Positions 1-64,000 of a stretch of DNA of 64,000 nt are shown here, one piece after another. Each line of letters starts with the position of its first letter. Positions within the stretch are counted from its first letter, which is position 1. The DNA comes from Allorhodopirellula heiligendammensis. GTDB taxonomy: Bacteria; Planctomycetota; Planctomycetia; Pirellulales; Pirellulaceae. The notes under the pieces are model-generated. The model worked only from the letters and a program-made list of their open reading frames with translations. It was not told where the DNA came from and ran no database searches. The DNA lies in contig NZ_SJPU01000004.1 in the NCBI RefSeq assembly GCF_007860105.1, forward strand, positions 62,001 through 126,000. Direction: 5' to 3'. Both the position numbers and the translations under genes were made by a program.

Positions 1-1
1 A

Positions 2-1960
2 TCTGAGTGGAGTGACCAGCCCATCGATGCCTTCGTGCTCAGCCGGCTCGAAGCAGATGACATGCAGCCGGCCGCACAAGCAAACCCGCGGACCCTGCTT
101 CGACGCCTCACTTTCGACTTGACCGGTCTACCACCTACGTTGGCGGAAATTGACGCGTTTTTAGCCGCTTATGAGAAATCGCCTGAGAATGCGTGGGAAG
201 CGTGCGTTGATCGATTGATTAGCCGTCCCGAGTACGGTGAACACATGGCAAGATACTGGTTGGACTTGGTCCGATTTGCTGATACCAACGGTATGCACAA
301 AGATTTTTATCGAAATAATGTAGCGTACCGTGACTGGGTGATCCGGGCCTTCAATGATGACCTGCCCTATGATGACTTCGTCCGATACCAGCTGGCGGGT
401 GATCTGTATCCTGATCCGACGGACGACCAATTGATTGCCTCAGCCTTCAATCGATTGCACCTCATCATTGACGTCGGCACGGCTCTCCCCGAAGAGAGCC
501 AATTCAAAAACGTGGTCGACCGCATCACCGCCGTCAGCACTGCGTTCATGGGGCTGACCGTGCAGTGCGCCCAGTGCCACGATCACAAGTTCGATCCGAT
601 CACACAGAAAGATTTTTACGCGTTGTATGCGTTTTTCGATAACATCGATGCTGAGCCCGAAACCAAGGCGAGACCCCAAAATGGGCTGCAGCCCCCCTTC
701 GTTTCACTGCCCACTCCAGCGCAAAGACAGAGTCTCGAGCAGCTTGACCAGCAAATTGCCTCAGTAGAAAAGCAGATTGAGAACGCGGAGGATGAAGAGC
801 CAGCGAAACCCCTCACCGCTGAACTGAACGCACTCCGCTCTCAGCGTGAGCAGATCGCCAAGAACGTCACCCAAGCGATGGTGATGAAGGAACGTAGCGA
901 GGTTCGCCCCACGTTTATACGAAATCGCGGACTGTATGACGCATTGGGTGAGCAAGTCATGCGGAACACACCTGAGTTCTTGCCACCGTTAGAAAAGTCT
1001 GGAGACGTCGCCAGCCGTATGGACTTGGCTGAATGGTTCGTTGACTCCAGGAACCCGCTGACCGCGCGCGTCGCCGTCAATCGATTTTGGCAACAGTTAT
1101 TCGGAGTCGGCCTCGTTAAGACCTCGGAAGATTTCGGAAACCAGGGCGGCGTGCCGAGTCATCCGGAGTTACTGGACTACCTCACCGTTTCGTTTGTCGA
1201 GGCGGGCTGGGACGTCAAAGCGTTGGTGAAACAGATCGTGATGTCGCACGCGTATCGTCAAGCGTCCGAGGCGTCACCCGAGGTATTCTCAGCCGACCCT
1301 GAGAATCGACTGCTGGCTCGCGGATCCCGTTATCGCCTCGATGCGGAGATGGTCCGAGATCAAATCTTGGCCACCAGCGGCCTGCTGAGCGACAAGATGT
1401 ATGGTCCAGCGGTCAAACCTCCTCAACCTGCCGGGCTATGGAAAGCGGTATCAATGACCGGCGAAGTTTTCCATCCTGACGCAGGCGATGCCATTTACCG
1501 CCGCAGTGTCTACACATTCTGGAAACGGGCGATGCCACCGCCCCAGATGACGATCCTCAACGCTCCCAATCGTGATGCCTGCATCGCCCGGCGGGAGCGA
1601 ACGAACACGCCGCTGCAAGCCTTGCTGTTGCTCAATGAACCCGAATATCTCAAGGCGGCCGGACAACTGGCGGTAAGAACACTCCAACAGCCAGCGGAAT
1701 CTAGGTTGGATTACCTCTGGGAGACTGTTACCGCACAACTACCTGACGAACAGGAGCAGTCGGTCATGCAGGCGTTGCTCGACGACTTGCAGACCAAGTA
1801 TCGCGCCGCACCCGAGCTGGCAGCGAATGTTTATCGTGACGTGGTGCTGGAACCGTCAACGCAAGATCGTACGGACGCCGCTGCGCAGGCAGAACTGGCA
1901 GCTTGGACGATGCTTACCAGCACCCTCTACAACCTCGACATTACCAAGACCAAGGATTGA
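2..1960 (+). CDS. PSCyt2/PSD1 (DUF1549-DUF1553) heme-binding protein, 5'-truncated by window
   Basis: The reading frame is open from base 2, and the residues before the first possible start (GTG at 35) already fit the family (IDAFVLSRLEA), so the true start lies before the window. The N-terminal part is a DUF1549/PSCyt2 domain with LTFDLTGLPPT and a CAQCH heme-attachment motif at about 566-580. A Glu/Lys-rich helical linker follows near 720-870. The C-terminal half is DUF1553/PSD1, with RVAVNRFWQQLFGVGLV and the late RRERTNTPLQALLLLN signature. Such proteins are exported in planctomycetes and are thought to be c-type cytochrome-like; the substrate is unknown. The DUF1501 gene starts 3 bases after the stop, the usual two-gene arrangement. 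The family call is firm and the biochemical role is not. Confidence 0.93.
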   Translation, partial: SEWSDQPIDAFVLSRLEADDMQPAAQANPRTLLRRLTFDLTGLPPTLAEIDAFLAAYEKSPENAWEACVDRLISRPEYGEHMARYWLDLVRFADTNGMHKDFYRNNVAYRDWVIRAFNDDLPYDDFVRYQLAGDLYPDPTDDQLIASAFNRLHLIIDVGTALPEESQFKNVVDRITAVSTAFMGLTVQCAQCHDHKFDPITQKDFYALYAFFDNIDAEPETKARPQNGLQPPFVSLPTPAQRQSLEQLDQQIASVEKQIENAEDEEPAKPLTAELNALRSQREQIAKNVTQAMVMKERSEVRPTFIRNRGLYDALGEQVMRNTPEFLPPLEKSGDVASRMDLAEWFVDSRNPLTARVAVNRFWQQLFGVGLVKTSEDFGNQGGVPSHPELLDYLTVSFVEAGWDVKALVKQIVMSHAYRQASEASPEVFSADPENRLLARGSRYRLDAEMVRDQILATSGLLSDKMYGPAVKPPQPAGLWKAVSMTGEVFHPDAGDAIYRRSVYTFWKRAMPPPQMTILNAPNRDACIARRERTNTPLQALLLLNEPEYLKAAGQLAVRTLQQPAESRLDYLWETVTAQLPDEQEQSVMQALLDDLQTKYRAAPELAANVYRDVVLEPSTQDRTDAAAQAELAAWTMLTSTLYNLDITKTKD

Positions 1961-1963
1961 AAC

Positions 1964-3427
1964 ATGAGTACCCCCCAGGACTTGGCTGATTTAGAGAACC
2001 GACGTCGCTTCCTCACCCATGCGGGTATGGGATTGGGCACCACCGCGATGGCTTCGCTGCTGTCTCGATCAGCCCATGCGGAAAGTGCGTCCGCTGCGAA
2101 GGAAACTGGTTTGCCCCCCGGATGCCATCATGCTCCCAAGGCCAAACGTGTCATCTTCCTGTTCATGGCAGGCGGGCCAAGCCAGATGGATCTGTTTGAC
2201 TACAAACCCAATCTCGATCAGTACTTCAAACAAGAATTGCCGAAATCCGTCAGCCAAGGACAGCGTGTCACAGCGATGACGAAGGGGCAAACCCAGCTGA
2301 TCGCATCGACAAAGTTCAAGTTTGCTCAGGCGGGAGAGTCGGGACTGTGGATGAGCGAGTTACTGCCGCATCTGTCAAAACAGGTTGATAAGCTGTGCTT
2401 TATCGACTCGATGAATACAGATTCGATTAACCATGACCCTGGCAAAACGCTGTTCAGCACAGGATCGGAGATTCCTGGAAAGCCGAGCATGGGTGCGTGG
2501 CTGAGCTATGGGTTGGGGACCCTCAACAAAGATCTGCCCGATTATGTGGTCATGCCCTCGGCCTTCTGGGGTGGCAAAGTAAACGTGCAAGGTCTGTACT
2601 CGCGGCTGTGGGGGAGCGGGTTTTTGCCTTCGAAGCATCAAGGCACCAGTTTCCAAACGGCGGGCGATCCCGTTCTATTCCTATCCAACCCACGCGGCGT
2701 TAACGCAGACGTTCGTCGACGGATGCTCGACAGTCTCGGCGTGCTCAACCAAAAACATTTTGCTGAGATTGGTGACCCTGAAATACAAACCACCATCGCT
2801 CAACAGGAGATGGCATTTCGGATGCAGACGTCGGTGCCGGAGCTGACCGATATCTCAGACGAGTCAGCGGAAACGCTGGCAATGTACGGTCCCGATGTGG
2901 ACAAGCCGGGGTCCTATGCCAGAAACTGTTTGCTCGCCCGTCGCATGGCCGAGCGGGACGTGCGGTTCATTCAGCTGTTCCACCGCGGTTGGGACCATCA
3001 CAGCAAGCTGCCGCCGAACCTGATCGCTCAGTGCAGTGACGTTGATCAACCAACCAGTGCCTTGTTGGCCGACCTCGAACGCCGGGGGCTCCTTGAAGAT
3101 ACGTTGGTTGTCTTCGCGGGCGAGTTCGGTCGCACCATCTACTGCCAGGGGACGCTCACTCACGATGTCTACGGACGCGATCATCATCCACGCTGCTTTA
3201 CCGCTTTGATTGCCGGCGGCGGTGTCCGGGGAGGAATGCGATATGGGAAAACGGATGAGTTCAGCTACAACATCGTTGAGAACCCCGTACACGTTCGCGA
3301 TCTGCACGCGACCATGCTGCACCTGCTGGGGATCGATCACGGACGTTTAACGTTTCCCTACCAAGGACTCGATCAAAAACTCACCGGGGTGAACCCGAGC
3401 CGAGTGGTAACTGAGATCTTCGCCTGA
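1964..3427 (+). CDS. DUF1501 Tat-exported sulfatase/phosphatase-fold protein
   Basis: The product has 487 residues. The N-terminus carries a twin-arginine signal (NRRRFLTHAG followed by a hydrophobic stretch to about residue 38), so export folded through Tat is expected. The remainder matches DUF1501, a family with the alkaline phosphatase/sulfatase fold: FLFMAGGPSQMDLFDYKP near residue 65, GEFGRT near 390 and a DHHP segment (GRDHHPRCFTAL) carry the probable metal-binding positions. The start ATG lies 3 bases after the upstream PSCyt2/PSD1 stop, so the two are co-transcribed and probably act together at the periplasmic or cell-surface side. Enzymatic activity of DUF1501 proteins has not been established to my knowledge. 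Confidence 0.93.
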   Translation: MSTPQDLADLENRRRFLTHAGMGLGTTAMASLLSRSAHAESASAAKETGLPPGCHHAPKAKRVIFLFMAGGPSQMDLFDYKPNLDQYFKQELPKSVSQGQRVTAMTKGQTQLIASTKFKFAQAGESGLWMSELLPHLSKQVDKLCFIDSMNTDSINHDPGKTLFSTGSEIPGKPSMGAWLSYGLGTLNKDLPDYVVMPSAFWGGKVNVQGLYSRLWGSGFLPSKHQGTSFQTAGDPVLFLSNPRGVNADVRRRMLDSLGVLNQKHFAEIGDPEIQTTIAQQEMAFRMQTSVPELTDISDESAETLAMYGPDVDKPGSYARNCLLARRMAERDVRFIQLFHRGWDHHSKLPPNLIAQCSDVDQPTSALLADLERRGLLEDTLVVFAGEFGRTIYCQGTLTHDVYGRDHHPRCFTALIAGGGVRGGMRYGKTDEFSYNIVENPVHVRDLHATMLHLLGIDHGRLTFPYQGLDQKLTGVNPSRVVTEIFA

Positions 3428-3499
3428 GGTCACAACGACGTTCTTAGGCATGCGTTCGGTTCGCTTCGACCATCATTGCTCGACCGTGGTCGGAGTATT

Positions 3500-4357
3500 T
3501 CAGCTGAGATGTCCCATCTTACCGGATTGGTAGTCCCGGATCGCCGCATGGATTTCTTCCCGGGAATTCATGACGAATGGGCCCTGACCGACGACTGGCT
3601 CGCCGAGCGGCTCGCCTGTTAAGATCAGTAGTCGGGATATTGTCTGAGATTCAATGGCAATCGCGTCTCCGTCGCGTTCGAACAAAGCGAGCTCGACCGC
3701 GTTCATCGCTGTCTCGTTGACGGACACACGTCCTGCCTGTGCGATCAGCACAGTCGTGTGGCCGACCGGGACATTAACGGTGCAACTGGCGCCGGCATTT
3801 AGTTGAAGGTCCCAGACATTGATAGGTGAAAATGTACTGGCAACTCCCCGAGTGTCTCCGAACTGACCCGCGATCACGCGTGCCGTTCCCGCACCACCAG
3901 GTAGTTCGACACGCGGAAACTCACTATCTCTCAGGTCTTGGTACTTCGGTGGCGATGCCTTGTCGCCACTGCGGAGGTTGACCCAAAGCTGGACCATTTC
4001 GAGCGTACCGCCGCTCTCGGCGAATTGGCGACTATGGAACTCTTCGTGAACGATACCCGAAGCCGCCGTCATCCACTGCACGTCACCCGGGCCGAGCGTC
4101 CCGTGACTGCCACTGGAGTCACGATGCTCCAATTCGCCCTGATACAAAATCGTTACAGTTTCGAACCCACGATGCGGATGCTCACTAACGCCGCGTTTAG
4201 CTTCGCCCGCGGCGAATTCATGTGGGCCAGCGTAATCAAGTAACAGAAACGGATCAAAATCATTCCCACCTCCGTAAGAAAACAGGCTTCGCACTGGAAA
4301 GCCATCGCCTACCCAGTGTTGCTGGACATCGCGAATGATGCGCTGGATCTTCTTCAT
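3500..4357 (-). CDS. Pirin family protein
   Basis: The protein has 285 residues, the usual pirin length. The N-terminal cupin shows the pirin metal-site pattern: H60 and H62 in the HPHRGFETV motif, and H104 with E106 in IVHEE. The C-terminal cupin and tail (GEPVVGQGPFVMNSREEI) are also typical. Pirins are Fe-dependent cupins; some act as quercetin 2,3-dioxygenases and others as redox-sensing cofactors, and the sequence cannot decide between them. It faces the DUF1501 gene tail to tail, with a 72-base gap. No clear Shine-Dalgarno precedes the ATG at 4357. The next gene on the same strand (serine hydrolase) ends 228 bases upstream, so a shared transcript is possible but unproven. Confidence 0.93.
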   Translation of the reverse strand: MKKIQRIIRDVQQHWVGDGFPVRSLFSYGGGNDFDPFLLLDYAGPHEFAAGEAKRGVSEHPHRGFETVTILYQGELEHRDSSGSHGTLGPGDVQWMTAASGIVHEEFHSRQFAESGGTLEMVQLWVNLRSGDKASPPKYQDLRDSEFPRVELPGGAGTARVIAGQFGDTRGVASTFSPINVWDLQLNAGASCTVNVPVGHTTVLIAQAGRVSVNETAMNAVELALFERDGDAIAIESQTISRLLILTGEPLGEPVVGQGPFVMNSREEIHAAIRDYQSGKMGHLS

Positions 4358-4585
4358 TTGGCAACTTTCATAGTCGTGAATTGCTCCGCCGATCCACGGG
4401 CAAGCTGGATTGCGGAGTGGGCAAGGTTAGGCTGCTACTGTTCCATCGCACAGGGTGACGAGAGAATTTTGACGGAATGCTCGCCGGCCCGCATTTTGAC
4501 GATGAGACCCGAACGATCCCAAACACAAGTATAGGAGTCTCACCGACTAGAAACTCCGAGATTCGATTCATGCCTTGAGATGGGA

Positions 4586-6031
4586 TCAGTCACGAACGCG
4601 TTTCGCTACCTGAGCAGCGCCGTTTTGGTGAAGCGTCAGCGCATAGGACGATCCTTGCGCGCGGATATGAAATTCCAATTGCGCATCGACCCCGCGGTAG
4701 GACCACTTCGTCGGCGAATCCGCAAAGACTTCCTGCGTTGGCTGGTTGGTGATACCCACCATCAAGTGACCGTCTTGAAGACGAACGTCAAAGACAAAAC
4801 TGGGTGTGAGTTGATAGCGACCAACCAGACGTTCCGGTGTGATGGCGTTGGCGTCCGATCGCGAATCGCTCGCGGGTGCATATTTCTTCATCAAAAAGCC
4901 AACCATTTCGTCGCAAGCTGTAAACGCTTGGGGTTGGCCTGAGTTCGTACACACAATCACCCCTAAATCTGATTCTGGAAACAGCCAAATTAATGCGAAT
5001 GCATTCGTATTGGAGCCCGTGTGGTTCAGAGCAGGACCGAGTGGCGTATCCATCATGATCCAACCAGCTCCATACTTCGCTCCTGGACTCGTATAGTCAC
5101 ATTGCGGCGTGTGAAGATGGTCGAATGCATCTTGCGTTCGCAGCACTGGCGAAGGCTTTCCTGCCAACTGCCACTGGGCGTACTTCGCGTAGTCTTCGAG
5201 GGATACGTGAACGGTACCTGCGGCAGCGTACACGGTGGGATTTTCGACTCCCGCTGTTCTCGGATCAGCGGGTTCGCCAGTTTCAGCCTGATGTCCCCAC
5301 AGCAATGGCGGCTGTAGCTGCTTTGCTGCTGCTAGCGTGCGAAAATCTGCCGAACGCATCGCCAGCGGCGAGAAGACATGTGCCTTCATAAGAGACTCAA
5401 AAGATTTACCGGCACGCGTTTCCATCATCGCCGAAGCAATTGCGTAACCGAGATTCGAATAGACGAACGTTCCCTGCGCCTGCGAAGGTGCCTTGGCAAG
5501 TACGAGCTTGAGTAGATGGCGGCGTTCCAACACGGGTGTGCGTCTTTCTTCGAAGAAACTCGCCCACTCCTGATTCGAAATATCAGAGATATTGCCAGCT
5601 AGCCCACTTTGGTGAGACAACAATTGATCGAGCGTAACAGCACGCAGCTTCGGATGGAGATGGTCGTCGCTGGCGTTGGGCCACACGTCGCCGATGGTCG
5701 TGTTCCAATCAATCCTTCCACCTTCCACCAACACGGCTGCTAGAGTAGCTACCATGGACTTCGTGTTAGACCCAATTGGAAATCGGTCAGTTAACTCAAT
5801 CTTGTCGGACGTTCCGCGTTTGCGAACGCCGAAACAATCTGCCTGCACCAGCCCCTCAGCGTTGACAACTGCAGCGGTCATACCCGGCACATCATGCTTG
5901 CGGCATAATTCGGCGAGTTGGTCCTGTAATGGCCTCGACTGTGGCTGAGCGGACGCACGCAAATTGAGCCCGGGCGACAGAAGAATCCCGATCAAAAGAA
6001 GATGACAAAAGTAGGCCGAACGTCTTCGCAT
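4586..6031 (-). CDS. Secreted class C beta-lactamase-like serine hydrolase
   Basis: The product has 481 residues, with a signal peptide at about 1-29 ending in ASA. The catalytic triad of motifs of the beta-lactamase class C/DD-peptidase/esterase superfamily is visible: SNTK (S88-x-x-K91), YSN (Y191-x-N193) and HTGSN in place of KTG near residue 335. The YSN and HTG forms are common in esterase-like and peptidase-like members. A C-terminal beta-rich domain of about 100 residues (from GRYQLTPSFVFDV) resembles the extra domain of such hydrolases. It should act in the periplasm on peptidoglycan peptides, D-amino peptides or esters; true beta-lactamase activity is not implied. It is divergent from the sigma-factor gene across about 420 bases. 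Confidence 0.9.
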   Translation of the reverse strand: MRRRSAYFCHLLLIGILLSPGLNLRASAQPQSRPLQDQLAELCRKHDVPGMTAAVVNAEGLVQADCFGVRKRGTSDKIELTDRFPIGSNTKSMVATLAAVLVEGGRIDWNTTIGDVWPNASDDHLHPKLRAVTLDQLLSHQSGLAGNISDISNQEWASFFEERRTPVLERRHLLKLVLAKAPSQAQGTFVYSNLGYAIASAMMETRAGKSFESLMKAHVFSPLAMRSADFRTLAAAKQLQPPLLWGHQAETGEPADPRTAGVENPTVYAAAGTVHVSLEDYAKYAQWQLAGKPSPVLRTQDAFDHLHTPQCDYTSPGAKYGAGWIMMDTPLGPALNHTGSNTNAFALIWLFPESDLGVIVCTNSGQPQAFTACDEMVGFLMKKYAPASDSRSDANAITPERLVGRYQLTPSFVFDVRLQDGHLMVGITNQPTQEVFADSPTKWSYRGVDAQLEFHIRAQGSSYALTLHQNGAAQVAKRVRD

Positions 6032-6451
6032 ACTGCGTTTCCAGTAAATGTAAATTCGGTGCTTTCGCGCACCGCTGAGGTGGACAGCCGCATCGCGTTC
6101 GCGGGGCGCTTCCGGTGGAAAGTCTGTCGGCGTCCTGACATGGGACTGCGGAGCGACGCCCAGCAGCCCTGTTTATCAGACAGTCGGATGGGTTTGCGAT
6201 GATACGGAAGATCCACGTCAGAGATATCCAGCGTGAGATTCTATCACATTGTGAGCAAGGTAGTTGCGCAGCTCTATGGCATTACAGCGAGTTGGATTCA
6301 TCCCGAGAGAGTCCTTGCTCCCGAATTGCCAATCTTCTTTCCAGTATTCTGGGTTGCTAAGGCTTCCGCCCGGGGCGGAAAGTCGTGAATTTTGAAGATT
6401 TCCTGTAACAATTGAAGTTGGCGTTCGGGTTACTGCCAGGAGAACACTGAT
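6032..6451. other. Divergent intergenic region, serine hydrolase / sigma factor
   Basis: This 420-base stretch lies between two outward-facing genes and must hold both promoters. Short open frames inside it have no family likeness and no good ribosome site. I see no convincing -35/-10 pair, inverted repeat or RNA gene. The only supported element is the ribosome binding site at its right end. Confidence 0.5.
6438..6442 (+). promoter_or_regulatory. Ribosome binding site fixing a TTG start
   Basis: AGGAG lies 9 bases before a TTG codon at 6452. No in-frame ATG occurs until base 6488, inside the conserved sigma region, so this site supports the rare TTG start of the sigma factor. Confidence 0.6.
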
Positions 6452-7045
6452 TTGCAAGGTCCAGAAACACGATCGACTCTCGTTGGCATGCTCGCCAATC
6501 CCGAGGCTGAGCAGGCTTGGAATGAATTCGTGCGTCTGTACCACGACATCATTTTTCGCGTCGCACAAGCTCGCGGACTGCAAGCTGCCGATGCGGAAGA
6601 CGTTACACAGGAAGTGTTTGTAATCGTCAGCCGCAAGGTCGGCGGCTTCGACTGTGCCCAGCCGGGCTCGTTTCGCGGTTGGCTACACAAACTAGCCCGC
6701 GATACTGCCATCGACCGACTTCGACAGCCCGCGCACCACCTGGGTGCTGGAGGTAGCCAGATGCTGCGGGCATTGAAACAACACTTCGTTACCGAAGACA
6801 CAGCGACTCTATGGGACGTCGAGGTCAAACGGGAGCAGCTGCTGCGAGCATGCGACCATATTCGCGATCAATTCTCCGAAACGGTTTGGCAGTCCTTCTG
6901 GTTGACTGCCATCGAACGTCTGTCCATCCCGGCTGCGGCTGCGCAACTGGAGAAATCCCCAGGTTCCATTCGCGTCGCCCGTTGCCGCGTCATGGCCCGC
7001 CTTAAAAAAGAGGTTGAATCCGATGATCGCAAGTTTCCATTATGA
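6452..7045 (+). CDS. ECF-type RNA polymerase sigma factor
   Basis: The product has 197 residues. Sigma region 2 is clear (WNEFVRLYHDIIFRVA at about 24-39, then DAEDVTQEVFVIV), as is a region 4 helix-turn-helix (FWLTAIERLSIPAAAAQLEKSPGSIRVA region, about 147-175). The separate region 1.1/3 of primary sigmas is absent, so it is an extracytoplasmic-function type. The start is TTG, supported by AGGAG nine bases upstream. The 3' end overlaps the next gene by 23 bases, so translation is coupled. In planctomycetes this kind of sigma factor is commonly paired with a zinc-finger kinase, as here, which suggests control by that membrane partner. The target promoter is unknown. Confidence 0.92.
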   Translation: MQGPETRSTLVGMLANPEAEQAWNEFVRLYHDIIFRVAQARGLQAADAEDVTQEVFVIVSRKVGGFDCAQPGSFRGWLHKLARDTAIDRLRQPAHHLGAGGSQMLRALKQHFVTEDTATLWDVEVKREQLLRACDHIRDQFSETVWQSFWLTAIERLSIPAAAAQLEKSPGSIRVARCRVMARLKKEVESDDRKFPL

Positions 7046-8924
7046 CCGTCGTCAACTGCAAGGATTCTTGGACGAGGATTCGTCGCTAGAGTCCAGGGAC
7101 ATGCAAACGCATCTCGAATCATGCAGTCAGTGCCAGGCTGAACTCGAAACCTTGGCCGAGTCAAATTTCGATTGGAACCAGGCCACTGAGTTGTTACGAG
7201 TCGAGTCAATGTGTCCAGCTGATGTCCTCGATCATGACGCAGCGGAGCCAAATCAATCGCCGGCTCTTCAACCCACCGATCATCCCGGATCGTTAGGACG
7301 CTTCGCACGCTACGAGATTTTGGAAATCCTTGGACGTGGCGGTATGGGTGTTGTGATGCGAGGCTTTGATACCTCGCTGAATCGACACTCGGCGATCAAG
7401 ATGCTCGCCCCCGAACTCGCCTGCAGCGCCGCCGCGAGAAAGCGATTCTCTCGCGAGGCGAAAAGCGCCGCTGCCGTCGTACACCCCCACGTGGTTCCGA
7501 TTCAAACCGTCGACCAATATGAGGGCATACCCTATCTCGTCATGCCTGTAGTGGAAGGCAGAAGCGTCGATACTCGGGTCCGTGACTCGGGGCCCATCGG
7601 TAATATCGAAACCGTCCGCATTGCCTTCCAGGTCGCTCAAGGTTTGTCTGCCGCTCACGAACAAGGACTCGTTCACCGGGACATTAAACCGGCCAATGTA
7701 CTTTTGGAAAACGGCGTCGAACGGGTGCAAATAACCGACTTTGGCTTGGCTCGCGCCATCGATGACGCGAGCATGACACGATCGGGAGTGATTGCCGGAA
7801 CACCGCAGTACATGTCGCCGGAACAAGCTCACGGCGATGCGATTGATCCTCGTAGCGATCTCTTTTCTCTGGGAAGTCTTATGTACTTCATGCTCACCGG
7901 ACGCAGTCCCTTTCGCGCCGAGACGACCATGGGTGTGCTCAATCGCATCGTCCATGACCAACCCCGGTCCCTCCGAAGCATCAACGCAGAGGTTCCCGAA
8001 TGGCTTGAACAGATTGTCGCCAAGTTGCTGTGCAAGTCACCCGCGGGACGTTTTCAATCTGCCGAAGAAGTTGCGGACGTATTGCAGGCGTGGCATGGGC
8101 ATCTGCAGCAACCGGCAACGGTTGCCGCTCCATCTTACGAGGATCGGGTCGCAGTTTCGAAACCGTCCTGTGCCAGACGACCAACCACCCCACTGCTGCG
8201 TTGGCTCGTCGCGACGGCGACATTGGGCTTCTGCCTGTTTGCGGGTGCTGTCGTCATTCTGGAAACGACTACGGGAACACTTCGTATCGAAAACAACGCC
8301 CGCAGCGATGTGCCCGTTGTAATCAAGCAGGACGGCAAGATCGTCCGCGAGCTGACAGTCAGCCAAGAAGGTAATACGGCGCGGCTGCGAGCAGGCAAGT
8401 ACTCGGTCGAAGCGAAAGCGGAAGGCATGCACATCCAACTGCATGGCGACCAAGTAATCATTGAGGCGGGCGGCAAATGGGTTGCGAAAATCGAGGTCGA
8501 TCACGCAGCCGCACCCGCTGGCCCTGAACTGGACGCCCATAATCTCCGAGCGCCGCTGGCAACTGAGAACTCACTCCTTGGCCCACCGAAACGCTCACCT
8601 TTCACACGTATGGAGTTTGCCGAGGAACAGGTCATCGTTCACTTCAACGCGGAGGCGTATCAATGGCTCGAAATCGACGCAATCTCCATTGACGAACTCG
8701 TCCCACACGCTCAACGTCTTTACGGCGAGAAATGGAAGAAGCGTTTGAGTGAGGACTTAGTCGAAATCCTCTGGACGAAGGGACACGCTCCCGGAAAGTC
8801 AGTCGATCTTCGTTTGCGATCGATGCAAACAGGAGAAGAGTTACTCATACAAAATGCGGAAATGTCAGAGGAAAATCGCTACCGACTGTACCGAGATAAC
8901 GAGCACAATCAACCCTCCCACTAG
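7023..8924 (+). CDS. Ser/Thr protein kinase with N-terminal anti-sigma-like zinc finger and one membrane segment
   Basis: I place the start at ATG 7023, because AGAGG at 7009-7013 is spaced 9 bases from it; a TTG at 7014 would abut the ribosome site. The protein has 633 residues. Residues 30-37 form HLESCSQC, the H-x3-C-x2-C finger of zf-HC2 anti-sigma factors. The kinase domain (about 97-365) is complete: GRGGMG loop, lysine K126, HRD at 218-220, DFG at 239-241, and GTPQYMSPEQ. One transmembrane helix (about 391-413) is followed by an outside region of about 220 residues of unknown fold. The architecture suggests a membrane receptor that senses outside, phosphorylates inside and binds the sigma factor encoded by the overlapping upstream gene. 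That control is an inference from the fusion and overlap. Confidence 0.93.
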   Translation: MIASFHYDRRQLQGFLDEDSSLESRDMQTHLESCSQCQAELETLAESNFDWNQATELLRVESMCPADVLDHDAAEPNQSPALQPTDHPGSLGRFARYEILEILGRGGMGVVMRGFDTSLNRHSAIKMLAPELACSAAARKRFSREAKSAAAVVHPHVVPIQTVDQYEGIPYLVMPVVEGRSVDTRVRDSGPIGNIETVRIAFQVAQGLSAAHEQGLVHRDIKPANVLLENGVERVQITDFGLARAIDDASMTRSGVIAGTPQYMSPEQAHGDAIDPRSDLFSLGSLMYFMLTGRSPFRAETTMGVLNRIVHDQPRSLRSINAEVPEWLEQIVAKLLCKSPAGRFQSAEEVADVLQAWHGHLQQPATVAAPSYEDRVAVSKPSCARRPTTPLLRWLVATATLGFCLFAGAVVILETTTGTLRIENNARSDVPVVIKQDGKIVRELTVSQEGNTARLRAGKYSVEAKAEGMHIQLHGDQVIIEAGGKWVAKIEVDHAAAPAGPELDAHNLRAPLATENSLLGPPKRSPFTRMEFAEEQVIVHFNAEAYQWLEIDAISIDELVPHAQRLYGEKWKKRLSEDLVEILWTKGHAPGKSVDLRLRSMQTGEELLIQNAEMSEENRYRLYRDNEHNQPSH

Positions 8925-9333
8925 CACGAAGACTCCCCCGGATTTCCACCAACACCTTCCCTGTCAATGAATAGATGCCGGTCGGAGTCGCGGCGCGGCG
9001 CATGACACCTACAATGCCGGCAAAGAGCAACAGCGGGTTCAGTAATCAACTGATAGCGTGCATGCGGGCCGAATGGGTCGACGATAATGCGAGCACCGAC
9101 GTTGAGTCACATTTACGAGACACGCCCCTAGGTTGGATTCGTACCCGCTATAGACATGCGACGTCGCATATTCGTCCGCAGTGAGCCGCGGATCGATTTG
9201 TCGCGGATAGCATTGCTGCAGTCGACACCGGTCGCCCCGGGTAGTTGTTATGATGGTAGCGTCCGAGCATGGTTAATTCATGTTTGGATCCCGCCTGCAT
9301 CATTCGACCTGAGAAAATAGGTCTGCCCGCCTT
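8925..9333. other. Intergenic region without recognisable gene
   Basis: These 409 bases separate the kinase gene from the DUF1592 gene on the same strand. The small open frames here show no family likeness. I see no strong hairpin with a T-tract, tRNA or repeat. It should contain a terminator and the promoter for the next gene pair, but neither can be pinned down by eye. Confidence 0.45.
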
Positions 9334-12102
9334 ATGCTGATCCCCGCCCAAAATGCGCGTCGCCTCCCGCTGACACTGTGCTCTATCGCCATCCTCGCAA
9401 CGGCGTTCAATGCCTACGGAGGCGAGCATAACGCGGCATCCCCGAATCACTCGTCCGAGGCGGAGGTCGCTGACACGGCCACCAGTCTCGAGGAATTGAA
9501 GGCCAATGGGTACGAGCGTTCGCGGTTTAAAGTCGGGCGGGCAGGCGACGCACACCGGCCGGCCGATGGGGGGAACCAGTCTCCACCGCAAGCGAACTTG
9601 GCTCAGTTCGAAGCGACGATCAAACCGCTACTAGAAGAAAATTGTTTTGATTGTCACGGTCCCTATGAATCGGAGGGCAATTTTAGAATTGACACGCTCG
9701 ATCCTGATCTCCTGTCGGGACCGGACACAGACTGGTGGTCCGAAGTCTTTGCAGTCCTGACCAAAGGCGAAATGCCACCTCCAGACGACAGCGAGCTAGG
9801 AGAGGCCGATCGTCTGCTACTAGTGAATTGGTTGGCAAACGAACTACAGATCGCGTCGACCGTGCGTCGCAATACAGGTGCACATACTACGTTCCGTCGC
9901 ATGACGCGGTACGAGTACAACTATGCGCTCCAAGACCTATTGGGCTTGCCGTGGGACTTTGCCAAAGACCTGCCACCAGAATCGCATACCGAAGAGGGCT
10001 TTCAAAACAGTTCTGATCTGCTGCACCTCACCGTCTCGCAGCTTGAGACGTATCATCGCATTGCTCGAACCGCGCTCAACCGGGCAACTGTATCAGGCGA
10101 TCGCCCACCGACGCATTACTGGGGCGTCGCGATGGCCGACGCAGCCGAGCGAGAATGGCCGAAGTTGGACGAGCAGCTCGACAAGGCCAAGAAGGAGCTT
10201 AAAGATGAGCCCGAGCAGCTGAAAGCCGAACTGGATCGGCTCGAGGCCAGTTTTAAGAAACCACATCGCACGGCTTACTTTAAAGAACTTTCAAGCGGCC
10301 GGACGGTTGATACACGCTGGCAGTACAACGGCGCACGCTACGCATTCAGTCCGACCGACATTCCCCCTGAGATTCCCGATTCATTCGATTGCGTCGCCAT
10401 CTTGCCAGCCGGTCGCCAACAGCAGCTAGTTGTCGAACTTGGCAATCAGCTGCCTGACGAAGGGACCATGCGTGTAACAGTGCAGGCGTCACGCGTCCAT
10501 GGCGACAGCAACAGGGTTCCGAGCATGCAGCTTCTGTTCGGATGGCAAGCGAGCAATGAGGGGCGTGCTCTGCTGCGAGTCAGTGAGATGGACACGCCCG
10601 TCACTGCCGGCCCCGAAAAACCACAACTGATTCAGTGGGACGTGCCTTTGGGTGAGATCTATCCACGCAACTCGGTTCGAAAATCATCTCCGATGGGCGC
10701 GACCCCGAGTCCGTCGGAGTACATCCGTCTGGCGAACAGTTCGGCATCTCCCGCCGAGATCCAAGTGAATTATGTCAGCGTTGCTGCACCCGTTTACGAC
10801 CAATGGCCACCTGAATCACACCGGCGAATCTTTCTGGAAAGCGACGATGCCAACGATGAATCTGTCTACGCGGAGCAGATCCTGAGGGCATTCATGGTGC
10901 GCGCGTGGCGTCGCCCAGTGACGGATGACGAGATTGATCGCAAGCTGACGCTCTTTTCCAAGATCCGCCCCCAATGCGATCGTTTTGAAGAAGCGGTGAT
11001 TGAGGTACTCGCGGCCGTGCTGGCGTCTCCCCAGTTCCTGTACGTCACCAATGATACCTCGGAGCTTCCCACTGAAACCTCCCAGCGAACGGTGTTGAAC
11101 GACTACGCTCTGGCATCCCGACTATCGATGTTCCTATGGTGCAGTATCCCCGACGAGGAGCTGTTAGAGCTGGCGGAATCTGGCCAGCTCGCTCAACCCA
11201 ACGTGCTCGCATCTCAAGTCGAGCGGATGTTGACCGATCCGCGGAGCACGCGTTTTGCCGAACACTTCGTGCATCAATGGCTCGACATGCAGTTGCTGGA
11301 CTTCATGAATTTCAACCAGCACATCCGACATTTCGATCCACTGCTGAAGGAAGCGATGCAGCATGAACCGATCGCCGTATTCAATGAGGTGCTGCGTGAG
11401 GACGAGAGCGTTCTTGACTTCATTCACAGCGACTACACGATGGTCAACGAGCGGCTCGCCGAACACTATGGTCTCGATGACGTTTTCGGTAACGAGTTTC
11501 GCCGTGTGAAGTTGGACGGCGAGTATCAACGTGGTGGACTATTGACGCAGGCCGGACTGTTGGCGATGAATTCCGACTGGCCCGACTCGCATCCCTTGAA
11601 ACGCGCGATTTGGGTGTTGGAGAGCCTCCTGAATGATCCTCCACCGCCGCCTCCGCCAGCGGTGCCGCAGATCGACCTGGCCGACCCAGAGATCGCTAAA
11701 ATGACGCTGAAGGAACGAATCGAGGATCATCGCAATCACGCCGCTTGCATGTCTTGTCACGTAAAGATTGATCCCTGGGGCATCGCATTCGAAAATTATG
11801 ACGCGTTAGGGCAGTGGCGCGACGAGATCCGCGGGAAGCCTGTCGATGCATCGAGCGAGCTGTTTAATCATCAGACACTCGATGGAATGGAAGGGCTCAA
11901 GCGGTTCTTGCTTGAACATCGGCAGGATCAGTTCGTGCAGGCAATCGTGCACAAACTGACGACGTACGCATTGGGACGCACACTCACGTTTGCCGACCAA
12001 GCGGACATGGATGCCATCACCGCGGAAGTGCGTATACAAGGCGATGGGCTGAAGACTGTGGTTCGAGAAATCGTACACAGTGATTTGTTTCAAACCAGAT
12101 AG
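9334..12102 (+). CDS. PSD3/PSD5/PSD4/PSCyt3/PSD2 (DUF1587-1595-1592-1588-1585) heme-binding protein
   Basis: The product has 922 residues, with a signal peptide to about residue 30. An N-terminal PSCyt1-like heme motif CFDCH (C104-H108) is followed in order by DUF1587 (FRRMTRYEYNYALQDLLGL), a helical insert rich in Glu/Lys, a beta-rich carbohydrate-binding-like segment, DUF1595 (RAFMVRAWRRPVTDDE), DUF1592 (YALASRLSMFLWCSIPDE), DUF1588 with a second heme motif CMSCH (C805-H809), and C-terminal DUF1585. This is the complete order of the family. A poly-proline run lies just before the second heme. Such proteins are exported and probably carry c-type hemes; their substrate is unknown. The DUF1552 gene follows after 54 bases and is the usual partner. 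Confidence 0.94.
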   Translation: MLIPAQNARRLPLTLCSIAILATAFNAYGGEHNAASPNHSSEAEVADTATSLEELKANGYERSRFKVGRAGDAHRPADGGNQSPPQANLAQFEATIKPLLEENCFDCHGPYESEGNFRIDTLDPDLLSGPDTDWWSEVFAVLTKGEMPPPDDSELGEADRLLLVNWLANELQIASTVRRNTGAHTTFRRMTRYEYNYALQDLLGLPWDFAKDLPPESHTEEGFQNSSDLLHLTVSQLETYHRIARTALNRATVSGDRPPTHYWGVAMADAAEREWPKLDEQLDKAKKELKDEPEQLKAELDRLEASFKKPHRTAYFKELSSGRTVDTRWQYNGARYAFSPTDIPPEIPDSFDCVAILPAGRQQQLVVELGNQLPDEGTMRVTVQASRVHGDSNRVPSMQLLFGWQASNEGRALLRVSEMDTPVTAGPEKPQLIQWDVPLGEIYPRNSVRKSSPMGATPSPSEYIRLANSSASPAEIQVNYVSVAAPVYDQWPPESHRRIFLESDDANDESVYAEQILRAFMVRAWRRPVTDDEIDRKLTLFSKIRPQCDRFEEAVIEVLAAVLASPQFLYVTNDTSELPTETSQRTVLNDYALASRLSMFLWCSIPDEELLELAESGQLAQPNVLASQVERMLTDPRSTRFAEHFVHQWLDMQLLDFMNFNQHIRHFDPLLKEAMQHEPIAVFNEVLREDESVLDFIHSDYTMVNERLAEHYGLDDVFGNEFRRVKLDGEYQRGGLLTQAGLLAMNSDWPDSHPLKRAIWVLESLLNDPPPPPPPAVPQIDLADPEIAKMTLKERIEDHRNHAACMSCHVKIDPWGIAFENYDALGQWRDEIRGKPVDASSELFNHQTLDGMEGLKRFLLEHRQDQFVQAIVHKLTTYALGRTLTFADQADMDAITAEVRIQGDGLKTVVREIVHSDLFQTR

Positions 12103-12156
12103 CGTTCTCACGGTGGTCGGCCACCCTGAACGAGACCCTCACATGAAGGCAGGAAG

Positions 12157-13560
12157 ATGAAAGCGAATTTGAACCATATCGACCGGCGGCGATTCCTGCG
12201 GGGCAGCGGGATTGCTCTGGCACTGCCATTGTTCGGATCGCTGGCGACTTCGAAGGCTTGTGCTAACGGAGCGACTGACAATCCCAAACGCCTTGGCTGT
12301 TTCTACTTTCCCGATGGCGTTCCGATGCCACTGCCAGAGGACCCTGCCTATCAGGAGTGGGCTTGGTTTCCTCATGGAAATGGCTCCGAGTTCGAATTCA
12401 CCAAGTGCATGGAACCGCTCGAACAGCTCAAGAGTGACCTCACGGTGTTGTCGGGATTCTCGCACATCAACGCGCGAGATGTGCACGGCCACAATAACGC
12501 GGACCAATTTCTAACCGGCGCGGCGACCGGGGGCGGAGACCGTGAGTACAGTAACTCAATTTCTCTCGACCAAGAGTATGCCAAACACGTAGGTGATCAG
12601 ACACGATTCGCATCCCTGGTCATGTCGACCGACGGGGGCACGGGGACGGCTCGGGGTACTCACACAATCTCGTTCGACCGCAACGGTCGTCCCATTCCAG
12701 CGGAGCACCGGCCCAAGCAGATCTTTGATCAGTTGTTTGTCAAAAGCGATGGTGATTCCTCTCGGCGTCTCGCGATGAGCCGGAGTGCGCTCGATGACAT
12801 GCTCTCCGACGCGAGGTCGTTGCGGAAAACATTATCGGCAAGCGATCGCAAGAATTTGGACGAATACTTGGATTCGGTACGTCAGGCCGAAGTCAAGGTG
12901 GAAAAGGCTAAACGCTGGCTCGACGCCCCCCTGCCACAGCTCGATGGGGACCCGTTGAATCTTGAGTTAACAACCGATGAGCCACGTGAGTATCTCCGCA
13001 CGATGTTCGATTTGATCTACCTGGCATTCAAAACCGACTCAACTCGGGTGGCGACATATCAAATCGGTCGGGAAAACGGTGTCGGCCGTAGCGATCACCT
13101 CGCTCGCGCGGTCGGTTTCAATCTTGCTCATCAATTGTCGCATGAGACCAAGAATCCTGGTGGCTGGAAGAATTTCGGCGTCTACTGCCAGTTCCTCAAT
13201 GAAGAGTACGGGCGACTCATCGCGAAACTCAAAGCGACACCCGAACCAGCCGGCACAGGGAGCATGCTAGACAATTCGCTGCTGCTCTTTGGATCTGCAT
13301 CGAGCGCCTTCCATTTATCGCGAAACTACCCGCTGATTCTCGCCGGTGGAAAACACATGGGATTCAAGCACGGACAGTATCTCAACCATGCAGGAATGAA
13401 TTTCCAAGGCGGCCCCTGGCTCGGCAAGCGTGAGCCATGGCAAGATGAAGCGAAAGGAGAGGACATGCCGCTGTCGAATCTATACGTCACTATGCTCCAG
13501 CGACTCGGCGTCACCACCAATGCGTTCGCCGACAGCACTGGAATTGTCGCCAACGTCTGA
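12157..13560 (+). CDS. DUF1552 Tat-exported protein
   Basis: The product has 467 residues. It starts at ATG 12157 with AGGAAG just upstream. The N-terminus has a twin-arginine signal (DRRRFLRGSG, then a hydrophobic stretch to about residue 33). The body fits DUF1552: LTVLSGFSH, the HGHNNADQFLTG segment, and the late GSMLDNSLLLFGS and HMGFKHGQYLNH motifs. The family is distantly related to DUF1501 and the sulfatase/phosphatase fold, but no activity is known. It nearly always sits beside a DUF1592-type heme protein, as here, so the pair probably works as one exported unit. Confidence 0.93.
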   Translation: MKANLNHIDRRRFLRGSGIALALPLFGSLATSKACANGATDNPKRLGCFYFPDGVPMPLPEDPAYQEWAWFPHGNGSEFEFTKCMEPLEQLKSDLTVLSGFSHINARDVHGHNNADQFLTGAATGGGDREYSNSISLDQEYAKHVGDQTRFASLVMSTDGGTGTARGTHTISFDRNGRPIPAEHRPKQIFDQLFVKSDGDSSRRLAMSRSALDDMLSDARSLRKTLSASDRKNLDEYLDSVRQAEVKVEKAKRWLDAPLPQLDGDPLNLELTTDEPREYLRTMFDLIYLAFKTDSTRVATYQIGRENGVGRSDHLARAVGFNLAHQLSHETKNPGGWKNFGVYCQFLNEEYGRLIAKLKATPEPAGTGSMLDNSLLLFGSASSAFHLSRNYPLILAGGKHMGFKHGQYLNHAGMNFQGGPWLGKREPWQDEAKGEDMPLSNLYVTMLQRLGVTTNAFADSTGIVANV

Positions 13561-13654
13561 AACTTGCCGTATTCTCAGCTGTGCACGCTGCTCCGCTGAT
13601 GTACCACACCGCCCACCGCCCTTGCAGTAGCGATACCTCGCCATGGCAGCGTAC

Positions 13655-15145
13655 TCAGTTCGATGATGTTAGACGGCGACACAATTCGTCAGCGCTAGGC
13701 CGTTTCGGTGGCTCCATGGCAAGCGTGTCAGCAAGCGCGTCACGATATTCTTCCGGAATTCGGTCAGCGACGGACCTCACAAATTCCCTGCGTCGAAGAC
13801 CGGTTATGATCTCCATTGCCGAAAGATCGGTCATCACCGAGTCCCCAGACAGCATTTGCGTGAAAATCAAGCCCAGTGAAAAAATGTCGCTTGATTCAGT
13901 CAGACCCTCGCCACTGGCTTGTTCGGGAGACATGTACGCTGGCGTTCCGCAAATTTTTCCTGATCCGGAGTTTGCGACTATCGCGGCATTTCGAACGTCG
14001 AGTTCCAGCGTCTCGTCCGGTTCCCCCATCGACTCGTCCAATGCGGTTGCGGCATCTCCGTTGTCAGCAACTAAAGCAGGGGCCGGCGACGCCGCGTCGC
14101 TGGTTGCTCTGGAAACGCGACGACGAGGCAGGGACTGTGCGAGTCCAAAATCAACGAGAACGGGATCGCCACTCTCGCGCAGGAGTATATTCGCCGGTTT
14201 TAAATCTCCGTGAACAATCCCTTGTGCATGAGCGGCGGACAGCCCCAACGCGATCCGTTGGGCAAGCTGGCGAAAGTCGTGATCTGTAAACTTTTTACCC
14301 ATAAAATCAGCGAGCGAACGGCCATCGATATACTCCATGACAATCGTAGGTAACGTGTCAACGGCGTCCGCTGAGTAGATGGTGCACACATTAGGATGAC
14401 TAATGCGAGCCGCAGAACGAGCCTCTCTCAACAGATTGGTTTCCGTTTGGCCATCCTGTTTTAAGATAACTTTGAGCGCCACTTTGCGTTCGAGCCGTAA
14501 GTCATCGGCTGCTAAAACGTGCCCGAAAGCACCTCTTCCCAGTTCTCGCACAATCCGGTAATGCCCGAGGACTCTACCAGGTTTTAACATTGATGCGACA
14601 TCCAGAACGCCATCGGCTCGCTTCCAATTGGCGGGGCATAGGCCGCCCGATTGCAAAGCGTCCAGCGCTCGCACGACATCCTCTACGTTGCGACCCACAC
14701 TCAAGTCGTAACTCGCTGCGTAGCGAAGCACCCCCTTGGGATCGATCAAGAATAGTCCTCGATTCGGGAGACCATCGTCGTCTCGCCACACGCCAAAACT
14801 CCTGCACAGATCGCCTTGGGGATCCGAAGCGAGTGGAAAACGCAGTCCCTCCACTCCACCTTCACTTGTGGGCGTCTGCATCCACTTCAAGTGCGAATCG
14901 ACGGAGTCGATGCTGATCCCTAACAGCTCACAACCTCGTTGATCAAAGAGATGCTTCTCTGCGCTGAATCCCGTGAGCTCTGTCGGGCACACGAATGAGA
15001 AGTCGCGTGGATAGAAGAGGAGAGCGAGCCAGCGTCCACGATAGTGGTCGGATTCGATATCGCAGTGGTGCAGATCTGGAGTCGCGGATTGCAAGTGATA
15101 TCGTGGGGCTTTCGTCCCAACGACGCAGGGCTGTACGGTGGTCAT
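13655..15145 (-). CDS. Peroxiredoxin-Ser/Thr kinase fusion
   Basis: The product has 496 residues. I use ATG 15145, because AAGGA (minus strand, 15152-15156) is spaced 6 bases from it; a GTG at 15148 is the alternative. Residues 1-185 are a typical 2-Cys peroxiredoxin: FVCPTEL with peroxidatic C53, conserved R129, and resolving C170 in GGLCPANW. Residues 196-496 are a kinase: GRGAFG loop, K225, a catalytic loop with HGD (312-314) in place of HRD, DFG at 332-334, and CGTPAYMSPEQ at 399-409. About 65 residues, rich in Ala, Ser and Asp, separate DFG from CGTP, far more than in PknB-type kinases. No membrane segment is visible, so it should be cytoplasmic. The fusion suggests a peroxide-sensing kinase, which is an inference. 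It lies 90 bases after the PSCyt1-WD40 gene on the same strand. Confidence 0.93.
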   Translation of the reverse strand: MTTVQPCVVGTKAPRYHLQSATPDLHHCDIESDHYRGRWLALLFYPRDFSFVCPTELTGFSAEKHLFDQRGCELLGISIDSVDSHLKWMQTPTSEGGVEGLRFPLASDPQGDLCRSFGVWRDDDGLPNRGLFLIDPKGVLRYAASYDLSVGRNVEDVVRALDALQSGGLCPANWKRADGVLDVASMLKPGRVLGHYRIVRELGRGAFGHVLAADDLRLERKVALKVILKQDGQTETNLLREARSAARISHPNVCTIYSADAVDTLPTIVMEYIDGRSLADFMGKKFTDHDFRQLAQRIALGLSAAHAQGIVHGDLKPANILLRESGDPVLVDFGLAQSLPRRRVSRATSDAASPAPALVADNGDAATALDESMGEPDETLELDVRNAAIVANSGSGKICGTPAYMSPEQASGEGLTESSDIFSLGLIFTQMLSGDSVMTDLSAMEIITGLRRREFVRSVADRIPEEYRDALADTLAMEPPKRPSADELCRRLTSSN

Positions 15146-15235
15146 CACGTATCCTTTGAATTAACTGGCAAGCGTCCTGTTTCGCATTGCCATCGCCGAA
15201 GCATAACAGATGTGCATGATCGTTTGCCCGCGAGG

Positions 15236-16582
15236 CTACGGTTTGGCAATCCACGCCTGGACGGTTGCCGCGTCAGCAATACTCCAAATGCGAACCTCGC
15301 CGTCGAAAGCACCGCTCGCAATCGAAGGAATGTCGCTATCACCCAATGTCGTCGGTTGGGAACATGCTGTCAGCACCCAGTCACGGTGCCCTTTCAAGAC
15401 TTGCGAAATTTTGTTGGTCGCTAAATCAATTCGCAGCAGACGAGTGTCCGAGCAGGGCACGTAAAGATTGGCTCCCACGCGAAGCAGTTTTTGACCTTCG
15501 CCGCCGACGCCGATCTCTGCTACTTTATTGGCACCATCGACGTTCCAGCGATGCAGTTTGTTGTCACTGCCCACGGAGACGACCTGCTGGTTGTCGGCCA
15601 AAATGGATATCCCTCGCACGGCAGCCCCGTGGCCCAGGTAGCTAGATAGTAGTTCACCGGTAGCGCCGTCGTATACCTTGGCTGACTTATCTCGACTGGC
15701 GGAAGCTAGGCGTACGCCGTCGTCGCTCCAAGCGATATCGGTAACCCAATCAGCATGACTCGCGATGGTTTGTATTTCCTGGAGAGTGTCGACATTGAGA
15801 ATACGGATCGTACTATCCGCCGCAGCGATGGCAAGTTCATCGGCTCCGGGCCGGTACGCGAGGTCCAAAACGACATCGCTTGTTCGTGCGACGACTGCCT
15901 TGATCGCACCGGACTCAAAATCCACTAGCCGTACCTCGCCACTGCGCCCCGGTTGACCACAACCGACTGCCAATGTCTTCCCGTCCGGTGCAAATGCCAA
16001 GGCGAAAACTCGCTGCCCGACGTTCTTGATCCGCCGGACCAGTTTTGCATCTTTGGTATTCCAGATTACCAGCTCGTGATAGCCGTTGGTAACAATCTGC
16101 TTTCCGTCGGGCGAGAACGTCAGCGCCGTAATCGGCACCGCTCGGCTGTAGACGTCTGGCGGATCCAGGTACTGAACCGGTGGAATGACCAACCCCACCG
16201 ACTCGCCGGGGTTCTGGCCGTCAAACTTTGCTCCAGCAGCGATCCAACTCGTGATCAAGACGATCTGATCGGGCGTAAGAGCATCATTGTCTGCAGGCAT
16301 TCGCTCGGACTCATCGCAGGTGATACGGCGAAGGAACTCGCTGACTTGATCGGGCATCGTCGCGATCGGCGTTTCACCTGAGTCACCTGGTTTGAGCAAC
16401 TCGTTATACGTGTCGACGCGATAGCCACCCTCAGCTTTCTTGGGACCGTGACACGCGATACAACTATCTAGCAATATCGGAGCGATGTCCCTGCGAAAGC
16501 TAACTGGCGTGACTTCATCACCATAGGATCCAATACTGTCGTTGCACAACACGATGGCGGCCAAAATGTAGCTACGTAACAT
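15236..16582 (-). CDS. PSCyt1 heme domain-WD40 repeat protein
   Basis: The product has 448 residues, with a short signal-like N-terminus to about residue 21. A PSCyt1 domain follows with the heme motif CIACH (C41-H45) and the typical GGYRVDTYNELLKPGDSG and RMPADNDAL segments. From about residue 155 to the end there are roughly six WD40 repeats (ITALTFSPDGKQIV, VFALAFAPDGKTLAVG, VTDIAWSDDGVRLASAS, VRGISILADNQQVVSVG), probably forming one beta-propeller. It should act outside the cytoplasmic membrane as a heme protein with a protein-binding propeller. It starts 9 bases after the stop of the large PSCyt2/PSD1 gene, so the two form an operon. Confidence 0.93.
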   Translation of the reverse strand: MLRSYILAAIVLCNDSIGSYGDEVTPVSFRRDIAPILLDSCIACHGPKKAEGGYRVDTYNELLKPGDSGETPIATMPDQVSEFLRRITCDESERMPADNDALTPDQIVLITSWIAAGAKFDGQNPGESVGLVIPPVQYLDPPDVYSRAVPITALTFSPDGKQIVTNGYHELVIWNTKDAKLVRRIKNVGQRVFALAFAPDGKTLAVGCGQPGRSGEVRLVDFESGAIKAVVARTSDVVLDLAYRPGADELAIAAADSTIRILNVDTLQEIQTIASHADWVTDIAWSDDGVRLASASRDKSAKVYDGATGELLSSYLGHGAAVRGISILADNQQVVSVGSDNKLHRWNVDGANKVAEIGVGGEGQKLLRVGANLYVPCSDTRLLRIDLATNKISQVLKGHRDWVLTACSQPTTLGDSDIPSIASGAFDGEVRIWSIADAATVQAWIAKP

Positions 16583-16591
16583 GAATCAGCC

Positions 16592-19500
16592 TTAGTGTTG
16601 AAACAGAAATTCATCGGTGTTGAACAACGCCCAGCAAACGTCCTCGACGCCAACTACGAGGTCTGGATTCTTGCTGCAATGCTGGAGCGCTGCCTTTAAC
16701 TCGATGTCCGACGGCAGGCGACAAAGGGCGGCGAAGTAGATATCTCGAATGACGTCCTTAACTGGTTCCCCCTCGGCCAGAGATTTCCGAAAGCGATTGT
16801 TTTCGTCGCGCAACTTCCCATGGATCATCGGACCATTGAACAGCTCGATGGCCATGCCGAGCGTGGAATCGTCGGTCCGCTCGCAAGCACAAACAGTGCT
16901 GCGTTCAGGTTGTCCAAACACTTTCAGGAAATCGACTTTGACGACATCGGGTGCCGGCAGCTGCGTAGCCAGGGTACCGGCGGGGAGACTGCCGAACCGC
17001 TGCTCCAGTGCCAACGTTCGATTAATCGCATCGAGCAGTTGTTCCGCACCCAGCAAACGGGGTTCTTGGTGCGAAAAATACTTGGTGTCATCCTGGTTGA
17101 ACTTAGTCGTGCGATAACTCGCCTGATACGTGCGGCTGTTGAGGATGAGTCGTAACAGGTGCTTTCGATCATAGCCACTTTCCACGAACTCAGTCGCCAG
17201 CGCATCCAATAGGGCCGCATTGGACGGAGGATTCGAGTCGCGAAAGTCGTCGATGGGATCAACGATGCCACGCGAGAAAAGCTGAGCCCAGATGCGATTA
17301 GCTTCGATTCGCGCGAAGTAGGGATTGCCGGGATTCACTAGCCACGCCACGAACGCGGTGCGTCGATCGGTGTCATTGGGCGATTCAATACTGCCCACCT
17401 GAGGCAGCCAGGGAGACATCACCTCGCCGGTCCGCGGCTGTGTGACATCGCCAGAGGAACTGGTATAGACGAACATCTCACCGGGGCGCCCGGTGTTTCG
17501 GCGCTGCACTCGGCTAAAAAATGTCCCCAGACCGTAGTAGTTATCCTGGGTCCAACGCTCGAAAGGATGGTTATGACATTTCGCGCACTGCAGTCTCGCA
17601 CCGAGGAAGACTTGGGAGATCGTTTCGACACACTCGTTCATATCGGCGGATGTACGGTAGAAATTGGCCGGAGGATTTGCCAATGTGCTACCGGACCCGG
17701 TAAGTAACTGTCTCGCGAATTCATCGTAAGGCGTATTATCGTGCAAGGACTGCTCGACCCAGCGATGGTACTTGTAGATTCCCTCATCACCGACCAATTT
17801 ACGGTTCATCTTGAGCAGGTCGCCCCACTTCAACGCCCAAAACTTAGCAAACTCTTTCCGCTCAAGCAGAGAGTCGATAAGCCGCGTACGTTTGTCTTCA
17901 CCAGTATTGGCCAAGAACGCGGTCGTCTCCTCGACGGACGGCAGGATGCCAAGCAGGTCAAGGCTTATCCGGCGTAGGAACTCGTCGTCGCTGCAAGTCT
18001 CAGCGGGCAAATATTGTAATTGCTGCAGTTTGGCATTGACGAGCTGGTCAATGTAGTTGTTTGGCGATGGAGACTGCCACTGAAAGTCTTCCAGGTTCTC
18101 GACGAACATCATTGGCACGGATTCGATGTACTCTAATAACCGCACCAAAATCGCCACTTCGCCTCGAGCATGGGGTGTCACGAAGCCATTGGCATTTACC
18201 GTCGCGACCGAAGTGTCAGAAGTCTCGTAGGCTGCGAGATGGGTTACATCCCGTTGACGGCCATCGGCAAAATGCGCCGTGACTACCAACTGCTGCCCAC
18301 CGTCTCTAACAGCTAGTATCTGTTTTGCGTCTGGATAGACTTCGAGTCTCGTGATACGCGCGGTTCCCCTAGGATCCGCGGCGGCACCGCTGGCAATCCA
18401 ATCTCGCAGGATCGTGTACGCGACGTCATTCTTATGCAATTGCTTGCCACCACCATGCGCCACGTTCATCAGGGGCTTAAGCAGGAGTAGACTTTGCTCG
18501 GGATCAATCGGATTAGTACGGCGACCGAAGTCCTCTCGTATCAACGTCAGCTCATCGAGATTCTTATCAAAGGCACGAAGCGACAGGCGAAAGCCCCCTT
18601 TTCCGCTCGGCGATCCATGACAGGCTCCGGAATTACAACCTTGCTTGGATAGCCCGACCAACACCTCCGATTCGAACTCGACCGGACGCGGCGTTGCTAG
18701 GCTCGAAACCAGCGTCGGAATCACATGTCGATTGCCGCCAACCTCGATAATGACTTCGGTTTCACCATCGGCGATCGGATAAACGACTCCAGCACGCACT
18801 ACGGCAATTTCGGGGTTGGCTGAAGTCATACGAGCGTCACGAGTCCAATCGCGCGGACGGTTTTGCTGGTTGATGCCGGAAACTGCGATCTGCTGCCGGC
18901 CCCGAGAATCCGTCAAAGCAACAGCTTTCGGGTACACCACCAGTTTGGTGGGACTATCTAACAGGACGGGAAGTGGATGTGTCGATGCAACGGTGAAGTC
19001 GTGTCCCTCATATGTGCTGGCGGCGCAAAGCGTGAACGCGTGAGCCCCTTCGAGATTCACGTCGCCAAGATCCACGTCACCAGCAATTTGCAATTCGAAT
19101 GTTGCCTTCGTTTGGTCTGCCGCAATCGTGACGGCCTCAGGAGCTGAGATGCCAACAGGCAGATCTGCCAGGCTGATCATTACAGGCTGCGGATCACCAC
19201 CCTCACGAAATAAATTAACCTCTACGCTAGCGCGCCCGCCCCGAACAAATGGCTCAGGGAACCGAGTCGTGACGCGAACCGGATCTATCCATGCAATGGG
19301 CAAATTGTAGGTTTCGATGCGGCCGTGACCGTTGAACTCGCCATAGACGAGCAGCGGCAGTTGCTCAGCTTCGACAGGTCCTCCACGGTCCTCCGCGTTA
19401 ACGACGCTACGAGTCAGACTCAGTGTATGTGCTCCCTTGTCGATTGCCGTGCCCACGGTCCAACCCGACGGCAGTGGACCTGGCAGTAGGGTGACGGGCG

Positions 19501-20308
19501 TTTTGAAAGCTTCTTGAAGCCGCTTGGTCGTAAGCACCGCTGAGTGGGAAAGGACGGGTCGCGCGAACTGCACAGGGGCGATTGGTTCCATCATAAAAGG
19601 TGCCTCCGTTGTCATTGTCGCGGCCACGAGAATCTCGCCATCAACCCGCGTTGCCGGAGCCAGCACGAATGGTTCCTGGATGCGGCGCAGAGCACGACTG
19701 TCGACACAGCAGCTATGCGCCGCGCTATCAACTGAGATTGCTCTGATTCGCAGAACCTCCAGACCCTCCGCTGTCCAACTGTCGTTGGCAGCCAAATAGA
19801 TTTTGGCTTCGACGGCGTTTGCAGGGATTCGAGGATTCAAAATCTGCAACCCTGACGCGGGGTCGATCAGTCCCAGTTCGATTTCTCCGTCGTAACCAAA
19901 ACGCGACACCTGCACGTCCAGAGCGAAGGCGCCGTGGCCGGGCTCCACTAGAAAATCTTCCTTCGTGGTGGCGTCCGCCTTCATCGCGACGGTGAACGTT
20001 CCCGACGGAACGCACTCAATGTAATAAGTGAATTCCTCGCCGCCGCGTTTGAGCAGGTCAGTCACCTCCAATCGATACTCACCATCTTCAGGAAATGTCA
20101 CTTCAAAGCTCCACTCGTCTTCGTTGGTGACGTTCGTCCCGCCGACTCTGGCGTTGAGAGAATTCAATAGCTGCATCTGCACGAGCGAGGGGCTGCCCAG
20201 GCTTCGTGTTTTCGCCGCGATACGCATGACTTGCCCCTTGGCACCGCGAATCTGATAATTGTCAACTTCTAACGGTTGCTCCAACCGGCCGTTGATGCCA
20301 ATCGGCAA
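16592..20308 (-). CDS. PSCyt2/PSD1 (DUF1549-DUF1553) protein with Ig-like domains; downstream part of an amber-split gene
   Basis: The part after the amber codon has 1238 residues if counted from TTG 20308, but the frame is open back to 20359 and the 17 residues between read as normal protein. The order is PPC-like beta domain (about 1-110), further beta-rich domains (to about 520), a PSCyt-type heme segment with the unusual spacing CNSGACH, a bacterial Ig-like region (LEVYPDAKQILAVRDGG to ARGEVAILVR), DUF1549 with CAKCH and LRRISLDLLGILPS, and C-terminal DUF1553 (RIEANRIWAQLFSRGIVDP). The domain order matches long planctomycete proteins that begin with the part encoded at 20360-21247. The C-terminal heme domains carry no further stop. 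Without readthrough this part would lack a signal peptide and could not be exported. Confidence 0.85.
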   Translation of the reverse strand: MPIGINGRLEQPLEVDNYQIRGAKGQVMRIAAKTRSLGSPSLVQMQLLNSLNARVGGTNVTNEDEWSFEVTFPEDGEYRLEVTDLLKRGGEEFTYYIECVPSGTFTVAMKADATTKEDFLVEPGHGAFALDVQVSRFGYDGEIELGLIDPASGLQILNPRIPANAVEAKIYLAANDSWTAEGLEVLRIRAISVDSAAHSCCVDSRALRRIQEPFVLAPATRVDGEILVAATMTTEAPFMMEPIAPVQFARPVLSHSAVLTTKRLQEAFKTPVTLLPGPLPSGWTVGTAIDKGAHTLSLTRSVVNAEDRGGPVEAEQLPLLVYGEFNGHGRIETYNLPIAWIDPVRVTTRFPEPFVRGGRASVEVNLFREGGDPQPVMISLADLPVGISAPEAVTIAADQTKATFELQIAGDVDLGDVNLEGAHAFTLCAASTYEGHDFTVASTHPLPVLLDSPTKLVVYPKAVALTDSRGRQQIAVSGINQQNRPRDWTRDARMTSANPEIAVVRAGVVYPIADGETEVIIEVGGNRHVIPTLVSSLATPRPVEFESEVLVGLSKQGCNSGACHGSPSGKGGFRLSLRAFDKNLDELTLIREDFGRRTNPIDPEQSLLLLKPLMNVAHGGGKQLHKNDVAYTILRDWIASGAAADPRGTARITRLEVYPDAKQILAVRDGGQQLVVTAHFADGRQRDVTHLAAYETSDTSVATVNANGFVTPHARGEVAILVRLLEYIESVPMMFVENLEDFQWQSPSPNNYIDQLVNAKLQQLQYLPAETCSDDEFLRRISLDLLGILPSVEETTAFLANTGEDKRTRLIDSLLERKEFAKFWALKWGDLLKMNRKLVGDEGIYKYHRWVEQSLHDNTPYDEFARQLLTGSGSTLANPPANFYRTSADMNECVETISQVFLGARLQCAKCHNHPFERWTQDNYYGLGTFFSRVQRRNTGRPGEMFVYTSSSGDVTQPRTGEVMSPWLPQVGSIESPNDTDRRTAFVAWLVNPGNPYFARIEANRIWAQLFSRGIVDPIDDFRDSNPPSNAALLDALATEFVESGYDRKHLLRLILNSRTYQASYRTTKFNQDDTKYFSHQEPRLLGAEQLLDAINRTLALEQRFGSLPAGTLATQLPAPDVVKVDFLKVFGQPERSTVCACERTDDSTLGMAIELFNGPMIHGKLRDENNRFRKSLAEGEPVKDVIRDIYFAALCRLPSDIELKAALQHCSKNPDLVVGVEDVCWALFNTDEFLFQH

Positions 20309-20359
20309 GGTCAGACTGTCAGTCGCTTTGGACTCATTGAATTGCGGGTACGCGCTGCG

Positions 20360-20362
20360 CTA
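20360..20362 (-). other. In-frame amber codon interrupting one long reading frame
   Basis: On the minus strand the frame reads SSSWVPI, TAG, then RSAYPQFNESKATDSLT, and runs on without a shift into LPIGINGRLEQPLEV of the downstream part. The 17 codons between the stop and the TTG at 20308 look like ordinary coding sequence. A single substitution in a sense codon, a sequencing error or recoding would all explain it. Confidence 0.85.
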
Positions 20363-21247
20363 GATCGGCACCCAACTCGACGATTGACCATCGTCGAATC
20401 TCGCAGGAACCTGTAGGACCTTACTTCCGTCTCCTGGAACTTCGATTTCGCGGGGCGGCAAGCTCTTCCCATCGGGGCCCGTGAAGACAACCTCTGTCTG
20501 CTCACCACCGCGAACAGCCAAAGGAAAACATTGATTGATGATTGGGAAATCACCGACCCGCAATTGGTAGCATGCGCCACCGGCCGAGTTACGACTGTCG
20601 TGAATCTCTAGCCAGTAGTCACCTGCGTCAGAGAATTCGTAGCTGAACTGACAGTCGGGGCCGACCGATGTGTCGTCGACTTGGGCAAGGGTCTCTCCTG
20701 CGGCGTTGATTAATCGCAGTACCGGATCCATCGTAGAGCGAAGTGCTTGCGTGTGGACTGAAACAGAAACTCGCTCACCTTGGCTCGCGCGGATCCGATA
20801 AAAATCGCTTGCCGATTGATCACAAACGCCTTCGACCGTTGATTGCAGCGTGAGCTCCTGGGCGGTTGCGATCGAATGATTGCTGCCACTGTCGATGACC
20901 ATATCCAAATCATCGACAAATAAGGTGTGTTCCCAGACGACGCCCGTCGGCGTCGCCAACCAAAGACTTTTCGGGCCCAATGACGTAGTGCTGGGAATCG
21001 TCAACGCAACGGTTACTTCTGTTGGCTCCGCCCGCGAGACTGTCCAGTGCACCGAATGGTCACTCGATGCTAACCGCAGCGAATCATCTAAGTCGGCTCC
21101 CCGAACGACTAACTCGATCGTTTGCCCCGGCTGGCAGGTTCGCGGTTGAACCGCGGTAATCGTTTGGGCCGACGCCAACGATGCCATGCATAGCCACAGG
21201 ACGTTCGTGGTGCAGACAGTGAGTATTCGATTTCGCATGGAATCCAT
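20360..21247 (-). CDS. Exported PPC-type beta-domain protein; N-terminal part of an amber-split PSCyt2/PSD1 gene
   Basis: I start at ATG 21247; ATG 21238 is equally possible, and longer versions overlap the DUF1501 gene and are unlikely. The product has 295 residues. A signal peptide (MRNRILTVCTTNVLWLCMAS, cut near ASAQ) is followed by an Ig/TIG-like domain (QPRTCQPGQTIELVVRGADL) and a PPC (bacterial pre-peptidase C-terminal) domain (SDFYRIRASQGERVSVSVHT, then GDYWLEIHDSR). It ends at an amber codon, after which the same frame continues into a large PSCyt2/PSD1 protein. I therefore read this as the exported N-terminal third of one gene of about 1550 residues. The DUF1501 stop lies 40 bases upstream. 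Confidence 0.82.
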   Translation of the reverse strand: MDSMRNRILTVCTTNVLWLCMASLASAQTITAVQPRTCQPGQTIELVVRGADLDDSLRLASSDHSVHWTVSRAEPTEVTVALTIPSTTSLGPKSLWLATPTGVVWEHTLFVDDLDMVIDSGSNHSIATAQELTLQSTVEGVCDQSASDFYRIRASQGERVSVSVHTQALRSTMDPVLRLINAAGETLAQVDDTSVGPDCQFSYEFSDAGDYWLEIHDSRNSAGGACYQLRVGDFPIINQCFPLAVRGGEQTEVVFTGPDGKSLPPREIEVPGDGSKVLQVPARFDDGQSSSWVPI

Positions 21248-21287
21248 TCGATTGTTAGGAGAGATATCCGTGACAGTTCGCGCGATC

Positions 21288-22703
21288 TCACACGAGCAAT
21301 TCATGCAGTACTCTCCCTGATGTGATGCGGTGAGGCCGCTCCTCTCGATCAAGCAGTGCGGTTTCAGTGGGCAATCCCATCGCATGCAGAATGGTGGTGG
21401 CGAAGTCCTGTGGTGTGACTGGATCGGAGGCAGGGTAAGCGGCATGTTTGTCACTGGATCCGTAGACCATGCCGGGCCGAATTCCGCCGCCGGCGAGGAG
21501 CCCGCTGTAGCAAAACGGCCAGTGCTCTCGCCCCGCATTTGCGGCCGTGATCTGTGGCTTGCGACCGAACTCACCGACCCAAGCGACAATCGTCTCATCC
21601 AAGAGACCACGTTCTTCGAGGTCGGTTAGAAGCGCCGACAACGCCCTGTCCGCTGGAGGAATCAAGTCGTTCTTAAGACGATTGAAATTGTCACCGTGCG
21701 TATCCCAGAAGTTCTTCCCATCGTTATGCCAATTCACTGAAATCAGCGGTACGCCGTGCTCGACCAACCTTCGCGCCATTAAAATGCACTGGCCATGAAT
21801 ATTCCGGCCGTAACGCTCGCGAGTTGCGTCGCTTTCCTGGGTCAAATCAAATGCTGAGCGCACGTTGCTCGACCCAATCATCTCCATCGCTCGCGACTGA
21901 TGGCTCCCGTAGGATGATGCGCCGAGCGAGTGCTGCAACGTCGCACGCTGCCGATCGAGCGTCTTCAATAGTTCCACTCGCGACTCCAAGCGGTCGAGAC
22001 CGATGTCCGCTGGCAGAGACAATCCCTGGGGATGCCAGTTCGGATCATTCAGGTCGCCGTTGAGCAACATACCGTCGTGGGCCGAACCCAACCAACCACC
22101 GTGTTGCCCAGGGGCTTCGCCGCCTGGGGCGGCAGGATGATACGCTTTCCACGGCATGGCGACGAACGAAGGCAAGCCGTTGGTGCTGGGGCGAAGCTTC
22201 GAGACGATTGCGCCTAGATGGGGCGAGTCCTTGGCACTGGGTGGATCGGCATCGCTCTTAACAACCGGTGCGAGCTGGCCCGTCAGGGTTGCATGACCGC
22301 TAGACAAGTGAGCGGGATCGTCATGCGTGAGCGAACGAATGATCGCGACCTTGTCTGTCATGGACGCAAGCCCTGTAAAGTGCTCGCAAATCTGAGTCCC
22401 GGGCACTTTCGTTGAAATCGGGTTAAAGCTGCCGCGAACCTCCGCCGGAGCGTTGGGCTTCAAGTCGAATGTGTCGAGCTGGCTTGGCCCACCCCACATA
22501 AATAGAAAGATGCAAGCCTTGGCACGTTTCTGAGGCAGGTTCTGGCTGCTTGATTGTGCCAAAGCCAAGCGAGTTTCTAGCTCCCCCCAGCCAAGCCCCA
22601 ACGCGGAAAGGGACCCCGCCTGTAGAACTTGGCGGCGACTCAAGCGACTGCTTCGGCGGAATTCGCGGCAGCCCGAACTCGTACTTGTTTCTCGATCTGA
22701 CAT
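21288..22703 (-). CDS. DUF1501 Tat-exported sulfatase/phosphatase-fold protein
   Basis: The product has 471 residues. The N-terminus has a twin-arginine-like signal (LSRRQVLQAGSLSALGLGWG). The DUF1501 body shows FLFMWGGPSQLDTFDLKP, HLSSGHATLTGQ, VGEFGRKPQ and GREHWPFCYSGLLAGGG, the positions expected for the metal sites of the alkaline phosphatase/sulfatase fold. It is the first gene of a minus-strand run that continues with the amber-split PSCyt2/PSD1 gene and the PSCyt1-WD40 gene. The gap to the next gene is 40 bases. It is distinct from the DUF1501 protein at the left edge: both have the core motifs but differ widely elsewhere. Confidence 0.93.
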   Translation of the reverse strand: MSDRETSTSSGCREFRRSSRLSRRQVLQAGSLSALGLGWGELETRLALAQSSSQNLPQKRAKACIFLFMWGGPSQLDTFDLKPNAPAEVRGSFNPISTKVPGTQICEHFTGLASMTDKVAIIRSLTHDDPAHLSSGHATLTGQLAPVVKSDADPPSAKDSPHLGAIVSKLRPSTNGLPSFVAMPWKAYHPAAPGGEAPGQHGGWLGSAHDGMLLNGDLNDPNWHPQGLSLPADIGLDRLESRVELLKTLDRQRATLQHSLGASSYGSHQSRAMEMIGSSNVRSAFDLTQESDATRERYGRNIHGQCILMARRLVEHGVPLISVNWHNDGKNFWDTHGDNFNRLKNDLIPPADRALSALLTDLEERGLLDETIVAWVGEFGRKPQITAANAGREHWPFCYSGLLAGGGIRPGMVYGSSDKHAAYPASDPVTPQDFATTILHAMGLPTETALLDREERPHRITSGRVLHELLV

Positions 22704-23483
22704 GGTTTGCTAGGTGGGAATGGACGGTGGGGACGACCGGGCGGCAAACGGTTCGCTTGCCAGAATGCGGGCGTATGTGCGAATTCGTAGTCGAGCGGTC
22801 GAGGGTCAGGAACGCAACGTGCCAGACTAAGATTCAACTCCCAAAGTTTCCTGCACGCTGGCAGGCAATACTTCGCGACGCGAATCTTGGTCATTTGGAT
22901 TGATATTGAACTGTCATGGCTCATGTTTCGCACCCAGAAACCCTGAATGCTGACCGGGCCCCGTCAAAGGACCTTGGATCCAATAGATTGACAACGAGAC
23001 ACCCGCCGCTGCGGCGCGCAGCACTCCTCGACGATCCGATCCATAGACAGGCTTGAGCATGGGAGATTACCCAGAAAGGCGGGTTTTAGGTGGGAAGTGA
23101 GGCAGGAGCCATTCACAGGCGGGAGGTTCATTCTACACAATCGGTAGGACTGAGAAGTACTGGAGACTCTCGGATGTCAATAATCCCATCGAGTTCCACG
23201 ATCACCGAGTAGCTTCCATGACAGATCGACACCCGTTCGATTTCGTGACTCATTTTCTAGACACGCCCGAGCCCACCAACGTGAACGCCTCAGCAATCCA
23301 ACCGAAATCTCCCTCGAAGTGGATGTCTCGATGAATGCCGCTCAGCATCCTTCGAAACCACGCAACGGAATTTGCTTGCTGTCGCGAACGACCAACCGTT
23401 TTTGCTTGTTCCGTATCCGTCATCTGATTAAGGTTACTTCTGCCAATCATGGCGAAACACTAGCGTTTACCCGGAGAATCATC
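22704..23483. other. Divergent intergenic region of about 780 bases
   Basis: This lies between the DUF1501 gene (minus) and the YTV-repeat gene (plus). Several open frames of 60-120 codons exist, but none has a family likeness, ribosome site or protein-like composition. The frame of the plus-strand gene stays open back to 23319, but the sequence before 23484 does not look like protein and the signal peptide starts at 23484. I see no RNA gene or clear repeat. Confidence 0.45.
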
Positions 23484-24539
23484 ATGTGGCGACTATCAGT
23501 CTTCACCGCAGTCGTCGTGGTCCCATCGCTCCTAAATTCCGGTTCAGTAGTTGCCTGGGAGAGGTGTGGAATCCTGCCAGGCCAGCAGGTGATTTCTCCC
23601 CACGGTGTGCTGAGTCATTCCTGCGCTTGTTCGGTACCGTGCAAGCCCTTCAACTCAGTCGCTCCCATCTTGCAGTCCGCACCGCTTTGTCAACCTTGCA
23701 GCCAGACCATCCCATCGCTCGTAGCCGCCGAACCGCCTCCTGGAAAGAAGGCTGTCGTCAAGACACGCGAAGTTACCTACACCGTGCAGGTACCCAAAAC
23801 TCAGTTACGAGAAGAGAGCTACACCGTAGAAGTCCCTTATCAGGAAACGCGAATTGAGAACGGCAGGCCAGTCACGACCACGAGCTATCGCTCCGAAACG
23901 CGCACCCGGACGATTAACGAAGCGATCATGGTACCCGAAACTCGCGTGCGTACCGAAAGCTACATCGAGTACGAAGATGTTAAGCTGGGAGCAAGTAGTT
24001 TCGCAGTCGCAGAAGGATACCAAGGTGCGAATGGCATTAACGTTTCACTATTGCGTGATCGAATCAATGAGATTGTTAGCCACACCGTTGGTGAAGTCGA
24101 CAAATCCAAGGAAAAGCTTACTTTTGATACGGTAACTGTCGCCGCCTACGATCCTTCCGATCTCGAAACGTACACCGTGACCTGCACCATCGATGGTAGT
24201 GATGTGCGAGTTGAGGTTGAAGGCGCCACGACCACCGAGAAACTCAATAGGCTATCTCATCAAGTATCTGATGCGCTGCAACCTCAGCGGACAGAATCTC
24301 AGCACGACGTGCCGACTGCCCAGTCAGGGTCCCGAATCTGGACGCATGCGGATGGTGAACGCCAGGTGCTCGCTCACTTCGTACGCAAGCAGGGGCTGAG
24401 CAAGGTAACTCTCCGTCGCAGCAAGGACAGTCAGCAATTCACGGTAGATCTCGATGCGTTGAGCCCAGCGGACATCGCTCATATCAGTACGTTGCCAGCG
24501 GCTCCCAACTTCGTCGCTACCGTGAAGTTGCTTCAGTAA
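23484..24539 (+). CDS. Secreted protein with YTV-type repeats and C-terminal SHD1-like domain
   Basis: ATG 23484 is chosen because GGAG precedes it by 7 bases and a signal peptide starts there (WRLSVFTAVVVVPSLLNSG, cleaved near VVA). The product has 351 residues. A Cys-rich stretch follows (about 32-78, eight Cys). A repeated tract at about 85-155 reads VTYTVQVPKTQ, ESYTVEVPYQETR and ETRTRTINEAIMVPETRVR, the extracellular YTV pattern seen in planctomycetes. The C-terminus (RIWTHADGERQVLAHFV to VDLDALSPADIAHI) resembles the SHD1 domain, a small beta barrel. The function is unknown; a structural or envelope role is plausible. Its last 23 bases overlap the convergent CHAT-STAND gene. Confidence 0.8.
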   Translation: MWRLSVFTAVVVVPSLLNSGSVVAWERCGILPGQQVISPHGVLSHSCACSVPCKPFNSVAPILQSAPLCQPCSQTIPSLVAAEPPPGKKAVVKTREVTYTVQVPKTQLREESYTVEVPYQETRIENGRPVTTTSYRSETRTRTINEAIMVPETRVRTESYIEYEDVKLGASSFAVAEGYQGANGINVSLLRDRINEIVSHTVGEVDKSKEKLTFDTVTVAAYDPSDLETYTVTCTIDGSDVRVEVEGATTTEKLNRLSHQVSDALQPQRTESQHDVPTAQSGSRIWTHADGERQVLAHFVRKQGLSKVTLRRSKDSQQFTVDLDALSPADIAHISTLPAAPNFVATVKLLQ

Positions 24540-27500
24540 CTAGATTCCACACCGAGTCACGTTCGTCGCGTACCGAACCTGAGCCATGCTCGGTTTTTAG
24601 CTTGCGTCGCAGCTGAGCAATCGCTTCCTTACGAAACGATCCAAAACAAAGTGGGTGTTTGAGAACATCAGTGACATCCAGGCTCGTACCCCCTACCAAA
24701 ATCGCTCTCGCAGTAATCTCAAATGTTTCGGGATACTCGGTTATCTCCAGCTGTTTTCGCAGCCGTTCCCTTACCGGGATGAGTAGGTCATGCGAGCCGT
24801 CAACGAACGTCGCCAATAGGACATACTCAGCAGCAAGGATGCGAGTCTGCTCCGGCGTTAGGATACTATTGAAACCTTTCGAGTATTTACGCCTAAACGC
24901 GTTGATGCAGTCCATTTTCCCAGACTCGGCCAATAAGTCGCTATTGGCGAACTTCGGTGCGTAATTGCACAATATGCGAAACGTCTCTGGAGATTCGACC
25001 AAAGTCTTGATTGCTTGCGCCGGGGCCTCAACCTCGCCAAACTCAGGTTCCCTCATCGAATCGTCCAGTGAGGCGACCGCAGCAAACAGGTGACAGGCTG
25101 CGATTGGATTGCCCTGATTGAGTTTCTGGACTCCCTGGCTTAGAACCTCCCTGACAGATTCCCGCGCTGAGCGTGTGAACGTGGCAGCAAAGAGTTGTGA
25201 CTGTTCGGCCCGCCATTGGGCTGCCCCCGTCATCAGCATTGATCCTGCTACTTCGTGGCATTGACGTAACCATCGATTACCCTCCCAATTCGGGTCCTGA
25301 CAACGTGGACTGCTTTTCATCACGCGGGCAATCGCCATCGCTGTTGAAAATTCTCCGCTCGACTCGAACTTAGGAGCGGCGGATGTGTCTGAAGTAAGCA
25401 ACCAGTCATTAGCGAGCTCAACGACCGTCGCCCATTGCCCGTCGGAAAGCTCAATCCCCAGGAGTCGCCGCAGGGTGGCCTCGGTGACGGGGCGGTCATT
25501 GGTGGCGAGCATTGCTTGGATACAATCGAAACGTACATCATCCTCGGGGTCCAAGACTGGCACGATGAAGCTTAAAATGTCGCAGTCGGTCGGGGACGCG
25601 CGGGCACCGTCCAATATCCGCTGGGCCTCGTCTTTGCATAGAGTCCGCGTGGCGATGGCGCTGTCTCCCAAGATCCGATTCTGTTTAAATTGACCTGCCA
25701 AGATGCGAAACAAATTTGGCGTGAGATTGAGTTTCTGCGTCTCGCTTGCAATGAGGAACCGCGTCCTCTCATTGAGTTGCTCGTGATGTTGGCTCGAGAT
25801 CAGAGCAGCAGGAGGAAATGCACTGACAACGATCCTGCAGATCATTTCCGTTTCCGGGGAATGGATATCTGGCTGCAATCTCGCTGCCTCCCACTCTGCC
25901 ATAACAACATCAATCGATTGCGTCATGGCGACGTCCTTAAGTAGCTTGAGCCATCTCACTGGTTTGTGCTCGGTCAGTCTCGAGTATTCCTCTTGCAATC
26001 TCGATAGTATTTTCATTTCTACATCCGGATTGCTCGACAACAAACTCAACAAGACCCGTCTTGACTCGTTGAAGTGGGCGTCATGCTTGCTGTGACAGTC
26101 GTTGACTATTTGTGTGGCGAGCTCGATGAGAACGCGTTCGTGCAGGCCATGTTCAGAACCGTCCGCTGGGTAGCCTAGCTCTAAATACGCGGCCAGACTT
26201 AATTTCAAGCGCTGATTCATATCGCCGAAATCGTTGCCGGTGAAATAGGTGTCGATCACATCGCGACGTGAGTCGCGGTCAATGCCAACCATCGCGATTG
26301 CCAGCGGTTCCATTCTCGTGACGAGCCGATCATCCTGTACTCCCTGCAACGTGACCTTGAGTGCCTCGGCGCGTAGCAGCGGGTCCGAACGATCTATCGA
26401 GAGTAGACTTGCACGCTCCAGCTGAGTTAACGAATCGACCTCCTCAAGTGTCGTCTCGGCCGACAGATCACCGATGGGTGACAAGAGTGCCACAGCCGTT
26501 TGATTCAACAACTCGGCATTCTTCCGAGCTAGGTTTTCGCGAGCTACCTCCACCCACACGAGCGAACCCAGTACAACCAGTGCCATCGCGACGAAAGCAC
26601 CAACAAGTCGCCGACGGCTTCGACGCCGTCGGGTTCGCTCCTCGCGACTCCGCCTCAGCATTCGCTGTTCGACGTTGTCCAAATTTCTTGTGCCACGCAG
26701 TCCCTTCTCTACCGTCGTCAGATCAGCGTCATCCAGGACAGGACCCATCTTGTGCTGCGAACACTCCGGTGCATCAACCACATCGACAGACCGCCAATCA
26801 ACTGACCGATTGTCCAGGATGCGGCGCGCACGTTGGCCCGGTTTGTCAGATTGGTCGAAGCGTTCGCGAATGAGCGGAGCTAGCGTGTCGTGCGCGAGCC
26901 GCGTTGCTTTGGAGCTTTCTTTCTGATTGCCCGTGGGGATGGTCAGCAAGTACAGTGATTGGCATTTCTGAAGCAGCTCCGGTAGCAAGGCATCAAGATG
27001 AGCATACTGATCCTGCAATTGCTCAACACTGCATTGTCCGGCGGTGCCCAACGGCGTGGTGTGCAGCGACAGCATGTCTAATAGCAGGCCCGAGCTCACG
27101 TCTTCAGGAAACTCCTCGCCAAATAGGGCGATCTGCCGGTCAAGAAAATCACGCAGCAAGATGCCGTCGCGTTTCAGGCGATAATATAAATCTCGGCTGA
27201 ATCGTGGGTATTGGTAGCTCTCATCCTTGGCCGTTTCCCACATCTTGGTTAGCAAGATCTGTAAAGTTGGCGCGATGGCTGAATCATGGTCCTCTAACAA
27301 ATCGTCAGCAATGATCTCCGCCAGCCCATCGTCAACCTTCAGACCGTAATGGTCTCGTAGTCGCGGCGATCGAGCCGGTCCCTGCACGACCTCGATAATT
27401 CCACGACGGCTGAGCGGCTCGAGGAACACCAGCTTTCGCGGTAGCTGAAAGGCTTTCAACTTCTCATCCAGCTCAGCGAGCCATTCCTTGCGGAAGCCGA

Positions 27501-28713
27501 AAATCAATTTGCCCCGTGGCCGCGTGGCCACTGCGGTGAATGTCGCTCTCAACGCCTCGAGCATCTCGTTGAGTTCCTCGTCAGGCGACATCTCAGCATG
27601 CGGACGTGTGTAAACTTCCTCAACCTGGTCGAGAATTACGATTAATGGCTTATCCAGATGCTTTTCTTGTTCGAGCCAGGCAGTTTCGAGCGGCATCTCG
27701 CACGCATCAGGCTGATTTTGGATTGCCAGTTGCAGTGTCCCCAAGAGCCCCAGGCGTTGATCGCGCCGGTAATACCGGACTTCATAGTTTGGCTCCAAAC
27801 GCGGGATAAGGCCGGCATCGAGCAACGACGACTTGCCCACACCCGACTGGCCGTAGAACAGCACGATCGGAGCGGAGCGAGAAGCGGTCAGTTGGTTGTA
27901 CAGATCCCGAATCGGATGCCCCCGGCCAAAGAACAGGTCCGCGTGCTGTCGTTCGAACCAGGCGAGTTGCCGGTAGGGCTGTTCTGGCAAATCCTGATGT
28001 GGCAGCGACGGTAGACCTGCGAGCGGAGCATCGGCCGCGTCGGGAAGATTCCATTGATCGGCCGTCTCCGAGCCCGGACGCAGATACAAATTCCAAGGCC
28101 AACGGTCTCTCTCCGACTGCTGTTTTTGATCGTCGTTCTCACCGAAATACAGAGACCGCAGATCGCCACCTTTCGCGGTTTGCACCGCTGCGGCAGCTTC
28201 TTCGTAGGCAGTACGAATGGAGGCGTTCCCCGCCAATCCTTGGTAGAACTGACAAGCAAAATCGGTGGCTACCTGGTCATCGATCGATCGCGACGTTGAG
28301 ATCACCATCGAAACGTTCGCGTCGAGCAGATCCTGCGTTTGTGGCTGAGTGGAGCAACCGTTGAGAAACACAAGCTGTAGGCCACGCTGCTGGGCGAGAA
28401 ACGCAGCGAATCCGCCCGCATCTGCCGCTAGCGCTCGTCCCGCGGCGGACTCCAACAGCAGCTGATAGCCGTTGGCGTGTCCGCCGTAGTGAAAGATTGC
28501 AACGCGATTGCGATATTGAGGATCCTGAAAGACCCTAAAAATATCCTCGGCGGTCGCGTTGGCTCGCTCGACAACTTCGCACAATCCAGTCTGCCTCAAT
28601 GCCTGGCGAATTCTCCGCAGCTCGTCAGGCAACTGGCTAAGCGTGCTGATATTGCTTTGGTAGCCGTTCGCGAAGGCGAGAAAGACGATCGGTTTTTGGT
28701 TTGTGTCATTCAT
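24517..28713 (-). CDS. CHAT protease-STAND NTPase-membrane protein with long unique C-terminus
   Basis: ATG 28713 aligns with the start of the neighbouring paralogue; TTG 28728, with AAGGA upstream, is the alternative. The product has 1398 residues. Residues 7-185 are a caspase-like CHAT domain with the dyad H79 (FHYGGHANG) and C120 (FLNGCSTQ). A linker leads to a STAND NTPase (about 255-620): FFGRGHPIRDLY, Walker A GQSGVGKSS at 288-296, Walker B LIVILDQVEE at 357-366, and a winged-helix-like end (TRLAHDTLAPLIRERF). A basic patch (RTRRRRSRRR) and one membrane helix (703-721) follow. The last 660 residues are helical and unrecognised; they may be the sensor. It is the last of three tightly packed genes. 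The expected role is ligand-triggered oligomerisation with protease activation, by analogy to NLRs; this is inference. Confidence 0.92.
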   Translation of the reverse strand: MNDTNQKPIVFLAFANGYQSNISTLSQLPDELRRIRQALRQTGLCEVVERANATAEDIFRVFQDPQYRNRVAIFHYGGHANGYQLLLESAAGRALAADAGGFAAFLAQQRGLQLVFLNGCSTQPQTQDLLDANVSMVISTSRSIDDQVATDFACQFYQGLAGNASIRTAYEEAAAAVQTAKGGDLRSLYFGENDDQKQQSERDRWPWNLYLRPGSETADQWNLPDAADAPLAGLPSLPHQDLPEQPYRQLAWFERQHADLFFGRGHPIRDLYNQLTASRSAPIVLFYGQSGVGKSSLLDAGLIPRLEPNYEVRYYRRDQRLGLLGTLQLAIQNQPDACEMPLETAWLEQEKHLDKPLIVILDQVEEVYTRPHAEMSPDEELNEMLEALRATFTAVATRPRGKLIFGFRKEWLAELDEKLKAFQLPRKLVFLEPLSRRGIIEVVQGPARSPRLRDHYGLKVDDGLAEIIADDLLEDHDSAIAPTLQILLTKMWETAKDESYQYPRFSRDLYYRLKRDGILLRDFLDRQIALFGEEFPEDVSSGLLLDMLSLHTTPLGTAGQCSVEQLQDQYAHLDALLPELLQKCQSLYLLTIPTGNQKESSKATRLAHDTLAPLIRERFDQSDKPGQRARRILDNRSVDWRSVDVVDAPECSQHKMGPVLDDADLTTVEKGLRGTRNLDNVEQRMLRRSREERTRRRRSRRRLVGAFVAMALVVLGSLVWVEVARENLARKNAELLNQTAVALLSPIGDLSAETTLEEVDSLTQLERASLLSIDRSDPLLRAEALKVTLQGVQDDRLVTRMEPLAIAMVGIDRDSRRDVIDTYFTGNDFGDMNQRLKLSLAAYLELGYPADGSEHGLHERVLIELATQIVNDCHSKHDAHFNESRRVLLSLLSSNPDVEMKILSRLQEEYSRLTEHKPVRWLKLLKDVAMTQSIDVVMAEWEAARLQPDIHSPETEMICRIVVSAFPPAALISSQHHEQLNERTRFLIASETQKLNLTPNLFRILAGQFKQNRILGDSAIATRTLCKDEAQRILDGARASPTDCDILSFIVPVLDPEDDVRFDCIQAMLATNDRPVTEATLRRLLGIELSDGQWATVVELANDWLLTSDTSAAPKFESSGEFSTAMAIARVMKSSPRCQDPNWEGNRWLRQCHEVAGSMLMTGAAQWRAEQSQLFAATFTRSARESVREVLSQGVQKLNQGNPIAACHLFAAVASLDDSMREPEFGEVEAPAQAIKTLVESPETFRILCNYAPKFANSDLLAESGKMDCINAFRRKYSKGFNSILTPEQTRILAAEYVLLATFVDGSHDLLIPVRERLRKQLEITEYPETFEITARAILVGGTSLDVTDVLKHPLCFGSFRKEAIAQLRRKLKTEHGSGSVRDERDSVWNLVTEATSR

Positions 28714-28772
28714 ACGAAACCACTGCAATGGTCGTCCTTCGCGTTATGGTCGGTTGGATACAGAAATCGGAG

Positions 28773-31631
28773 TCACCGCGTGGCGGCGGACCTCGTAAGC
28801 AGCTCGTCGCAACACTCGCCCACGGTATCTGCCAGCTCGCTGAGTTTGCGCCTCGAATCCGCTGTCAACTTATCAAGATCCCAGCTGTGAAGTCCCTCCT
28901 CGCGGTACTTGTACATGGCGACTTCAAGGGTCGTGTCGCGTTCCCGGATGAGCTCGTTGTGCTGCAGCTCCACCCACCAAAGTTCGGCCCAATACAGCCT
29001 TTCAAACTCTTTCCTCCATACACTCATTGCTGCTCGATCGGGCGTCGCACTGGCAATGTTTCGTGTGACTTGACGTGCTCGATCGGTAAGGGCTCTGTTG
29101 AAGAGATCGCGTTCCATTTGACGTCGCAGATCTTTGGTCGCGTTGTCGATGGACGAGTCAGCGGCCAACGTGAGCTCTAAACCCGCGATGGTCCGTCGAA
29201 CTAACTCGCGGACCCTCAGCCTGCACTGCGCCGCAGGATGTTGATCCTGCCAAACTTCGTACGGCCCGTCGTATTGCTCCCATGCCTGAATGAGCTCATC
29301 GATGTGGAGGGCTATTTCAGAGATGGCGGGAGTGATCAGGCGAAGAGTGTCGGGATTGTTGGATTCCACCAGCGCATTGTAGGCGTCACGAGCCTCTTGA
29401 GCGGTTTCGGCCGCCGCAATCTCGCTGGCCCAACGCGGCCAATCTAAGTACAAACTGAGATGATCCTTCACACTAAACTGTGCAAACCGCAGATTCGTTT
29501 CCGCCTCATACCACTTCCATCCGGCAACCCCGGCGAGAATCGCGATGGAGGAAGCGACAAGGCCCCACGTCACTCTTCGGCGGGCGCGAACTGCACGACT
29601 GCTGCGGACGAGTTGCTCTTCTTGAGAGCTCCACTTTTGAGTTCCCTGCTGGCCGTCTTCAACCGTCTTCAAGTCAGTCAGATCCAACGGGGTGAGCCGC
29701 CGACCGTCGGTGCATTCCCGCACGCGTGCGTCCAGAATCCTCCGTGCCCGTTGACCGGGCTTGTCAGACTGTTCAAACCGCTGACGAACGAGCGGTGCGA
29801 TGGTGTCATGTGCCAGTCTCGTCGTTTGAGAACCTGCGTTGGCTGAATTGTCTGCAATGCTCAGCACATAGAGGTCCTGACAGTGCTGAAGCAAATCCGG
29901 CAGCACTGTTGATACATGCGAGTAGGCATCTTGTAGTTCTTTCAGCGAACACTGATCCGCCGTGCCGAGAGGCGTTGTATGGAGGGCAATCACATCCAAC
30001 AGCAAACCGGAATCCACTGCGTTGGGACGACGACGGTGGATCTCCTCAATCTGTTGATCCAGAAAATCTCGCAATAGAATTCCATTCCGCCTGAGCTGCT
30101 GATAGAGTTCTTGGGTCATCGGTGGATGCCCAGAGTTGATCTGTTTCGCTTGCCTCCAAAGTTTCGTCAGCAAAATCTGCAGCGTTGGCGCAACCGAGGA
30201 ATCACGATCCTCGAGTAGATCGTCGGCAATGATTTCTGGAAGATCGTGATCAATCTGCAGACCATACTGCATCTGCAATCGGACCGTTGAAGTTGGCCCT
30301 TTCACCGCTTCCATAATTCCCTGCCGCCCCAACCGCTCTAGGAAGACTTGCGAACAAGAAAGTCCGTATTTGCCGATCTGCGATTCCAATTCGGCCAACC
30401 ATTCCTTGCGAAAGGCCAACACGAGTTTCCCCTGTGGACGGCGATTCACGTCACTGAATATGTCATTGAGGAAGTTCAAGAACCTCTCCAATTCATCGGG
30501 GAGCTCCTCGATTGGTCTCGTGAACAGTTCTTCCACTTGATCCAGAATTACGATAACCGGCCGGCCAAGCTGCGTTTCTCTCGCCCTCCATGCATCCTTA
30601 CTCAGCCCGCATTGAGGGGGCAGCTGCAATGCCTGGCGAAGCGAGCCGAGTACACCTTCGTCGGCTCGACGCTCGTACGCGACATCGTATTGAGACTCGA
30701 GACGGGGGATCAATCCAGCGTCCAACAATGACGACTTCCCAACTCCCGACTGTCCGAACAGTAGCACAATTGGCGCGTTCCCCGGTGCCGTCAGTCGATC
30801 GTAGAGCCCCCTAATTTCACGGCCGCGGCCAAAGAAGACCTCGGCATCTTCTCGTCGGAACCAATTCAGTTGCCGGTAGGGGCTGGCAGGAAGGTCTTGT
30901 TTGGGTACCGGGGGCAGACCGAACAGCGGATCGTTCACCGCCAGCGGGAGACTCCACTGGTCAGCCGATTCTGAGCCCTCGCGCAAGTAGAGATTCCAAG
31001 GCCAACGATCTGTCGCTTGGATCGTGGTCGCTTCGCTCTGAGAATCACTCCCGAAATACAACGCCCGGATGTCTTTACCTGTCGCTGTTTGCACCGACGA
31101 TTGTGCCTCCTTGTACGCAGTGCCAACCGCCGCTCCTCCTGATAAGCCCTGATAGAACTGAAAAGCAAAATCGGTGGCGACCCTGTCGTCGATTGCTTCC
31201 GATGTCGAGATCACCGCCGGGATATTCGCATCGAGCAATCCATCGGTATGCAGCTGTGTCGAGCAACCATTCAGAAACACCAAACGCAATCCCTTTTGCT
31301 GCGCTAGAAATGCGGCGAGACCTCCCGCATCTGCCGCTGCCACGTTGCCCTCAGCGGATTCGAGCAACAATTGAAAACCGTTGGCATGCCCACCGTAATG
31401 AAACACCGCAACTCGGTCGCGAAGCCGCGGATTCTGGAAAACTTTGAAGATGTCATTGGCTGTCGCGTTAGCGCGGACGACCACGTCACACAGCTCCGCC
31501 TGTTCGGCCCTCTCCAAAGCTGCTCTCAGCTGCCGTGCTTCCTCTGACAAATGTCTCAGATATCCACCGGGCTCCTGGTGGTTGTTGGCAAAGGCCAGAA
31601 AGACAACGGGCTTGGGATTAAGGTCGGACAT
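28773..31631 (-). CDS. CHAT protease-STAND NTPase-membrane protein, shorter paralogue
   Basis: The product has 952 residues and starts at ATG 31631 (MSDLNPKPVVFLAF). The CHAT domain has H82 (FHYGGHANG) and C123 (FLNGCSTQ). The STAND NTPase has FFGRGREIRGLY, Walker A GQSGVGKSS at 293-301, and Walker B IVILDQVEELF at about 360-370. One membrane helix lies at about 688-706 after a short basic run. The C-terminal 245 residues are helical and charged, and I see no likeness to the C-terminus of the downstream paralogue. The front 690 residues match the neighbour block by block, so the pair arose by duplication with replacement or fast divergence of the tail. It lies 27 bases after the caspase-hydrolase gene. 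Confidence 0.92.
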   Translation of the reverse strand: MSDLNPKPVVFLAFANNHQEPGGYLRHLSEEARQLRAALERAEQAELCDVVVRANATANDIFKVFQNPRLRDRVAVFHYGGHANGFQLLLESAEGNVAAADAGGLAAFLAQQKGLRLVFLNGCSTQLHTDGLLDANIPAVISTSEAIDDRVATDFAFQFYQGLSGGAAVGTAYKEAQSSVQTATGKDIRALYFGSDSQSEATTIQATDRWPWNLYLREGSESADQWSLPLAVNDPLFGLPPVPKQDLPASPYRQLNWFRREDAEVFFGRGREIRGLYDRLTAPGNAPIVLLFGQSGVGKSSLLDAGLIPRLESQYDVAYERRADEGVLGSLRQALQLPPQCGLSKDAWRARETQLGRPVIVILDQVEELFTRPIEELPDELERFLNFLNDIFSDVNRRPQGKLVLAFRKEWLAELESQIGKYGLSCSQVFLERLGRQGIMEAVKGPTSTVRLQMQYGLQIDHDLPEIIADDLLEDRDSSVAPTLQILLTKLWRQAKQINSGHPPMTQELYQQLRRNGILLRDFLDQQIEEIHRRRPNAVDSGLLLDVIALHTTPLGTADQCSLKELQDAYSHVSTVLPDLLQHCQDLYVLSIADNSANAGSQTTRLAHDTIAPLVRQRFEQSDKPGQRARRILDARVRECTDGRRLTPLDLTDLKTVEDGQQGTQKWSSQEEQLVRSSRAVRARRRVTWGLVASSIAILAGVAGWKWYEAETNLRFAQFSVKDHLSLYLDWPRWASEIAAAETAQEARDAYNALVESNNPDTLRLITPAISEIALHIDELIQAWEQYDGPYEVWQDQHPAAQCRLRVRELVRRTIAGLELTLAADSSIDNATKDLRRQMERDLFNRALTDRARQVTRNIASATPDRAAMSVWRKEFERLYWAELWWVELQHNELIRERDTTLEVAMYKYREEGLHSWDLDKLTADSRRKLSELADTVGECCDELLTRSAATR

Positions 31632-31658
31632 ATCAAGGAATGCTCCACCATTGATGCG

Positions 31659-34600
31659 TTACCATTGAATGCTCGCCATGGCTTTCAGTCCTGCGTCGGA
31701 ACTGAAATAGTTCAGGTGATGACAGACAGCCAACTGCAATTGAGGTGCTGGCGTTCGATTGCCAGGCACGCCTTGGATGCTATCGTAGGCGACGGCGATG
31801 TCATGTCCCTCATTGCGATAGAGTGCATCAAATATGACTCCAGAACCGACCTTGGCAATCAGTCTCGCCATAATCTGGTCGGTGGATTCATAATAGTCGC
31901 GGATGTCGCCGGCAATGATTGTGTATCGCACATTAGGATCGAGACTGGAATTGAGCGCATAAATGAACTCCGAGGTGACGTTCATCTGCTCGAGCGTTGG
32001 GGTCACGTTCTTGGAACGATTCAACAGGTAGACCAACGCTCCAGCCCAGGGCGTGATTGCTGGGAAGGTGTTGATCGCCAACGTTGTCAGAACACTGCAA
32101 AGCTGCCTCGCTGAGTCGATCGCACCGAAAGGTGATCCAATGTTGGGCGTGCCAAACATCACGAGATGATCGACGACCGCATTGCCTCCCTCGCGCTCGA
32201 TGAACCAACGCGAGACCAGACCACCCATGGAATGCACAAGCAATGTCAGGCGTACATCATCGTGTTCGCTTAATCCAACTTCAGCCAGCTGCTGTTGGAG
32301 CGCGACAGCGGTGTCCGCAATGGACGTGCTGAGGTTTTCGTAATCGTAGGTGAGCACCAAATCGAACTGTTCATCGACGCTCCTTCCATTCGCGTCTCGC
32401 GCCATGGTCAACCCCTGGGCGATTCCATCGGTGTCTCCGATGATCCCATGGATTAGCAGCAAGACGTTCTTGGCTGCCGCGACACGCGCGGCCACTCCGC
32501 GCTGATGCTTCACAATTGAGCCATCTGACTTGTACTCGACCCAGCAGATTTTGTTGACATTGCTCCGTCGCAAGTATGTTTTGAAAAAATAAAGTTTCAG
32601 AGCGCCTCCGAGACTGCGGCGATTGTCTGGAATATTCGGCAGATGACTAATTCGGATCTGTGTCCGTCCGCCTTCGCACTTCGTCGGATCTCCTGTCAAC
32701 AGGATATGCTCGCCGTCGAAAGTTAAGGGCAAAATAAACTCGTCATCTGCTAAGTCGACATTCAGTTCAATCTCCAAGGGAGAACGAGTGAGCGTCTCGG
32801 GGTTTTGAATGTCGGAAAACTCCAACACGTTTCCTGTATCGCTATCGCCACGGGTTCCGGCGAAACTGAGCAACTCCATGCCTTGTCGCTCGAGAGCTCG
32901 TTCGAAACCCGCTCCTGCAACGACACCACGGCTCTTCGATTCAGGAGTGAGAAGACTCACACCAGCTTGGAAAGATGGATGGCCCTTGATCGTGATCTGG
33001 CGATTAGCAAGCGTTGTTTCCTGTTCGCTCACACGGCCAATTTCACGCACCAGTCTGACTCGAAGATCCTTCGTGAACCATTCGTTTTTGTGAGCAAGCT
33101 TCTTTCGCGGCGGGCCAAAACTCAACCCGCGGGTTGCCGAATCACCTGCGATCTCGCCAAGTTTTAATGGCTCTTGACCAATGAGAAAATCATCAACCTT
33201 CTCGGTGCTGACGATGATCTTGAAGGTGTGTATCGCATCGTCACCCTCGCATTCCTCTAACGCCAGGTTGAAAACTGCATTGCCATCGAGCGTGATGGTA
33301 AATTCTGCATCCGTGGGCTCGATCCGTTCGTTATACAAGACCTGGATGCCGTAGTCCTCCGAGAAGTGGGTCAGCAGCATGTGCAACGGTTGAGACGAAC
33401 GATTCTCCGCCTTCAGGGTACCGCGAACGACCTTCCAATCGCCATCCTGCGAATCAATACCGATGGTGATCTCCGCGCCAGGGTATTCGTACTGCTTGGT
33501 GTCGCTGAAAACCTCGCAAAATTTGAACGGCACATCGTCCAGCTCTAACCTCGTCGATTCATTCCGGAGCGTTACCGCTCGCTCCCAGGCAGCAATCCGT
33601 TTGAGAATCGAGAACATGTACGCGGCCGCTTGCTGCGTGTAACCAATGGCTCCTTGGATTAACTCGCCCGTCTCGCGATGCTTCAGCAAGTAGCGTCCAT
33701 CGTCTGCGACCAGCAGGTAACGTCCTCGTGCGGGTATGGAATGCAGCAAAGCAAACCCATCGGCGCGATTTTCTGATGCGGCGAGTGAGTCTTGGAGGAC
33801 GTCGATTCCCGCGGCATCCCCGTCGACGTTCACCGCAAGCGGCGGAACGGGCAGACTTGTGATCTCTGCCTGGTACCGGGCGGACGAATCTGCCTCGAGG
33901 TCCAGCAACTTCAAGTCACTTTTTTGCGGTCCGACTCGAGTCGTCGTCGCGTATCCCGCGAGTCGCGTTGGACTTGATTCAGAGTACAGGGCGAGTTCAA
34001 CATGCTGCTCAGGTGCACTAGCGAGCCCATGCAAGGCCCCACAAGCGACCTGCCAGCCGTTGTTCTCAAAGGAGACGCTGTACCGACGAGCAGCTTGCGA
34101 TGCCACCCCGCTTAAAAAATCGCCGTATGCATTGAAACTCTTATAGGTTTCGAATTGCGGGTTCTGATTGTCAGCCCGTTTGCGTACCATCGCGCGGCAG
34201 CGGACGAAGAGGTCAGCGTACGAGATCCGGGTTCCCGACTGCTCCAACACTTCGAGCAGCGTGCTGGTGAACACGCCCCTGTGATCGTTCCCCTCCCAAG
34301 CCTTCTGTACACGTTCGCACGCCGCGAGGAGGATGTGGCGGCTCACAGGAATCTCAAGTGATTCTCCTTTGTTCAACAGGTCGATGTAGAACCCGTCCAG
34401 ATAGCTCTCCAACGGCCGCTCGTGGGGAATTTCATGTGTCTGCCGTGCCCTGAACTGCGTGAAGTCATCCGCGCTGCGTGTTGCTGAACCCGAATGGCAG
34501 CAATCAAAGATAACGGCGAGATGAGGCGAATTTTTCGCAACTTCAGCCAACAGTACGGCTAACTCCTTGTCCGCCAAATCGGTGCAACCAGGGTCTCGAC

Positions 34601-34931
34601 TGTTGTAACAGACCAGACCTTCATCCCATCCGTCAGGATAAAACTTCCTAAACTCAACCGCCGACTTCGAACGAGCACCGTGACCGCAGTACTGGAACAC
34701 GCACACATCATCTTTATCAGCCCTGCCGAGATGTGCTCGAAATCGTTCGATGACATTCTCACGCGTCGCGTCCGCATCCAGCAATGTCTCGATATGTAAA
34801 CGGTTGCGATCATAGTTGTCCAACAGGTAATCGCTGAAGTGCTGGACATCGTTGACGCAGCCATAGAGCCTACCGACGTGAGATGGGTAGTCATTGATAC
34901 CGACAAGCAATGCATAGATCTCATTCGCCAT
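31659..34931 (-). CDS. Metacaspase (peptidase C14)-alpha/beta hydrolase fusion
   Basis: I use ATG 34931 (TTG 34934 precedes it directly). The product has 1090 residues. Residues 4-270 form a C14 caspase domain: LLVGINDYP, H84 in YCGHGAR and C145 in DCCHSGSATR, the metacaspase dyad. A middle region (about 280-800) is beta-rich, with probable Ig-like sensor or adaptor domains (GRYLLVADDGRYLLKH; EITIGIDSQDGDWKVVRG). Residues 820-1080 form an alpha/beta hydrolase: LLLIHGIIGD, nucleophile S901 in LVHSMGG, FGTPNIGSPFG, and a late HH pair (1071-1072). It resembles lipases of the PGAP1 type. The protease could activate the hydrolase or be activated with the downstream CHAT-STAND proteins. It is the first gene of that operon. 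No signal peptide is seen. Confidence 0.9.
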   Translation of the reverse strand: MANEIYALLVGINDYPSHVGRLYGCVNDVQHFSDYLLDNYDRNRLHIETLLDADATRENVIERFRAHLGRADKDDVCVFQYCGHGARSKSAVEFRKFYPDGWDEGLVCYNSRDPGCTDLADKELAVLLAEVAKNSPHLAVIFDCCHSGSATRSADDFTQFRARQTHEIPHERPLESYLDGFYIDLLNKGESLEIPVSRHILLAACERVQKAWEGNDHRGVFTSTLLEVLEQSGTRISYADLFVRCRAMVRKRADNQNPQFETYKSFNAYGDFLSGVASQAARRYSVSFENNGWQVACGALHGLASAPEQHVELALYSESSPTRLAGYATTTRVGPQKSDLKLLDLEADSSARYQAEITSLPVPPLAVNVDGDAAGIDVLQDSLAASENRADGFALLHSIPARGRYLLVADDGRYLLKHRETGELIQGAIGYTQQAAAYMFSILKRIAAWERAVTLRNESTRLELDDVPFKFCEVFSDTKQYEYPGAEITIGIDSQDGDWKVVRGTLKAENRSSQPLHMLLTHFSEDYGIQVLYNERIEPTDAEFTITLDGNAVFNLALEECEGDDAIHTFKIIVSTEKVDDFLIGQEPLKLGEIAGDSATRGLSFGPPRKKLAHKNEWFTKDLRVRLVREIGRVSEQETTLANRQITIKGHPSFQAGVSLLTPESKSRGVVAGAGFERALERQGMELLSFAGTRGDSDTGNVLEFSDIQNPETLTRSPLEIELNVDLADDEFILPLTFDGEHILLTGDPTKCEGGRTQIRISHLPNIPDNRRSLGGALKLYFFKTYLRRSNVNKICWVEYKSDGSIVKHQRGVAARVAAAKNVLLLIHGIIGDTDGIAQGLTMARDANGRSVDEQFDLVLTYDYENLSTSIADTAVALQQQLAEVGLSEHDDVRLTLLVHSMGGLVSRWFIEREGGNAVVDHLVMFGTPNIGSPFGAIDSARQLCSVLTTLAINTFPAITPWAGALVYLLNRSKNVTPTLEQMNVTSEFIYALNSSLDPNVRYTIIAGDIRDYYESTDQIMARLIAKVGSGVIFDALYRNEGHDIAVAYDSIQGVPGNRTPAPQLQLAVCHHLNYFSSDAGLKAMASIQW

Positions 34932-35267
34932 CAAACTGACTCTTGGTGTTGGAAGTCCACTCGATCACCGTTCTACTCACCGCATCGTTTCAGCCATGCA
35001 CGCCAACCGTGCTCATAGACACTCAAACTCCACGACGCCTCCTCGAAGCGGATGCATCGTATAGTCCAGCGGAGGGGGTGGCAATAGTTTTGCTATCTTT
35101 TCAACGAAGCCGTCTTCGGCGGCCAGTCGGATACGTCCTGCTGAATGTGAGTCGCAAACTCGTTGCTGCGTCGTGAAGCATCATCGTATTGAGACGTTGC
35201 AATAGATTTGATGATTTTTTGGTGTCACCGCTGAGTTTGGCAACTGTCAGCTCAGAGTAACGCTAGA
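34932..35267. other. Divergent region between caspase/CHAT operon and peptidase/MoxR operon
   Basis: These 336 bases must hold the promoters of two large operons facing apart. A tight GCCG-TCTT-CGGC hairpin lies near 35108-35119 but has no T-tract on either strand. No promoter pair is convincing by eye. A regulator binding here could control both operons. Confidence 0.45.
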
Positions 35268-37937
35268 ATGTCGAGGGCAGAAACACTTCTCACGGGGAGC
35301 CGAAGACTCATGCTTGGTTCGAGTTTAGATTCGATTTGCACGAACGCTCGATGCGTTTTACAAGGCATCGTGCTGTTGATGACGACAGTTGTCGGACCTT
35401 CGCTGATCTCAACTACGATCGTTTCCGCTGCCGATCTATTGGCCGCCCAGCAGCAGTTTCTCGCCGGTCAGTACGAGGACGCTGCGGCAGTTGCTGCTGC
35501 GGAAGTCGAACGTGGAACATGGAATGAGCGGTGGCCGCGATTGCTCATCGACTGCCAGATGACCACCGGAGAGTATGCGGCTGCGCTGCAGACCTACGAG
35601 GATGCTATTCAAAGGTATCCGACCAGCCTGTCACTGCGTGTGCAGGGACTGGGGGTCATGCGGTTTAACAACCTGCCTGTGCTCGCTGAGGAATCTCAAG
35701 CTCGCATCCTCCAACTCTTGCGAACCGCTCCCGCCCGTTTTGCCAGCCGCGATAACCTAGTCGCCGCCGGTCGCTATTTCTCTGAGCGTGGCGAAGACGC
35801 TCGTCAAATCTTGAAACTGTTTTATGATCGCGCCCGGGATAGTGACCCCACTTTCGTCGAGGCATACATTGCGACTGCGGAGTTAGCGCTGCAGAAAGGG
35901 GATTTCAAAGTCGCGGCGGAAACGTTGCAGCAGGCCCAACGCATCGAGACGACCGACCCACGCGTTCACTATCTGTTGGCTCGGGCTTGGGAATCGAGTG
36001 ATGCCGAAAAGGCGGCCAAAGCGATTTCCCAGGCTTTAACGCTCAATCCGCGACACGTACCGAGCTTGTTGTTCGTTGCTGATCGTTCCATTGATCGGGA
36101 ACAATACCACGCGGCGGAATCTACCCTGCAAGAGATCCTGGCGATTAATCCCCACGAGCAACAAGCCTGGGCGTTACGGGCAGTGCTGGCTCACTTAGCG
36201 GGTAACGAGGATATCGAGGCTTTGATGCGCGCCTCGGCTCTGAGCACGTGGGCAGCCAACCCGCAGGTGGATCACCTGATCGGCCTCAAGCTGTCTCAAA
36301 AGTATCGCTTCAAGGAGGGCTCCGAATATCAACGTGCCGCGCTCGAGCTAGACCCCAACTACACCACCGCAAGTTTTCAATTAGCCCAAGACCTGCTCCG
36401 TCTGGGCTATGACGATGTGGGTTGGGAGCTCGCCCATGAAGTCGCCGCAGACGACGAGTACAACGTCATTGCACACAACCTAATCACGCTTCACGATCGG
36501 CTGCAAAAGTTCAGTGTTTTGGAAATGGGCGACATCCACGTACGGATGGATCGCCAGGAAGCTGAGATCTATGGTGACGCGGTGCTGGAGTTATTGACCG
36601 AAGCCGAGTCCGTCCTGTGCACCAAGTACGACGTCGAACCCACGGCGCCGATCGTTGTTGAGATCTTTCCTGAACAAAAAGACTTCGCTATTCGCACCTT
36701 TGGATTACCAGGAGGAGCCGGTTTCTTAGGCGTTTGCTTTGGTCGCGTTATTACCGCAAACAGCCCAGCCTCACAGGGGCCACGACCTAGCAATTGGCGC
36801 AGCGTGCTCTGGCACGAATTCTGCCACGTGGTCACGCTGGAGAAAACCAAGAATCGAATGCCACGTTGGCTCAGCGAGGGGATTTCTGTTTACGAGGAGC
36901 GGCAGCGTGATCCGTCTTGGGGCGAATCAATGACGCCGCAGTATCGTGCAATGCTGCTGGATGAAAAACTGACGCGGGTGAGCAACCTGAGCGCCGCATT
37001 CCTCAGCCCACCGTCACCGACACATCTGCAATTTGCGTACTTTGAGTCATCGCTTGTCGTCGAATTTTTAATCGAGCGTCACGGGATGGACGCATTGAAA
37101 CAGATACTCGGTGACCTGGGAGATGGCCTGCCCATCAATGATGCGCTTGTTCGTTCCGCAGGATCACTTGGGAAATTAGATAGTGAATTTGCTGATTTCG
37201 CTCGCCAGAGAGCGGAGGCATTTGCTCCGGAAGTCGACTGGTCGAAAGGCGACCTCCCCGAGCAGGCGTCGCTTGATCAGCTGCAAGCATGGAGCGAGCA
37301 ACATCCTGATAATTATTGGGCTCTACGAGGTCTCGCCGAAGCATATTTCGCAGCAAAGCAATGGGAAGAGGCGCAGGCTCCCCTCGAACGCCTGCGGGAG
37401 CTAGATGCGGTGACTGCCGAGCGAGGTGGCCCGTTGGAGATGTTGGCTGACGTTTATCACGCCACCAACCAGCCACAGCAAGAACGCGAAACACTCGAAA
37501 TAATTGTTTCACTTTCCAGCGATGCTTTACCGGCATTGCGGCGTTTAATGGAGATGGCCGTCGAAAACCAAGAATGGGATCAATTGTCCAACTACGCCGG
37601 AGACGTCTTGTCGATCAATCCATTGCTGCCAACCGGCCACGAACAACTGGCGCGGGCGGCTGACGAACTTGATCGGCCTAAGGATACCGTGCGATCCTTG
37701 CGCGCGCTCGCCAACATGGACCCCGTCGATCCTGCTGCTCTCGACTTTCGCCTCGCCCAGGCTCTGGCGACGATGGGTTCAACCGATCAAGCCAGACAGC
37801 ACGTGCTACGGGCACTCGAAGAAGCCCCCCGCTACCGCGACGCCCATCGGTTGTTGTTACATTTAGCTGAGGAAACACCTGCGTCTTCGGCTGCCGAGGA
37901 GCAAACCGCACCAGATCCCAGCGAGGAGAGCCCATGA
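35268..37937 (+). CDS. TPR protein with gluzincin (peptidase MA-like) domain
   Basis: The product has 889 residues. ATG 35310 is the alternative start; it has GGGGAG upstream and begins a better signal peptide (hydrophobic VLQGIVLLMTTVVGPSLIS). TPR helices fill about residues 60-420 (LLAAQQQFLAGQYEDAAAVA, SDAEKAAKAISQALTLNP). The peptidase domain has the zinc motif HEFCH (H516-H520) followed by PRWLSEGISVYEE, which supplies the third ligand. More TPRs follow to the end (EDALQ-like and PALRRLMEMAVENQ-like helices). It should act outside the cytoplasm. The DUF4159 gene overlaps its stop as ATGA, so translation is coupled, and it starts the long MoxR-type gene run. Confidence 0.9.
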   Translation: MSRAETLLTGSRRLMLGSSLDSICTNARCVLQGIVLLMTTVVGPSLISTTIVSAADLLAAQQQFLAGQYEDAAAVAAAEVERGTWNERWPRLLIDCQMTTGEYAAALQTYEDAIQRYPTSLSLRVQGLGVMRFNNLPVLAEESQARILQLLRTAPARFASRDNLVAAGRYFSERGEDARQILKLFYDRARDSDPTFVEAYIATAELALQKGDFKVAAETLQQAQRIETTDPRVHYLLARAWESSDAEKAAKAISQALTLNPRHVPSLLFVADRSIDREQYHAAESTLQEILAINPHEQQAWALRAVLAHLAGNEDIEALMRASALSTWAANPQVDHLIGLKLSQKYRFKEGSEYQRAALELDPNYTTASFQLAQDLLRLGYDDVGWELAHEVAADDEYNVIAHNLITLHDRLQKFSVLEMGDIHVRMDRQEAEIYGDAVLELLTEAESVLCTKYDVEPTAPIVVEIFPEQKDFAIRTFGLPGGAGFLGVCFGRVITANSPASQGPRPSNWRSVLWHEFCHVVTLEKTKNRMPRWLSEGISVYEERQRDPSWGESMTPQYRAMLLDEKLTRVSNLSAAFLSPPSPTHLQFAYFESSLVVEFLIERHGMDALKQILGDLGDGLPINDALVRSAGSLGKLDSEFADFARQRAEAFAPEVDWSKGDLPEQASLDQLQAWSEQHPDNYWALRGLAEAYFAAKQWEEAQAPLERLRELDAVTAERGGPLEMLADVYHATNQPQQERETLEIIVSLSSDALPALRRLMEMAVENQEWDQLSNYAGDVLSINPLLPTGHEQLARAADELDRPKDTVRSLRALANMDPVDPAALDFRLAQALATMGSTDQARQHVLRALEEAPRYRDAHRLLLHLAEETPASSAAEEQTAPDPSEESP

Positions 37938-38794
37938 TCGCACGTACTCCATCTCGAAAATTGGTGCTTGGCCTTGCGGTGTTGGCGATGTTGCTTTCCG
38001 GTGTTGCCGCAGCGCAGCGCGGATGGTGGCGCGACGGGATCTCCAGCGAACGCAATGGTGTCCCGGACTGGGAAGTGGACGAGGATTTCAAAGGTGACCT
38101 ATTCACGTTTGTACGCATCAGGTACGAGTCCTACGGCGGCCGGGGACGTGGACGAGGTGGTGGCGGCTGGCGCACCGACTACCGCGATAGCGATCTTAAC
38201 TTCTCACTTCGTCTGCAGCAGCTAACGACTTTGAAAGTCAACCCTGAACCAAAGGTCTTGGAACTGACAGATGAAGAGCTGTTCGATTATCCGTTTATCT
38301 ACATTATCGAACCCGGTTCGCTGATGTTCAATGAGGCCGAGGTTGCAGCCCTACGCCGCTATTGTCTTAACGGTGGCTTCTTGATGGTGGATGATTTTTG
38401 GGGTGACTCGCAGTACGACAACCTGAGACAGGAACTGCAACGAGTCTTTCCCGATCGCACTCCCCAGGAAGTGCCACTGTCGCACGAAATTTTTCACTGC
38501 GTTTACGATTTGAAGGAAAAACCTCAGGTGCCTGCCATCAATGCCGCCCGCCGCGGCTACGATGGCAGCATCGGCACCTGGGAGCAAACGTGGGACGGAA
38601 GTGACAACTCGATTCCGCACTATCGGGCCATCTATGATGACGAAGACCGCATCATGGTTTTCATCTGTCACAACACCGATCTCGGTGACGGCTGGGAGCG
38701 TGAAGGCGAGGACCAGTGGTACTTCGAAGAGTTCTCTGTCAAAAAAGCCTATCCCATGGGAATCAATATTGTGACTTATGCCATGACGCATTGA
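37934..38794 (+). CDS. DUF4159 exported protein
   Basis: The product has 286 residues with a signal peptide to about residue 31 (VLGLAVLAMLLSGVAAAQ). A Gly/Arg-rich stretch (about 65-78, RGRGRGGGGW) follows. The rest fits DUF4159: LNFSLRLQQLTTLKV, NGGFLMVDDFWGDSQYDNLR, LSHEIFHCVYDL and EDRIMVFICHNTDLGDGWE. The family has a Rossmann-like or GATase-like fold and usually accompanies MoxR/BatA operons. The start overlaps the upstream stop by four bases (ATGA). A 304-base gap with three GCTAGC motifs follows before the MoxR gene. The molecular role is unknown. Confidence 0.92.
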   Translation: MIARTPSRKLVLGLAVLAMLLSGVAAAQRGWWRDGISSERNGVPDWEVDEDFKGDLFTFVRIRYESYGGRGRGRGGGGWRTDYRDSDLNFSLRLQQLTTLKVNPEPKVLELTDEELFDYPFIYIIEPGSLMFNEAEVAALRRYCLNGGFLMVDDFWGDSQYDNLRQELQRVFPDRTPQEVPLSHEIFHCVYDLKEKPQVPAINAARRGYDGSIGTWEQTWDGSDNSIPHYRAIYDDEDRIMVFICHNTDLGDGWEREGEDQWYFEEFSVKKAYPMGINIVTYAMTH

Positions 38795-39098
38795 CAAACA
38801 TCACAAACTTGTTGCACCTTGAATCAACCGGTCAGCGCTAGCCCCGGTTTCCTATCGCCAGCAGCGAGGAACACTCACTAACATACCAACGTGCGATGCT
38901 TCACCTTCGTCAAGATAGCCGCAGTTCTAAGCGTCCAGTAGAACGCGGCTAGCGGCCACCGACTGATTCCCACTCGGACGAGTCCGAACGATCCACGACT
39001 GCTGAAACGCCGGTGCTAGCCGCCACCAATGTTATCTCGTATGGATCGCCGCGAAACTTGAGACGCCCCCGAAACCTCGATTAAAAGTTCTTTTGCCG
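38795..39098. other. Intergenic region with three GCTAGC-centred motifs
   Basis: This 304-base gap interrupts an otherwise tight operon. It carries GCTAGC at 38837-38842, 38948-38953 and 39015-39020. The second and third sit in nine-base arms GCGGCTAGC (38945-38953) and GCTAGCCGC (39015-39023) that are exact reverse complements, so a stem with a loop of about 61 bases could form. Around the first, AACCGG and CCGGTT flank the core as a second inverted repeat. No gene is visible. Confidence 0.5.
38945..39023. repeat. Inverted repeat GCGGCTAGC / GCTAGCCGC
   Basis: Two exact nine-base inverted arms lie between the DUF4159 and MoxR genes. A related GCTAGC copy lies about 110 bases upstream. They may be a genome-wide interspersed motif, an operator, or an RNA hairpin that tunes downstream expression. 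Confidence 0.5.
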
Positions 39099-40112
39099 AT
39101 GACCGTGGAAACCATGTCCCTCGAAGAGGAAGCCCGTGTTGTGGAGCAAATCCGCACGGGACGAGAGCAGATTAGCCGTGAACTATCCAAAGTGATCGTC
39201 GGTCAACAGGATGTCATTGAACAGCTGTTGATCTGTTTGTTTGCAGGTGGTCATTGCCTGATCACCGGCGCTCCGGGACTCGCCAAAACACTATTGGTCA
39301 GCAGCGTGGCGAGAGTATTTCACCTTCATTTCCAACGCATCCAGTTTACTCCTGACTTGATGCCGGCTGACATTACGGGCACGGAGATTCTTGAGCAGTC
39401 CGAGGATGGACGCCGCCAGTTGCAGTTCGTCAAAGGTCCTATTTTCGCCAACGTGATTCTCGCTGACGAGATCAATCGTACGCCGCCGAAAACTCAAGCC
39501 GCGTTGCTTGAGGCGATGCAGGAGCACCAAGTCACCGCGACCGGAAGGCGACATAAACTGGAGGAGCCGTTTTTCGTATTAGCCACACAGAATCCAATCG
39601 AGATGGAGGGAACGTACCCGCTCCCGGAGGCTCAACTTGATCGTTTCATGTTCAACGTGATGATCGACTACTTGCCCAAAGAGGATGAGCTTGCGGTCGT
39701 ACTACGGACGACTTCGTCGCGGCCCGAGGCGATTGAGCCCTTGTTCACGGGTGAGGACGTGATCCGATTCCACGAGGCTGTCCGTAAGGTGCCGATTGCA
39801 AATGAGGTCGGTGCGTACGCTGTTCGCTTGTCAGCGTCCACTCGGCCAGGACGTGAAGGCACACCCGACTTCATCGACAACTGGGTGAGTTGGGGCGCGG
39901 GAACACGAGCTGCTCAAACTCTGGTGTTAGGCGCAAAGGCTCGTGCTCTCCTCAATGGCAAAGCACATGTGAGCATGGATGACATTCGGGCGCTCGCCCA
40001 CCCCACGCTGAGGCACCGCGTGCTACTCAGCTACAAGGCGGAAGCTGAAGGTATCACGATCGAAAATGTGATCGACCAATTGTTATCGAATGTTTCGACC
40101 TCGGCTTCCTGA
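39099..40112 (+). CDS. MoxR family AAA+ ATPase
   Basis: I use ATG 39099 rather than TTG 39093; the product has 337 residues, the normal MoxR length. Walker A is GAPGLAKT (57-64), Walker B with the sensor is NVILADEINRTPPKTQAALL (about 121-140), and the MoxR signature ATQNPIEMEGTYPLPEAQLD is present. The C-terminal lid shows ALAHPTLRHRVLLSYKAEAEG. MoxR proteins act as chaperone-like ATPases that mature vWA or metal-dependent partners. The DUF58 and BatA-type vWA genes follow directly, so those products are the likely clients. Confidence 0.95.
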   Translation: MTVETMSLEEEARVVEQIRTGREQISRELSKVIVGQQDVIEQLLICLFAGGHCLITGAPGLAKTLLVSSVARVFHLHFQRIQFTPDLMPADITGTEILEQSEDGRRQLQFVKGPIFANVILADEINRTPPKTQAALLEAMQEHQVTATGRRHKLEEPFFVLATQNPIEMEGTYPLPEAQLDRFMFNVMIDYLPKEDELAVVLRTTSSRPEAIEPLFTGEDVIRFHEAVRKVPIANEVGAYAVRLSASTRPGREGTPDFIDNWVSWGAGTRAAQTLVLGAKARALLNGKAHVSMDDIRALAHPTLRHRVLLSYKAEAEGITIENVIDQLLSNVSTSAS

Positions 40113-40122
40113 TCGGATTCTC

Positions 40123-41175
40123 ATGGCCAGCGCAAGCCCAACTATCGGTCAGCCAAGCAACGAGAACAGTCGCGTTGCGAACAAGCAAGCGAACAGTAAG
40201 CGATCAGCGGATCGAGGTGCCAATGGCACCAATGGTGCCACCCAGATCGATCCGCTCGCGGTGATGCGCATCAAAGACCTACAGCTCCGCGCCAAGGCGG
40301 TCGTGGAAGGATTCTACAACGGTCTGCACCGCAGTCCTTTCCACGGCTATTCAGTTGAATTTAGCGAGTACCGCCCCTATAGCGTTGGCGACGATCTCCG
40401 CGGGCTCGACTGGAAGCTGTTTGCCCGTAGCGACCGTTATTTCATCAAGAAGTTCGAGGATGAAACAAATCGTCGCTGCTATCTGGTTCTCGACCAAAGT
40501 CAATCGATGGGTTTCAGCTCGCTCGATTACTCCAAAATCGAATATGCGCGAACGATGGTCGCAACGCTCGCTTACTACCTCACTCTGCAGCGAGACAGCG
40601 TTGGACTGATGACTTTTGATGAAACGATCGGCGACTTCATCAGCGCCAGAAATCGGCCGGGTCATCTGCGTCAGCTATTTGTTGCACTTTCGCGTGAGAC
40701 TCGCGGCAGCGGGACGGACCTGGATGGACCATTGCGGCAAATTGCATCGTTGATTCGCCGGCGTGGCCTGGTGATCCTCGTCTCGGACTTGCTCGCTCCG
40801 CCAGAGTCGCTGCGGACGAACCTAGCCTATCTGAGATCACGCGGGCACGAGGTGATGATCTTGCGGGTCAACGATCCCGCTGAAACGCAACTGCAACTCG
40901 ACTCACCCAGCATGATTGTCGACCTAGAGACTGGCAAAGAGATTTACATTGATCCCGAGGCGGCCAGAGGCGACTACGTGAAACGCTTTGACGAGCACGG
41001 ACGGCAGATCCAGGCGATCTGTGATGCACTGGGCGTCGACTATTTCCCCATCACAACTGACCAGCCTATGGAGCAGGTACTTTTTCATCTGGTCAATTCG
41101 CAGCAACGTCGCAGCGCCCGGACGGCGCGGGGTGGGATGCTGGCCAGCGCCCATCGATCTGGAGGTGCCACGTGA
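40123..41175 (+). CDS. DUF58 vWA-like protein
   Basis: I choose ATG 40123, which avoids overlap with the MoxR gene; ATG 40090 is in frame but adds an unlikely leader. The product has 350 residues. The DUF58 signature EYRPYSVGDDLRGLDWKLFA is intact and is followed by a vWA domain with the metal-ion site LDQSQSM (D-x-S-x-S). The N-terminal 45 residues are polar and low in complexity. No signal peptide is seen, so the protein is cytoplasmic, and it is the usual MoxR partner. Its stop overlaps the GTG start of the next gene by four bases. Confidence 0.93.
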   Translation: MASASPTIGQPSNENSRVANKQANSKRSADRGANGTNGATQIDPLAVMRIKDLQLRAKAVVEGFYNGLHRSPFHGYSVEFSEYRPYSVGDDLRGLDWKLFARSDRYFIKKFEDETNRRCYLVLDQSQSMGFSSLDYSKIEYARTMVATLAYYLTLQRDSVGLMTFDETIGDFISARNRPGHLRQLFVALSRETRGSGTDLDGPLRQIASLIRRRGLVILVSDLLAPPESLRTNLAYLRSRGHEVMILRVNDPAETQLQLDSPSMIVDLETGKEIYIDPEAARGDYVKRFDEHGRQIQAICDALGVDYFPITTDQPMEQVLFHLVNSQQRRSARTARGGMLASAHRSGGAT

Positions 41176-43397
41176 GCCTGCTCGCACCGCTCTACTTCGC
41201 AGGCGCACTCGCAATCGGCTTGCCGATCCTATTCCACATGATCCGCCGCCGACCGCGCGGCGAAGTCAAGTTCAGCTCGCTGATGTTTTTGCGCCCTACC
41301 CCGCCGAAATTAACGCGGCGGAGCCGCTTGGATAACTGGCCACTGCTCTTGATCCGCGCACTGGCTTTGTTACTCATGGCGGCTGCCTTTGCCCGGCCGT
41401 ACTTGCGCAGTGCAACAACCGCCGATTCAGATTTGCCAGGACGGCGGATGGTGATCGCCGTGGATCGGAGCGCCAGCATGCAGCGTGCAGGTCTCTGGGA
41501 TCAAGCCAAGACGCAAGTCGACGAAGTCTTGTCCGACCTCCGCCCCGGTGACGAGATTGCCTTGGTCGCCTTTGACAACGAACCCACAACGCTGTTGCAA
41601 TTCGATCAAACCAGTCGCCTGACGCCCGCTCAGATGCGATCATCGGTCAATGCAGCGCTCGTTGAGAGCGCCCCCACCTGGGCCAGTACCGACCTAGGCC
41701 GTGCAATTGCGTTTGCAGCCGACTTGGCGGTGACTTACGAACCCGCTGACCGCGAACTACTGAGCGAGAATACTTCGGAACTCTCAACCAGCGAATCCTC
41801 CCACCGCAGCGGGCCGGCGACGCTGATCGTCGTCACCGATATGCAGGTCGGTAGCAATATCGAAAGCCTGCAGGTTTTCGCTTGGCCCGACCAGCTGAGC
41901 CTCGACATTCGCCGAGTGTTTTCAGATCGGCGAACCAACGCATCGGCCCAGGTACTGACGATGCCAGACAGTGCGCCGGAGACGAAGGATGGAGTTCGTA
42001 TTCGCGTGTCCAATTCTGCCAGCGCCGATCAATCGTCGTTTCGTGTCAGCTGGGCCAATTCGGGGGGCGTGGAACTTGAGGATTCGGGAATGCCGATCCA
42101 GGTACCCCCAGGTGAGTCTCGGGTGATGCGGATGCCGGAGCCGGCCCCGGGTGCCACCGCATTGAAGCTGGAAGGCGACGACCACGACTTCGACAACACT
42201 TGGTACATCGTCAGTCCGCAGCCGGAATCATTGTCACTCCTGTATCTGGGTGCTGATCCCTCAAACGCTGGCAAGCCGGACACTGTCAGCGGTTCGGACG
42301 GCCGTCCTAGTTCGATGACGCCGAATCCACGCAGTAGCCTGCTCTATTACCTGCAGCGCGTGCCTCTCAACACGAGCCGCAGAACAGTGTCCATCGAGTC
42401 GATGTCGCCGGATGACCTGAAGAAAGTCCCTGATTCGAAGGACGTACCGTTAGTGGTGGTGACCGAGCCCTGTTCCACGGATACAGCAGGGTTGTTGCGC
42501 GAGTACGTCCGTTCGGGAGGGCAACTGTTGTACGTCCTCGCCAGGGAAGACATGCACGAGGCGTCGACGGTCTCCCTCCGATCAATCGCGGGAGTGGATG
42601 AATTGCTGATTAATGAAGCTTCGGTAAGTGATTATGTGATGCTTTCACGAATCAACTTTCGTCATCCCCTGTTCGCGAGCATGTCAGATCCCCAGTTTAA
42701 CGATTTCACGAAGATTCGCTTCTGGTCCCATCGGACACTCACGCAACTTCCGGAAAAGTGGAATATCCTGGCTCAATTTGACGATGGAGATCCCGCCTTG
42801 GTTGAACAGTCCATCGGTGACGGCACGATGTGGGTGTTGGCCGCAGGCTGGCAACCGGAAGCGAGCCAACTGGCGTTGTCGACCAAGTTCATTCCGTTGA
42901 TCTTTGGACTATTCGACGCCAGTAAGGGATTTCCAAACAGTGGCAATCTATTCTCGGTGGGTGATCAGCTTTCTCTGGAGCCCTCGCCGACCGCAGAGAT
43001 CACACTGCCGGATGGACAGATGGTCGCCATCCAAAATCCGTCTGATTTCAGCACCTTCGATCAGCCTGGGATTTACTCGATCCGCGATGGCGACTCGACG
43101 CGCAGCATGGCAGTCAATATTGAGAGCGCCGAGAGTCTGACTGACACGATCGGAGCGGATGCCTTGGAGCGTTTCGGCATCAAATTAGGGTCTACCCCGT
43201 CAACTGCAGTCGAGTTAGCCAGCGAGCGTCAACTTCGTGACCTTGAACTGGAGGGGCGGCAACGATTGTGGCAATGGTTACTGGTGGCTGCCTTGGCACT
43301 CCTCGGATTAGAAACGTTACTTGGCGGTCTGCTCAGCAAATCGCGGCCGGCCCACTACCCTACGCCGATTGCTGCGAGGTTTAACGATGCACGATAA
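41172..43397 (+). CDS. BatA-type membrane protein with vWA domain
   Basis: The product has 741 residues and starts with GTG at 41172, overlapping the DUF58 stop (GTGA). The N-terminal BatA module has two membrane helices (about 5-22 and 57-76) around the VKFSSLMFLRP motif. A vWA domain follows with the metal site DRSAS at 98-102. A large outside region contains a GATase-like segment (SLLYLGADPSN, later VVVTEPCSTDTAGLLREYVRSGG). A final helix near 705-725 (WQWLLVAALALLGLETLLGGL) anchors the C-terminus. It is a membrane partner of the MoxR/DUF58 pair. Its end overlaps the next gene by 11 bases. Confidence 0.92.
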   Translation: MSLLAPLYFAGALAIGLPILFHMIRRRPRGEVKFSSLMFLRPTPPKLTRRSRLDNWPLLLIRALALLLMAAAFARPYLRSATTADSDLPGRRMVIAVDRSASMQRAGLWDQAKTQVDEVLSDLRPGDEIALVAFDNEPTTLLQFDQTSRLTPAQMRSSVNAALVESAPTWASTDLGRAIAFAADLAVTYEPADRELLSENTSELSTSESSHRSGPATLIVVTDMQVGSNIESLQVFAWPDQLSLDIRRVFSDRRTNASAQVLTMPDSAPETKDGVRIRVSNSASADQSSFRVSWANSGGVELEDSGMPIQVPPGESRVMRMPEPAPGATALKLEGDDHDFDNTWYIVSPQPESLSLLYLGADPSNAGKPDTVSGSDGRPSSMTPNPRSSLLYYLQRVPLNTSRRTVSIESMSPDDLKKVPDSKDVPLVVVTEPCSTDTAGLLREYVRSGGQLLYVLAREDMHEASTVSLRSIAGVDELLINEASVSDYVMLSRINFRHPLFASMSDPQFNDFTKIRFWSHRTLTQLPEKWNILAQFDDGDPALVEQSIGDGTMWVLAAGWQPEASQLALSTKFIPLIFGLFDASKGFPNSGNLFSVGDQLSLEPSPTAEITLPDGQMVAIQNPSDFSTFDQPGIYSIRDGDSTRSMAVNIESAESLTDTIGADALERFGIKLGSTPSTAVELASERQLRDLELEGRQRLWQWLLVAALALLGLETLLGGLLSKSRPAHYPTPIAARFNDAR

Positions 43398-46300
43398 GCT
43401 GCTCAACCGAATCAATGCCGTGACACGACGCCTACGCGCCGTTCGCCGCTGGCAACTTGGGGCAATCGTAGCATTCACGGGCGCACTGATCGGTATCGCG
43501 CTGTTGAGCTACGCTGAGTCGCACCAACGTAGCGGAACCGAATTGGCTCTTGGACTGCTGATCGGCACAGGAATTCTGTTCATCATTGTTGCTCTATTGG
43601 CACGCTCGAGCTACCGCAATCCGCGTCAAGTTGCTTCGCAAATCGAAAGCCGCTACCCCGATTTGGATCAGCGGCTGCTCACGGCCTTGAGCCAGACTGA
43701 AGACAAACAGCAACCACTGGGTTACTTGCAGCAGCGTGTGTTCAAGGAGGTGCGTGATCATGCGCGCAGTCACGCTTGGGGCGATGTCGTCCCGGAACGA
43801 CGCTTGAAATGGAGTCGGATACTAGGAATTGGCGCAACGGGAATCTGGGCCGTCGTGCTGGGCTTGCTCATGACGTCGCATCCCGCTCAGCAATCTCAAG
43901 CCGTTGCCTCACGAATTGAGCCGGTATGGAAGGTCGTCGTTGAACCAGGAAACACTGAAGTCGAGCGTGGCAGCAGCCTGGTCATCACGGCACGGTTCAG
44001 CGGGTTGAAAACCGACACAGTTCCGAGTGAAGCCGAATTAATCTGCACTGCAGCAGACGGCAGCGAGCGACGCATTGCCATGAAACGGAACTTGGCCGAT
44101 CCCGTTGTGGGCGGTTTTCTGGCCTCAGTTGATCAGGAGCTCACCTATCAAATCGAGGGCGTTGATTGGCAGAGTGAACGGTATCAAGTCGACGTGTTCG
44201 AGTTTCCTGCGGTCGTGCGCAGTGACGCTTATCTCGACTACCCCGAATATACCGGATTGGCTGACAAGCGAGTCGAAGATACCGTCCGCGTTTCGGCTGT
44301 CGAAGGCACTCGTGTCAAATGGATCTGTTTCGTCAACAAACCTGAATCCCGCGGTGAGCTGGTCGCGAAGGACGGCGAGCGGATTACCCTACACAGCGAC
44401 GCAGATAACCCCGGCGCACTGTCCGCAGAGATCGACCTTCAGGAGACAGAGCGTTTCACAGTTAAGTTAATCGACAACGAGGGACGTGAGAATAAGCATC
44501 CACCCGAACTCATCGCTCGGGTCCTGGCCAATCGGCCGCCTGACTTAAAGCTCGCGGTCGCGCGGGACGTGAGCGTCTCGCCGCTTGAGGAACTGCCGAT
44601 CGCGGCGGAAGTTCGAGACGACTTTGGCGTCACACAGATCGGCCTGACCTATCTGTTCGCCGATCAACCTCCGCAAGACGTTACTCTGGCAGAATCAATC
44701 GGTCGAGGTGAAAAGAAACAAGTCGATCATCTAGTCGAATTCGAGAGGCTCGGCGCTGAGCCCGATCAACTCTTGTCCTACCACTTTTGGGCAGACGACA
44801 TCGGTCCTGACGGTCAGCCGCGCCGCACTCAGTCTGATCTCTATTTTGCCGAAGTACGCCCCTTCGAAGAAATCTATCGTGAGGGTGAGCCACCGCCAGG
44901 CGGTCAGTCCCCTCAATCACAACAGGCCAGTCAGTCAAGTCAGAACGCTGAGCAGGCCCAGGAATTGGCTGAACTGCAAAAGGAGATCATCAATGCCACC
45001 TGGACGGTCGTTCGGCGTGAAGGTAATAACCCGCCCACAAAGGACTTTAGCAGTGACGTCCTGCTCCTCATGGAATCGCAGGCGCAAGCGATCGAGATGC
45101 TGGAGGACTTGGCCGAAACCATTCAAGATCCACAATCGGAAGGGTTCGTAGACCTCGTGCGAAAGCACATGCAGACTGCGATGGCCAAGCTCACCGCGGC
45201 AGAAGCCGACGACGTTCCGGAGCCGCTCGCTCCGGCAATGGTGGCCGAGCAAGCCGCCTACGGGGCGCTGCTGAATCTTCGTTCTCGCGAGTTTGAAGTC
45301 GTCCAGTCTCAGCAACAGCAACAACAAAGCAGTTCGAGTTCGTCCGCCCAGCAACGCCAGCAACAACTCGATGAGCTGGAGCTAGAACAGGACGAGAATC
45401 GCTACGAAACACAGCAGCAAGCGCAGGAGACGCAAGTTCAAGAGGAACAGCGGGAAGTCCGTCAAGTACTCAATCGGCTTCGCGAACTGGCCCGCCGCCA
45501 GGAGGACCTGAATAAGCAACTCGCCCAGCTACAGTCGGCACTGGAGCAGGCCGATACCGAGCAAGAGCGGGAGGAAGTCGAGCGTCAACTGAAACGTCTC
45601 CGCGAGCAACAGCAAGATCTTTTGCGGGAAACTGATGAACTAGCCGAACGAATGCAGCAGCCCGAAAACCAAGAGACCATGCAGGAAGCATCTGAAAAGT
45701 TAGAGCAGACACGGGAAAATGTTCGTCAAGCGGCCGAGGCGTTGCAGCAATCAGACGCTGCCGAAGCCCTGACCTCTGGCAAACGCGCCGAGCGTGAGTT
45801 CGAGGAGATGCGGGATGAGTTTCGACAGCGCGCCGCAGGCGAATTCAATGATTCTGTTCGCGAAATGCGAAACGAAGCTCAGGAGTTGAGTCAACAACAA
45901 GAACAACTCGCCGAGCAAATGCAGGAGGTCGATCAAAACGATCAGCCGGGACTCCGCAGCGGAGATATACGTGAGCAAATTCTCGATACACTGGAGGACC
46001 AAGAGGAACGCCTCGGCGAATTGCTTCAGCAAATGCAGGAGACGGTCGAGGAGGCCGAATTGGCGGAGCCGCTGCTCGCCCAAAAACTCTACGATTCTTA
46101 CCGCAGAACCAAGCAGCGACAAATTGAAGAGCGATTGCAGGGAACTTCGGAATTGCTGGACCGCGGTTTCGACCCTCAAGCTCGTGAATTTCAGCGTGAA
46201 GCGGGCGAGGGCATTGAGGAGCTGCGGAAGGATCTCGAAGATGCCGCCGAGTCCGTGCTGGGAGATGAAACCGAGGCCCTCCAACGGGCACTCGGGGAGT

Positions 46301-47097
46301 TGGAGCGGTTGTCAGAGAGTCTGGATGAAGAAATCGATCAATCCACCCCTGACCGCTCCGGTCCAACCGACGCGCAGCAGCAAGACCAACAGAACGGACA
46401 ACCCAGCGACGACGGGGCGACGCAGCCAGGGGGTGAGCCGTCGGGCCAACCCAGCGAGGCTGGACAGCGTCAGGCCACTGCGGGGCAACAGCCTCAGCCA
46501 GGTGAAGCCTCGGACAGCGGTGAGCGACAACCGCCAGGCGATAACCAACCACCGGGTCAAGCTCGAGGGCAAGAGCAAGGGCAAGGAAGCGGTCAGACGC
46601 CTGGCGACCCCGCCGAAACATCGCCGGCGGCGCAGCGCGGAAATGGTGGGGGCAGTGAAAATCGATCCCAGGGAGAAAACGAGGCACGCCCTAACTCCGA
46701 AGGTCGTGGCGAAGGTGGAGCGTTGAGCCAGTACGCAGCCAACACGCCGGGCGGGTCGCCGCTAACGGGAGATGGATTCCAAGACTGGTCTGATCGCTTA
46801 CGGGACGTCGAGGAGATGGTTGATGATCCAGAGCTCCGTTCGCAGGCGGCTCGCATTCGTGATCGAGCGCGAGAGGTTCGTCTCGATTTTCGTCGACATT
46901 CCCAAGAGCCGCAGTGGTCCACCGTCGAGAAAATGATTGCTGAACCGCTGCGGGAACTGAAGCGAGATGTCGCCGAGGAATTGGTCCGGCGTTCGGCAGA
47001 GAAACACGCGCCAGTCCCGATTGATCGGGATCCCGTGCCCGCCGAGTTTACCGAAGCGGTGCGGCAGTACTACGAGAGCCTGGGGAGCGGGAACTAA
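43387..47097 (+). CDS. Giant DUF4175-like coiled-coil membrane protein
   Basis: ATG 43387 is the likely start; the frame is open further upstream but that overlaps the vWA gene. The product has 1236 residues. Three membrane helices are seen (about 24-42, 53-72 and 141-160). An outside part with beta domains follows to about residue 500. A Gln/Glu-rich coiled coil then runs to about 985 (LKRLREQQQDLLRETDEL). A disordered Gly/Pro/Gln/Ser-rich tract occupies about 990-1120, and a short helical C-terminal domain ends the protein. The arrangement resembles DUF4175 proteins found in these operons. The function is unknown; a long membrane-anchored scaffold is plausible. The stop shares one base with the next start (TAATG). 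Confidence 0.87.
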   Translation: MHDKLLNRINAVTRRLRAVRRWQLGAIVAFTGALIGIALLSYAESHQRSGTELALGLLIGTGILFIIVALLARSSYRNPRQVASQIESRYPDLDQRLLTALSQTEDKQQPLGYLQQRVFKEVRDHARSHAWGDVVPERRLKWSRILGIGATGIWAVVLGLLMTSHPAQQSQAVASRIEPVWKVVVEPGNTEVERGSSLVITARFSGLKTDTVPSEAELICTAADGSERRIAMKRNLADPVVGGFLASVDQELTYQIEGVDWQSERYQVDVFEFPAVVRSDAYLDYPEYTGLADKRVEDTVRVSAVEGTRVKWICFVNKPESRGELVAKDGERITLHSDADNPGALSAEIDLQETERFTVKLIDNEGRENKHPPELIARVLANRPPDLKLAVARDVSVSPLEELPIAAEVRDDFGVTQIGLTYLFADQPPQDVTLAESIGRGEKKQVDHLVEFERLGAEPDQLLSYHFWADDIGPDGQPRRTQSDLYFAEVRPFEEIYREGEPPPGGQSPQSQQASQSSQNAEQAQELAELQKEIINATWTVVRREGNNPPTKDFSSDVLLLMESQAQAIEMLEDLAETIQDPQSEGFVDLVRKHMQTAMAKLTAAEADDVPEPLAPAMVAEQAAYGALLNLRSREFEVVQSQQQQQQSSSSSSAQQRQQQLDELELEQDENRYETQQQAQETQVQEEQREVRQVLNRLRELARRQEDLNKQLAQLQSALEQADTEQEREEVERQLKRLREQQQDLLRETDELAERMQQPENQETMQEASEKLEQTRENVRQAAEALQQSDAAEALTSGKRAEREFEEMRDEFRQRAAGEFNDSVREMRNEAQELSQQQEQLAEQMQEVDQNDQPGLRSGDIREQILDTLEDQEERLGELLQQMQETVEEAELAEPLLAQKLYDSYRRTKQRQIEERLQGTSELLDRGFDPQAREFQREAGEGIEELRKDLEDAAESVLGDETEALQRALGELERLSESLDEEIDQSTPDRSGPTDAQQQDQQNGQPSDDGATQPGGEPSGQPSEAGQRQATAGQQPQPGEASDSGERQPPGDNQPPGQARGQEQGQGSGQTPGDPAETSPAAQRGNGGGSENRSQGENEARPNSEGRGEGGALSQYAANTPGGSPLTGDGFQDWSDRLRDVEEMVDDPELRSQAARIRDRAREVRLDFRRHSQEPQWSTVEKMIAEPLRELKRDVAEELVRRSAEKHAPVPIDRDPVPAEFTEAVRQYYESLGSGN

Positions 47098-49610
47098 TGG
47101 CCGTGCCGTTCTCGACTTGGGTCACGACTGCCCTGGCTGCCACTGCGGAAGCCGAACCGGGCCAACTGCTATGGGGGGCACCAGGGTGGGCTGTCCCGGC
47201 AGCCGCGATTGTCGCGGTGCTCGCGTCGTTGATCCTCTGGAATTACGCTCACCGGAATACCACGGCATCCATTCGTGTAGTCGCCGGGTTGCTCAAGCTG
47301 GCGGCAGTCATTTTGTTGGCGGTGTGTTTGCTACAGCCGCTGCGTAGCGGCACACGGCCGCGACCGCACGCCAATGTCCTACCAGTTCTGGTTGACAATA
47401 GCCAAAGCATGCGGCTGAAACCAACCGGCAGCAATCAAACACGTAGCGAGAAGGTGGCAGACTTGCTCCACGATGATGCTCCGTGGCGGGTCCGGCTTGC
47501 GCAGACGTTCGATGTCCGCACGTACGCTTTCGACGCCCGGTTGGAGGCGATCGATCACCCCTCCGAATTGGCGGCCGATGGCTATGTGTCGTCGCTTTTC
47601 GGCAGTCTCAATAACCTGTCCGAACGGTTTGCGGATCGGCCGGTCGGCGGCGTGCTGCTGTTCACCGATGGGAACATGACGGATGCTCCACCGCCTGACT
47701 TTGACTGGAGTCAACTGGGGTTCCCAATCTACGCCGTGCTTCCCAAGCAGGACGAGGAAGTACGCGACTTGCGGATCGCGAACGTCAGTGCCGCGCAGAC
47801 CGATTTTGAATCGGCCCCGCTGACAGTGCGAGTTGACGTTGATGCCTCAGCGTTTGGTGCAAGCGAAGCCATCGTCCAGCTCCGGGACGCTACGACGAAC
47901 AAAGTGATTGAAGAACAGACTGTCACTACGACGACCGAGGTCGAAACGCAGGAAGTCCGCTTCCGGTTTCGCCCCGAGTCGAGCGGACTGCAGTTTTTTA
48001 CGGTCAACGTTTTTCGCGAGTCGGATCGAGGAACGCTTGAGCAGCCCATTTCCCCTCCGTCGGGCAATCCAGAATCTGCGGTGGACGCCGAGCTGCCGCG
48101 TGAGGACGGAACTCAGCCGGACAAACGCGTCCCTGCCCAACTCTCAGCGATCGACTCTGATGAGGCAACGCTTGTTAACAACCGGCAAATTGTAGCCGTG
48201 AATCGCGCATCAGGCCCCTACCGCGTCCTGTATGTTGCCGGCCGTCCCAATTGGGAGTTCAAATTCATCCGCCGCGCTCTCCAAGAAGACGCTGAGGTCC
48301 AGCTCGTTGGTTTACTACGGATTGCGAACAGGGAAGCCAAATTTAGCTTTCGCGATCGTGGCGTGAACGAAACCAATCCACTGTTTGCGGGCCTGGGCTC
48401 CGACGCCGAAGACGCTGCGGCTCAGTACGACGAACCGGTCATCTTGCGATTGGGCGTCAACGAATCCGAGGAACTCAGCGATGGGTTTCCTGAGTCCGCA
48501 GAAGAGTTATTCGCCTATCACGGTGTGATCTTGGACGACATCGACCCGGAATTCTTCACGCAAGATCAGATGTTGCTGCTGCGTCAATTCGTTGCGACTC
48601 GAGGTGGCGGGCTGTTGATGTTGGGCGGACAAGAGATGTTTGCTGACAAGCGATTCGGTGACACGCCATTGGGCGAGTTGTCACCGGTCTACGCTGCCCG
48701 CGGTACGACGCGTGGACGCTCGGGCGCCTTTCGGCTCGCCTTCACGCGTGAAGGCATGTTGCAACCGTGGGTTCGCCTTCGTGACAACGAGTCCGCCGAG
48801 CGACAACGGATCGAAGCGATGCCGCCATTTACGACACTTAATTTGGTCGGGGACGTGAAGCCCGGCGCCTCCGCACTCGCGACAGTCGAATCCACCGACG
48901 GGCAATCGGCTCCAGCCCTAGTCGCTCACCGTTTCGGGAAAGGTCGCGCTGCCGCCATTCCCGTTGCGGACCTGTGGCGATGGTCAATGCACCGCGAAGC
49001 TCGCGACCGCGATGACCCCGCGCAAGCCTGGCGACAGATCACGCACTGGCTCGTCAATGAAGTTCCTAAGCGTGCAGAAGTCCGCATTGAGGCAAGCCGC
49101 GACCCCAGTCAGCCGGTGAGGATCATTGCCACCGCCCGCGACGAACACTATCTCCCGCTAGACAATGCGACGGTGGAGCTAGAGATCACGCCCCTTAATG
49201 GCGATCCATTCAAGATCGCAGCGCGAGCCAACGACTCGGCGGCTGGTGAATACACCGCGACGTATTGGTCGCGCGAACCAGGCGGTTATCGCGTCGTCGC
49301 AAATCTGAAAGCTGCGGATGGGAGCCCCATCGGCTCCGCAACTGCAGGTTGGACGGCTCAGTCCAATGCGGCCGAATTCCGCGACTTGCAGCTCAATCGC
49401 GAATTGCTGGAGAGGATAACGAGCCAATCCGGTGGGGAAATCATACGCGATGACCGTCTGGACCAGTTCGCCAGCGAGCTACCCGAGAAAAAAGTCCCTG
49501 TAACCGAGGCCATCGTCTACCCCATATGGCACCACCCTTGGGTCATGCTAGTCGCGATGCTGTGCTTGTGCTGCGAATGGGGCCTCCGGCGATGGAAGGG
49601 ATTGGCATGA
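47097..49610 (+). CDS. Membrane protein with vWA and glutamine amidotransferase-like domains
   Basis: The product has 837 residues. Two N-terminal helices (about 23-45 and 60-80) are followed by a vWA-like domain (LPVLVDNSQSMRL, LLFTDGNMTD), a beta domain, then a class I GATase-like region (PYRVLYVAGRPNWEFKFIRR and FVATRGGGLLMLGGQEMFAD). A C-terminal helix (about 813-830, WVMLVAMLCLCCEWGLRRW) anchors the end. It lacks an evident catalytic Cys in the usual GATase elbow, so the domain is probably structural or binding. It overlaps the previous stop by one base. The gene for a secreted caspase-fold protein follows after 245 bases. Confidence 0.9.
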   Translation: MAVPFSTWVTTALAATAEAEPGQLLWGAPGWAVPAAAIVAVLASLILWNYAHRNTTASIRVVAGLLKLAAVILLAVCLLQPLRSGTRPRPHANVLPVLVDNSQSMRLKPTGSNQTRSEKVADLLHDDAPWRVRLAQTFDVRTYAFDARLEAIDHPSELAADGYVSSLFGSLNNLSERFADRPVGGVLLFTDGNMTDAPPPDFDWSQLGFPIYAVLPKQDEEVRDLRIANVSAAQTDFESAPLTVRVDVDASAFGASEAIVQLRDATTNKVIEEQTVTTTTEVETQEVRFRFRPESSGLQFFTVNVFRESDRGTLEQPISPPSGNPESAVDAELPREDGTQPDKRVPAQLSAIDSDEATLVNNRQIVAVNRASGPYRVLYVAGRPNWEFKFIRRALQEDAEVQLVGLLRIANREAKFSFRDRGVNETNPLFAGLGSDAEDAAAQYDEPVILRLGVNESEELSDGFPESAEELFAYHGVILDDIDPEFFTQDQMLLLRQFVATRGGGLLMLGGQEMFADKRFGDTPLGELSPVYAARGTTRGRSGAFRLAFTREGMLQPWVRLRDNESAERQRIEAMPPFTTLNLVGDVKPGASALATVESTDGQSAPALVAHRFGKGRAAAIPVADLWRWSMHREARDRDDPAQAWRQITHWLVNEVPKRAEVRIEASRDPSQPVRIIATARDEHYLPLDNATVELEITPLNGDPFKIAARANDSAAGEYTATYWSREPGGYRVVANLKAADGSPIGSATAGWTAQSNAAEFRDLQLNRELLERITSQSGGEIIRDDRLDQFASELPEKKVPVTEAIVYPIWHHPWVMLVAMLCLCCEWGLRRWKGLA

Positions 49611-49855
49611 TCTCCGTACTTCACCCGCCCAGCCAATCAGGGTCGAAATACCGCAATCTTCCCACAAACCCACGGCACGTCGAAAGAGTCGGCAGGTTTT
49701 ACCTCCAGTCCTGTGGATACTTCTCGTCCCGAGGAAAAAACCTGAGGCGGCCGTTAACCGGCTAGTTGATTGATACCCATCATATTTCCTTCATCAGCGT
49801 TGCAATTATTCACTCCTCGACGCCCATGATCGACTAATACTTGGACACTCGATTC

Positions 49856-50911
49856 ATGCATACCAAACCCGCCGCCCACCACCCCGCCATGCGCCGTGCC
49901 ATCTCCATACACAGCCTCACGCTGCTCACTACGTTCTGCCTACTCACATTTACTTACCGAGCTGATGCCGCTGAAACGGAACAAACGCCAGCCGTACCCC
50001 AAGCCGACATGGTCATCGTCGTGGGCGCATCCGGCACGCCTGAATACGGCGAACAATTTTCCGATTGGGCCGCCACCTGGCGTGAAGTATCCGAGAACGC
50101 GGCCGCATCGACAATCACGATCGGTGAATCCGGTTTTGATGATTCGGACGACCGAACTTTATTGCATGAAACGATGAAAACCGCGTCCACTCAATCGGAT
50201 CAACCCCTCTGGGTAGTACTCATCGGTCACGGAACGTTCTCGCAGAACACTGCCAAGTTCAACCTCCGCGGCCCCGATGTGTCCGCCGCTGATTTTGCCT
50301 TGTGGCTGCAAGACGCCCAACGCCCCGTGGTCATTATCAACTGCGCGTCGTCCAGTGGTCCGTTTATCAATCAACTTTCAGGTCCGAACCGGATCATCGT
50401 CACCGCGACCAAGAGCGGCACCGAGCAGAACTTTGCTCGCTTCGGCGAATTCATTGCCAAAGCGATTGCTTCACCAGACTCCGACTTGGACCATGACGAC
50501 GAGGTATCAATCCAAGAAGCGTTTCTAAGAGCGAGTGCCGAAACCCAACAGTTCTATAAAACCGCTGGCCGAATCAGCACTGAACACGCCCTGATCGATG
50601 ACAACGCCGACGCCCGTGGCACGCCCGCTACGATGTTCCGCGGCACCCGCCCCATCGCCAAAGCCAAAGACAATACACCTCTGGATGGCCGCGCCGCATC
50701 TCGCCAAACCCTTGCCCCCTCCAACACCAGACTCCCCTTTACCCAGTCCGAATTAGCGCAGCGCGACGACCTGGAGGCTCAACTTGAGCAGCTACGTCAA
50801 CAAAAACTCACTCTCGACGCCGCCGCCTACCGAGCCAAACTCGAACCGGTGATGATCCAATTAGCAAAGCTCTATCAAGCCGCTGAACAGCGTCGCAACG
50901 ATCACCAGTGA
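49856..50911 (+). CDS. Secreted caspase-fold (C13/C14-like) protein
   Basis: I use ATG 49856; ATG 49889 and TTG 49841 are alternatives. The product has 351 residues with a signal peptide (LTLLTTFCLLTFTYRADAAE). The caspase-hemoglobinase fold is suggested by the ordered pair VVLIGHGTFSQ (H125) and VIINCASSSGPF (C163), followed by NRIIVTATKSGTEQNFARFG and a Ca-binding-like DLDHDDEVS. The C-terminal 60 residues form a coiled coil (DDLEAQLEQLRQQKL). It probably acts in the periplasm as a cysteine peptidase, perhaps cutting products of this operon. It ends the MoxR gene run. The peptidase activity is inferred from the dyad only. Confidence 0.82.
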   Translation: MHTKPAAHHPAMRRAISIHSLTLLTTFCLLTFTYRADAAETEQTPAVPQADMVIVVGASGTPEYGEQFSDWAATWREVSENAAASTITIGESGFDDSDDRTLLHETMKTASTQSDQPLWVVLIGHGTFSQNTAKFNLRGPDVSAADFALWLQDAQRPVVIINCASSSGPFINQLSGPNRIIVTATKSGTEQNFARFGEFIAKAIASPDSDLDHDDEVSIQEAFLRASAETQQFYKTAGRISTEHALIDDNADARGTPATMFRGTRPIAKAKDNTPLDGRAASRQTLAPSNTRLPFTQSELAQRDDLEAQLEQLRQQKLTLDAAAYRAKLEPVMIQLAKLYQAAEQRRNDHQ

Positions 50912-51330
50912 ACTCCACCACAACTTTCTTTTTAAGCGAGCCATTGGAGGATCCAAGCATCCTCATTGCCGAACACACCGCCGCCGAGCATGGTGAGGTA
51001 GATAACGTTGACGCCGGTGCGGGATGCATTGAGGACTGCGGCGAGCAGCGTGGCTTCGTAAGCGGCGTCGAGAATTAGCTTGGCGAAGTCCGTCCACACT
51101 TCCGTCCGTTGGTGGCCGTATGTGTTGTAACTGCACTCTGATACTTCCGCCAAAGTCTAACGTGGGCCAGGCACTCGGTCGGCGGCACGGGCGGAGCTGG
51201 ACCAACCGTTTACCGATTCATGGGACACCATGGGTTGGCAACCGAGAACGAGGTACTCGGAAGACTGGAACCGCTGCGCCAAGTGGGCATCGAACGGGCC
51301 TACGGGAAGATGCCCGCAAACCACCACCAG
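50912..51330. other. Stretch without an intact gene
   Basis: It lies between the secreted caspase-fold gene and the small unknown gene. Apart from the remnant at 50932-51153, translation of 51154-51330 in the three minus frames gives no further protein-like segment. A plus-strand frame from 51220 overlaps the small unknown gene and has no support. Confidence 0.4.
50932..51153 (-). pseudogene. Remnant of a larger gene (C-terminal fragment, GGGVFGN motif)
   Basis: The frame encodes about 73 residues with a strongly protein-like sequence (TYGHQRTEVWTDFAKLILDA, then YLTMLGGGVFGNEDAWI), but it is cut upstream by a TAG directly before its TTG codon. No start or ribosome site is visible. The sequence reads like the C-terminal end of a longer conserved protein whose N-terminal part is gone. 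I do not recognise the family with certainty. Confidence 0.45.
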
Positions 51331-51675
51331 TCAGAAATCGTTTCGTCTTGGCCTGGACAAGTCATCGGCCAGCACCTTACCGGTGCGATCGTCCACGCGG
51401 TGGAGGCGAGTGACTTCTCCGAGGGCGCCACCACCCGATTTCAGAGACACTAACCAGTAAGGATCAGCAGGCACATTGGCGGCTACCATTGATCGAAGGA
51501 CATCGAGATCGTGGACACCGTTTTCGCTGTAAAGCTTTGAATAAAACTCTCTCTCCCGGCGAATCTTCTCCTCGTCAAAGAACACCGCGGAACATTTGGT
51601 GCCAGGCAAAACGTCTCCGAAGTGTTCAATGACGATCATGATTGCCGCCTTTTGGTCGATTTCTCGTTTCCTCAA
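51331..51675 (-). CDS. Small protein of unknown function
   Basis: The product has 114 residues. The start is TTG at 51675, supported by GGGAG (minus strand, 51682-51686) six bases upstream. The sequence has a normal soluble-protein composition (AAIMIVIEHFGDVLPGTKCS, FFDEEKIRREREFYSKLYSE, DPYWLVSLKSGGGALGEVTR). The C-terminal part looks beta-rich and the middle is helical. I recognise no family. It stands between a gene remnant and hmp, in a segment that may have been rearranged. The coding call rests on the ribosome site and composition. Confidence 0.55.
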   Translation of the reverse strand: MRKREIDQKAAIMIVIEHFGDVLPGTKCSAVFFDEEKIRREREFYSKLYSENGVHDLDVLRSMVAANVPADPYWLVSLKSGGGALGEVTRLHRVDDRTGKVLADDLSRPRRNDF

Positions 51676-51681
51676 CTCGTG

Positions 51682-51686
51682 CTCCC
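51682..51686 (-). promoter_or_regulatory. Ribosome binding site fixing a TTG start
   Basis: GGGAG on the minus strand lies six bases before the TTG at 51675. This is the main support for the start of the small unknown gene. Confidence 0.5.
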
Positions 51687-51865
51687 TTACCGTTAATATT
51701 AGGTCACTCGAAAATTGAGGCCTGTTGCAGCACCGGTACCCCCTGGCAGTCTACGTCACTCGGGTAGTCGGCGCGAGATGTTTGAAGCTCAATTGCGACA
51801 CCGGGCTAGGTAATTCTGTAGCAAGCGAACCGAAGTATAGCGATTCTGATGTCGCCGCCGCGAAC

Positions 51866-53098
51866 TCAAACAGGACACGATAGTTCTTCTTTCGGTCCGA
51901 AGAACTCGTAACGAACGCGATGCTCGTCGACCCCGAGTTCGCGTAAGCAAGCATGGATGTTCTGCATGAACGGTTTGGGTCCACAGAAATAAAACTCCGC
52001 CTCAGCGTAGGGCGTCCATTGACGCAGCAGGTCCGTGGTGACAAAACCAGTCCCGTCGCATCGGCCATTCTCCAGATCACCGTCGAGGGGCGCGTCGTAG
52101 AGCACCTTAGTGTGCATGTTCGAACTGAGTGACTGCAAGCTCTTGATCTCGTCGGCAAAGGCATGCACAGTGCTATTGCGAGCAGCTTGGAGGAAGTACA
52201 CCGGAGAATCTGGATGGGCGTGCACAATCGACTTGGCCATCGACAGCAGCGGTGTTACTCCAATTCCTCCGGCGAGTAGCACGATGGGGCGTCCATTGGA
52301 TTTCTCCAGATCCACAGTAAATTCGCCGCAAGGTGGCCCGACTTTCAGTCGATGACCTTCTTCAACCTCATCATGCAGATGACTGGAAATTAAACCATCG
52401 GGCGCCTCAGGATGTAGCCTCGTTTCACGTTTGACACTGATCCGAAAGTGATCGACGCCTGGCCGATCCGACAGGCTGTAGTTGCGAGGAGACGTGGGTG
52501 TGACAGGATGGTCGATGTGAACCGTAATGTATTGCCCCGGTCGAAAGGGTGGCAGTGGCCCTTGGTCCTCAGGACGCAAATAGAACGAAGTCACAACATC
52601 GCTCTCGGGAATCTTGCGATCGACCACGAAGGTGCGGTAGCCATTCCAGCCTCCAGGGGCGGATTCTTGTTCTTCGTAGATCGAACCCTCTCGCCCAATA
52701 AAAATATCGGCCAGAAAACCATAGGCCTCCGCGACTGCTGCGATAATCTCATCGGTCGCTGCATCGCCCATCACGTCCTTGATCGCCGCCAGTAGGTGCT
52801 TGCCCACGATCGGGTAATGCTCTGGCTTGATGCCGAGCGAGCAATGCTTCTGCGCGATCAACTCCACCGCTGGCATCAGCACGGCAGGATTGTCGATATG
52901 GGTAAAGTAAGCACAAATTGCACCGGCCAATGCCTTCTGCTGCCCACCGGAGTGTTGGTGGGCTTGATTGAAGAATGACTGCACGTCGGGGTCGCCTTCA
53001 AACATCCGCAGATAAAACCGCGTCGTGATGGCCTCCGCGTTCGCGGCCACTACCGGGGTGATTTCCTTAACAATTTGGATAGTTTTTTCGCTCAGCAT
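51866..53098 (-). CDS. hmp: Flavohemoprotein, nitric oxide dioxygenase
   Basis: The start is ATG 53098, where the globin domain begins; the frame is open upstream but that part is not protein-like. The product has 410 residues, the normal Hmp length. The globin domain has Y29, Q53 and proximal H85, the same numbers as in E. coli Hmp. The FAD domain has RNYSLS, and the NAD(P)H domain has [11 protein letters not shown] and FYFCGP. The enzyme converts NO to nitrate with O2 and NAD(P)H in the cytoplasm. It is divergent from a DUF3565 gene, and repeats upstream suggest regulated expression. Confidence 0.97.
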
Positions 53099-53440
53099 TG
53101 CGTCCAGTGTCCTTGTACCTGAAATGTAGTGAAACCGCATATCTGCACACAAAGGTACACGTTCTGTCCTGCACGTCAAGGTGCATGTTGCGACCGAGCG
53201 GAAGTTGACTCCTGGTTGAACACCTAGAAAGTATTGGTTGAAACGCGACATACTCACCCCGTACAGCACCGCCAACGCGGACCGCAGGCACGGGTTTGGT
53301 TTGTGGGTGATGCATGGGAGCGTCCGCGTGGGCCCGCAGGATGATGGTTCCGCGATTGCACCAGCCGGTCCTCAATGATTTAAACTGCTAACTCATCCAC
53401 AACGACGGCGCGTCCCATTTCAGGAGAGCATTCGATTTTT
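53099..53440. promoter_or_regulatory. hmp / DUF3565 divergent regulatory region with repeats
   Basis: Three repeat elements are visible. TGCAC-GTCAAG-GTGCA (53170-53185) is an exact inverted repeat. A related copy (TGCACACAAAGGTACACG) starts at 53144, 26 bases away, matching the other at 13 of 18 positions. TGGTTGAA occurs twice as a direct repeat (53213-53220 and 53235-53242), 22 bases apart, about two helix turns. These lie 46-144 bases before the hmp start and could bind a nitrosative-stress regulator. No canonical NsrR or NorR site is recognised. Confidence 0.4.
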
Positions 53441-53653
53441 ATGGACCAACCCATCTCGGGATACCATTGCGACGACGAACAACATTGGGTTGCTGAACTC
53501 GCTTGCGGGCACAACCAGCATGTGCGCCACAATCCGCCTTGGATGAGTCGCCCTTGGGTGACTACTCTTGAGGGTCGTCAATCGATGATCGGACAACTGC
53601 TGCAGTGCAAAAAATGCGATGAGCAGGCCCCACCTGATCGCGATCGCACTTAA
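53441..53653 (+). CDS. DUF3565 small protein
   Basis: The product has 70 residues. ATG 53441 follows an AGGAG about 16 bases upstream. The sequence fits DUF3565: YHCDDEQHWVAELACGHNQH, VRHNPPW and LLQCKKCDE. The C-x-H and paired Cys (CKKC) suggest a small zinc ribbon. The family often accompanies genes for redox or NO stress, and here it is divergent from hmp. Its function is unknown. Confidence 0.88.
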   Translation: MDQPISGYHCDDEQHWVAELACGHNQHVRHNPPWMSRPWVTTLEGRQSMIGQLLQCKKCDEQAPPDRDRT

Positions 53654-53846
53654 AGCACATACCAACCATCGAAGTTGCGATTCCCGCGCAAGCGTGGGTC
53701 GCTTTATGAAGCAAACTTTGGGATAAAGGGAGATAGATCATCGCGTGAACGGCAACCTGCTGCTGTGGATCCGACGGACTTTCACGGCGGCAGGACGACG
53801 CCAATACGGGAATGAGCAATTGCTCGACTAATGTCATTTCCTCTAT

Positions 53847-56630
53847 TTGCCAAGGGTTCCATTGTTTTCCTCACTGCGAAATGTTTGCCTATGGACTTCC
53901 GCTGTTTTGATGGTGGCGATTCCAATCATGTTGGCGGTCGATTTCGGCGGAATCTATCACTGGAGTCAATACCTGGCAGCGATCGGAATATTGCTGGCGA
54001 CGTTTTTGGCGTTACCGGGATTGACTGACAACACGGCCTCGACTGGCGTTCGCCAGCATGCGATTTTATTGCCGTTGGGACTGTTAGCCTGTTGGGCTTG
54101 TGTGCAGAGTCACTCGATGCCGGCAAGCGTGGTGACGTGGCTGAGTCCGGGGTCGTACGCGGCTTACACAGAATGGCTGGATGGATATCGCACCGGTGCC
54201 GAGGTTCCAGGATCGCATCGGGCTGACCTGATCTCACTATCCGTCTCGCCCTACGACACCGCACATGCTGCTGCGGTGCTGGTACTGCTGCTACCTTTGT
54301 GCTGGGCAGGATCCATCGTCTTCCATGCCCGCTCACGATTGAAGATGCTGCTCAGCGCCGTTGCGATTGCGGGAGCCAGCGTTGCGATCTTGGGGGTTTA
54401 CCGAAAACTCGATCCCACGGCTGACCTCTGGATATTCCAACCGAGACCGCACTCTTTCGGAGGATTTGTCAATCGGAACAATGCGGCGTTGATGTTGAAT
54501 TTTGGGATGGCTGCTAGTCTGGGATTGCTGTCCTGGCGGATGATGGCTTTGCACCAAATCGAACTGGATACTCCGGAGTTCGAATTCAATGATTTATTCT
54601 CGTTGATCACAGATCGAGAATCCATGGTCGGGCTTCTTTCGGCGACCACGTGCATGGCAGGATTGCTGATCAATGGATCGCGTGGAGGACTGGTCGCGGC
54701 ATTGTTCGGGATGACGCTGGCGTTCGGTTACGTTCGCCCTCGTCGTGGTCTGATCAGCCTCCCCATTCTGATGGTCGTGCTGGCGATCTCCGTCACGATC
54801 TTGATTACGCCGATGGATTTGAACCTCGAGTCACTACAGCGTTGGGAAGTATTTTCCCGTCATGCCGATACGCTCCAAAGTGACGGGCGAATACTTCACT
54901 GGCAGGACGGCTGGCGCGCCGCCAGGGCATACTTGCCAGGGGGCGCCGGACTGTCCACCTACGCCTACGCTTACCTGCCGTATCAGCATTACTCGCCAAG
55001 TGCGTGGTACGAACACGCCGACAATCTGTGGTTGGAGACGCTTGTTGAAACCGGGCTGGTCGGTGTGGCCGTCGGTGTCATGCTTCTAGCTCTGTTATTG
55101 GTGTCATTAAAACGCTTGTCGGCGTCTGTAGATCCGCTCGATCAGGGCATCCGAGTCGCGGGATGGTATGCGATCGCGGCCATCTTGGTCTCTCAGTTTT
55201 TCGACTATGGTTTGGCCCTGCCGGCGAACCTGATCATCGCAGTTCTCCTTGGCACTGCGATCATTTCCCGCGACACAGCGAATGGTGGTGGCAGTTCAAG
55301 TTGGACCTCCATGTTTACATCGTATCATGACGATCGACTCCATGACGACGCAGCATTTGAGAGCCCACCGGAACCCGTGCCGTCAGCGGGCGTACGTGGA
55401 TGGGTTGCGAGGCAAGGCGGGTCCTTCACTCGCGTGTCGTCATTTGTTCTGGCCGTAGCGATGGTTGCCCTCGCGATTTTCGTCCTGCCCGGCTTGAAGC
55501 AGGACGCGATCACCGATTCGATGCTCAGCAGATTGAATCAAGAGTACTCGCAGTGGCAGCTCAATCCTAATTCCCTCGCGAAAATGGAGGAGGTGCTCAG
55601 CCAACGGGTGACTGCTGATCCTTCGCCGTTGCTGCTGATGCGATTGAGTAAGGTCCAGCGAGATCGCGCGCACATCGCCGAAACTCAGGAGTGGCGTCCG
55701 CAGTCCAATGTGCAGATGCGTGAAATTTACCAGCAAACGGACTTGCGGAATCGCCAGCGTCCATACCCTCCGAACACCACTACGCAGCGGTTGGAGTCAA
55801 TGTCAAGTTGGCAGCATTACACAGATGCCTGGGATACAAGCATCGATGCTCTGCAGATCTGCCCACTCGCCCAGACACCACGTGGCAGTCTGATGAGGCT
55901 GTCGACGATCATCGCCAGCGGCGCCGCCAATGGGAATATCGCGTCTTCGGAACTGGACGTCGTCGCTCACAAAGCTGCTCAGCAACTGCTCATTTTCTAT
56001 AACGGAAATTCGATGCGACAGTTTGCATTGGGACAATCGTCGATCGCGCGTGGAGACTTTGACACTGCGGCAATGGGGCTCCGCTCTGCAGTGGAGACAG
56101 ACCACCAATTCACTCCGCGCGTGATGGAATTGCTGCGAGCAACGCCGCAACTCAACATTGCCGACGTTATCCCAGACAATTCCGAGGCGATGCGATTGGC
56201 AGCATCAGACGCGCTGCAGTGGGACCAACCCGATCTTCAGTTTCTCCGCCACGCGCTCACTGTCATTCATTGCGATGATGGCGAGTCAATGGGTCAACGA
56301 GCGGCATGCCAAGCGCTGTTAGGGCGGATACACTTTGTGTTAGATAATACCAGCGATGGCCAGGAGCATTACCGACAAGCCATCCGTCTGGCACCGCACG
56401 AAGCAGATTATCGAGTCGAGTATATCGACCGGCTATTGCAACGAAACCTCAAGGAGGACGCTCTCCAACAGGCGCGACTGGGGCGTCAGAGCATAACCGA
56501 CGATCCACGGTTCCAAGAGTTCGTGGATCAGATTGCCAAGTCCGAACGAACGCAAACGCCACCACCCGATGCGGCTCCGGCAATCGACCGCAGCAAACTC
56601 GACGCACTCTTAGAGGCGACGCCGCGATAA
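53847..56630 (+). CDS. O-antigen ligase/polymerase-like membrane protein with C-terminal TPRs
   Basis: The product has 927 residues if started at TTG 53847; TTG 53862, with AAGGG upstream, is an alternative. About ten to twelve membrane helices fill residues 10-470. The Wzy/WaaL signature region is present: INGSRGGLVAALFGM, then GWRAARAYLPGGAGLSTYAY and EHADNLWLETLVETGLVGV. A further helix lies near 530-550. The rest (about 560-927) is soluble and helical with TPR-like repeats (RIHFVLDNTSDGQEHYRQAI, EADYRVEYIDRLLQRNLKED). It probably ligates or polymerises surface glycan. It is convergent with the dockerin gene, 58 bases away. Confidence 0.88.
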   Translation: MPRVPLFSSLRNVCLWTSAVLMVAIPIMLAVDFGGIYHWSQYLAAIGILLATFLALPGLTDNTASTGVRQHAILLPLGLLACWACVQSHSMPASVVTWLSPGSYAAYTEWLDGYRTGAEVPGSHRADLISLSVSPYDTAHAAAVLVLLLPLCWAGSIVFHARSRLKMLLSAVAIAGASVAILGVYRKLDPTADLWIFQPRPHSFGGFVNRNNAALMLNFGMAASLGLLSWRMMALHQIELDTPEFEFNDLFSLITDRESMVGLLSATTCMAGLLINGSRGGLVAALFGMTLAFGYVRPRRGLISLPILMVVLAISVTILITPMDLNLESLQRWEVFSRHADTLQSDGRILHWQDGWRAARAYLPGGAGLSTYAYAYLPYQHYSPSAWYEHADNLWLETLVETGLVGVAVGVMLLALLLVSLKRLSASVDPLDQGIRVAGWYAIAAILVSQFFDYGLALPANLIIAVLLGTAIISRDTANGGGSSSWTSMFTSYHDDRLHDDAAFESPPEPVPSAGVRGWVARQGGSFTRVSSFVLAVAMVALAIFVLPGLKQDAITDSMLSRLNQEYSQWQLNPNSLAKMEEVLSQRVTADPSPLLLMRLSKVQRDRAHIAETQEWRPQSNVQMREIYQQTDLRNRQRPYPPNTTTQRLESMSSWQHYTDAWDTSIDALQICPLAQTPRGSLMRLSTIIASGAANGNIASSELDVVAHKAAQQLLIFYNGNSMRQFALGQSSIARGDFDTAAMGLRSAVETDHQFTPRVMELLRATPQLNIADVIPDNSEAMRLAASDALQWDQPDLQFLRHALTVIHCDDGESMGQRAACQALLGRIHFVLDNTSDGQEHYRQAIRLAPHEADYRVEYIDRLLQRNLKEDALQQARLGRQSITDDPRFQEFVDQIAKSERTQTPPPDAAPAIDRSKLDALLEATPR

Positions 56631-56688
56631 ACTGCTATACGACTTCGTTCCGCAGATGGTGAGCGTGGCCACTGAGGTCGCGCAAAGA

Positions 56689-59600
56689 TTAACCCAGCAG
56701 GTCGATCTCCGATTCGCCAAACACCTCGTCGGCACGCGTTGCGTCGTCACGCATACGAGGTGTGTCCACGGAGATCACCGCGACCGCCTCGTCAATCGAT
56801 TCCTGAGCCGAACTATCGACGGCCTTCGCGCTGATAGCATCAACTAAGCTCGCGATCGCAAAATCCTGAGGTATGGCTCGCTGCCGTGGAGAGATGGGCG
56901 GTGCCTGCAGAGGAACGGGGACGTCCGACTCTTTCGCAATGCGTTTGGACGCCTTGGAGTTTCCGGAGCCAGCGTCGGGTTCCCCACTTGGTTCATTGCC
57001 TACCGTACCCGTGGTGCTCGTGCTAATTGCGTTGAGCTCATTGATGACCAACAGAGCATCGAGAGACGTTACGAATCCATCGCTGTTGACATCGTACCCG
57101 TACGACGGGTCGCCCTCTCCCACTGGACCAGCACCGTAAGCATTGAGATAGTTGATAATCGCTAGCGCATCGACGGCTGTAACGCCTTCATCTCGATTAA
57201 CATCCTCAGGGTAGCTGCCATTGTGAAACGGCGTTGCGTGTCCGACGACAGCGATCACAAACTCCTCGGTGACCCCATCGGCGCCGCCAGTGATCGGCGT
57301 AGCCGTGATTTCCACTAGAATCTCATCATCAAGACCAGGCGTCCGCTCGATGAAAGTGTTATCGGCAAGTCTGAGCGTCGAGCCCTCGATCACGAACCGG
57401 GCGTCGTTTACCGTCAACGAATGACCGTTCGCCGCTGGATTACCGTCGACCGTTAGCTCGCCAACGACAGCAGCGACCTCGAGTTCATTGACGGTCTGAT
57501 TGCTGAGTTCCAGGTTCTCAGGAGTTTCAGCTTGGTCGAGCACGGTGATCGTAATCGCCTTAGTAAATGAATCCTCATCGTGCTCGGCGGTGACATTCAC
57601 CGTGACGGTCAGGGTCGCTTCATAGTCGAGCGCCACACCATCTTTCAGCTTCAGTCCGCGATTGACGATTTCGAAGCGATCATCGTCCACGCTTAAATCA
57701 TGTGACTGCCCGACATCTTGATCGATAACACCCAGCGCCGTGATCGATTCACCGGGAGAATTTTCGTTCACCGTGGCATCATCAGGCGTAATGTCCGTGA
57801 TGGGATCGTCCTCATCCAATACCGAAATGGCAGTGAGAAACTCGAGTTTGCCCCCACTATCGGGGTCGTCCACACTGACAATCAGCGGAATCAACCATTC
57901 CGTTTCGGCGTCGAGAGGTTCTGGGCCGACGAAGTAGATCTTCAGGTCAACGACTTGAAAACGTTCATCAGGGACGCGATTAAGATCGAGAATTTGAACG
58001 CCGAAATGGTTGACCGCATCGACATCAATGACCCCGACAATGCCGATCGGTGAAGAACCGCCTGCGATGCCCGGTGGCAAATTCTCGGGCACGGGATCGA
58101 TTCCCGCGGTCACCCCAGAGGGAACATCTGGGACAGGCGTCACATTGATGGTGACCGGTGTCTCAGTGAAATCGCGACCATCACCGACGAGCACCCACAG
58201 CGAATCGGTGCCCTCAAAATTTTCGTCCGGCGTGTATTCAATCTGGCCATCGGGCCCGATCGTCGCGACCCCAAACTCAGGTGGATAGAGCGGCAAAATA
58301 ATGAGTTCGTCATCCCCGTCCGTTGCACTGGGCAGTGGCACTGAAAACACGGTGTCTTCCGCTCCCGAGATGACGGGCGTCTCGGCGTAAGCGGGTGCGT
58401 CGTTGGAACCAATCAACTGAACCCCAAATGCGATTGGCTCGGCCTGGCCGCCCGCAACGGTCACCCGCGCTGCGGCCGGTTTGCGAAGTGAGAGTTGCAC
58501 CAGTCCCGCGGCGCCGGTGAGCACGACTGAACGCATGCTGTCATCGAGAGCCAGCGAATGCAAGTCGTCCAATGCCGATAAATCGATCGGTAGGTCGGCG
58601 AACACCGCTCCGGTTTCGCTATCAATTAATCGTAAACCGCTATCGAGAGTTGAACCGTCATCGTCAAAGGAACGCGGTGAACGGGTAACCAGCAATCCTC
58701 GGTTGGCATCGATTGCGGCGACCGGTTCGGTATCGTCAACGGAGTATAGCATCGCCAAGTTATTGTCGACGTCATACACCGAGAGGTTGTCGCCAGTCCG
58801 CAGCACGAGCAAGCCGGCCTGGTCGCTGAATGCCACCACTTCACTGGCGCCACTGACGACGATGGGTTCGCCTAGCATGGATGCAGCGGAATTGCTCCAA
58901 AAACTGATGGCGAGCGACTGGGTCATCCCACCTTCTCCATCATCCACTACCGACGCCTCGCTGATCACGCTTCGCGTCGGACCATCATCGCTCCGCGGGG
59001 TGGAGTCGCCCGTAACGACTGCGTCCGAACCGACGATCACGCCAGTTGCCGAAATCGTTCCACCCGCTGCATCGAACGCCCACAATTCGCCCTGTTCTTC
59101 AGAATCACTCAGGCCCGCGACCATGACCCCGCGTCCCAGGTCATCACCGCCGGCGGAATGAACAGCACTCTCTGATCCGGTGGCGCCCAGCGCGGCGGAA
59201 CCAGCGAGGGCATCGTCGAGAATCCATGCCTGGCCACCGTCGCTCGTATTCGCAAACACCACCAAGGAACCATCAGCCAGCCGCACGATTTGCGTGATCT
59301 CGCCACCCACATCGTAAGGTTCCGAGAGCGTGCCATCCGCAGCGATCGTTTGCAAACTCGCGCCGCTGGCAAGCACCGCCGGGGCGGTCCGTTCACTATC
59401 GGTGCCGGCGTCGAGCTTGATCGCGGGAACCGCTGCGATCACATCTGTCCGCATCACCGCGTCATGCAGCAAAATCGCGGAGGATGGTGTCGTTTGAACT
59501 TGGCTGTTTGTGCCGCTGAACAATCGCACGGCGTAGTCACCGTCGGGCAAATTGTCAATCGAGAACGATCCTCCCGCACCCGTCAGAGCGAACGGCTCAC

Positions 59601-59793
59601 CCTGGTCCATCTTCGAGTTGTCGTTCTGGTCGACGTAGACGAGACGTTTTTCTAATCCGACTTCCTCGGAATCTCGCCGGAGCGAATCGTTCGCATCATG
59701 GAATACACTCCCCACCAGCGCGGCCAACACGCGTCGATCATCGAGCACTTGGAGAGAAAGGCGTCGCGTGGTGCGGTGAAGATGACGTGGCAT
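56689..59793 (-). CDS. Large surface protein with cadherin-like domains and dockerin
   Basis: The product has 1034 residues. The N-terminus (RRLSLQVLDDRRVLAA) is the planctomycete leader motif of surface proteins. An SdrD B-like domain comes first (GSVFHDANDSLRRDSEEVGL, DNLPDGDYAVRLF), then a long beta-rich region with a propeller-like part, a cadherin/VCBS-like tract (about 480-850: DGQIEYTPDENFEGTDSLWV, DDATVNENSPGE, LDYEATLTVTVNV), and a type I dockerin with two Ca-binding segments (DVNRDEGVTAVDALAIINYL and DVNSDGFVTSLDALLVINEL, about 862-920). A low-complexity tail of 110 residues ends it. It is probably an exported adhesion or matrix protein. The dockerin may bind a cohesin elsewhere in the genome. 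Confidence 0.92.
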   Translation of the reverse strand: MPRHLHRTTRRLSLQVLDDRRVLAALVGSVFHDANDSLRRDSEEVGLEKRLVYVDQNDNSKMDQGEPFALTGAGGSFSIDNLPDGDYAVRLFSGTNSQVQTTPSSAILLHDAVMRTDVIAAVPAIKLDAGTDSERTAPAVLASGASLQTIAADGTLSEPYDVGGEITQIVRLADGSLVVFANTSDGGQAWILDDALAGSAALGATGSESAVHSAGGDDLGRGVMVAGLSDSEEQGELWAFDAAGGTISATGVIVGSDAVVTGDSTPRSDDGPTRSVISEASVVDDGEGGMTQSLAISFWSNSAASMLGEPIVVSGASEVVAFSDQAGLLVLRTGDNLSVYDVDNNLAMLYSVDDTEPVAAIDANRGLLVTRSPRSFDDDGSTLDSGLRLIDSETGAVFADLPIDLSALDDLHSLALDDSMRSVVLTGAAGLVQLSLRKPAAARVTVAGGQAEPIAFGVQLIGSNDAPAYAETPVISGAEDTVFSVPLPSATDGDDELIILPLYPPEFGVATIGPDGQIEYTPDENFEGTDSLWVLVGDGRDFTETPVTINVTPVPDVPSGVTAGIDPVPENLPPGIAGGSSPIGIVGVIDVDAVNHFGVQILDLNRVPDERFQVVDLKIYFVGPEPLDAETEWLIPLIVSVDDPDSGGKLEFLTAISVLDEDDPITDITPDDATVNENSPGESITALGVIDQDVGQSHDLSVDDDRFEIVNRGLKLKDGVALDYEATLTVTVNVTAEHDEDSFTKAITITVLDQAETPENLELSNQTVNELEVAAVVGELTVDGNPAANGHSLTVNDARFVIEGSTLRLADNTFIERTPGLDDEILVEITATPITGGADGVTEEFVIAVVGHATPFHNGSYPEDVNRDEGVTAVDALAIINYLNAYGAGPVGEGDPSYGYDVNSDGFVTSLDALLVINELNAISTSTTGTVGNEPSGEPDAGSGNSKASKRIAKESDVPVPLQAPPISPRQRAIPQDFAIASLVDAISAKAVDSSAQESIDEAVAVISVDTPRMRDDATRADEVFGESEIDLLG

Positions 59794-60078
59794 GAAATCT
59801 GGAACTTAAAAATCGCGTAGATAAAAGGTTGCCGGTGGTCGTATCCACATCATGCGGCGGGGCGACCGGTTACCCAAAATGAACGTTTACACCCGCAGAC
59901 TACGACGCCGGCGGAGGAGAAAAAGTTCCCTCCGTGGGGGGAAACCCGCTCAAAAATGCTCGTCTGTCGGTTTGGATTGGCTTATTATGAACGCTGCATT
60001 GCGAAAAAAGTTACTGAAAATTCAAACAATGCTGTCATTTTTGCGCTTTTTTGCCTCATTTTGACCAGAGATTAGCAC
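59794..60078. other. Divergent region with a GC hairpin and an AT-rich tract
   Basis: A perfect-looking hairpin lies at 59926-59943 (TTCCCTCC facing GGGGGGAA, one G-T pair, two-base turn). Next, 59994-60066 is notably AT-rich with long A and T runs, unlike the surrounding sequence. The region must hold promoters for the dockerin gene and the acidic secreted protein. Confidence 0.45.
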
Positions 60079-61746
60079 ATGTTATTTCCTGCCACCCGCT
60101 ACCGATTGATTGAATTCAACCGTTGGGAACTGCCGTTCCATCCGCTTGCCTGTGGGGCCTCCCGCGTGGTGCGGCCGCTAATCGGCTGGATGCTGCCCGT
60201 TATGATCGCCGGGGCGGTGGTAGCGTTGTCGTCGGGGACATCGCTCGGGCAAGGCCCCGATGAATCGCCTAGCACATCGGCCTACGAGAGTGGCTATGAG
60301 AGTGAGTACGACGATGGCGGCTACGACAGTGAAATGGGCACGACGCCGGCAAAGCCCGCGGCAAATTTGACGACGGGTCCCACCCCCATGTCCATCTTTC
60401 AGTTGATTCAACCCGATTGGAAGCCGCTTCGCCAAGAGATCGCCCGCGTATTGGCCCCGTCGGCGACACCATCAACACCCCCGATTACCGGTCCTCAGCT
60501 GCGCAATGAAGCGAATGTTGCGATGCGTTACGGCAATCTTCCACTCGCCCGGGATCTGTATTTCGGGTTCCTGGCTCGCGGGGGAGAAGAATCAAAAGAG
60601 GATCTCAACAGTTTGAAGTTTAGTAACTACTTCCGCCGCCCCGTGTGGCAAATCCGGTGGGGGGTCTCCCTCGGACTTCACGGTGACACCGACGTGACGG
60701 ACTTCGCTCCCATCAAGGCCGATGCCGCTGCCGGAATGGGCGGAATGGATTCAGGCATGGAAATGTCGAGCGATTATGAGTCGGATTCCTTCAACGGGGA
60801 GGGGGGGCCGGGCTCATCAAGCGTTGCGGAATTATCCGGGTCACCGAGTTCATCGAGTTCGTACGATGACTATGAAAATATGGAGATGGACAGCGGATCC
60901 AGTTCCCAGGGCGCCCCACGGTACGATAGCAACGGGCGTCTGATCAGTCCAAATGCCGCAGCTGCTGCGGCTCCCCAGGCACAAATGACCGATCCGAACA
61001 TTAGTGATCGGTTCGAAGAACTAATGGGGTATGTGGCGACCACTGTCAAGGAATCCATGCAGACGCGAATGGCGAGCGGTCAATTTGGCCTCGCCCTCGC
61101 CAACGTAGACCTGGAAGCAACCGACCAGGGTGATACGGTCGAAGGCGATTATGTCCAACCCAGTGAGCCTCGCATGTGGATCTCAAACGTCGTATATCTC
61201 GGGGAGGGGAGCACTCAAGAAATGTCCAAAGCGGCTGCGACACAGGGAATCGAACTCTTGCTGCACTTCGACGTTGGCTTGAAAGAAGTACGCAATAGCA
61301 CGCCCCAAAATTCCACTCGTGTCAAAGTGATCGACGGCCGCAGCGGCCGCACCCTGATCACTTCCAGCGAGATGGATAATCGCGAACTCCAAAGGCTACT
61401 GCAGACCAAACGCGCCACCGCCGAGAGCTACGTCAACGGGGCATTGGAAAAGTTCTGGAGCGTCCTGGACAGCAAACTCAGCGTCGAGCCGTTCCCCAAG
61501 CTCACCCCCGAAGTGGCGAGGCGCCGCGTGACAGGCGTGTTGGGGGATTCCTCTTTCACGCTGCTGCGCAAACTTGCCGAAATTCAGTATATGGGAGCTC
61601 AGGGATGGCTCACGGCGGAAGAAGTTGAGCAGGCCTACGCAATCGCGGCTGGCTCCGACGGGATGACAATCCTGTATGGCTCACCGACGGACGCCATCAG
61701 TACAGTCCATGACATCGCGAAGCGGTCGGCAGTGAGAACGCCTTGA
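60079..61746 (+). CDS. Acidic, Ser/Tyr-rich exported protein of unknown function
   Basis: The product has 555 residues. A hydrophobic segment at about 36-62 (LIGWMLPVMIAGAVVALSSG, then LGQ) looks like a signal peptide after a long N-terminal region. An acidic Tyr/Ser/Asp-rich tract follows (YESGYESEYDDGGYDSEMG at about 71-90), with a second low-complexity tract at about 218-285 rich in Met, Ser and Asp. The flanking folded parts (NEANVAMRYGNLPLARDLYF; NVVYLGEGSTQEMSKAAATQ) are conserved-looking but unrecognised. It forms a run with the LRR and kinase genes, overlapping or abutting them, so a shared role with that kinase is likely. Its function is unknown. Confidence 0.78.
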   Translation: MLFPATRYRLIEFNRWELPFHPLACGASRVVRPLIGWMLPVMIAGAVVALSSGTSLGQGPDESPSTSAYESGYESEYDDGGYDSEMGTTPAKPAANLTTGPTPMSIFQLIQPDWKPLRQEIARVLAPSATPSTPPITGPQLRNEANVAMRYGNLPLARDLYFGFLARGGEESKEDLNSLKFSNYFRRPVWQIRWGVSLGLHGDTDVTDFAPIKADAAAGMGGMDSGMEMSSDYESDSFNGEGGPGSSSVAELSGSPSSSSSYDDYENMEMDSGSSSQGAPRYDSNGRLISPNAAAAAAPQAQMTDPNISDRFEELMGYVATTVKESMQTRMASGQFGLALANVDLEATDQGDTVEGDYVQPSEPRMWISNVVYLGEGSTQEMSKAAATQGIELLLHFDVGLKEVRNSTPQNSTRVKVIDGRSGRTLITSSEMDNRELQRLLQTKRATAESYVNGALEKFWSVLDSKLSVEPFPKLTPEVARRRVTGVLGDSSFTLLRKLAEIQYMGAQGWLTAEEVEQAYAIAAGSDGMTILYGSPTDAISTVHDIAKRSAVRTP

Positions 61747-61817
61747 AAGTGTTTTTTGACTATCATGGGCGGACAACTCTGATCTGTCTTCTTCGCCCTC
61801 GCAGTCTCCTTGAGAAT

Positions 61818-62726
61818 ATGGTCTCGCTCGTGTTCCGCTTGTCTACCCTCAGCTTCGCTGTCGCGGCGTTCGTGTGCTCGATGAGCCACACGAGCAATCC
61901 CGCGTTGGCACAAACGCCGGAGTCCGGTTCGATCTTTACCGATCCGGCATTAGAAGCGGCAGTCCGTGCCCACGTCTTCGCCAAACGCCACGGTAATGAA
62001 CCGTTGACTGTCGACGACGTTGCGGAGATTTCACGCGTCGTGGCCCCGCAGCAGGGAATCCGCAGTCTGGAGGGGTTGCAACACTGTCGGTCATTGATGT
62101 TGGTCGACTTGGCGGGTAACGAAATCAGCGATCTCGCGCCGCTAGCGAAACTGAACAAATTGCAGAGTGTGACGCTGGCAGGAAACCGCATTGAGAGCAT
62201 TGCGGCACTGGAACCGCTGACTAGGATTCAGTTACTCGATCTCTCCGGGAACGACGTGGCGCAGCTGGAGCCGATTCGCAACATGAAGAATATGCGAACC
62301 CTCTATCTCGCCGATAATCAGCTCGAAAATATTTCCGCGATCGCCGAGTTGCAAAAGATCAGTGCCTTGGATCTCGCCGGCAACCCAATCGTCGATTTGT
62401 CACCTGTGTCAAGTTTGGGTTGGCTGACGACGCTAGAGATCTCAGATTGCCAAGTGCGGTCGCTGTCACCACTGGGCAACTTGACCAAATTAGCGATGCT
62501 AATCATGCCCAATAATCCGATTGATTCGCTCGACCCCATCCTCAAAATGTGTGTTGAAGATGCCGGCTCAAATCGACGATTTGCACCCTACCTGAAGATC
62601 TATCTCGATTTGCAGTCAGACAAGGCGTCCGCCTGGCAGGGGGCTATTGAAAAACTAAAAGCAGTCGGCGTGTCGGTTCATGACTATCGTCGACCCACTA
62701 CATCGAAATCAACACACTCGCCATGA
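61818..62726 (+). CDS. Exported leucine-rich repeat protein
   Basis: ATG 61818 is chosen because a clean signal peptide begins there (VFRLSTLSFAVAAFVCS, cut at ALAQ); TTG 61743, overlapping the upstream stop, is the alternative. The product has 302 residues. Six to seven 22-residue LRRs of the SDS22/internalin type follow (LMLVDLAGNEISDLAPLAKL, LQSVTLAGNRIESIAALEPL, LYLADNQLENISAIAEL). The capping C-terminus has no known domain. It should act outside the cell membrane as a binding protein. Its stop overlaps the next kinase start as ATGA, so the two are translationally coupled. Confidence 0.88.
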   Translation: MVSLVFRLSTLSFAVAAFVCSMSHTSNPALAQTPESGSIFTDPALEAAVRAHVFAKRHGNEPLTVDDVAEISRVVAPQQGIRSLEGLQHCRSLMLVDLAGNEISDLAPLAKLNKLQSVTLAGNRIESIAALEPLTRIQLLDLSGNDVAQLEPIRNMKNMRTLYLADNQLENISAIAELQKISALDLAGNPIVDLSPVSSLGWLTTLEISDCQVRSLSPLGNLTKLAMLIMPNNPIDSLDPILKMCVEDAGSNRRFAPYLKIYLDLQSDKASAWQGAIEKLKAVGVSVHDYRRPTTSKSTHSP

Positions 62727-64000
62727 GTATCACCAAAGAAGAATTTGTGGAACGCGTCATCTCGGCCGGAGTTGCCGAACGCATGGACGTCAGTCGTGCC
62801 ATCGGAGAACTTGGTGTCGGCGAGGTGACGTTGCCGCAAGTGGTCGATCATCTGCAGAGCCGTGGATTGATCACAACCCTGCAGACTGAGAAGATCATGC
62901 GCGGTGATCGGGTCGGGTATTTTTACGGCGACTTCAAGATCCTCTATCTGATCGGCGCGGGTACATTCGCACGAGTGTACCGGGCTGAAAAAGACGGTCA
63001 GGTGTTTGCTGTCAAAGTGCTCCGAAAGCGATTCCGCGATGAGGCGCACGAACTCGAACAGTTCCTCCGGGAAGGCCGGATGGGGTTAAAACTTAAACAC
63101 CCCAACATCGTGCGGATTCTCGAGGTGGTGCCCGACCGCCATAACCCCTTTCTTGTGATGGAGTTCGTGGAAGGGCAGACGTTGCGTGAACTGGTGAAGA
63201 TTCGCGGCAAGCTTCCCGTCGAACTCTCCCTGAAATTGATGCACGAAATCGCACAGGGGCTCGCCTTTGCTGCGTCCCTCGGAATCTCGCACCGGGACTT
63301 AAAGCTCTCCAACGTGCTGATCAGTTCAGGTGGCGTAGCGAAACTTGTTGACTTCGGTTTGGCAGCGTTGGCGGACCGCAGCAATCCCGAAGTGGTCGCT
63401 GATTGCCCCAACGCGCGTGCGATCGATTACGCCGCGCTGGAGCGGGGAACGAATGTTCGCAAGGATGATCCTCGCAGCGACGTGTTTTTCGCGGGGAACA
63501 TGCTCTACCATATGCTCGCTGGGACCCCCGCCTTGACGGAAACCCGCGACCGCATGGCGCGGCTGAACATTTCCCGGTTCCAGGACATCCGATCGATCTA
63601 CGATTACGTTCCAGACCTACCGGGCATTGTCAATCAATTACTACTCGCAGCGATGGAATTCAATCCTGAGAAACGGATCCAAACCTGTACCGCCTTGGCA
63701 ACGGCTACCAAGAAAGTGATCGATACTCTCGAGCAAGGCCCCGCCGAAGCGCGGGCCCCCGATCTTTCTGGGAAAGTCAACGCCGAGGATGTGGGTGATG
63801 ACCACGTGATCACCAACGAGGGAGAAGGCTATGTGGTGATGTTCGTCGAATCCAAGGCTGGCTTGCAAAACGCGGTCCGGGATCGGCTCAAAGCACGGGG
63901 CTATCGCGTTTTAATCATTGCCAACCCGCAGCGTGCCTTGGACCGGTTCGTCGATGCGATCGACAAACCCGCCGATTGCGTCATTTTTGGAGCAGCGGAA
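62723..64000 (+). CDS. Ser/Thr protein kinase with degenerate receiver domain, 3'-truncated by window
   Basis: The frame is open from ATG 62723 to the window edge (426 residues seen). Residues 1-62 form a small helical N-terminal domain. The kinase domain (about 70-335) has GAGTFARV, K98, HRDLKLSN (HRD 190-192) and DFG at 210-212; YAALERGT replaces the usual YMSPEQ. From about residue 369 a CheY-like fold begins (YVVMFVESKAGLQNAVRDRL), but the first acidic pair is changed to E-S and the phospho-acceptor position reads VIFGAA with Gly instead of Asp. It is therefore a pseudo-receiver, probably for binding. The end of the protein lies beyond the window. It is coupled to the LRR gene. Confidence 0.92.
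   Translation, partial: MSITKEEFVERVISAGVAERMDVSRAIGELGVGEVTLPQVVDHLQSRGLITTLQTEKIMRGDRVGYFYGDFKILYLIGAGTFARVYRAEKDGQVFAVKVLRKRFRDEAHELEQFLREGRMGLKLKHPNIVRILEVVPDRHNPFLVMEFVEGQTLRELVKIRGKLPVELSLKLMHEIAQGLAFAASLGISHRDLKLSNVLISSGGVAKLVDFGLAALADRSNPEVVADCPNARAIDYAALERGTNVRKDDPRSDVFFAGNMLYHMLAGTPALTETRDRMARLNISRFQDIRSIYDYVPDLPGIVNQLLLAAMEFNPEKRIQTCTALATATKKVIDTLEQGPAEARAPDLSGKVNAEDVGDDHVITNEGEGYVVMFVESKAGLQNAVRDRLKARGYRVLIIANPQRALDRFVDAIDKPADCVIFGAAE

Follow-up and report, generated by a model that had tools for sequence, protein, structure and literature searches.

A caspase-hydrolase gene linked to CHAT- or caspase-armed STAND sensors in Allorhodopirellula heiligendammensis and relatives: a candidate outside-in proteolytic switch

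What might a bacterium do with a caspase fused to a lipase-like hydrolase and encoded directly before two protease-armed STAND proteins? Such a gene set is found in the 64,000-nucleotide stretch of Allorhodopirellula heiligendammensis DNA analysed here (the window), where three co-directional ORFs follow one another on the minus strand, which carries all features described below. The first gene, CasHyd (31659–34931; 1090 aa from the ATG at 34931, with an alternative TTG at 34934), joins a C14 caspase, a β-rich middle part and a lipase-like α/β-hydrolase in a single polypeptide. It is followed by the genes for CHAT-nSTAND1 sensor 2 (28773–31631, 952 aa) and sensor 1 (24517–28713 from its ATG; 1403 aa from an alternative TTG at 28728). 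The intergenic spacing is 27 bases between CasHyd and sensor 2 and 59 bases between the two sensors, or 44 bases with the TTG start. The ATG at 28713 is the preferred start of sensor 1 because the alignment with a 99% identical homologue (P0055) begins there, and with this start the three minus-strand genes and both gaps are as given in the initial annotation of the locus. This tight spacing suggests that CasHyd and both sensors are expressed as a single transcript. In the host genome (7.18 Mb, 35 contigs, 97.6% complete), the one Peptidase_C14 match is CasHyd itself, and sensor 2 retrieves sensor 1 plus a single weak match in the Walker region (4.5e-4). As own-genome matches are so few, further partners of this kind are not apparent in the cell for any of the three proteins.

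Pfam analysis identifies Peptidase_C14 in CasHyd residues 7–263 (34146–34916; 1.4e-22) and the DUF7379 α/β-hydrolase in residues 825–995 (31950–32462; 5.5e-17), whereas the β-rich middle of about 550 residues has no Pfam match. In structure comparisons of the predicted model, the N-terminal part matches metacaspase/MALT1 folds and the C-terminal part lipase/esterase folds. The former has the caspase fold, a His-Cys dyad (His84, 34680–34682; Cys145, 34497–34499) and conserved Asp pocket residues, and is a predicted metacaspase-type protease. The hydrolase fold carries a Ser-Asp-His triad, with the nucleophile Ser901 (32229–32231) inside the Pfam span and the candidate residues Asp1044 (31800–31802) and His1072 (31716–31718) behind it in the same fold. 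His84, Cys145 and Ser901 are nearly invariant across 194 relatives, and since CasHyd is a member of a coherent full-length family, it is not a chance ORF. The linker behind the catalytic Cys (residues 146–212; 34296–34496) is predicted with low confidence yet conserved, Arg163 and Arg172 being kept in 99–100% of the 194 relatives, and it may be a cleavage or activation loop. This assignment is a guess, since the model is moderately confident and another poorly predicted stretch likewise has conserved arginines (R668 and R694). The model, built from an alignment of 22 sequences, has a pLDDT of 68 and a pTM of 0.42; the fold comparison barely covered the middle part and has no bearing on its novelty. 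A hydropathy screen also flags residues 814–832 (score 1.63), which are modelled inside the hydrolase fold.

Both sensors have a CHAT domain (E-values of 1.9e-7 and 1.3e-6) followed by an nSTAND1 domain (4.9e-37 and 7.5e-33). In sensor 2, the CHAT protease (31071–31550) has a His-Cys dyad formed by His82 (31386–31388) and Cys123 (31263–31265), and the nSTAND1 NTPase (29802–30881) has Walker B and the Walker A motif GQSGVGKS (30732–30755). The CHAT and Walker residues checked are kept in 113–114 of 114 sensor 2 relatives, including K299 of Walker A in 113 and D364 of Walker B in all 114. A single transmembrane (TM) helix (29517–29573; hydropathy score 1.64) comes after a K/R-rich stretch and is followed by a mostly helical, predicted extracytoplasmic C-terminal domain (28776–29516); seven of the compared homologues end in a domain like it. 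Sensor 1 is 58% identical to sensor 2 over 714 residues and has all four motifs (CHAT His, CHAT Cys, Walker A and Walker B). Its CHAT (28162–28653) and nSTAND1 (27220–27978) domains, as delimited by Pfam, precede a single TM helix (26551–26607; score 2.53), itself preceded by an Arg-rich stretch, and a predicted extracytoplasmic orphan domain (24520–26550; residues 745–1403) whose sole match is one near-identical protein. The sensor model (alignment of 20 sequences) reaches a pLDDT of 72.9 and a pTM of 0.36. Pfam and hydropathy therefore bear out the initial description of a C14 metacaspase fused to an α/β-hydrolase beside two CHAT-STAND membrane proteins with intact catalytic and Walker residues. 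Of the structure models suggested as a check on it, that of CasHyd recovered the caspase and lipase-like folds, at only moderate confidence.

Is this arrangement particular to one genome? Among 84,980 species genomes, 390 stretches had one of two patterns and 234 of them encode relatives of CasHyd. The best 80 of these 234 loci are distributed over seven named phyla, with 27 in Cyanobacteriota, 18 in Pseudomonadota, 12 in Planctomycetota, 10 in Bacteroidota and three each in Thermodesulfobacteriota, Acidobacteriota and Calditrichota; the phylum of the other four is unassigned. Two of the loci (L053 and L054) belong to the cultured Rhodopirellula (Allorhodopirellula) solitaria CA85. For 69 of the 80, at least 1.5 kb of downstream sequence was available. 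A CHAT, caspase or STAND gene lies directly behind CasHyd (within 600 bp, on the same strand) in 37 of these 69 loci; of the 295 further genes that served as background in these loci, 10 have such a neighbour. The corresponding p value of 1.4e-22 overstates independence because the loci are related to one another, many of the 80 being from related cyanobacteria, and the HMMs used to detect partners were seeded partly from the same loci. The 37 adjoining genes encode caspase-nSTAND1 (19), CHAT (12), CHAT-nSTAND1 (4) or caspase alone (2), and in seven of the 12 CHAT-type loci a separate STAND gene comes next. Another 18 of the 69 loci have a partner within 5 kb that lies at a greater distance, on the upstream side or in the opposite orientation. 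The remaining 14 have no separate partner within 5 kb: 13 are without any, and in one CasHyd and sensor are fused. Thus, of the trio described in the initial annotation, the linkage is retained in many relatives, whereas the exact trio is not the unit. As judged from these loci, the constant unit is CasHyd together with at least one sensor armed with a CHAT or caspase protease.

The linkage is also seen among close relatives, where up to five candidates per genome were scored in the family and up to two in the phylum sample. CasHyd is matched (E<=1e-10) in 29 of 149 genomes of the family, with a long match in 11; the other 18 matches are shorter pieces, chiefly of the caspase or hydrolase part. 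One family CasHyd (L076, genome G113) lacks the hydrolase end, and another (L085, genome G117) is spread over two reading frames and contains an in-frame TAG, its pieces being scored apart. Sensor matches are found in 12 of the 149 genomes, two covering only the STAND part (G048, G094) and 10 extending into CHAT. Nine genomes are common to the 11 with CasHyd and the 10 with a CHAT-reaching sensor (p 7e-12). The exceptions are G120 and G113, which have CasHyd and no CHAT-bearing sensor match, and G138, with a sensor and only a distant CasHyd relative elsewhere in the genome. In the phylum sample (392 genomes, E<=1e-60), CasHyd is found in two genomes and the sensor in three, with only the A. 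heiligendammensis genome common to both. The CHAT-nSTAND1 gene of G506 lies in two frames and the nSTAND1 protein of G219 has no detectable CHAT; neither genome has CasHyd. G151 does have CasHyd and lacks a close sensor of the CHAT-nSTAND1 type, CHAT-like ORFs lying beside it on the opposite strand. In the CasHyd tree (FastTree, long branches flagged), sequences mostly group by phylum, with 10 phylum changes against a minimum of six and exceptions such as Electrothrix and Thiosymbion, which branch beside planctomycetes. Given this grouping, we do not claim high mobility for CasHyd, and an origin by horizontal transfer alone was rejected.

Taken together, these features suggest a proteolytic death-type switch in which CasHyd, the executor, is fired by two CHAT-nSTAND1 membrane receptors, a reading that we regard as about evenly poised between right and wrong. 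CasHyd, with its protease and hydrolase in one chain, would be held as an inactive zymogen. The sensors would be single-pass inner-membrane receptors with a variable domain outside and the STAND NTPase and CHAT protease inside. An envelope ligand or damage signal would cause NTP-dependent assembly of the STAND modules and activate the CHAT protease, which would then cut CasHyd, possibly in the conserved linker with Arg163 and Arg172 that follows the caspase Cys. Caspase and hydrolase, once freed, would damage proteins and lipids and stop or kill the cell, perhaps to the benefit of defence; two paralogous sensors would provide two inputs to one executor. Counting against a death switch are the loci with distant partners or none, genomes G120, G113 and G138, the counter-examples in the phylum, the moderate CasHyd model, R668/R694, the hydropathy-flagged residues 814–832, the usually cytosolic habit of WD40 and TPR domains and the defence-gene context.

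That context was assessed with PADLOC (E<=1e-5), comparing 80 of the 82 neighbours in the 12 planctomycete loci with 80 of 82 genes drawn from 156 control genes; the two neighbours dropped start at base 2 of their locus, and the last two controls were dropped to equalise the sets. Neighbours matched 49 families (25 listed, none with more than two members), mostly from one redundant set of Ser/Thr-kinase-type models (PD-T4-6), and controls matched 22 families with one member each. These are counts of families rather than of distinct genes, and no clear excess of defence genes was seen near the planctomycete CasHyd loci; because distinct matching genes are not countable, the outcome is one of no clear enrichment and not a proof of none. 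The three proteins match no PADLOC-listed system; the only hits are a 'caspase' model in CasHyd (1.8e-31) and a 28-residue DolB stretch in sensor 1 (0.0033). Phage or viral cargo was also considered and rejected, since none of the 19 pattern-matching stretches in viral contigs (two-pattern scan) is a relative; phage records yielded no full-length relative, one record having a 13% caspase match. The defence or cell-death module envisaged in the initial annotation thus stands as a conserved protease module; death or defence is deduced from the domains, and the context of defence genes, phage records and viral contigs lends phage defence no support. Among plasmids, 94 records match CasHyd and four cover at least 80% of it, of which three were examined. 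On a plasmid of Anabaena sp. 90, CasHyd is followed by a TPR-CHAT gene; on a conjugative plasmid of Rhizobium ruizarguesonis, it occurs with a divergent CHAT gene and an unknown 767-aa protein; and on a Deinococcus aetherius plasmid a second caspase lies upstream.

Rather than phage defence, the same module might serve development or death under envelope stress, or the autolysis of cells in rosettes, filaments and mats, its ectodomains reading self-made or environmental signals. We consider this unlikely, though the best placed of the alternatives. It accords with the lack of a clear defence-gene excess, with the small-ligand type of periplasmic binding domain in the fusion described below, and with hosts that include Nostocales, Electrothrix and planctomycetes, organisms of filamentous or aggregating habit. 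The patchy presence of CasHyd (11 of 149 family genomes, two of 392 in the phylum sample), the fast-changing ectodomains and the plasmid copies, one of them conjugative, resemble a conflict system more.

It is improbable, somewhat more so, that the order of events is reversed or parallel, with CasHyd clipping the sensors and so freeing or silencing them, or with CHAT having other targets and CasHyd acting independently. CasHyd is first in the operon, and CHAT proteases can take non-protease substrates, as Csx29 reportedly does. Against this reading, sensing would start at the CHAT protein because it carries both the NTPase and the variable domain, and SAVED-CHAT is a precedent for a CHAT protease heading a cascade (PMC11417357).

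The first ~700 residues of sensor 2 are covered by 114 of its 120 best relatives. Of these 114, 109 have a TM helix close to where the STAND module ends, and only two have more than one. Lys and Arg are more numerous before than after the helix in 106 of the 109, equal in two and fewer in one. Likewise, among 59 STAND-bearing ORFs of CasHyd loci, some of which are fragments, 44 have a TM helix behind STAND, with K/R higher on the N-terminal side in 41, equal in two and lower in one. The sensors are therefore probably outward-facing single-pass receptors with the C-terminus outside. In a conventional NLR-like cytosolic detector, the C-terminal sensor would be cytoplasmic and the helix a mere tether. 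Five of the 114 homologues lack a junction helix, 15 of the 59 locus ORFs have none behind STAND, and some stop 6–31 residues past the last TM and so have no outer domain. Repeats such as WD40, TPR and LRR typically serve STAND proteins as sensors in the cytosol, where WD40 and TPR domains are more usually found. Set against the 106-to-1 charge bias, the scarcity of multi-TM proteins, the 41 of 44 locus ORFs and the periplasmic domain of the fusion, such a cytosolic arrangement is about as improbable as a reversed order. Of the NLR-like architecture proposed in the initial annotation, STAND and protease hold, whereas the junction helix and charge bias speak against a cytosolic character.

The natural fusion of executor and sensor is found in a metagenome-assembled genome of the Nostocales Mojavia pulchra (L127), a single case. 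One ORF of 2973 residues reads CasHyd, caspase, nSTAND1 (in four stretches), TM helix (2505–2523) and Peripla_BP_6 (2621–2955), which places a periplasmic ligand-binding fold behind the helix.

While the inner half of the sensors is conserved, the parts beyond the TM helix are WD40, TPR, FGE/SUMF1, LRR or other domains, or orphans; these classes come from Pfam annotation, with 22 unannotated rows that may conceal known repeats. When these classes are mapped on an inner-half tree, they switch 35 times in 109 labelled rows (minimum 8), versus a mean of 44.7 changes with shuffled labels, none of 200 shuffles being as low as 35. Exchange would thus be frequent but not random, as labels cluster more than by chance yet are far from fixed. 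Pairwise comparison, with proteins of less than 120 aa past the junction excluded, 109 kept and pairs that are not independent, gives a similar picture. At more than 90% inner identity, the outer (C-terminal) match is absent in one of five pairs (P0004/P0008), and at 80–90% in five of 35, so the outer part is mostly kept. At 70–80%, detectable outer similarity is absent in 302 of 365 pairs, and at 60–70% in 737 of 955. The A. heiligendammensis sensors fit this pattern, with related inner halves and an almost matchless outer part in sensor 1. The module is well supported, and outward topology and ectodomain exchange are strong predictions. Such exchangeable sensors count against non-lethal signalling, in which regulated proteolysis would serve lipid remodelling or quality control with a housekeeping esterase, a reading in keeping with the full-length conservation of CasHyd mostly along phylum lines and quite improbable given that CasHyd, rare, patchy and absent as a long match from four of six sampled genomes of its own genus (its own genome counted), is not housekeeping.

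Returning to the death-type switch, the module might amount to a bacterial 'death receptor', though this is less likely than not. In such a single-pass receptor, a swappable outer domain would be joined across the membrane to a STAND assembly platform bearing an initiator caspase-like protease, which would fire a caspase-lipase executioner. This would be outside-in programmed death built from apoptosome and inflammasome parts in several phyla, with one cyanobacterial single-chain form carrying a periplasmic ligand-binding domain. If true, bacteria would possess receptor-triggered proteolytic death with a conserved executor and swappable receptors; elsewhere, such a division of labour is known from the immunity of animals and plants. 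The executor would stay fixed while ectodomain exchange alters its input, which would make the module experimentally tractable, and CasHyd (C14 plus DUF7379) would be a marker for finding such receptors.

How does the module compare with known systems? In line with the initial annotation, which could not match the locus to a named system, a caspase-hydrolase chain with CHAT- or caspase-STAND receptors was not found described or named in the open PMC literature searched. Both the components and the overall principle have precedents in the work of Kaur 2020, Asplund-Samuelsson 2012, Doré 2024 and Tuck 2025. In VMAP ternary systems, a caspase is 'always' accompanied by a neighbouring α/β-hydrolase gene (Kaur et al. 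2020, PMC7159879). Like the proposed CasHyd module, these systems are NTP-dependent and modular, with variable domains and planctomycetes among their hosts; their core is MoxR-vWA-VMAP and their hydrolase a neighbour gene (PMC7159879), whereas here caspase and hydrolase are in one chain. Pfam finds no MoxR, vWA or VMAP domain in the three genes; this check covers the trio alone, and a MoxR-DUF58-VWA run lies 4–8 kb away on the other strand. The EACC1-caspase system described in the same source shares a caspase, a membrane link and a wide choice of C-terminal domains, STAND and TM-PBP among them (PMC7159879). CasHyd differs in carrying a hydrolase and scores 41.8 bits with the EACC1-type caspase model, below its cut-off of 140. 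No EACC1 gene was identified among the genes examined.

In the work of Steens et al. in 2024, the target of SAVED-CHAT is reportedly a caspase-like protease, and the substrates differ from those proposed for the CasHyd module. SAVED-CHAT heads the proteolytic cascade of a type III-B CRISPR system and senses through a SAVED second-messenger domain, as opposed to the STAND/TM receptor here (PMC11229360, PMC11417357). The Avs1a and Hachiman pairs likewise place a pro-enzyme gene beside a sensor-coupled protease, in Avs with the protease fused to a STAND sensor and the pro-enzyme gene just upstream, and the caspase-nuclease system Canu also uses a caspase (Tuck et al. 2025, PMC12799240). As described there, these systems combine a trypsin or MALT1-like caspase with an MBL nuclease, whereas the present one would combine a CHAT or metacaspase-like protease with a caspase-lipase (PMC12799240). 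No nuclease domain was found by Pfam in the three proteins. Cytosolic NLR-like proteins (bNACHT, Avs) are soluble, with the sensor in the compartment of the effector, against which the junction helix and positive-inside bias argue here. Metacaspase-NACHT-WD40 and metacaspase-ANF_receptor architectures were already listed by Asplund-Samuelsson (2012, PMC3501461), so that caspase-STAND-WD40 chains and caspases with an extracellular ligand-binding domain are shared. In the passages compared, no CasHyd executor stands beside them and no such module is described, and the text does not mention CHAT (PMC3501461). Also comparable are DGR-diversified sensors of multicellular bacteria, nSTAND1 or CHAT proteins with C-type-lectin/FGE C-termini, some predicted to be periplasmic (Doré 2024, PMC10907252). 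As reported there, one domain is diversified by DGR mutation, whereas here whole ectodomains would be swapped, with CasHyd as the partner gene. Periplasmic STAND sensors were thus predicted earlier for single proteins (PMC10907252); what our comparison adds, as a prediction, is the generality of outward-facing STAND sensors and their link to a CasHyd executor.

Relatives of CasHyd, the window protein that joins a C14 caspase and a β-rich middle to a lipase-like α/β-hydrolase, were found in varied settings (coordinates count within each locus). Rhodopirellula solitaria CA85 carries two separate CasHyd loci, L053 and L054, both with their own sensors, which are CHAT- or caspase-armed STAND proteins; one of these is of the caspase type and the other two are of the CHAT type. 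In two loci, L063 (3543-7154) and L065 (6069-9620), CasHyd is separated from the CHAT or caspase-STAND genes by a histidine kinase of the propeller type (Reg_prop, Y_Y_Y, HisKA, HATPase). In a Mojavia pulchra MAG (L127, 2924-11845), CasHyd shares a single ORF with another caspase, nSTAND1, a TM segment and a periplasmic ligand-binding domain. The relative in L085 (9956-13327) occupies two frames, the break falling between the caspase and the remainder, with a divergent CHAT gene upstream; its two-frame state could reflect decay, error or a natural split.

Plasmids also encode CasHyd relatives. On a conjugative plasmid of Rhizobium ruizarguesonis (L157, 4193-11474), a CHAT gene and a gene for a 767-aa protein, which has no Pfam match at E<=0.001, are divergent from CasHyd. 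The Deinococcus aetherius plasmid (L158, 2590-12828) contains a run of papain-type C1 peptidase, I42 protease inhibitor, second caspase and CasHyd, with a sigma factor gene behind it on the opposite strand. On the Anabaena sp. 90 plasmid (L159, 8001-16958), CasHyd is followed by a TPR-CHAT protein, and an AbiEii-type toxin gene is located close to this pair.

Elsewhere in the window, PSCyt2/PSD1 and DUF1501 proteins are encoded close together on the minus strand (16592-22703), and a MoxR, DUF58 and BatA/VWA run is found on the plus strand (39093-43397). The MoxR of this run weakly matches the MoxR of β-propeller ternary systems.
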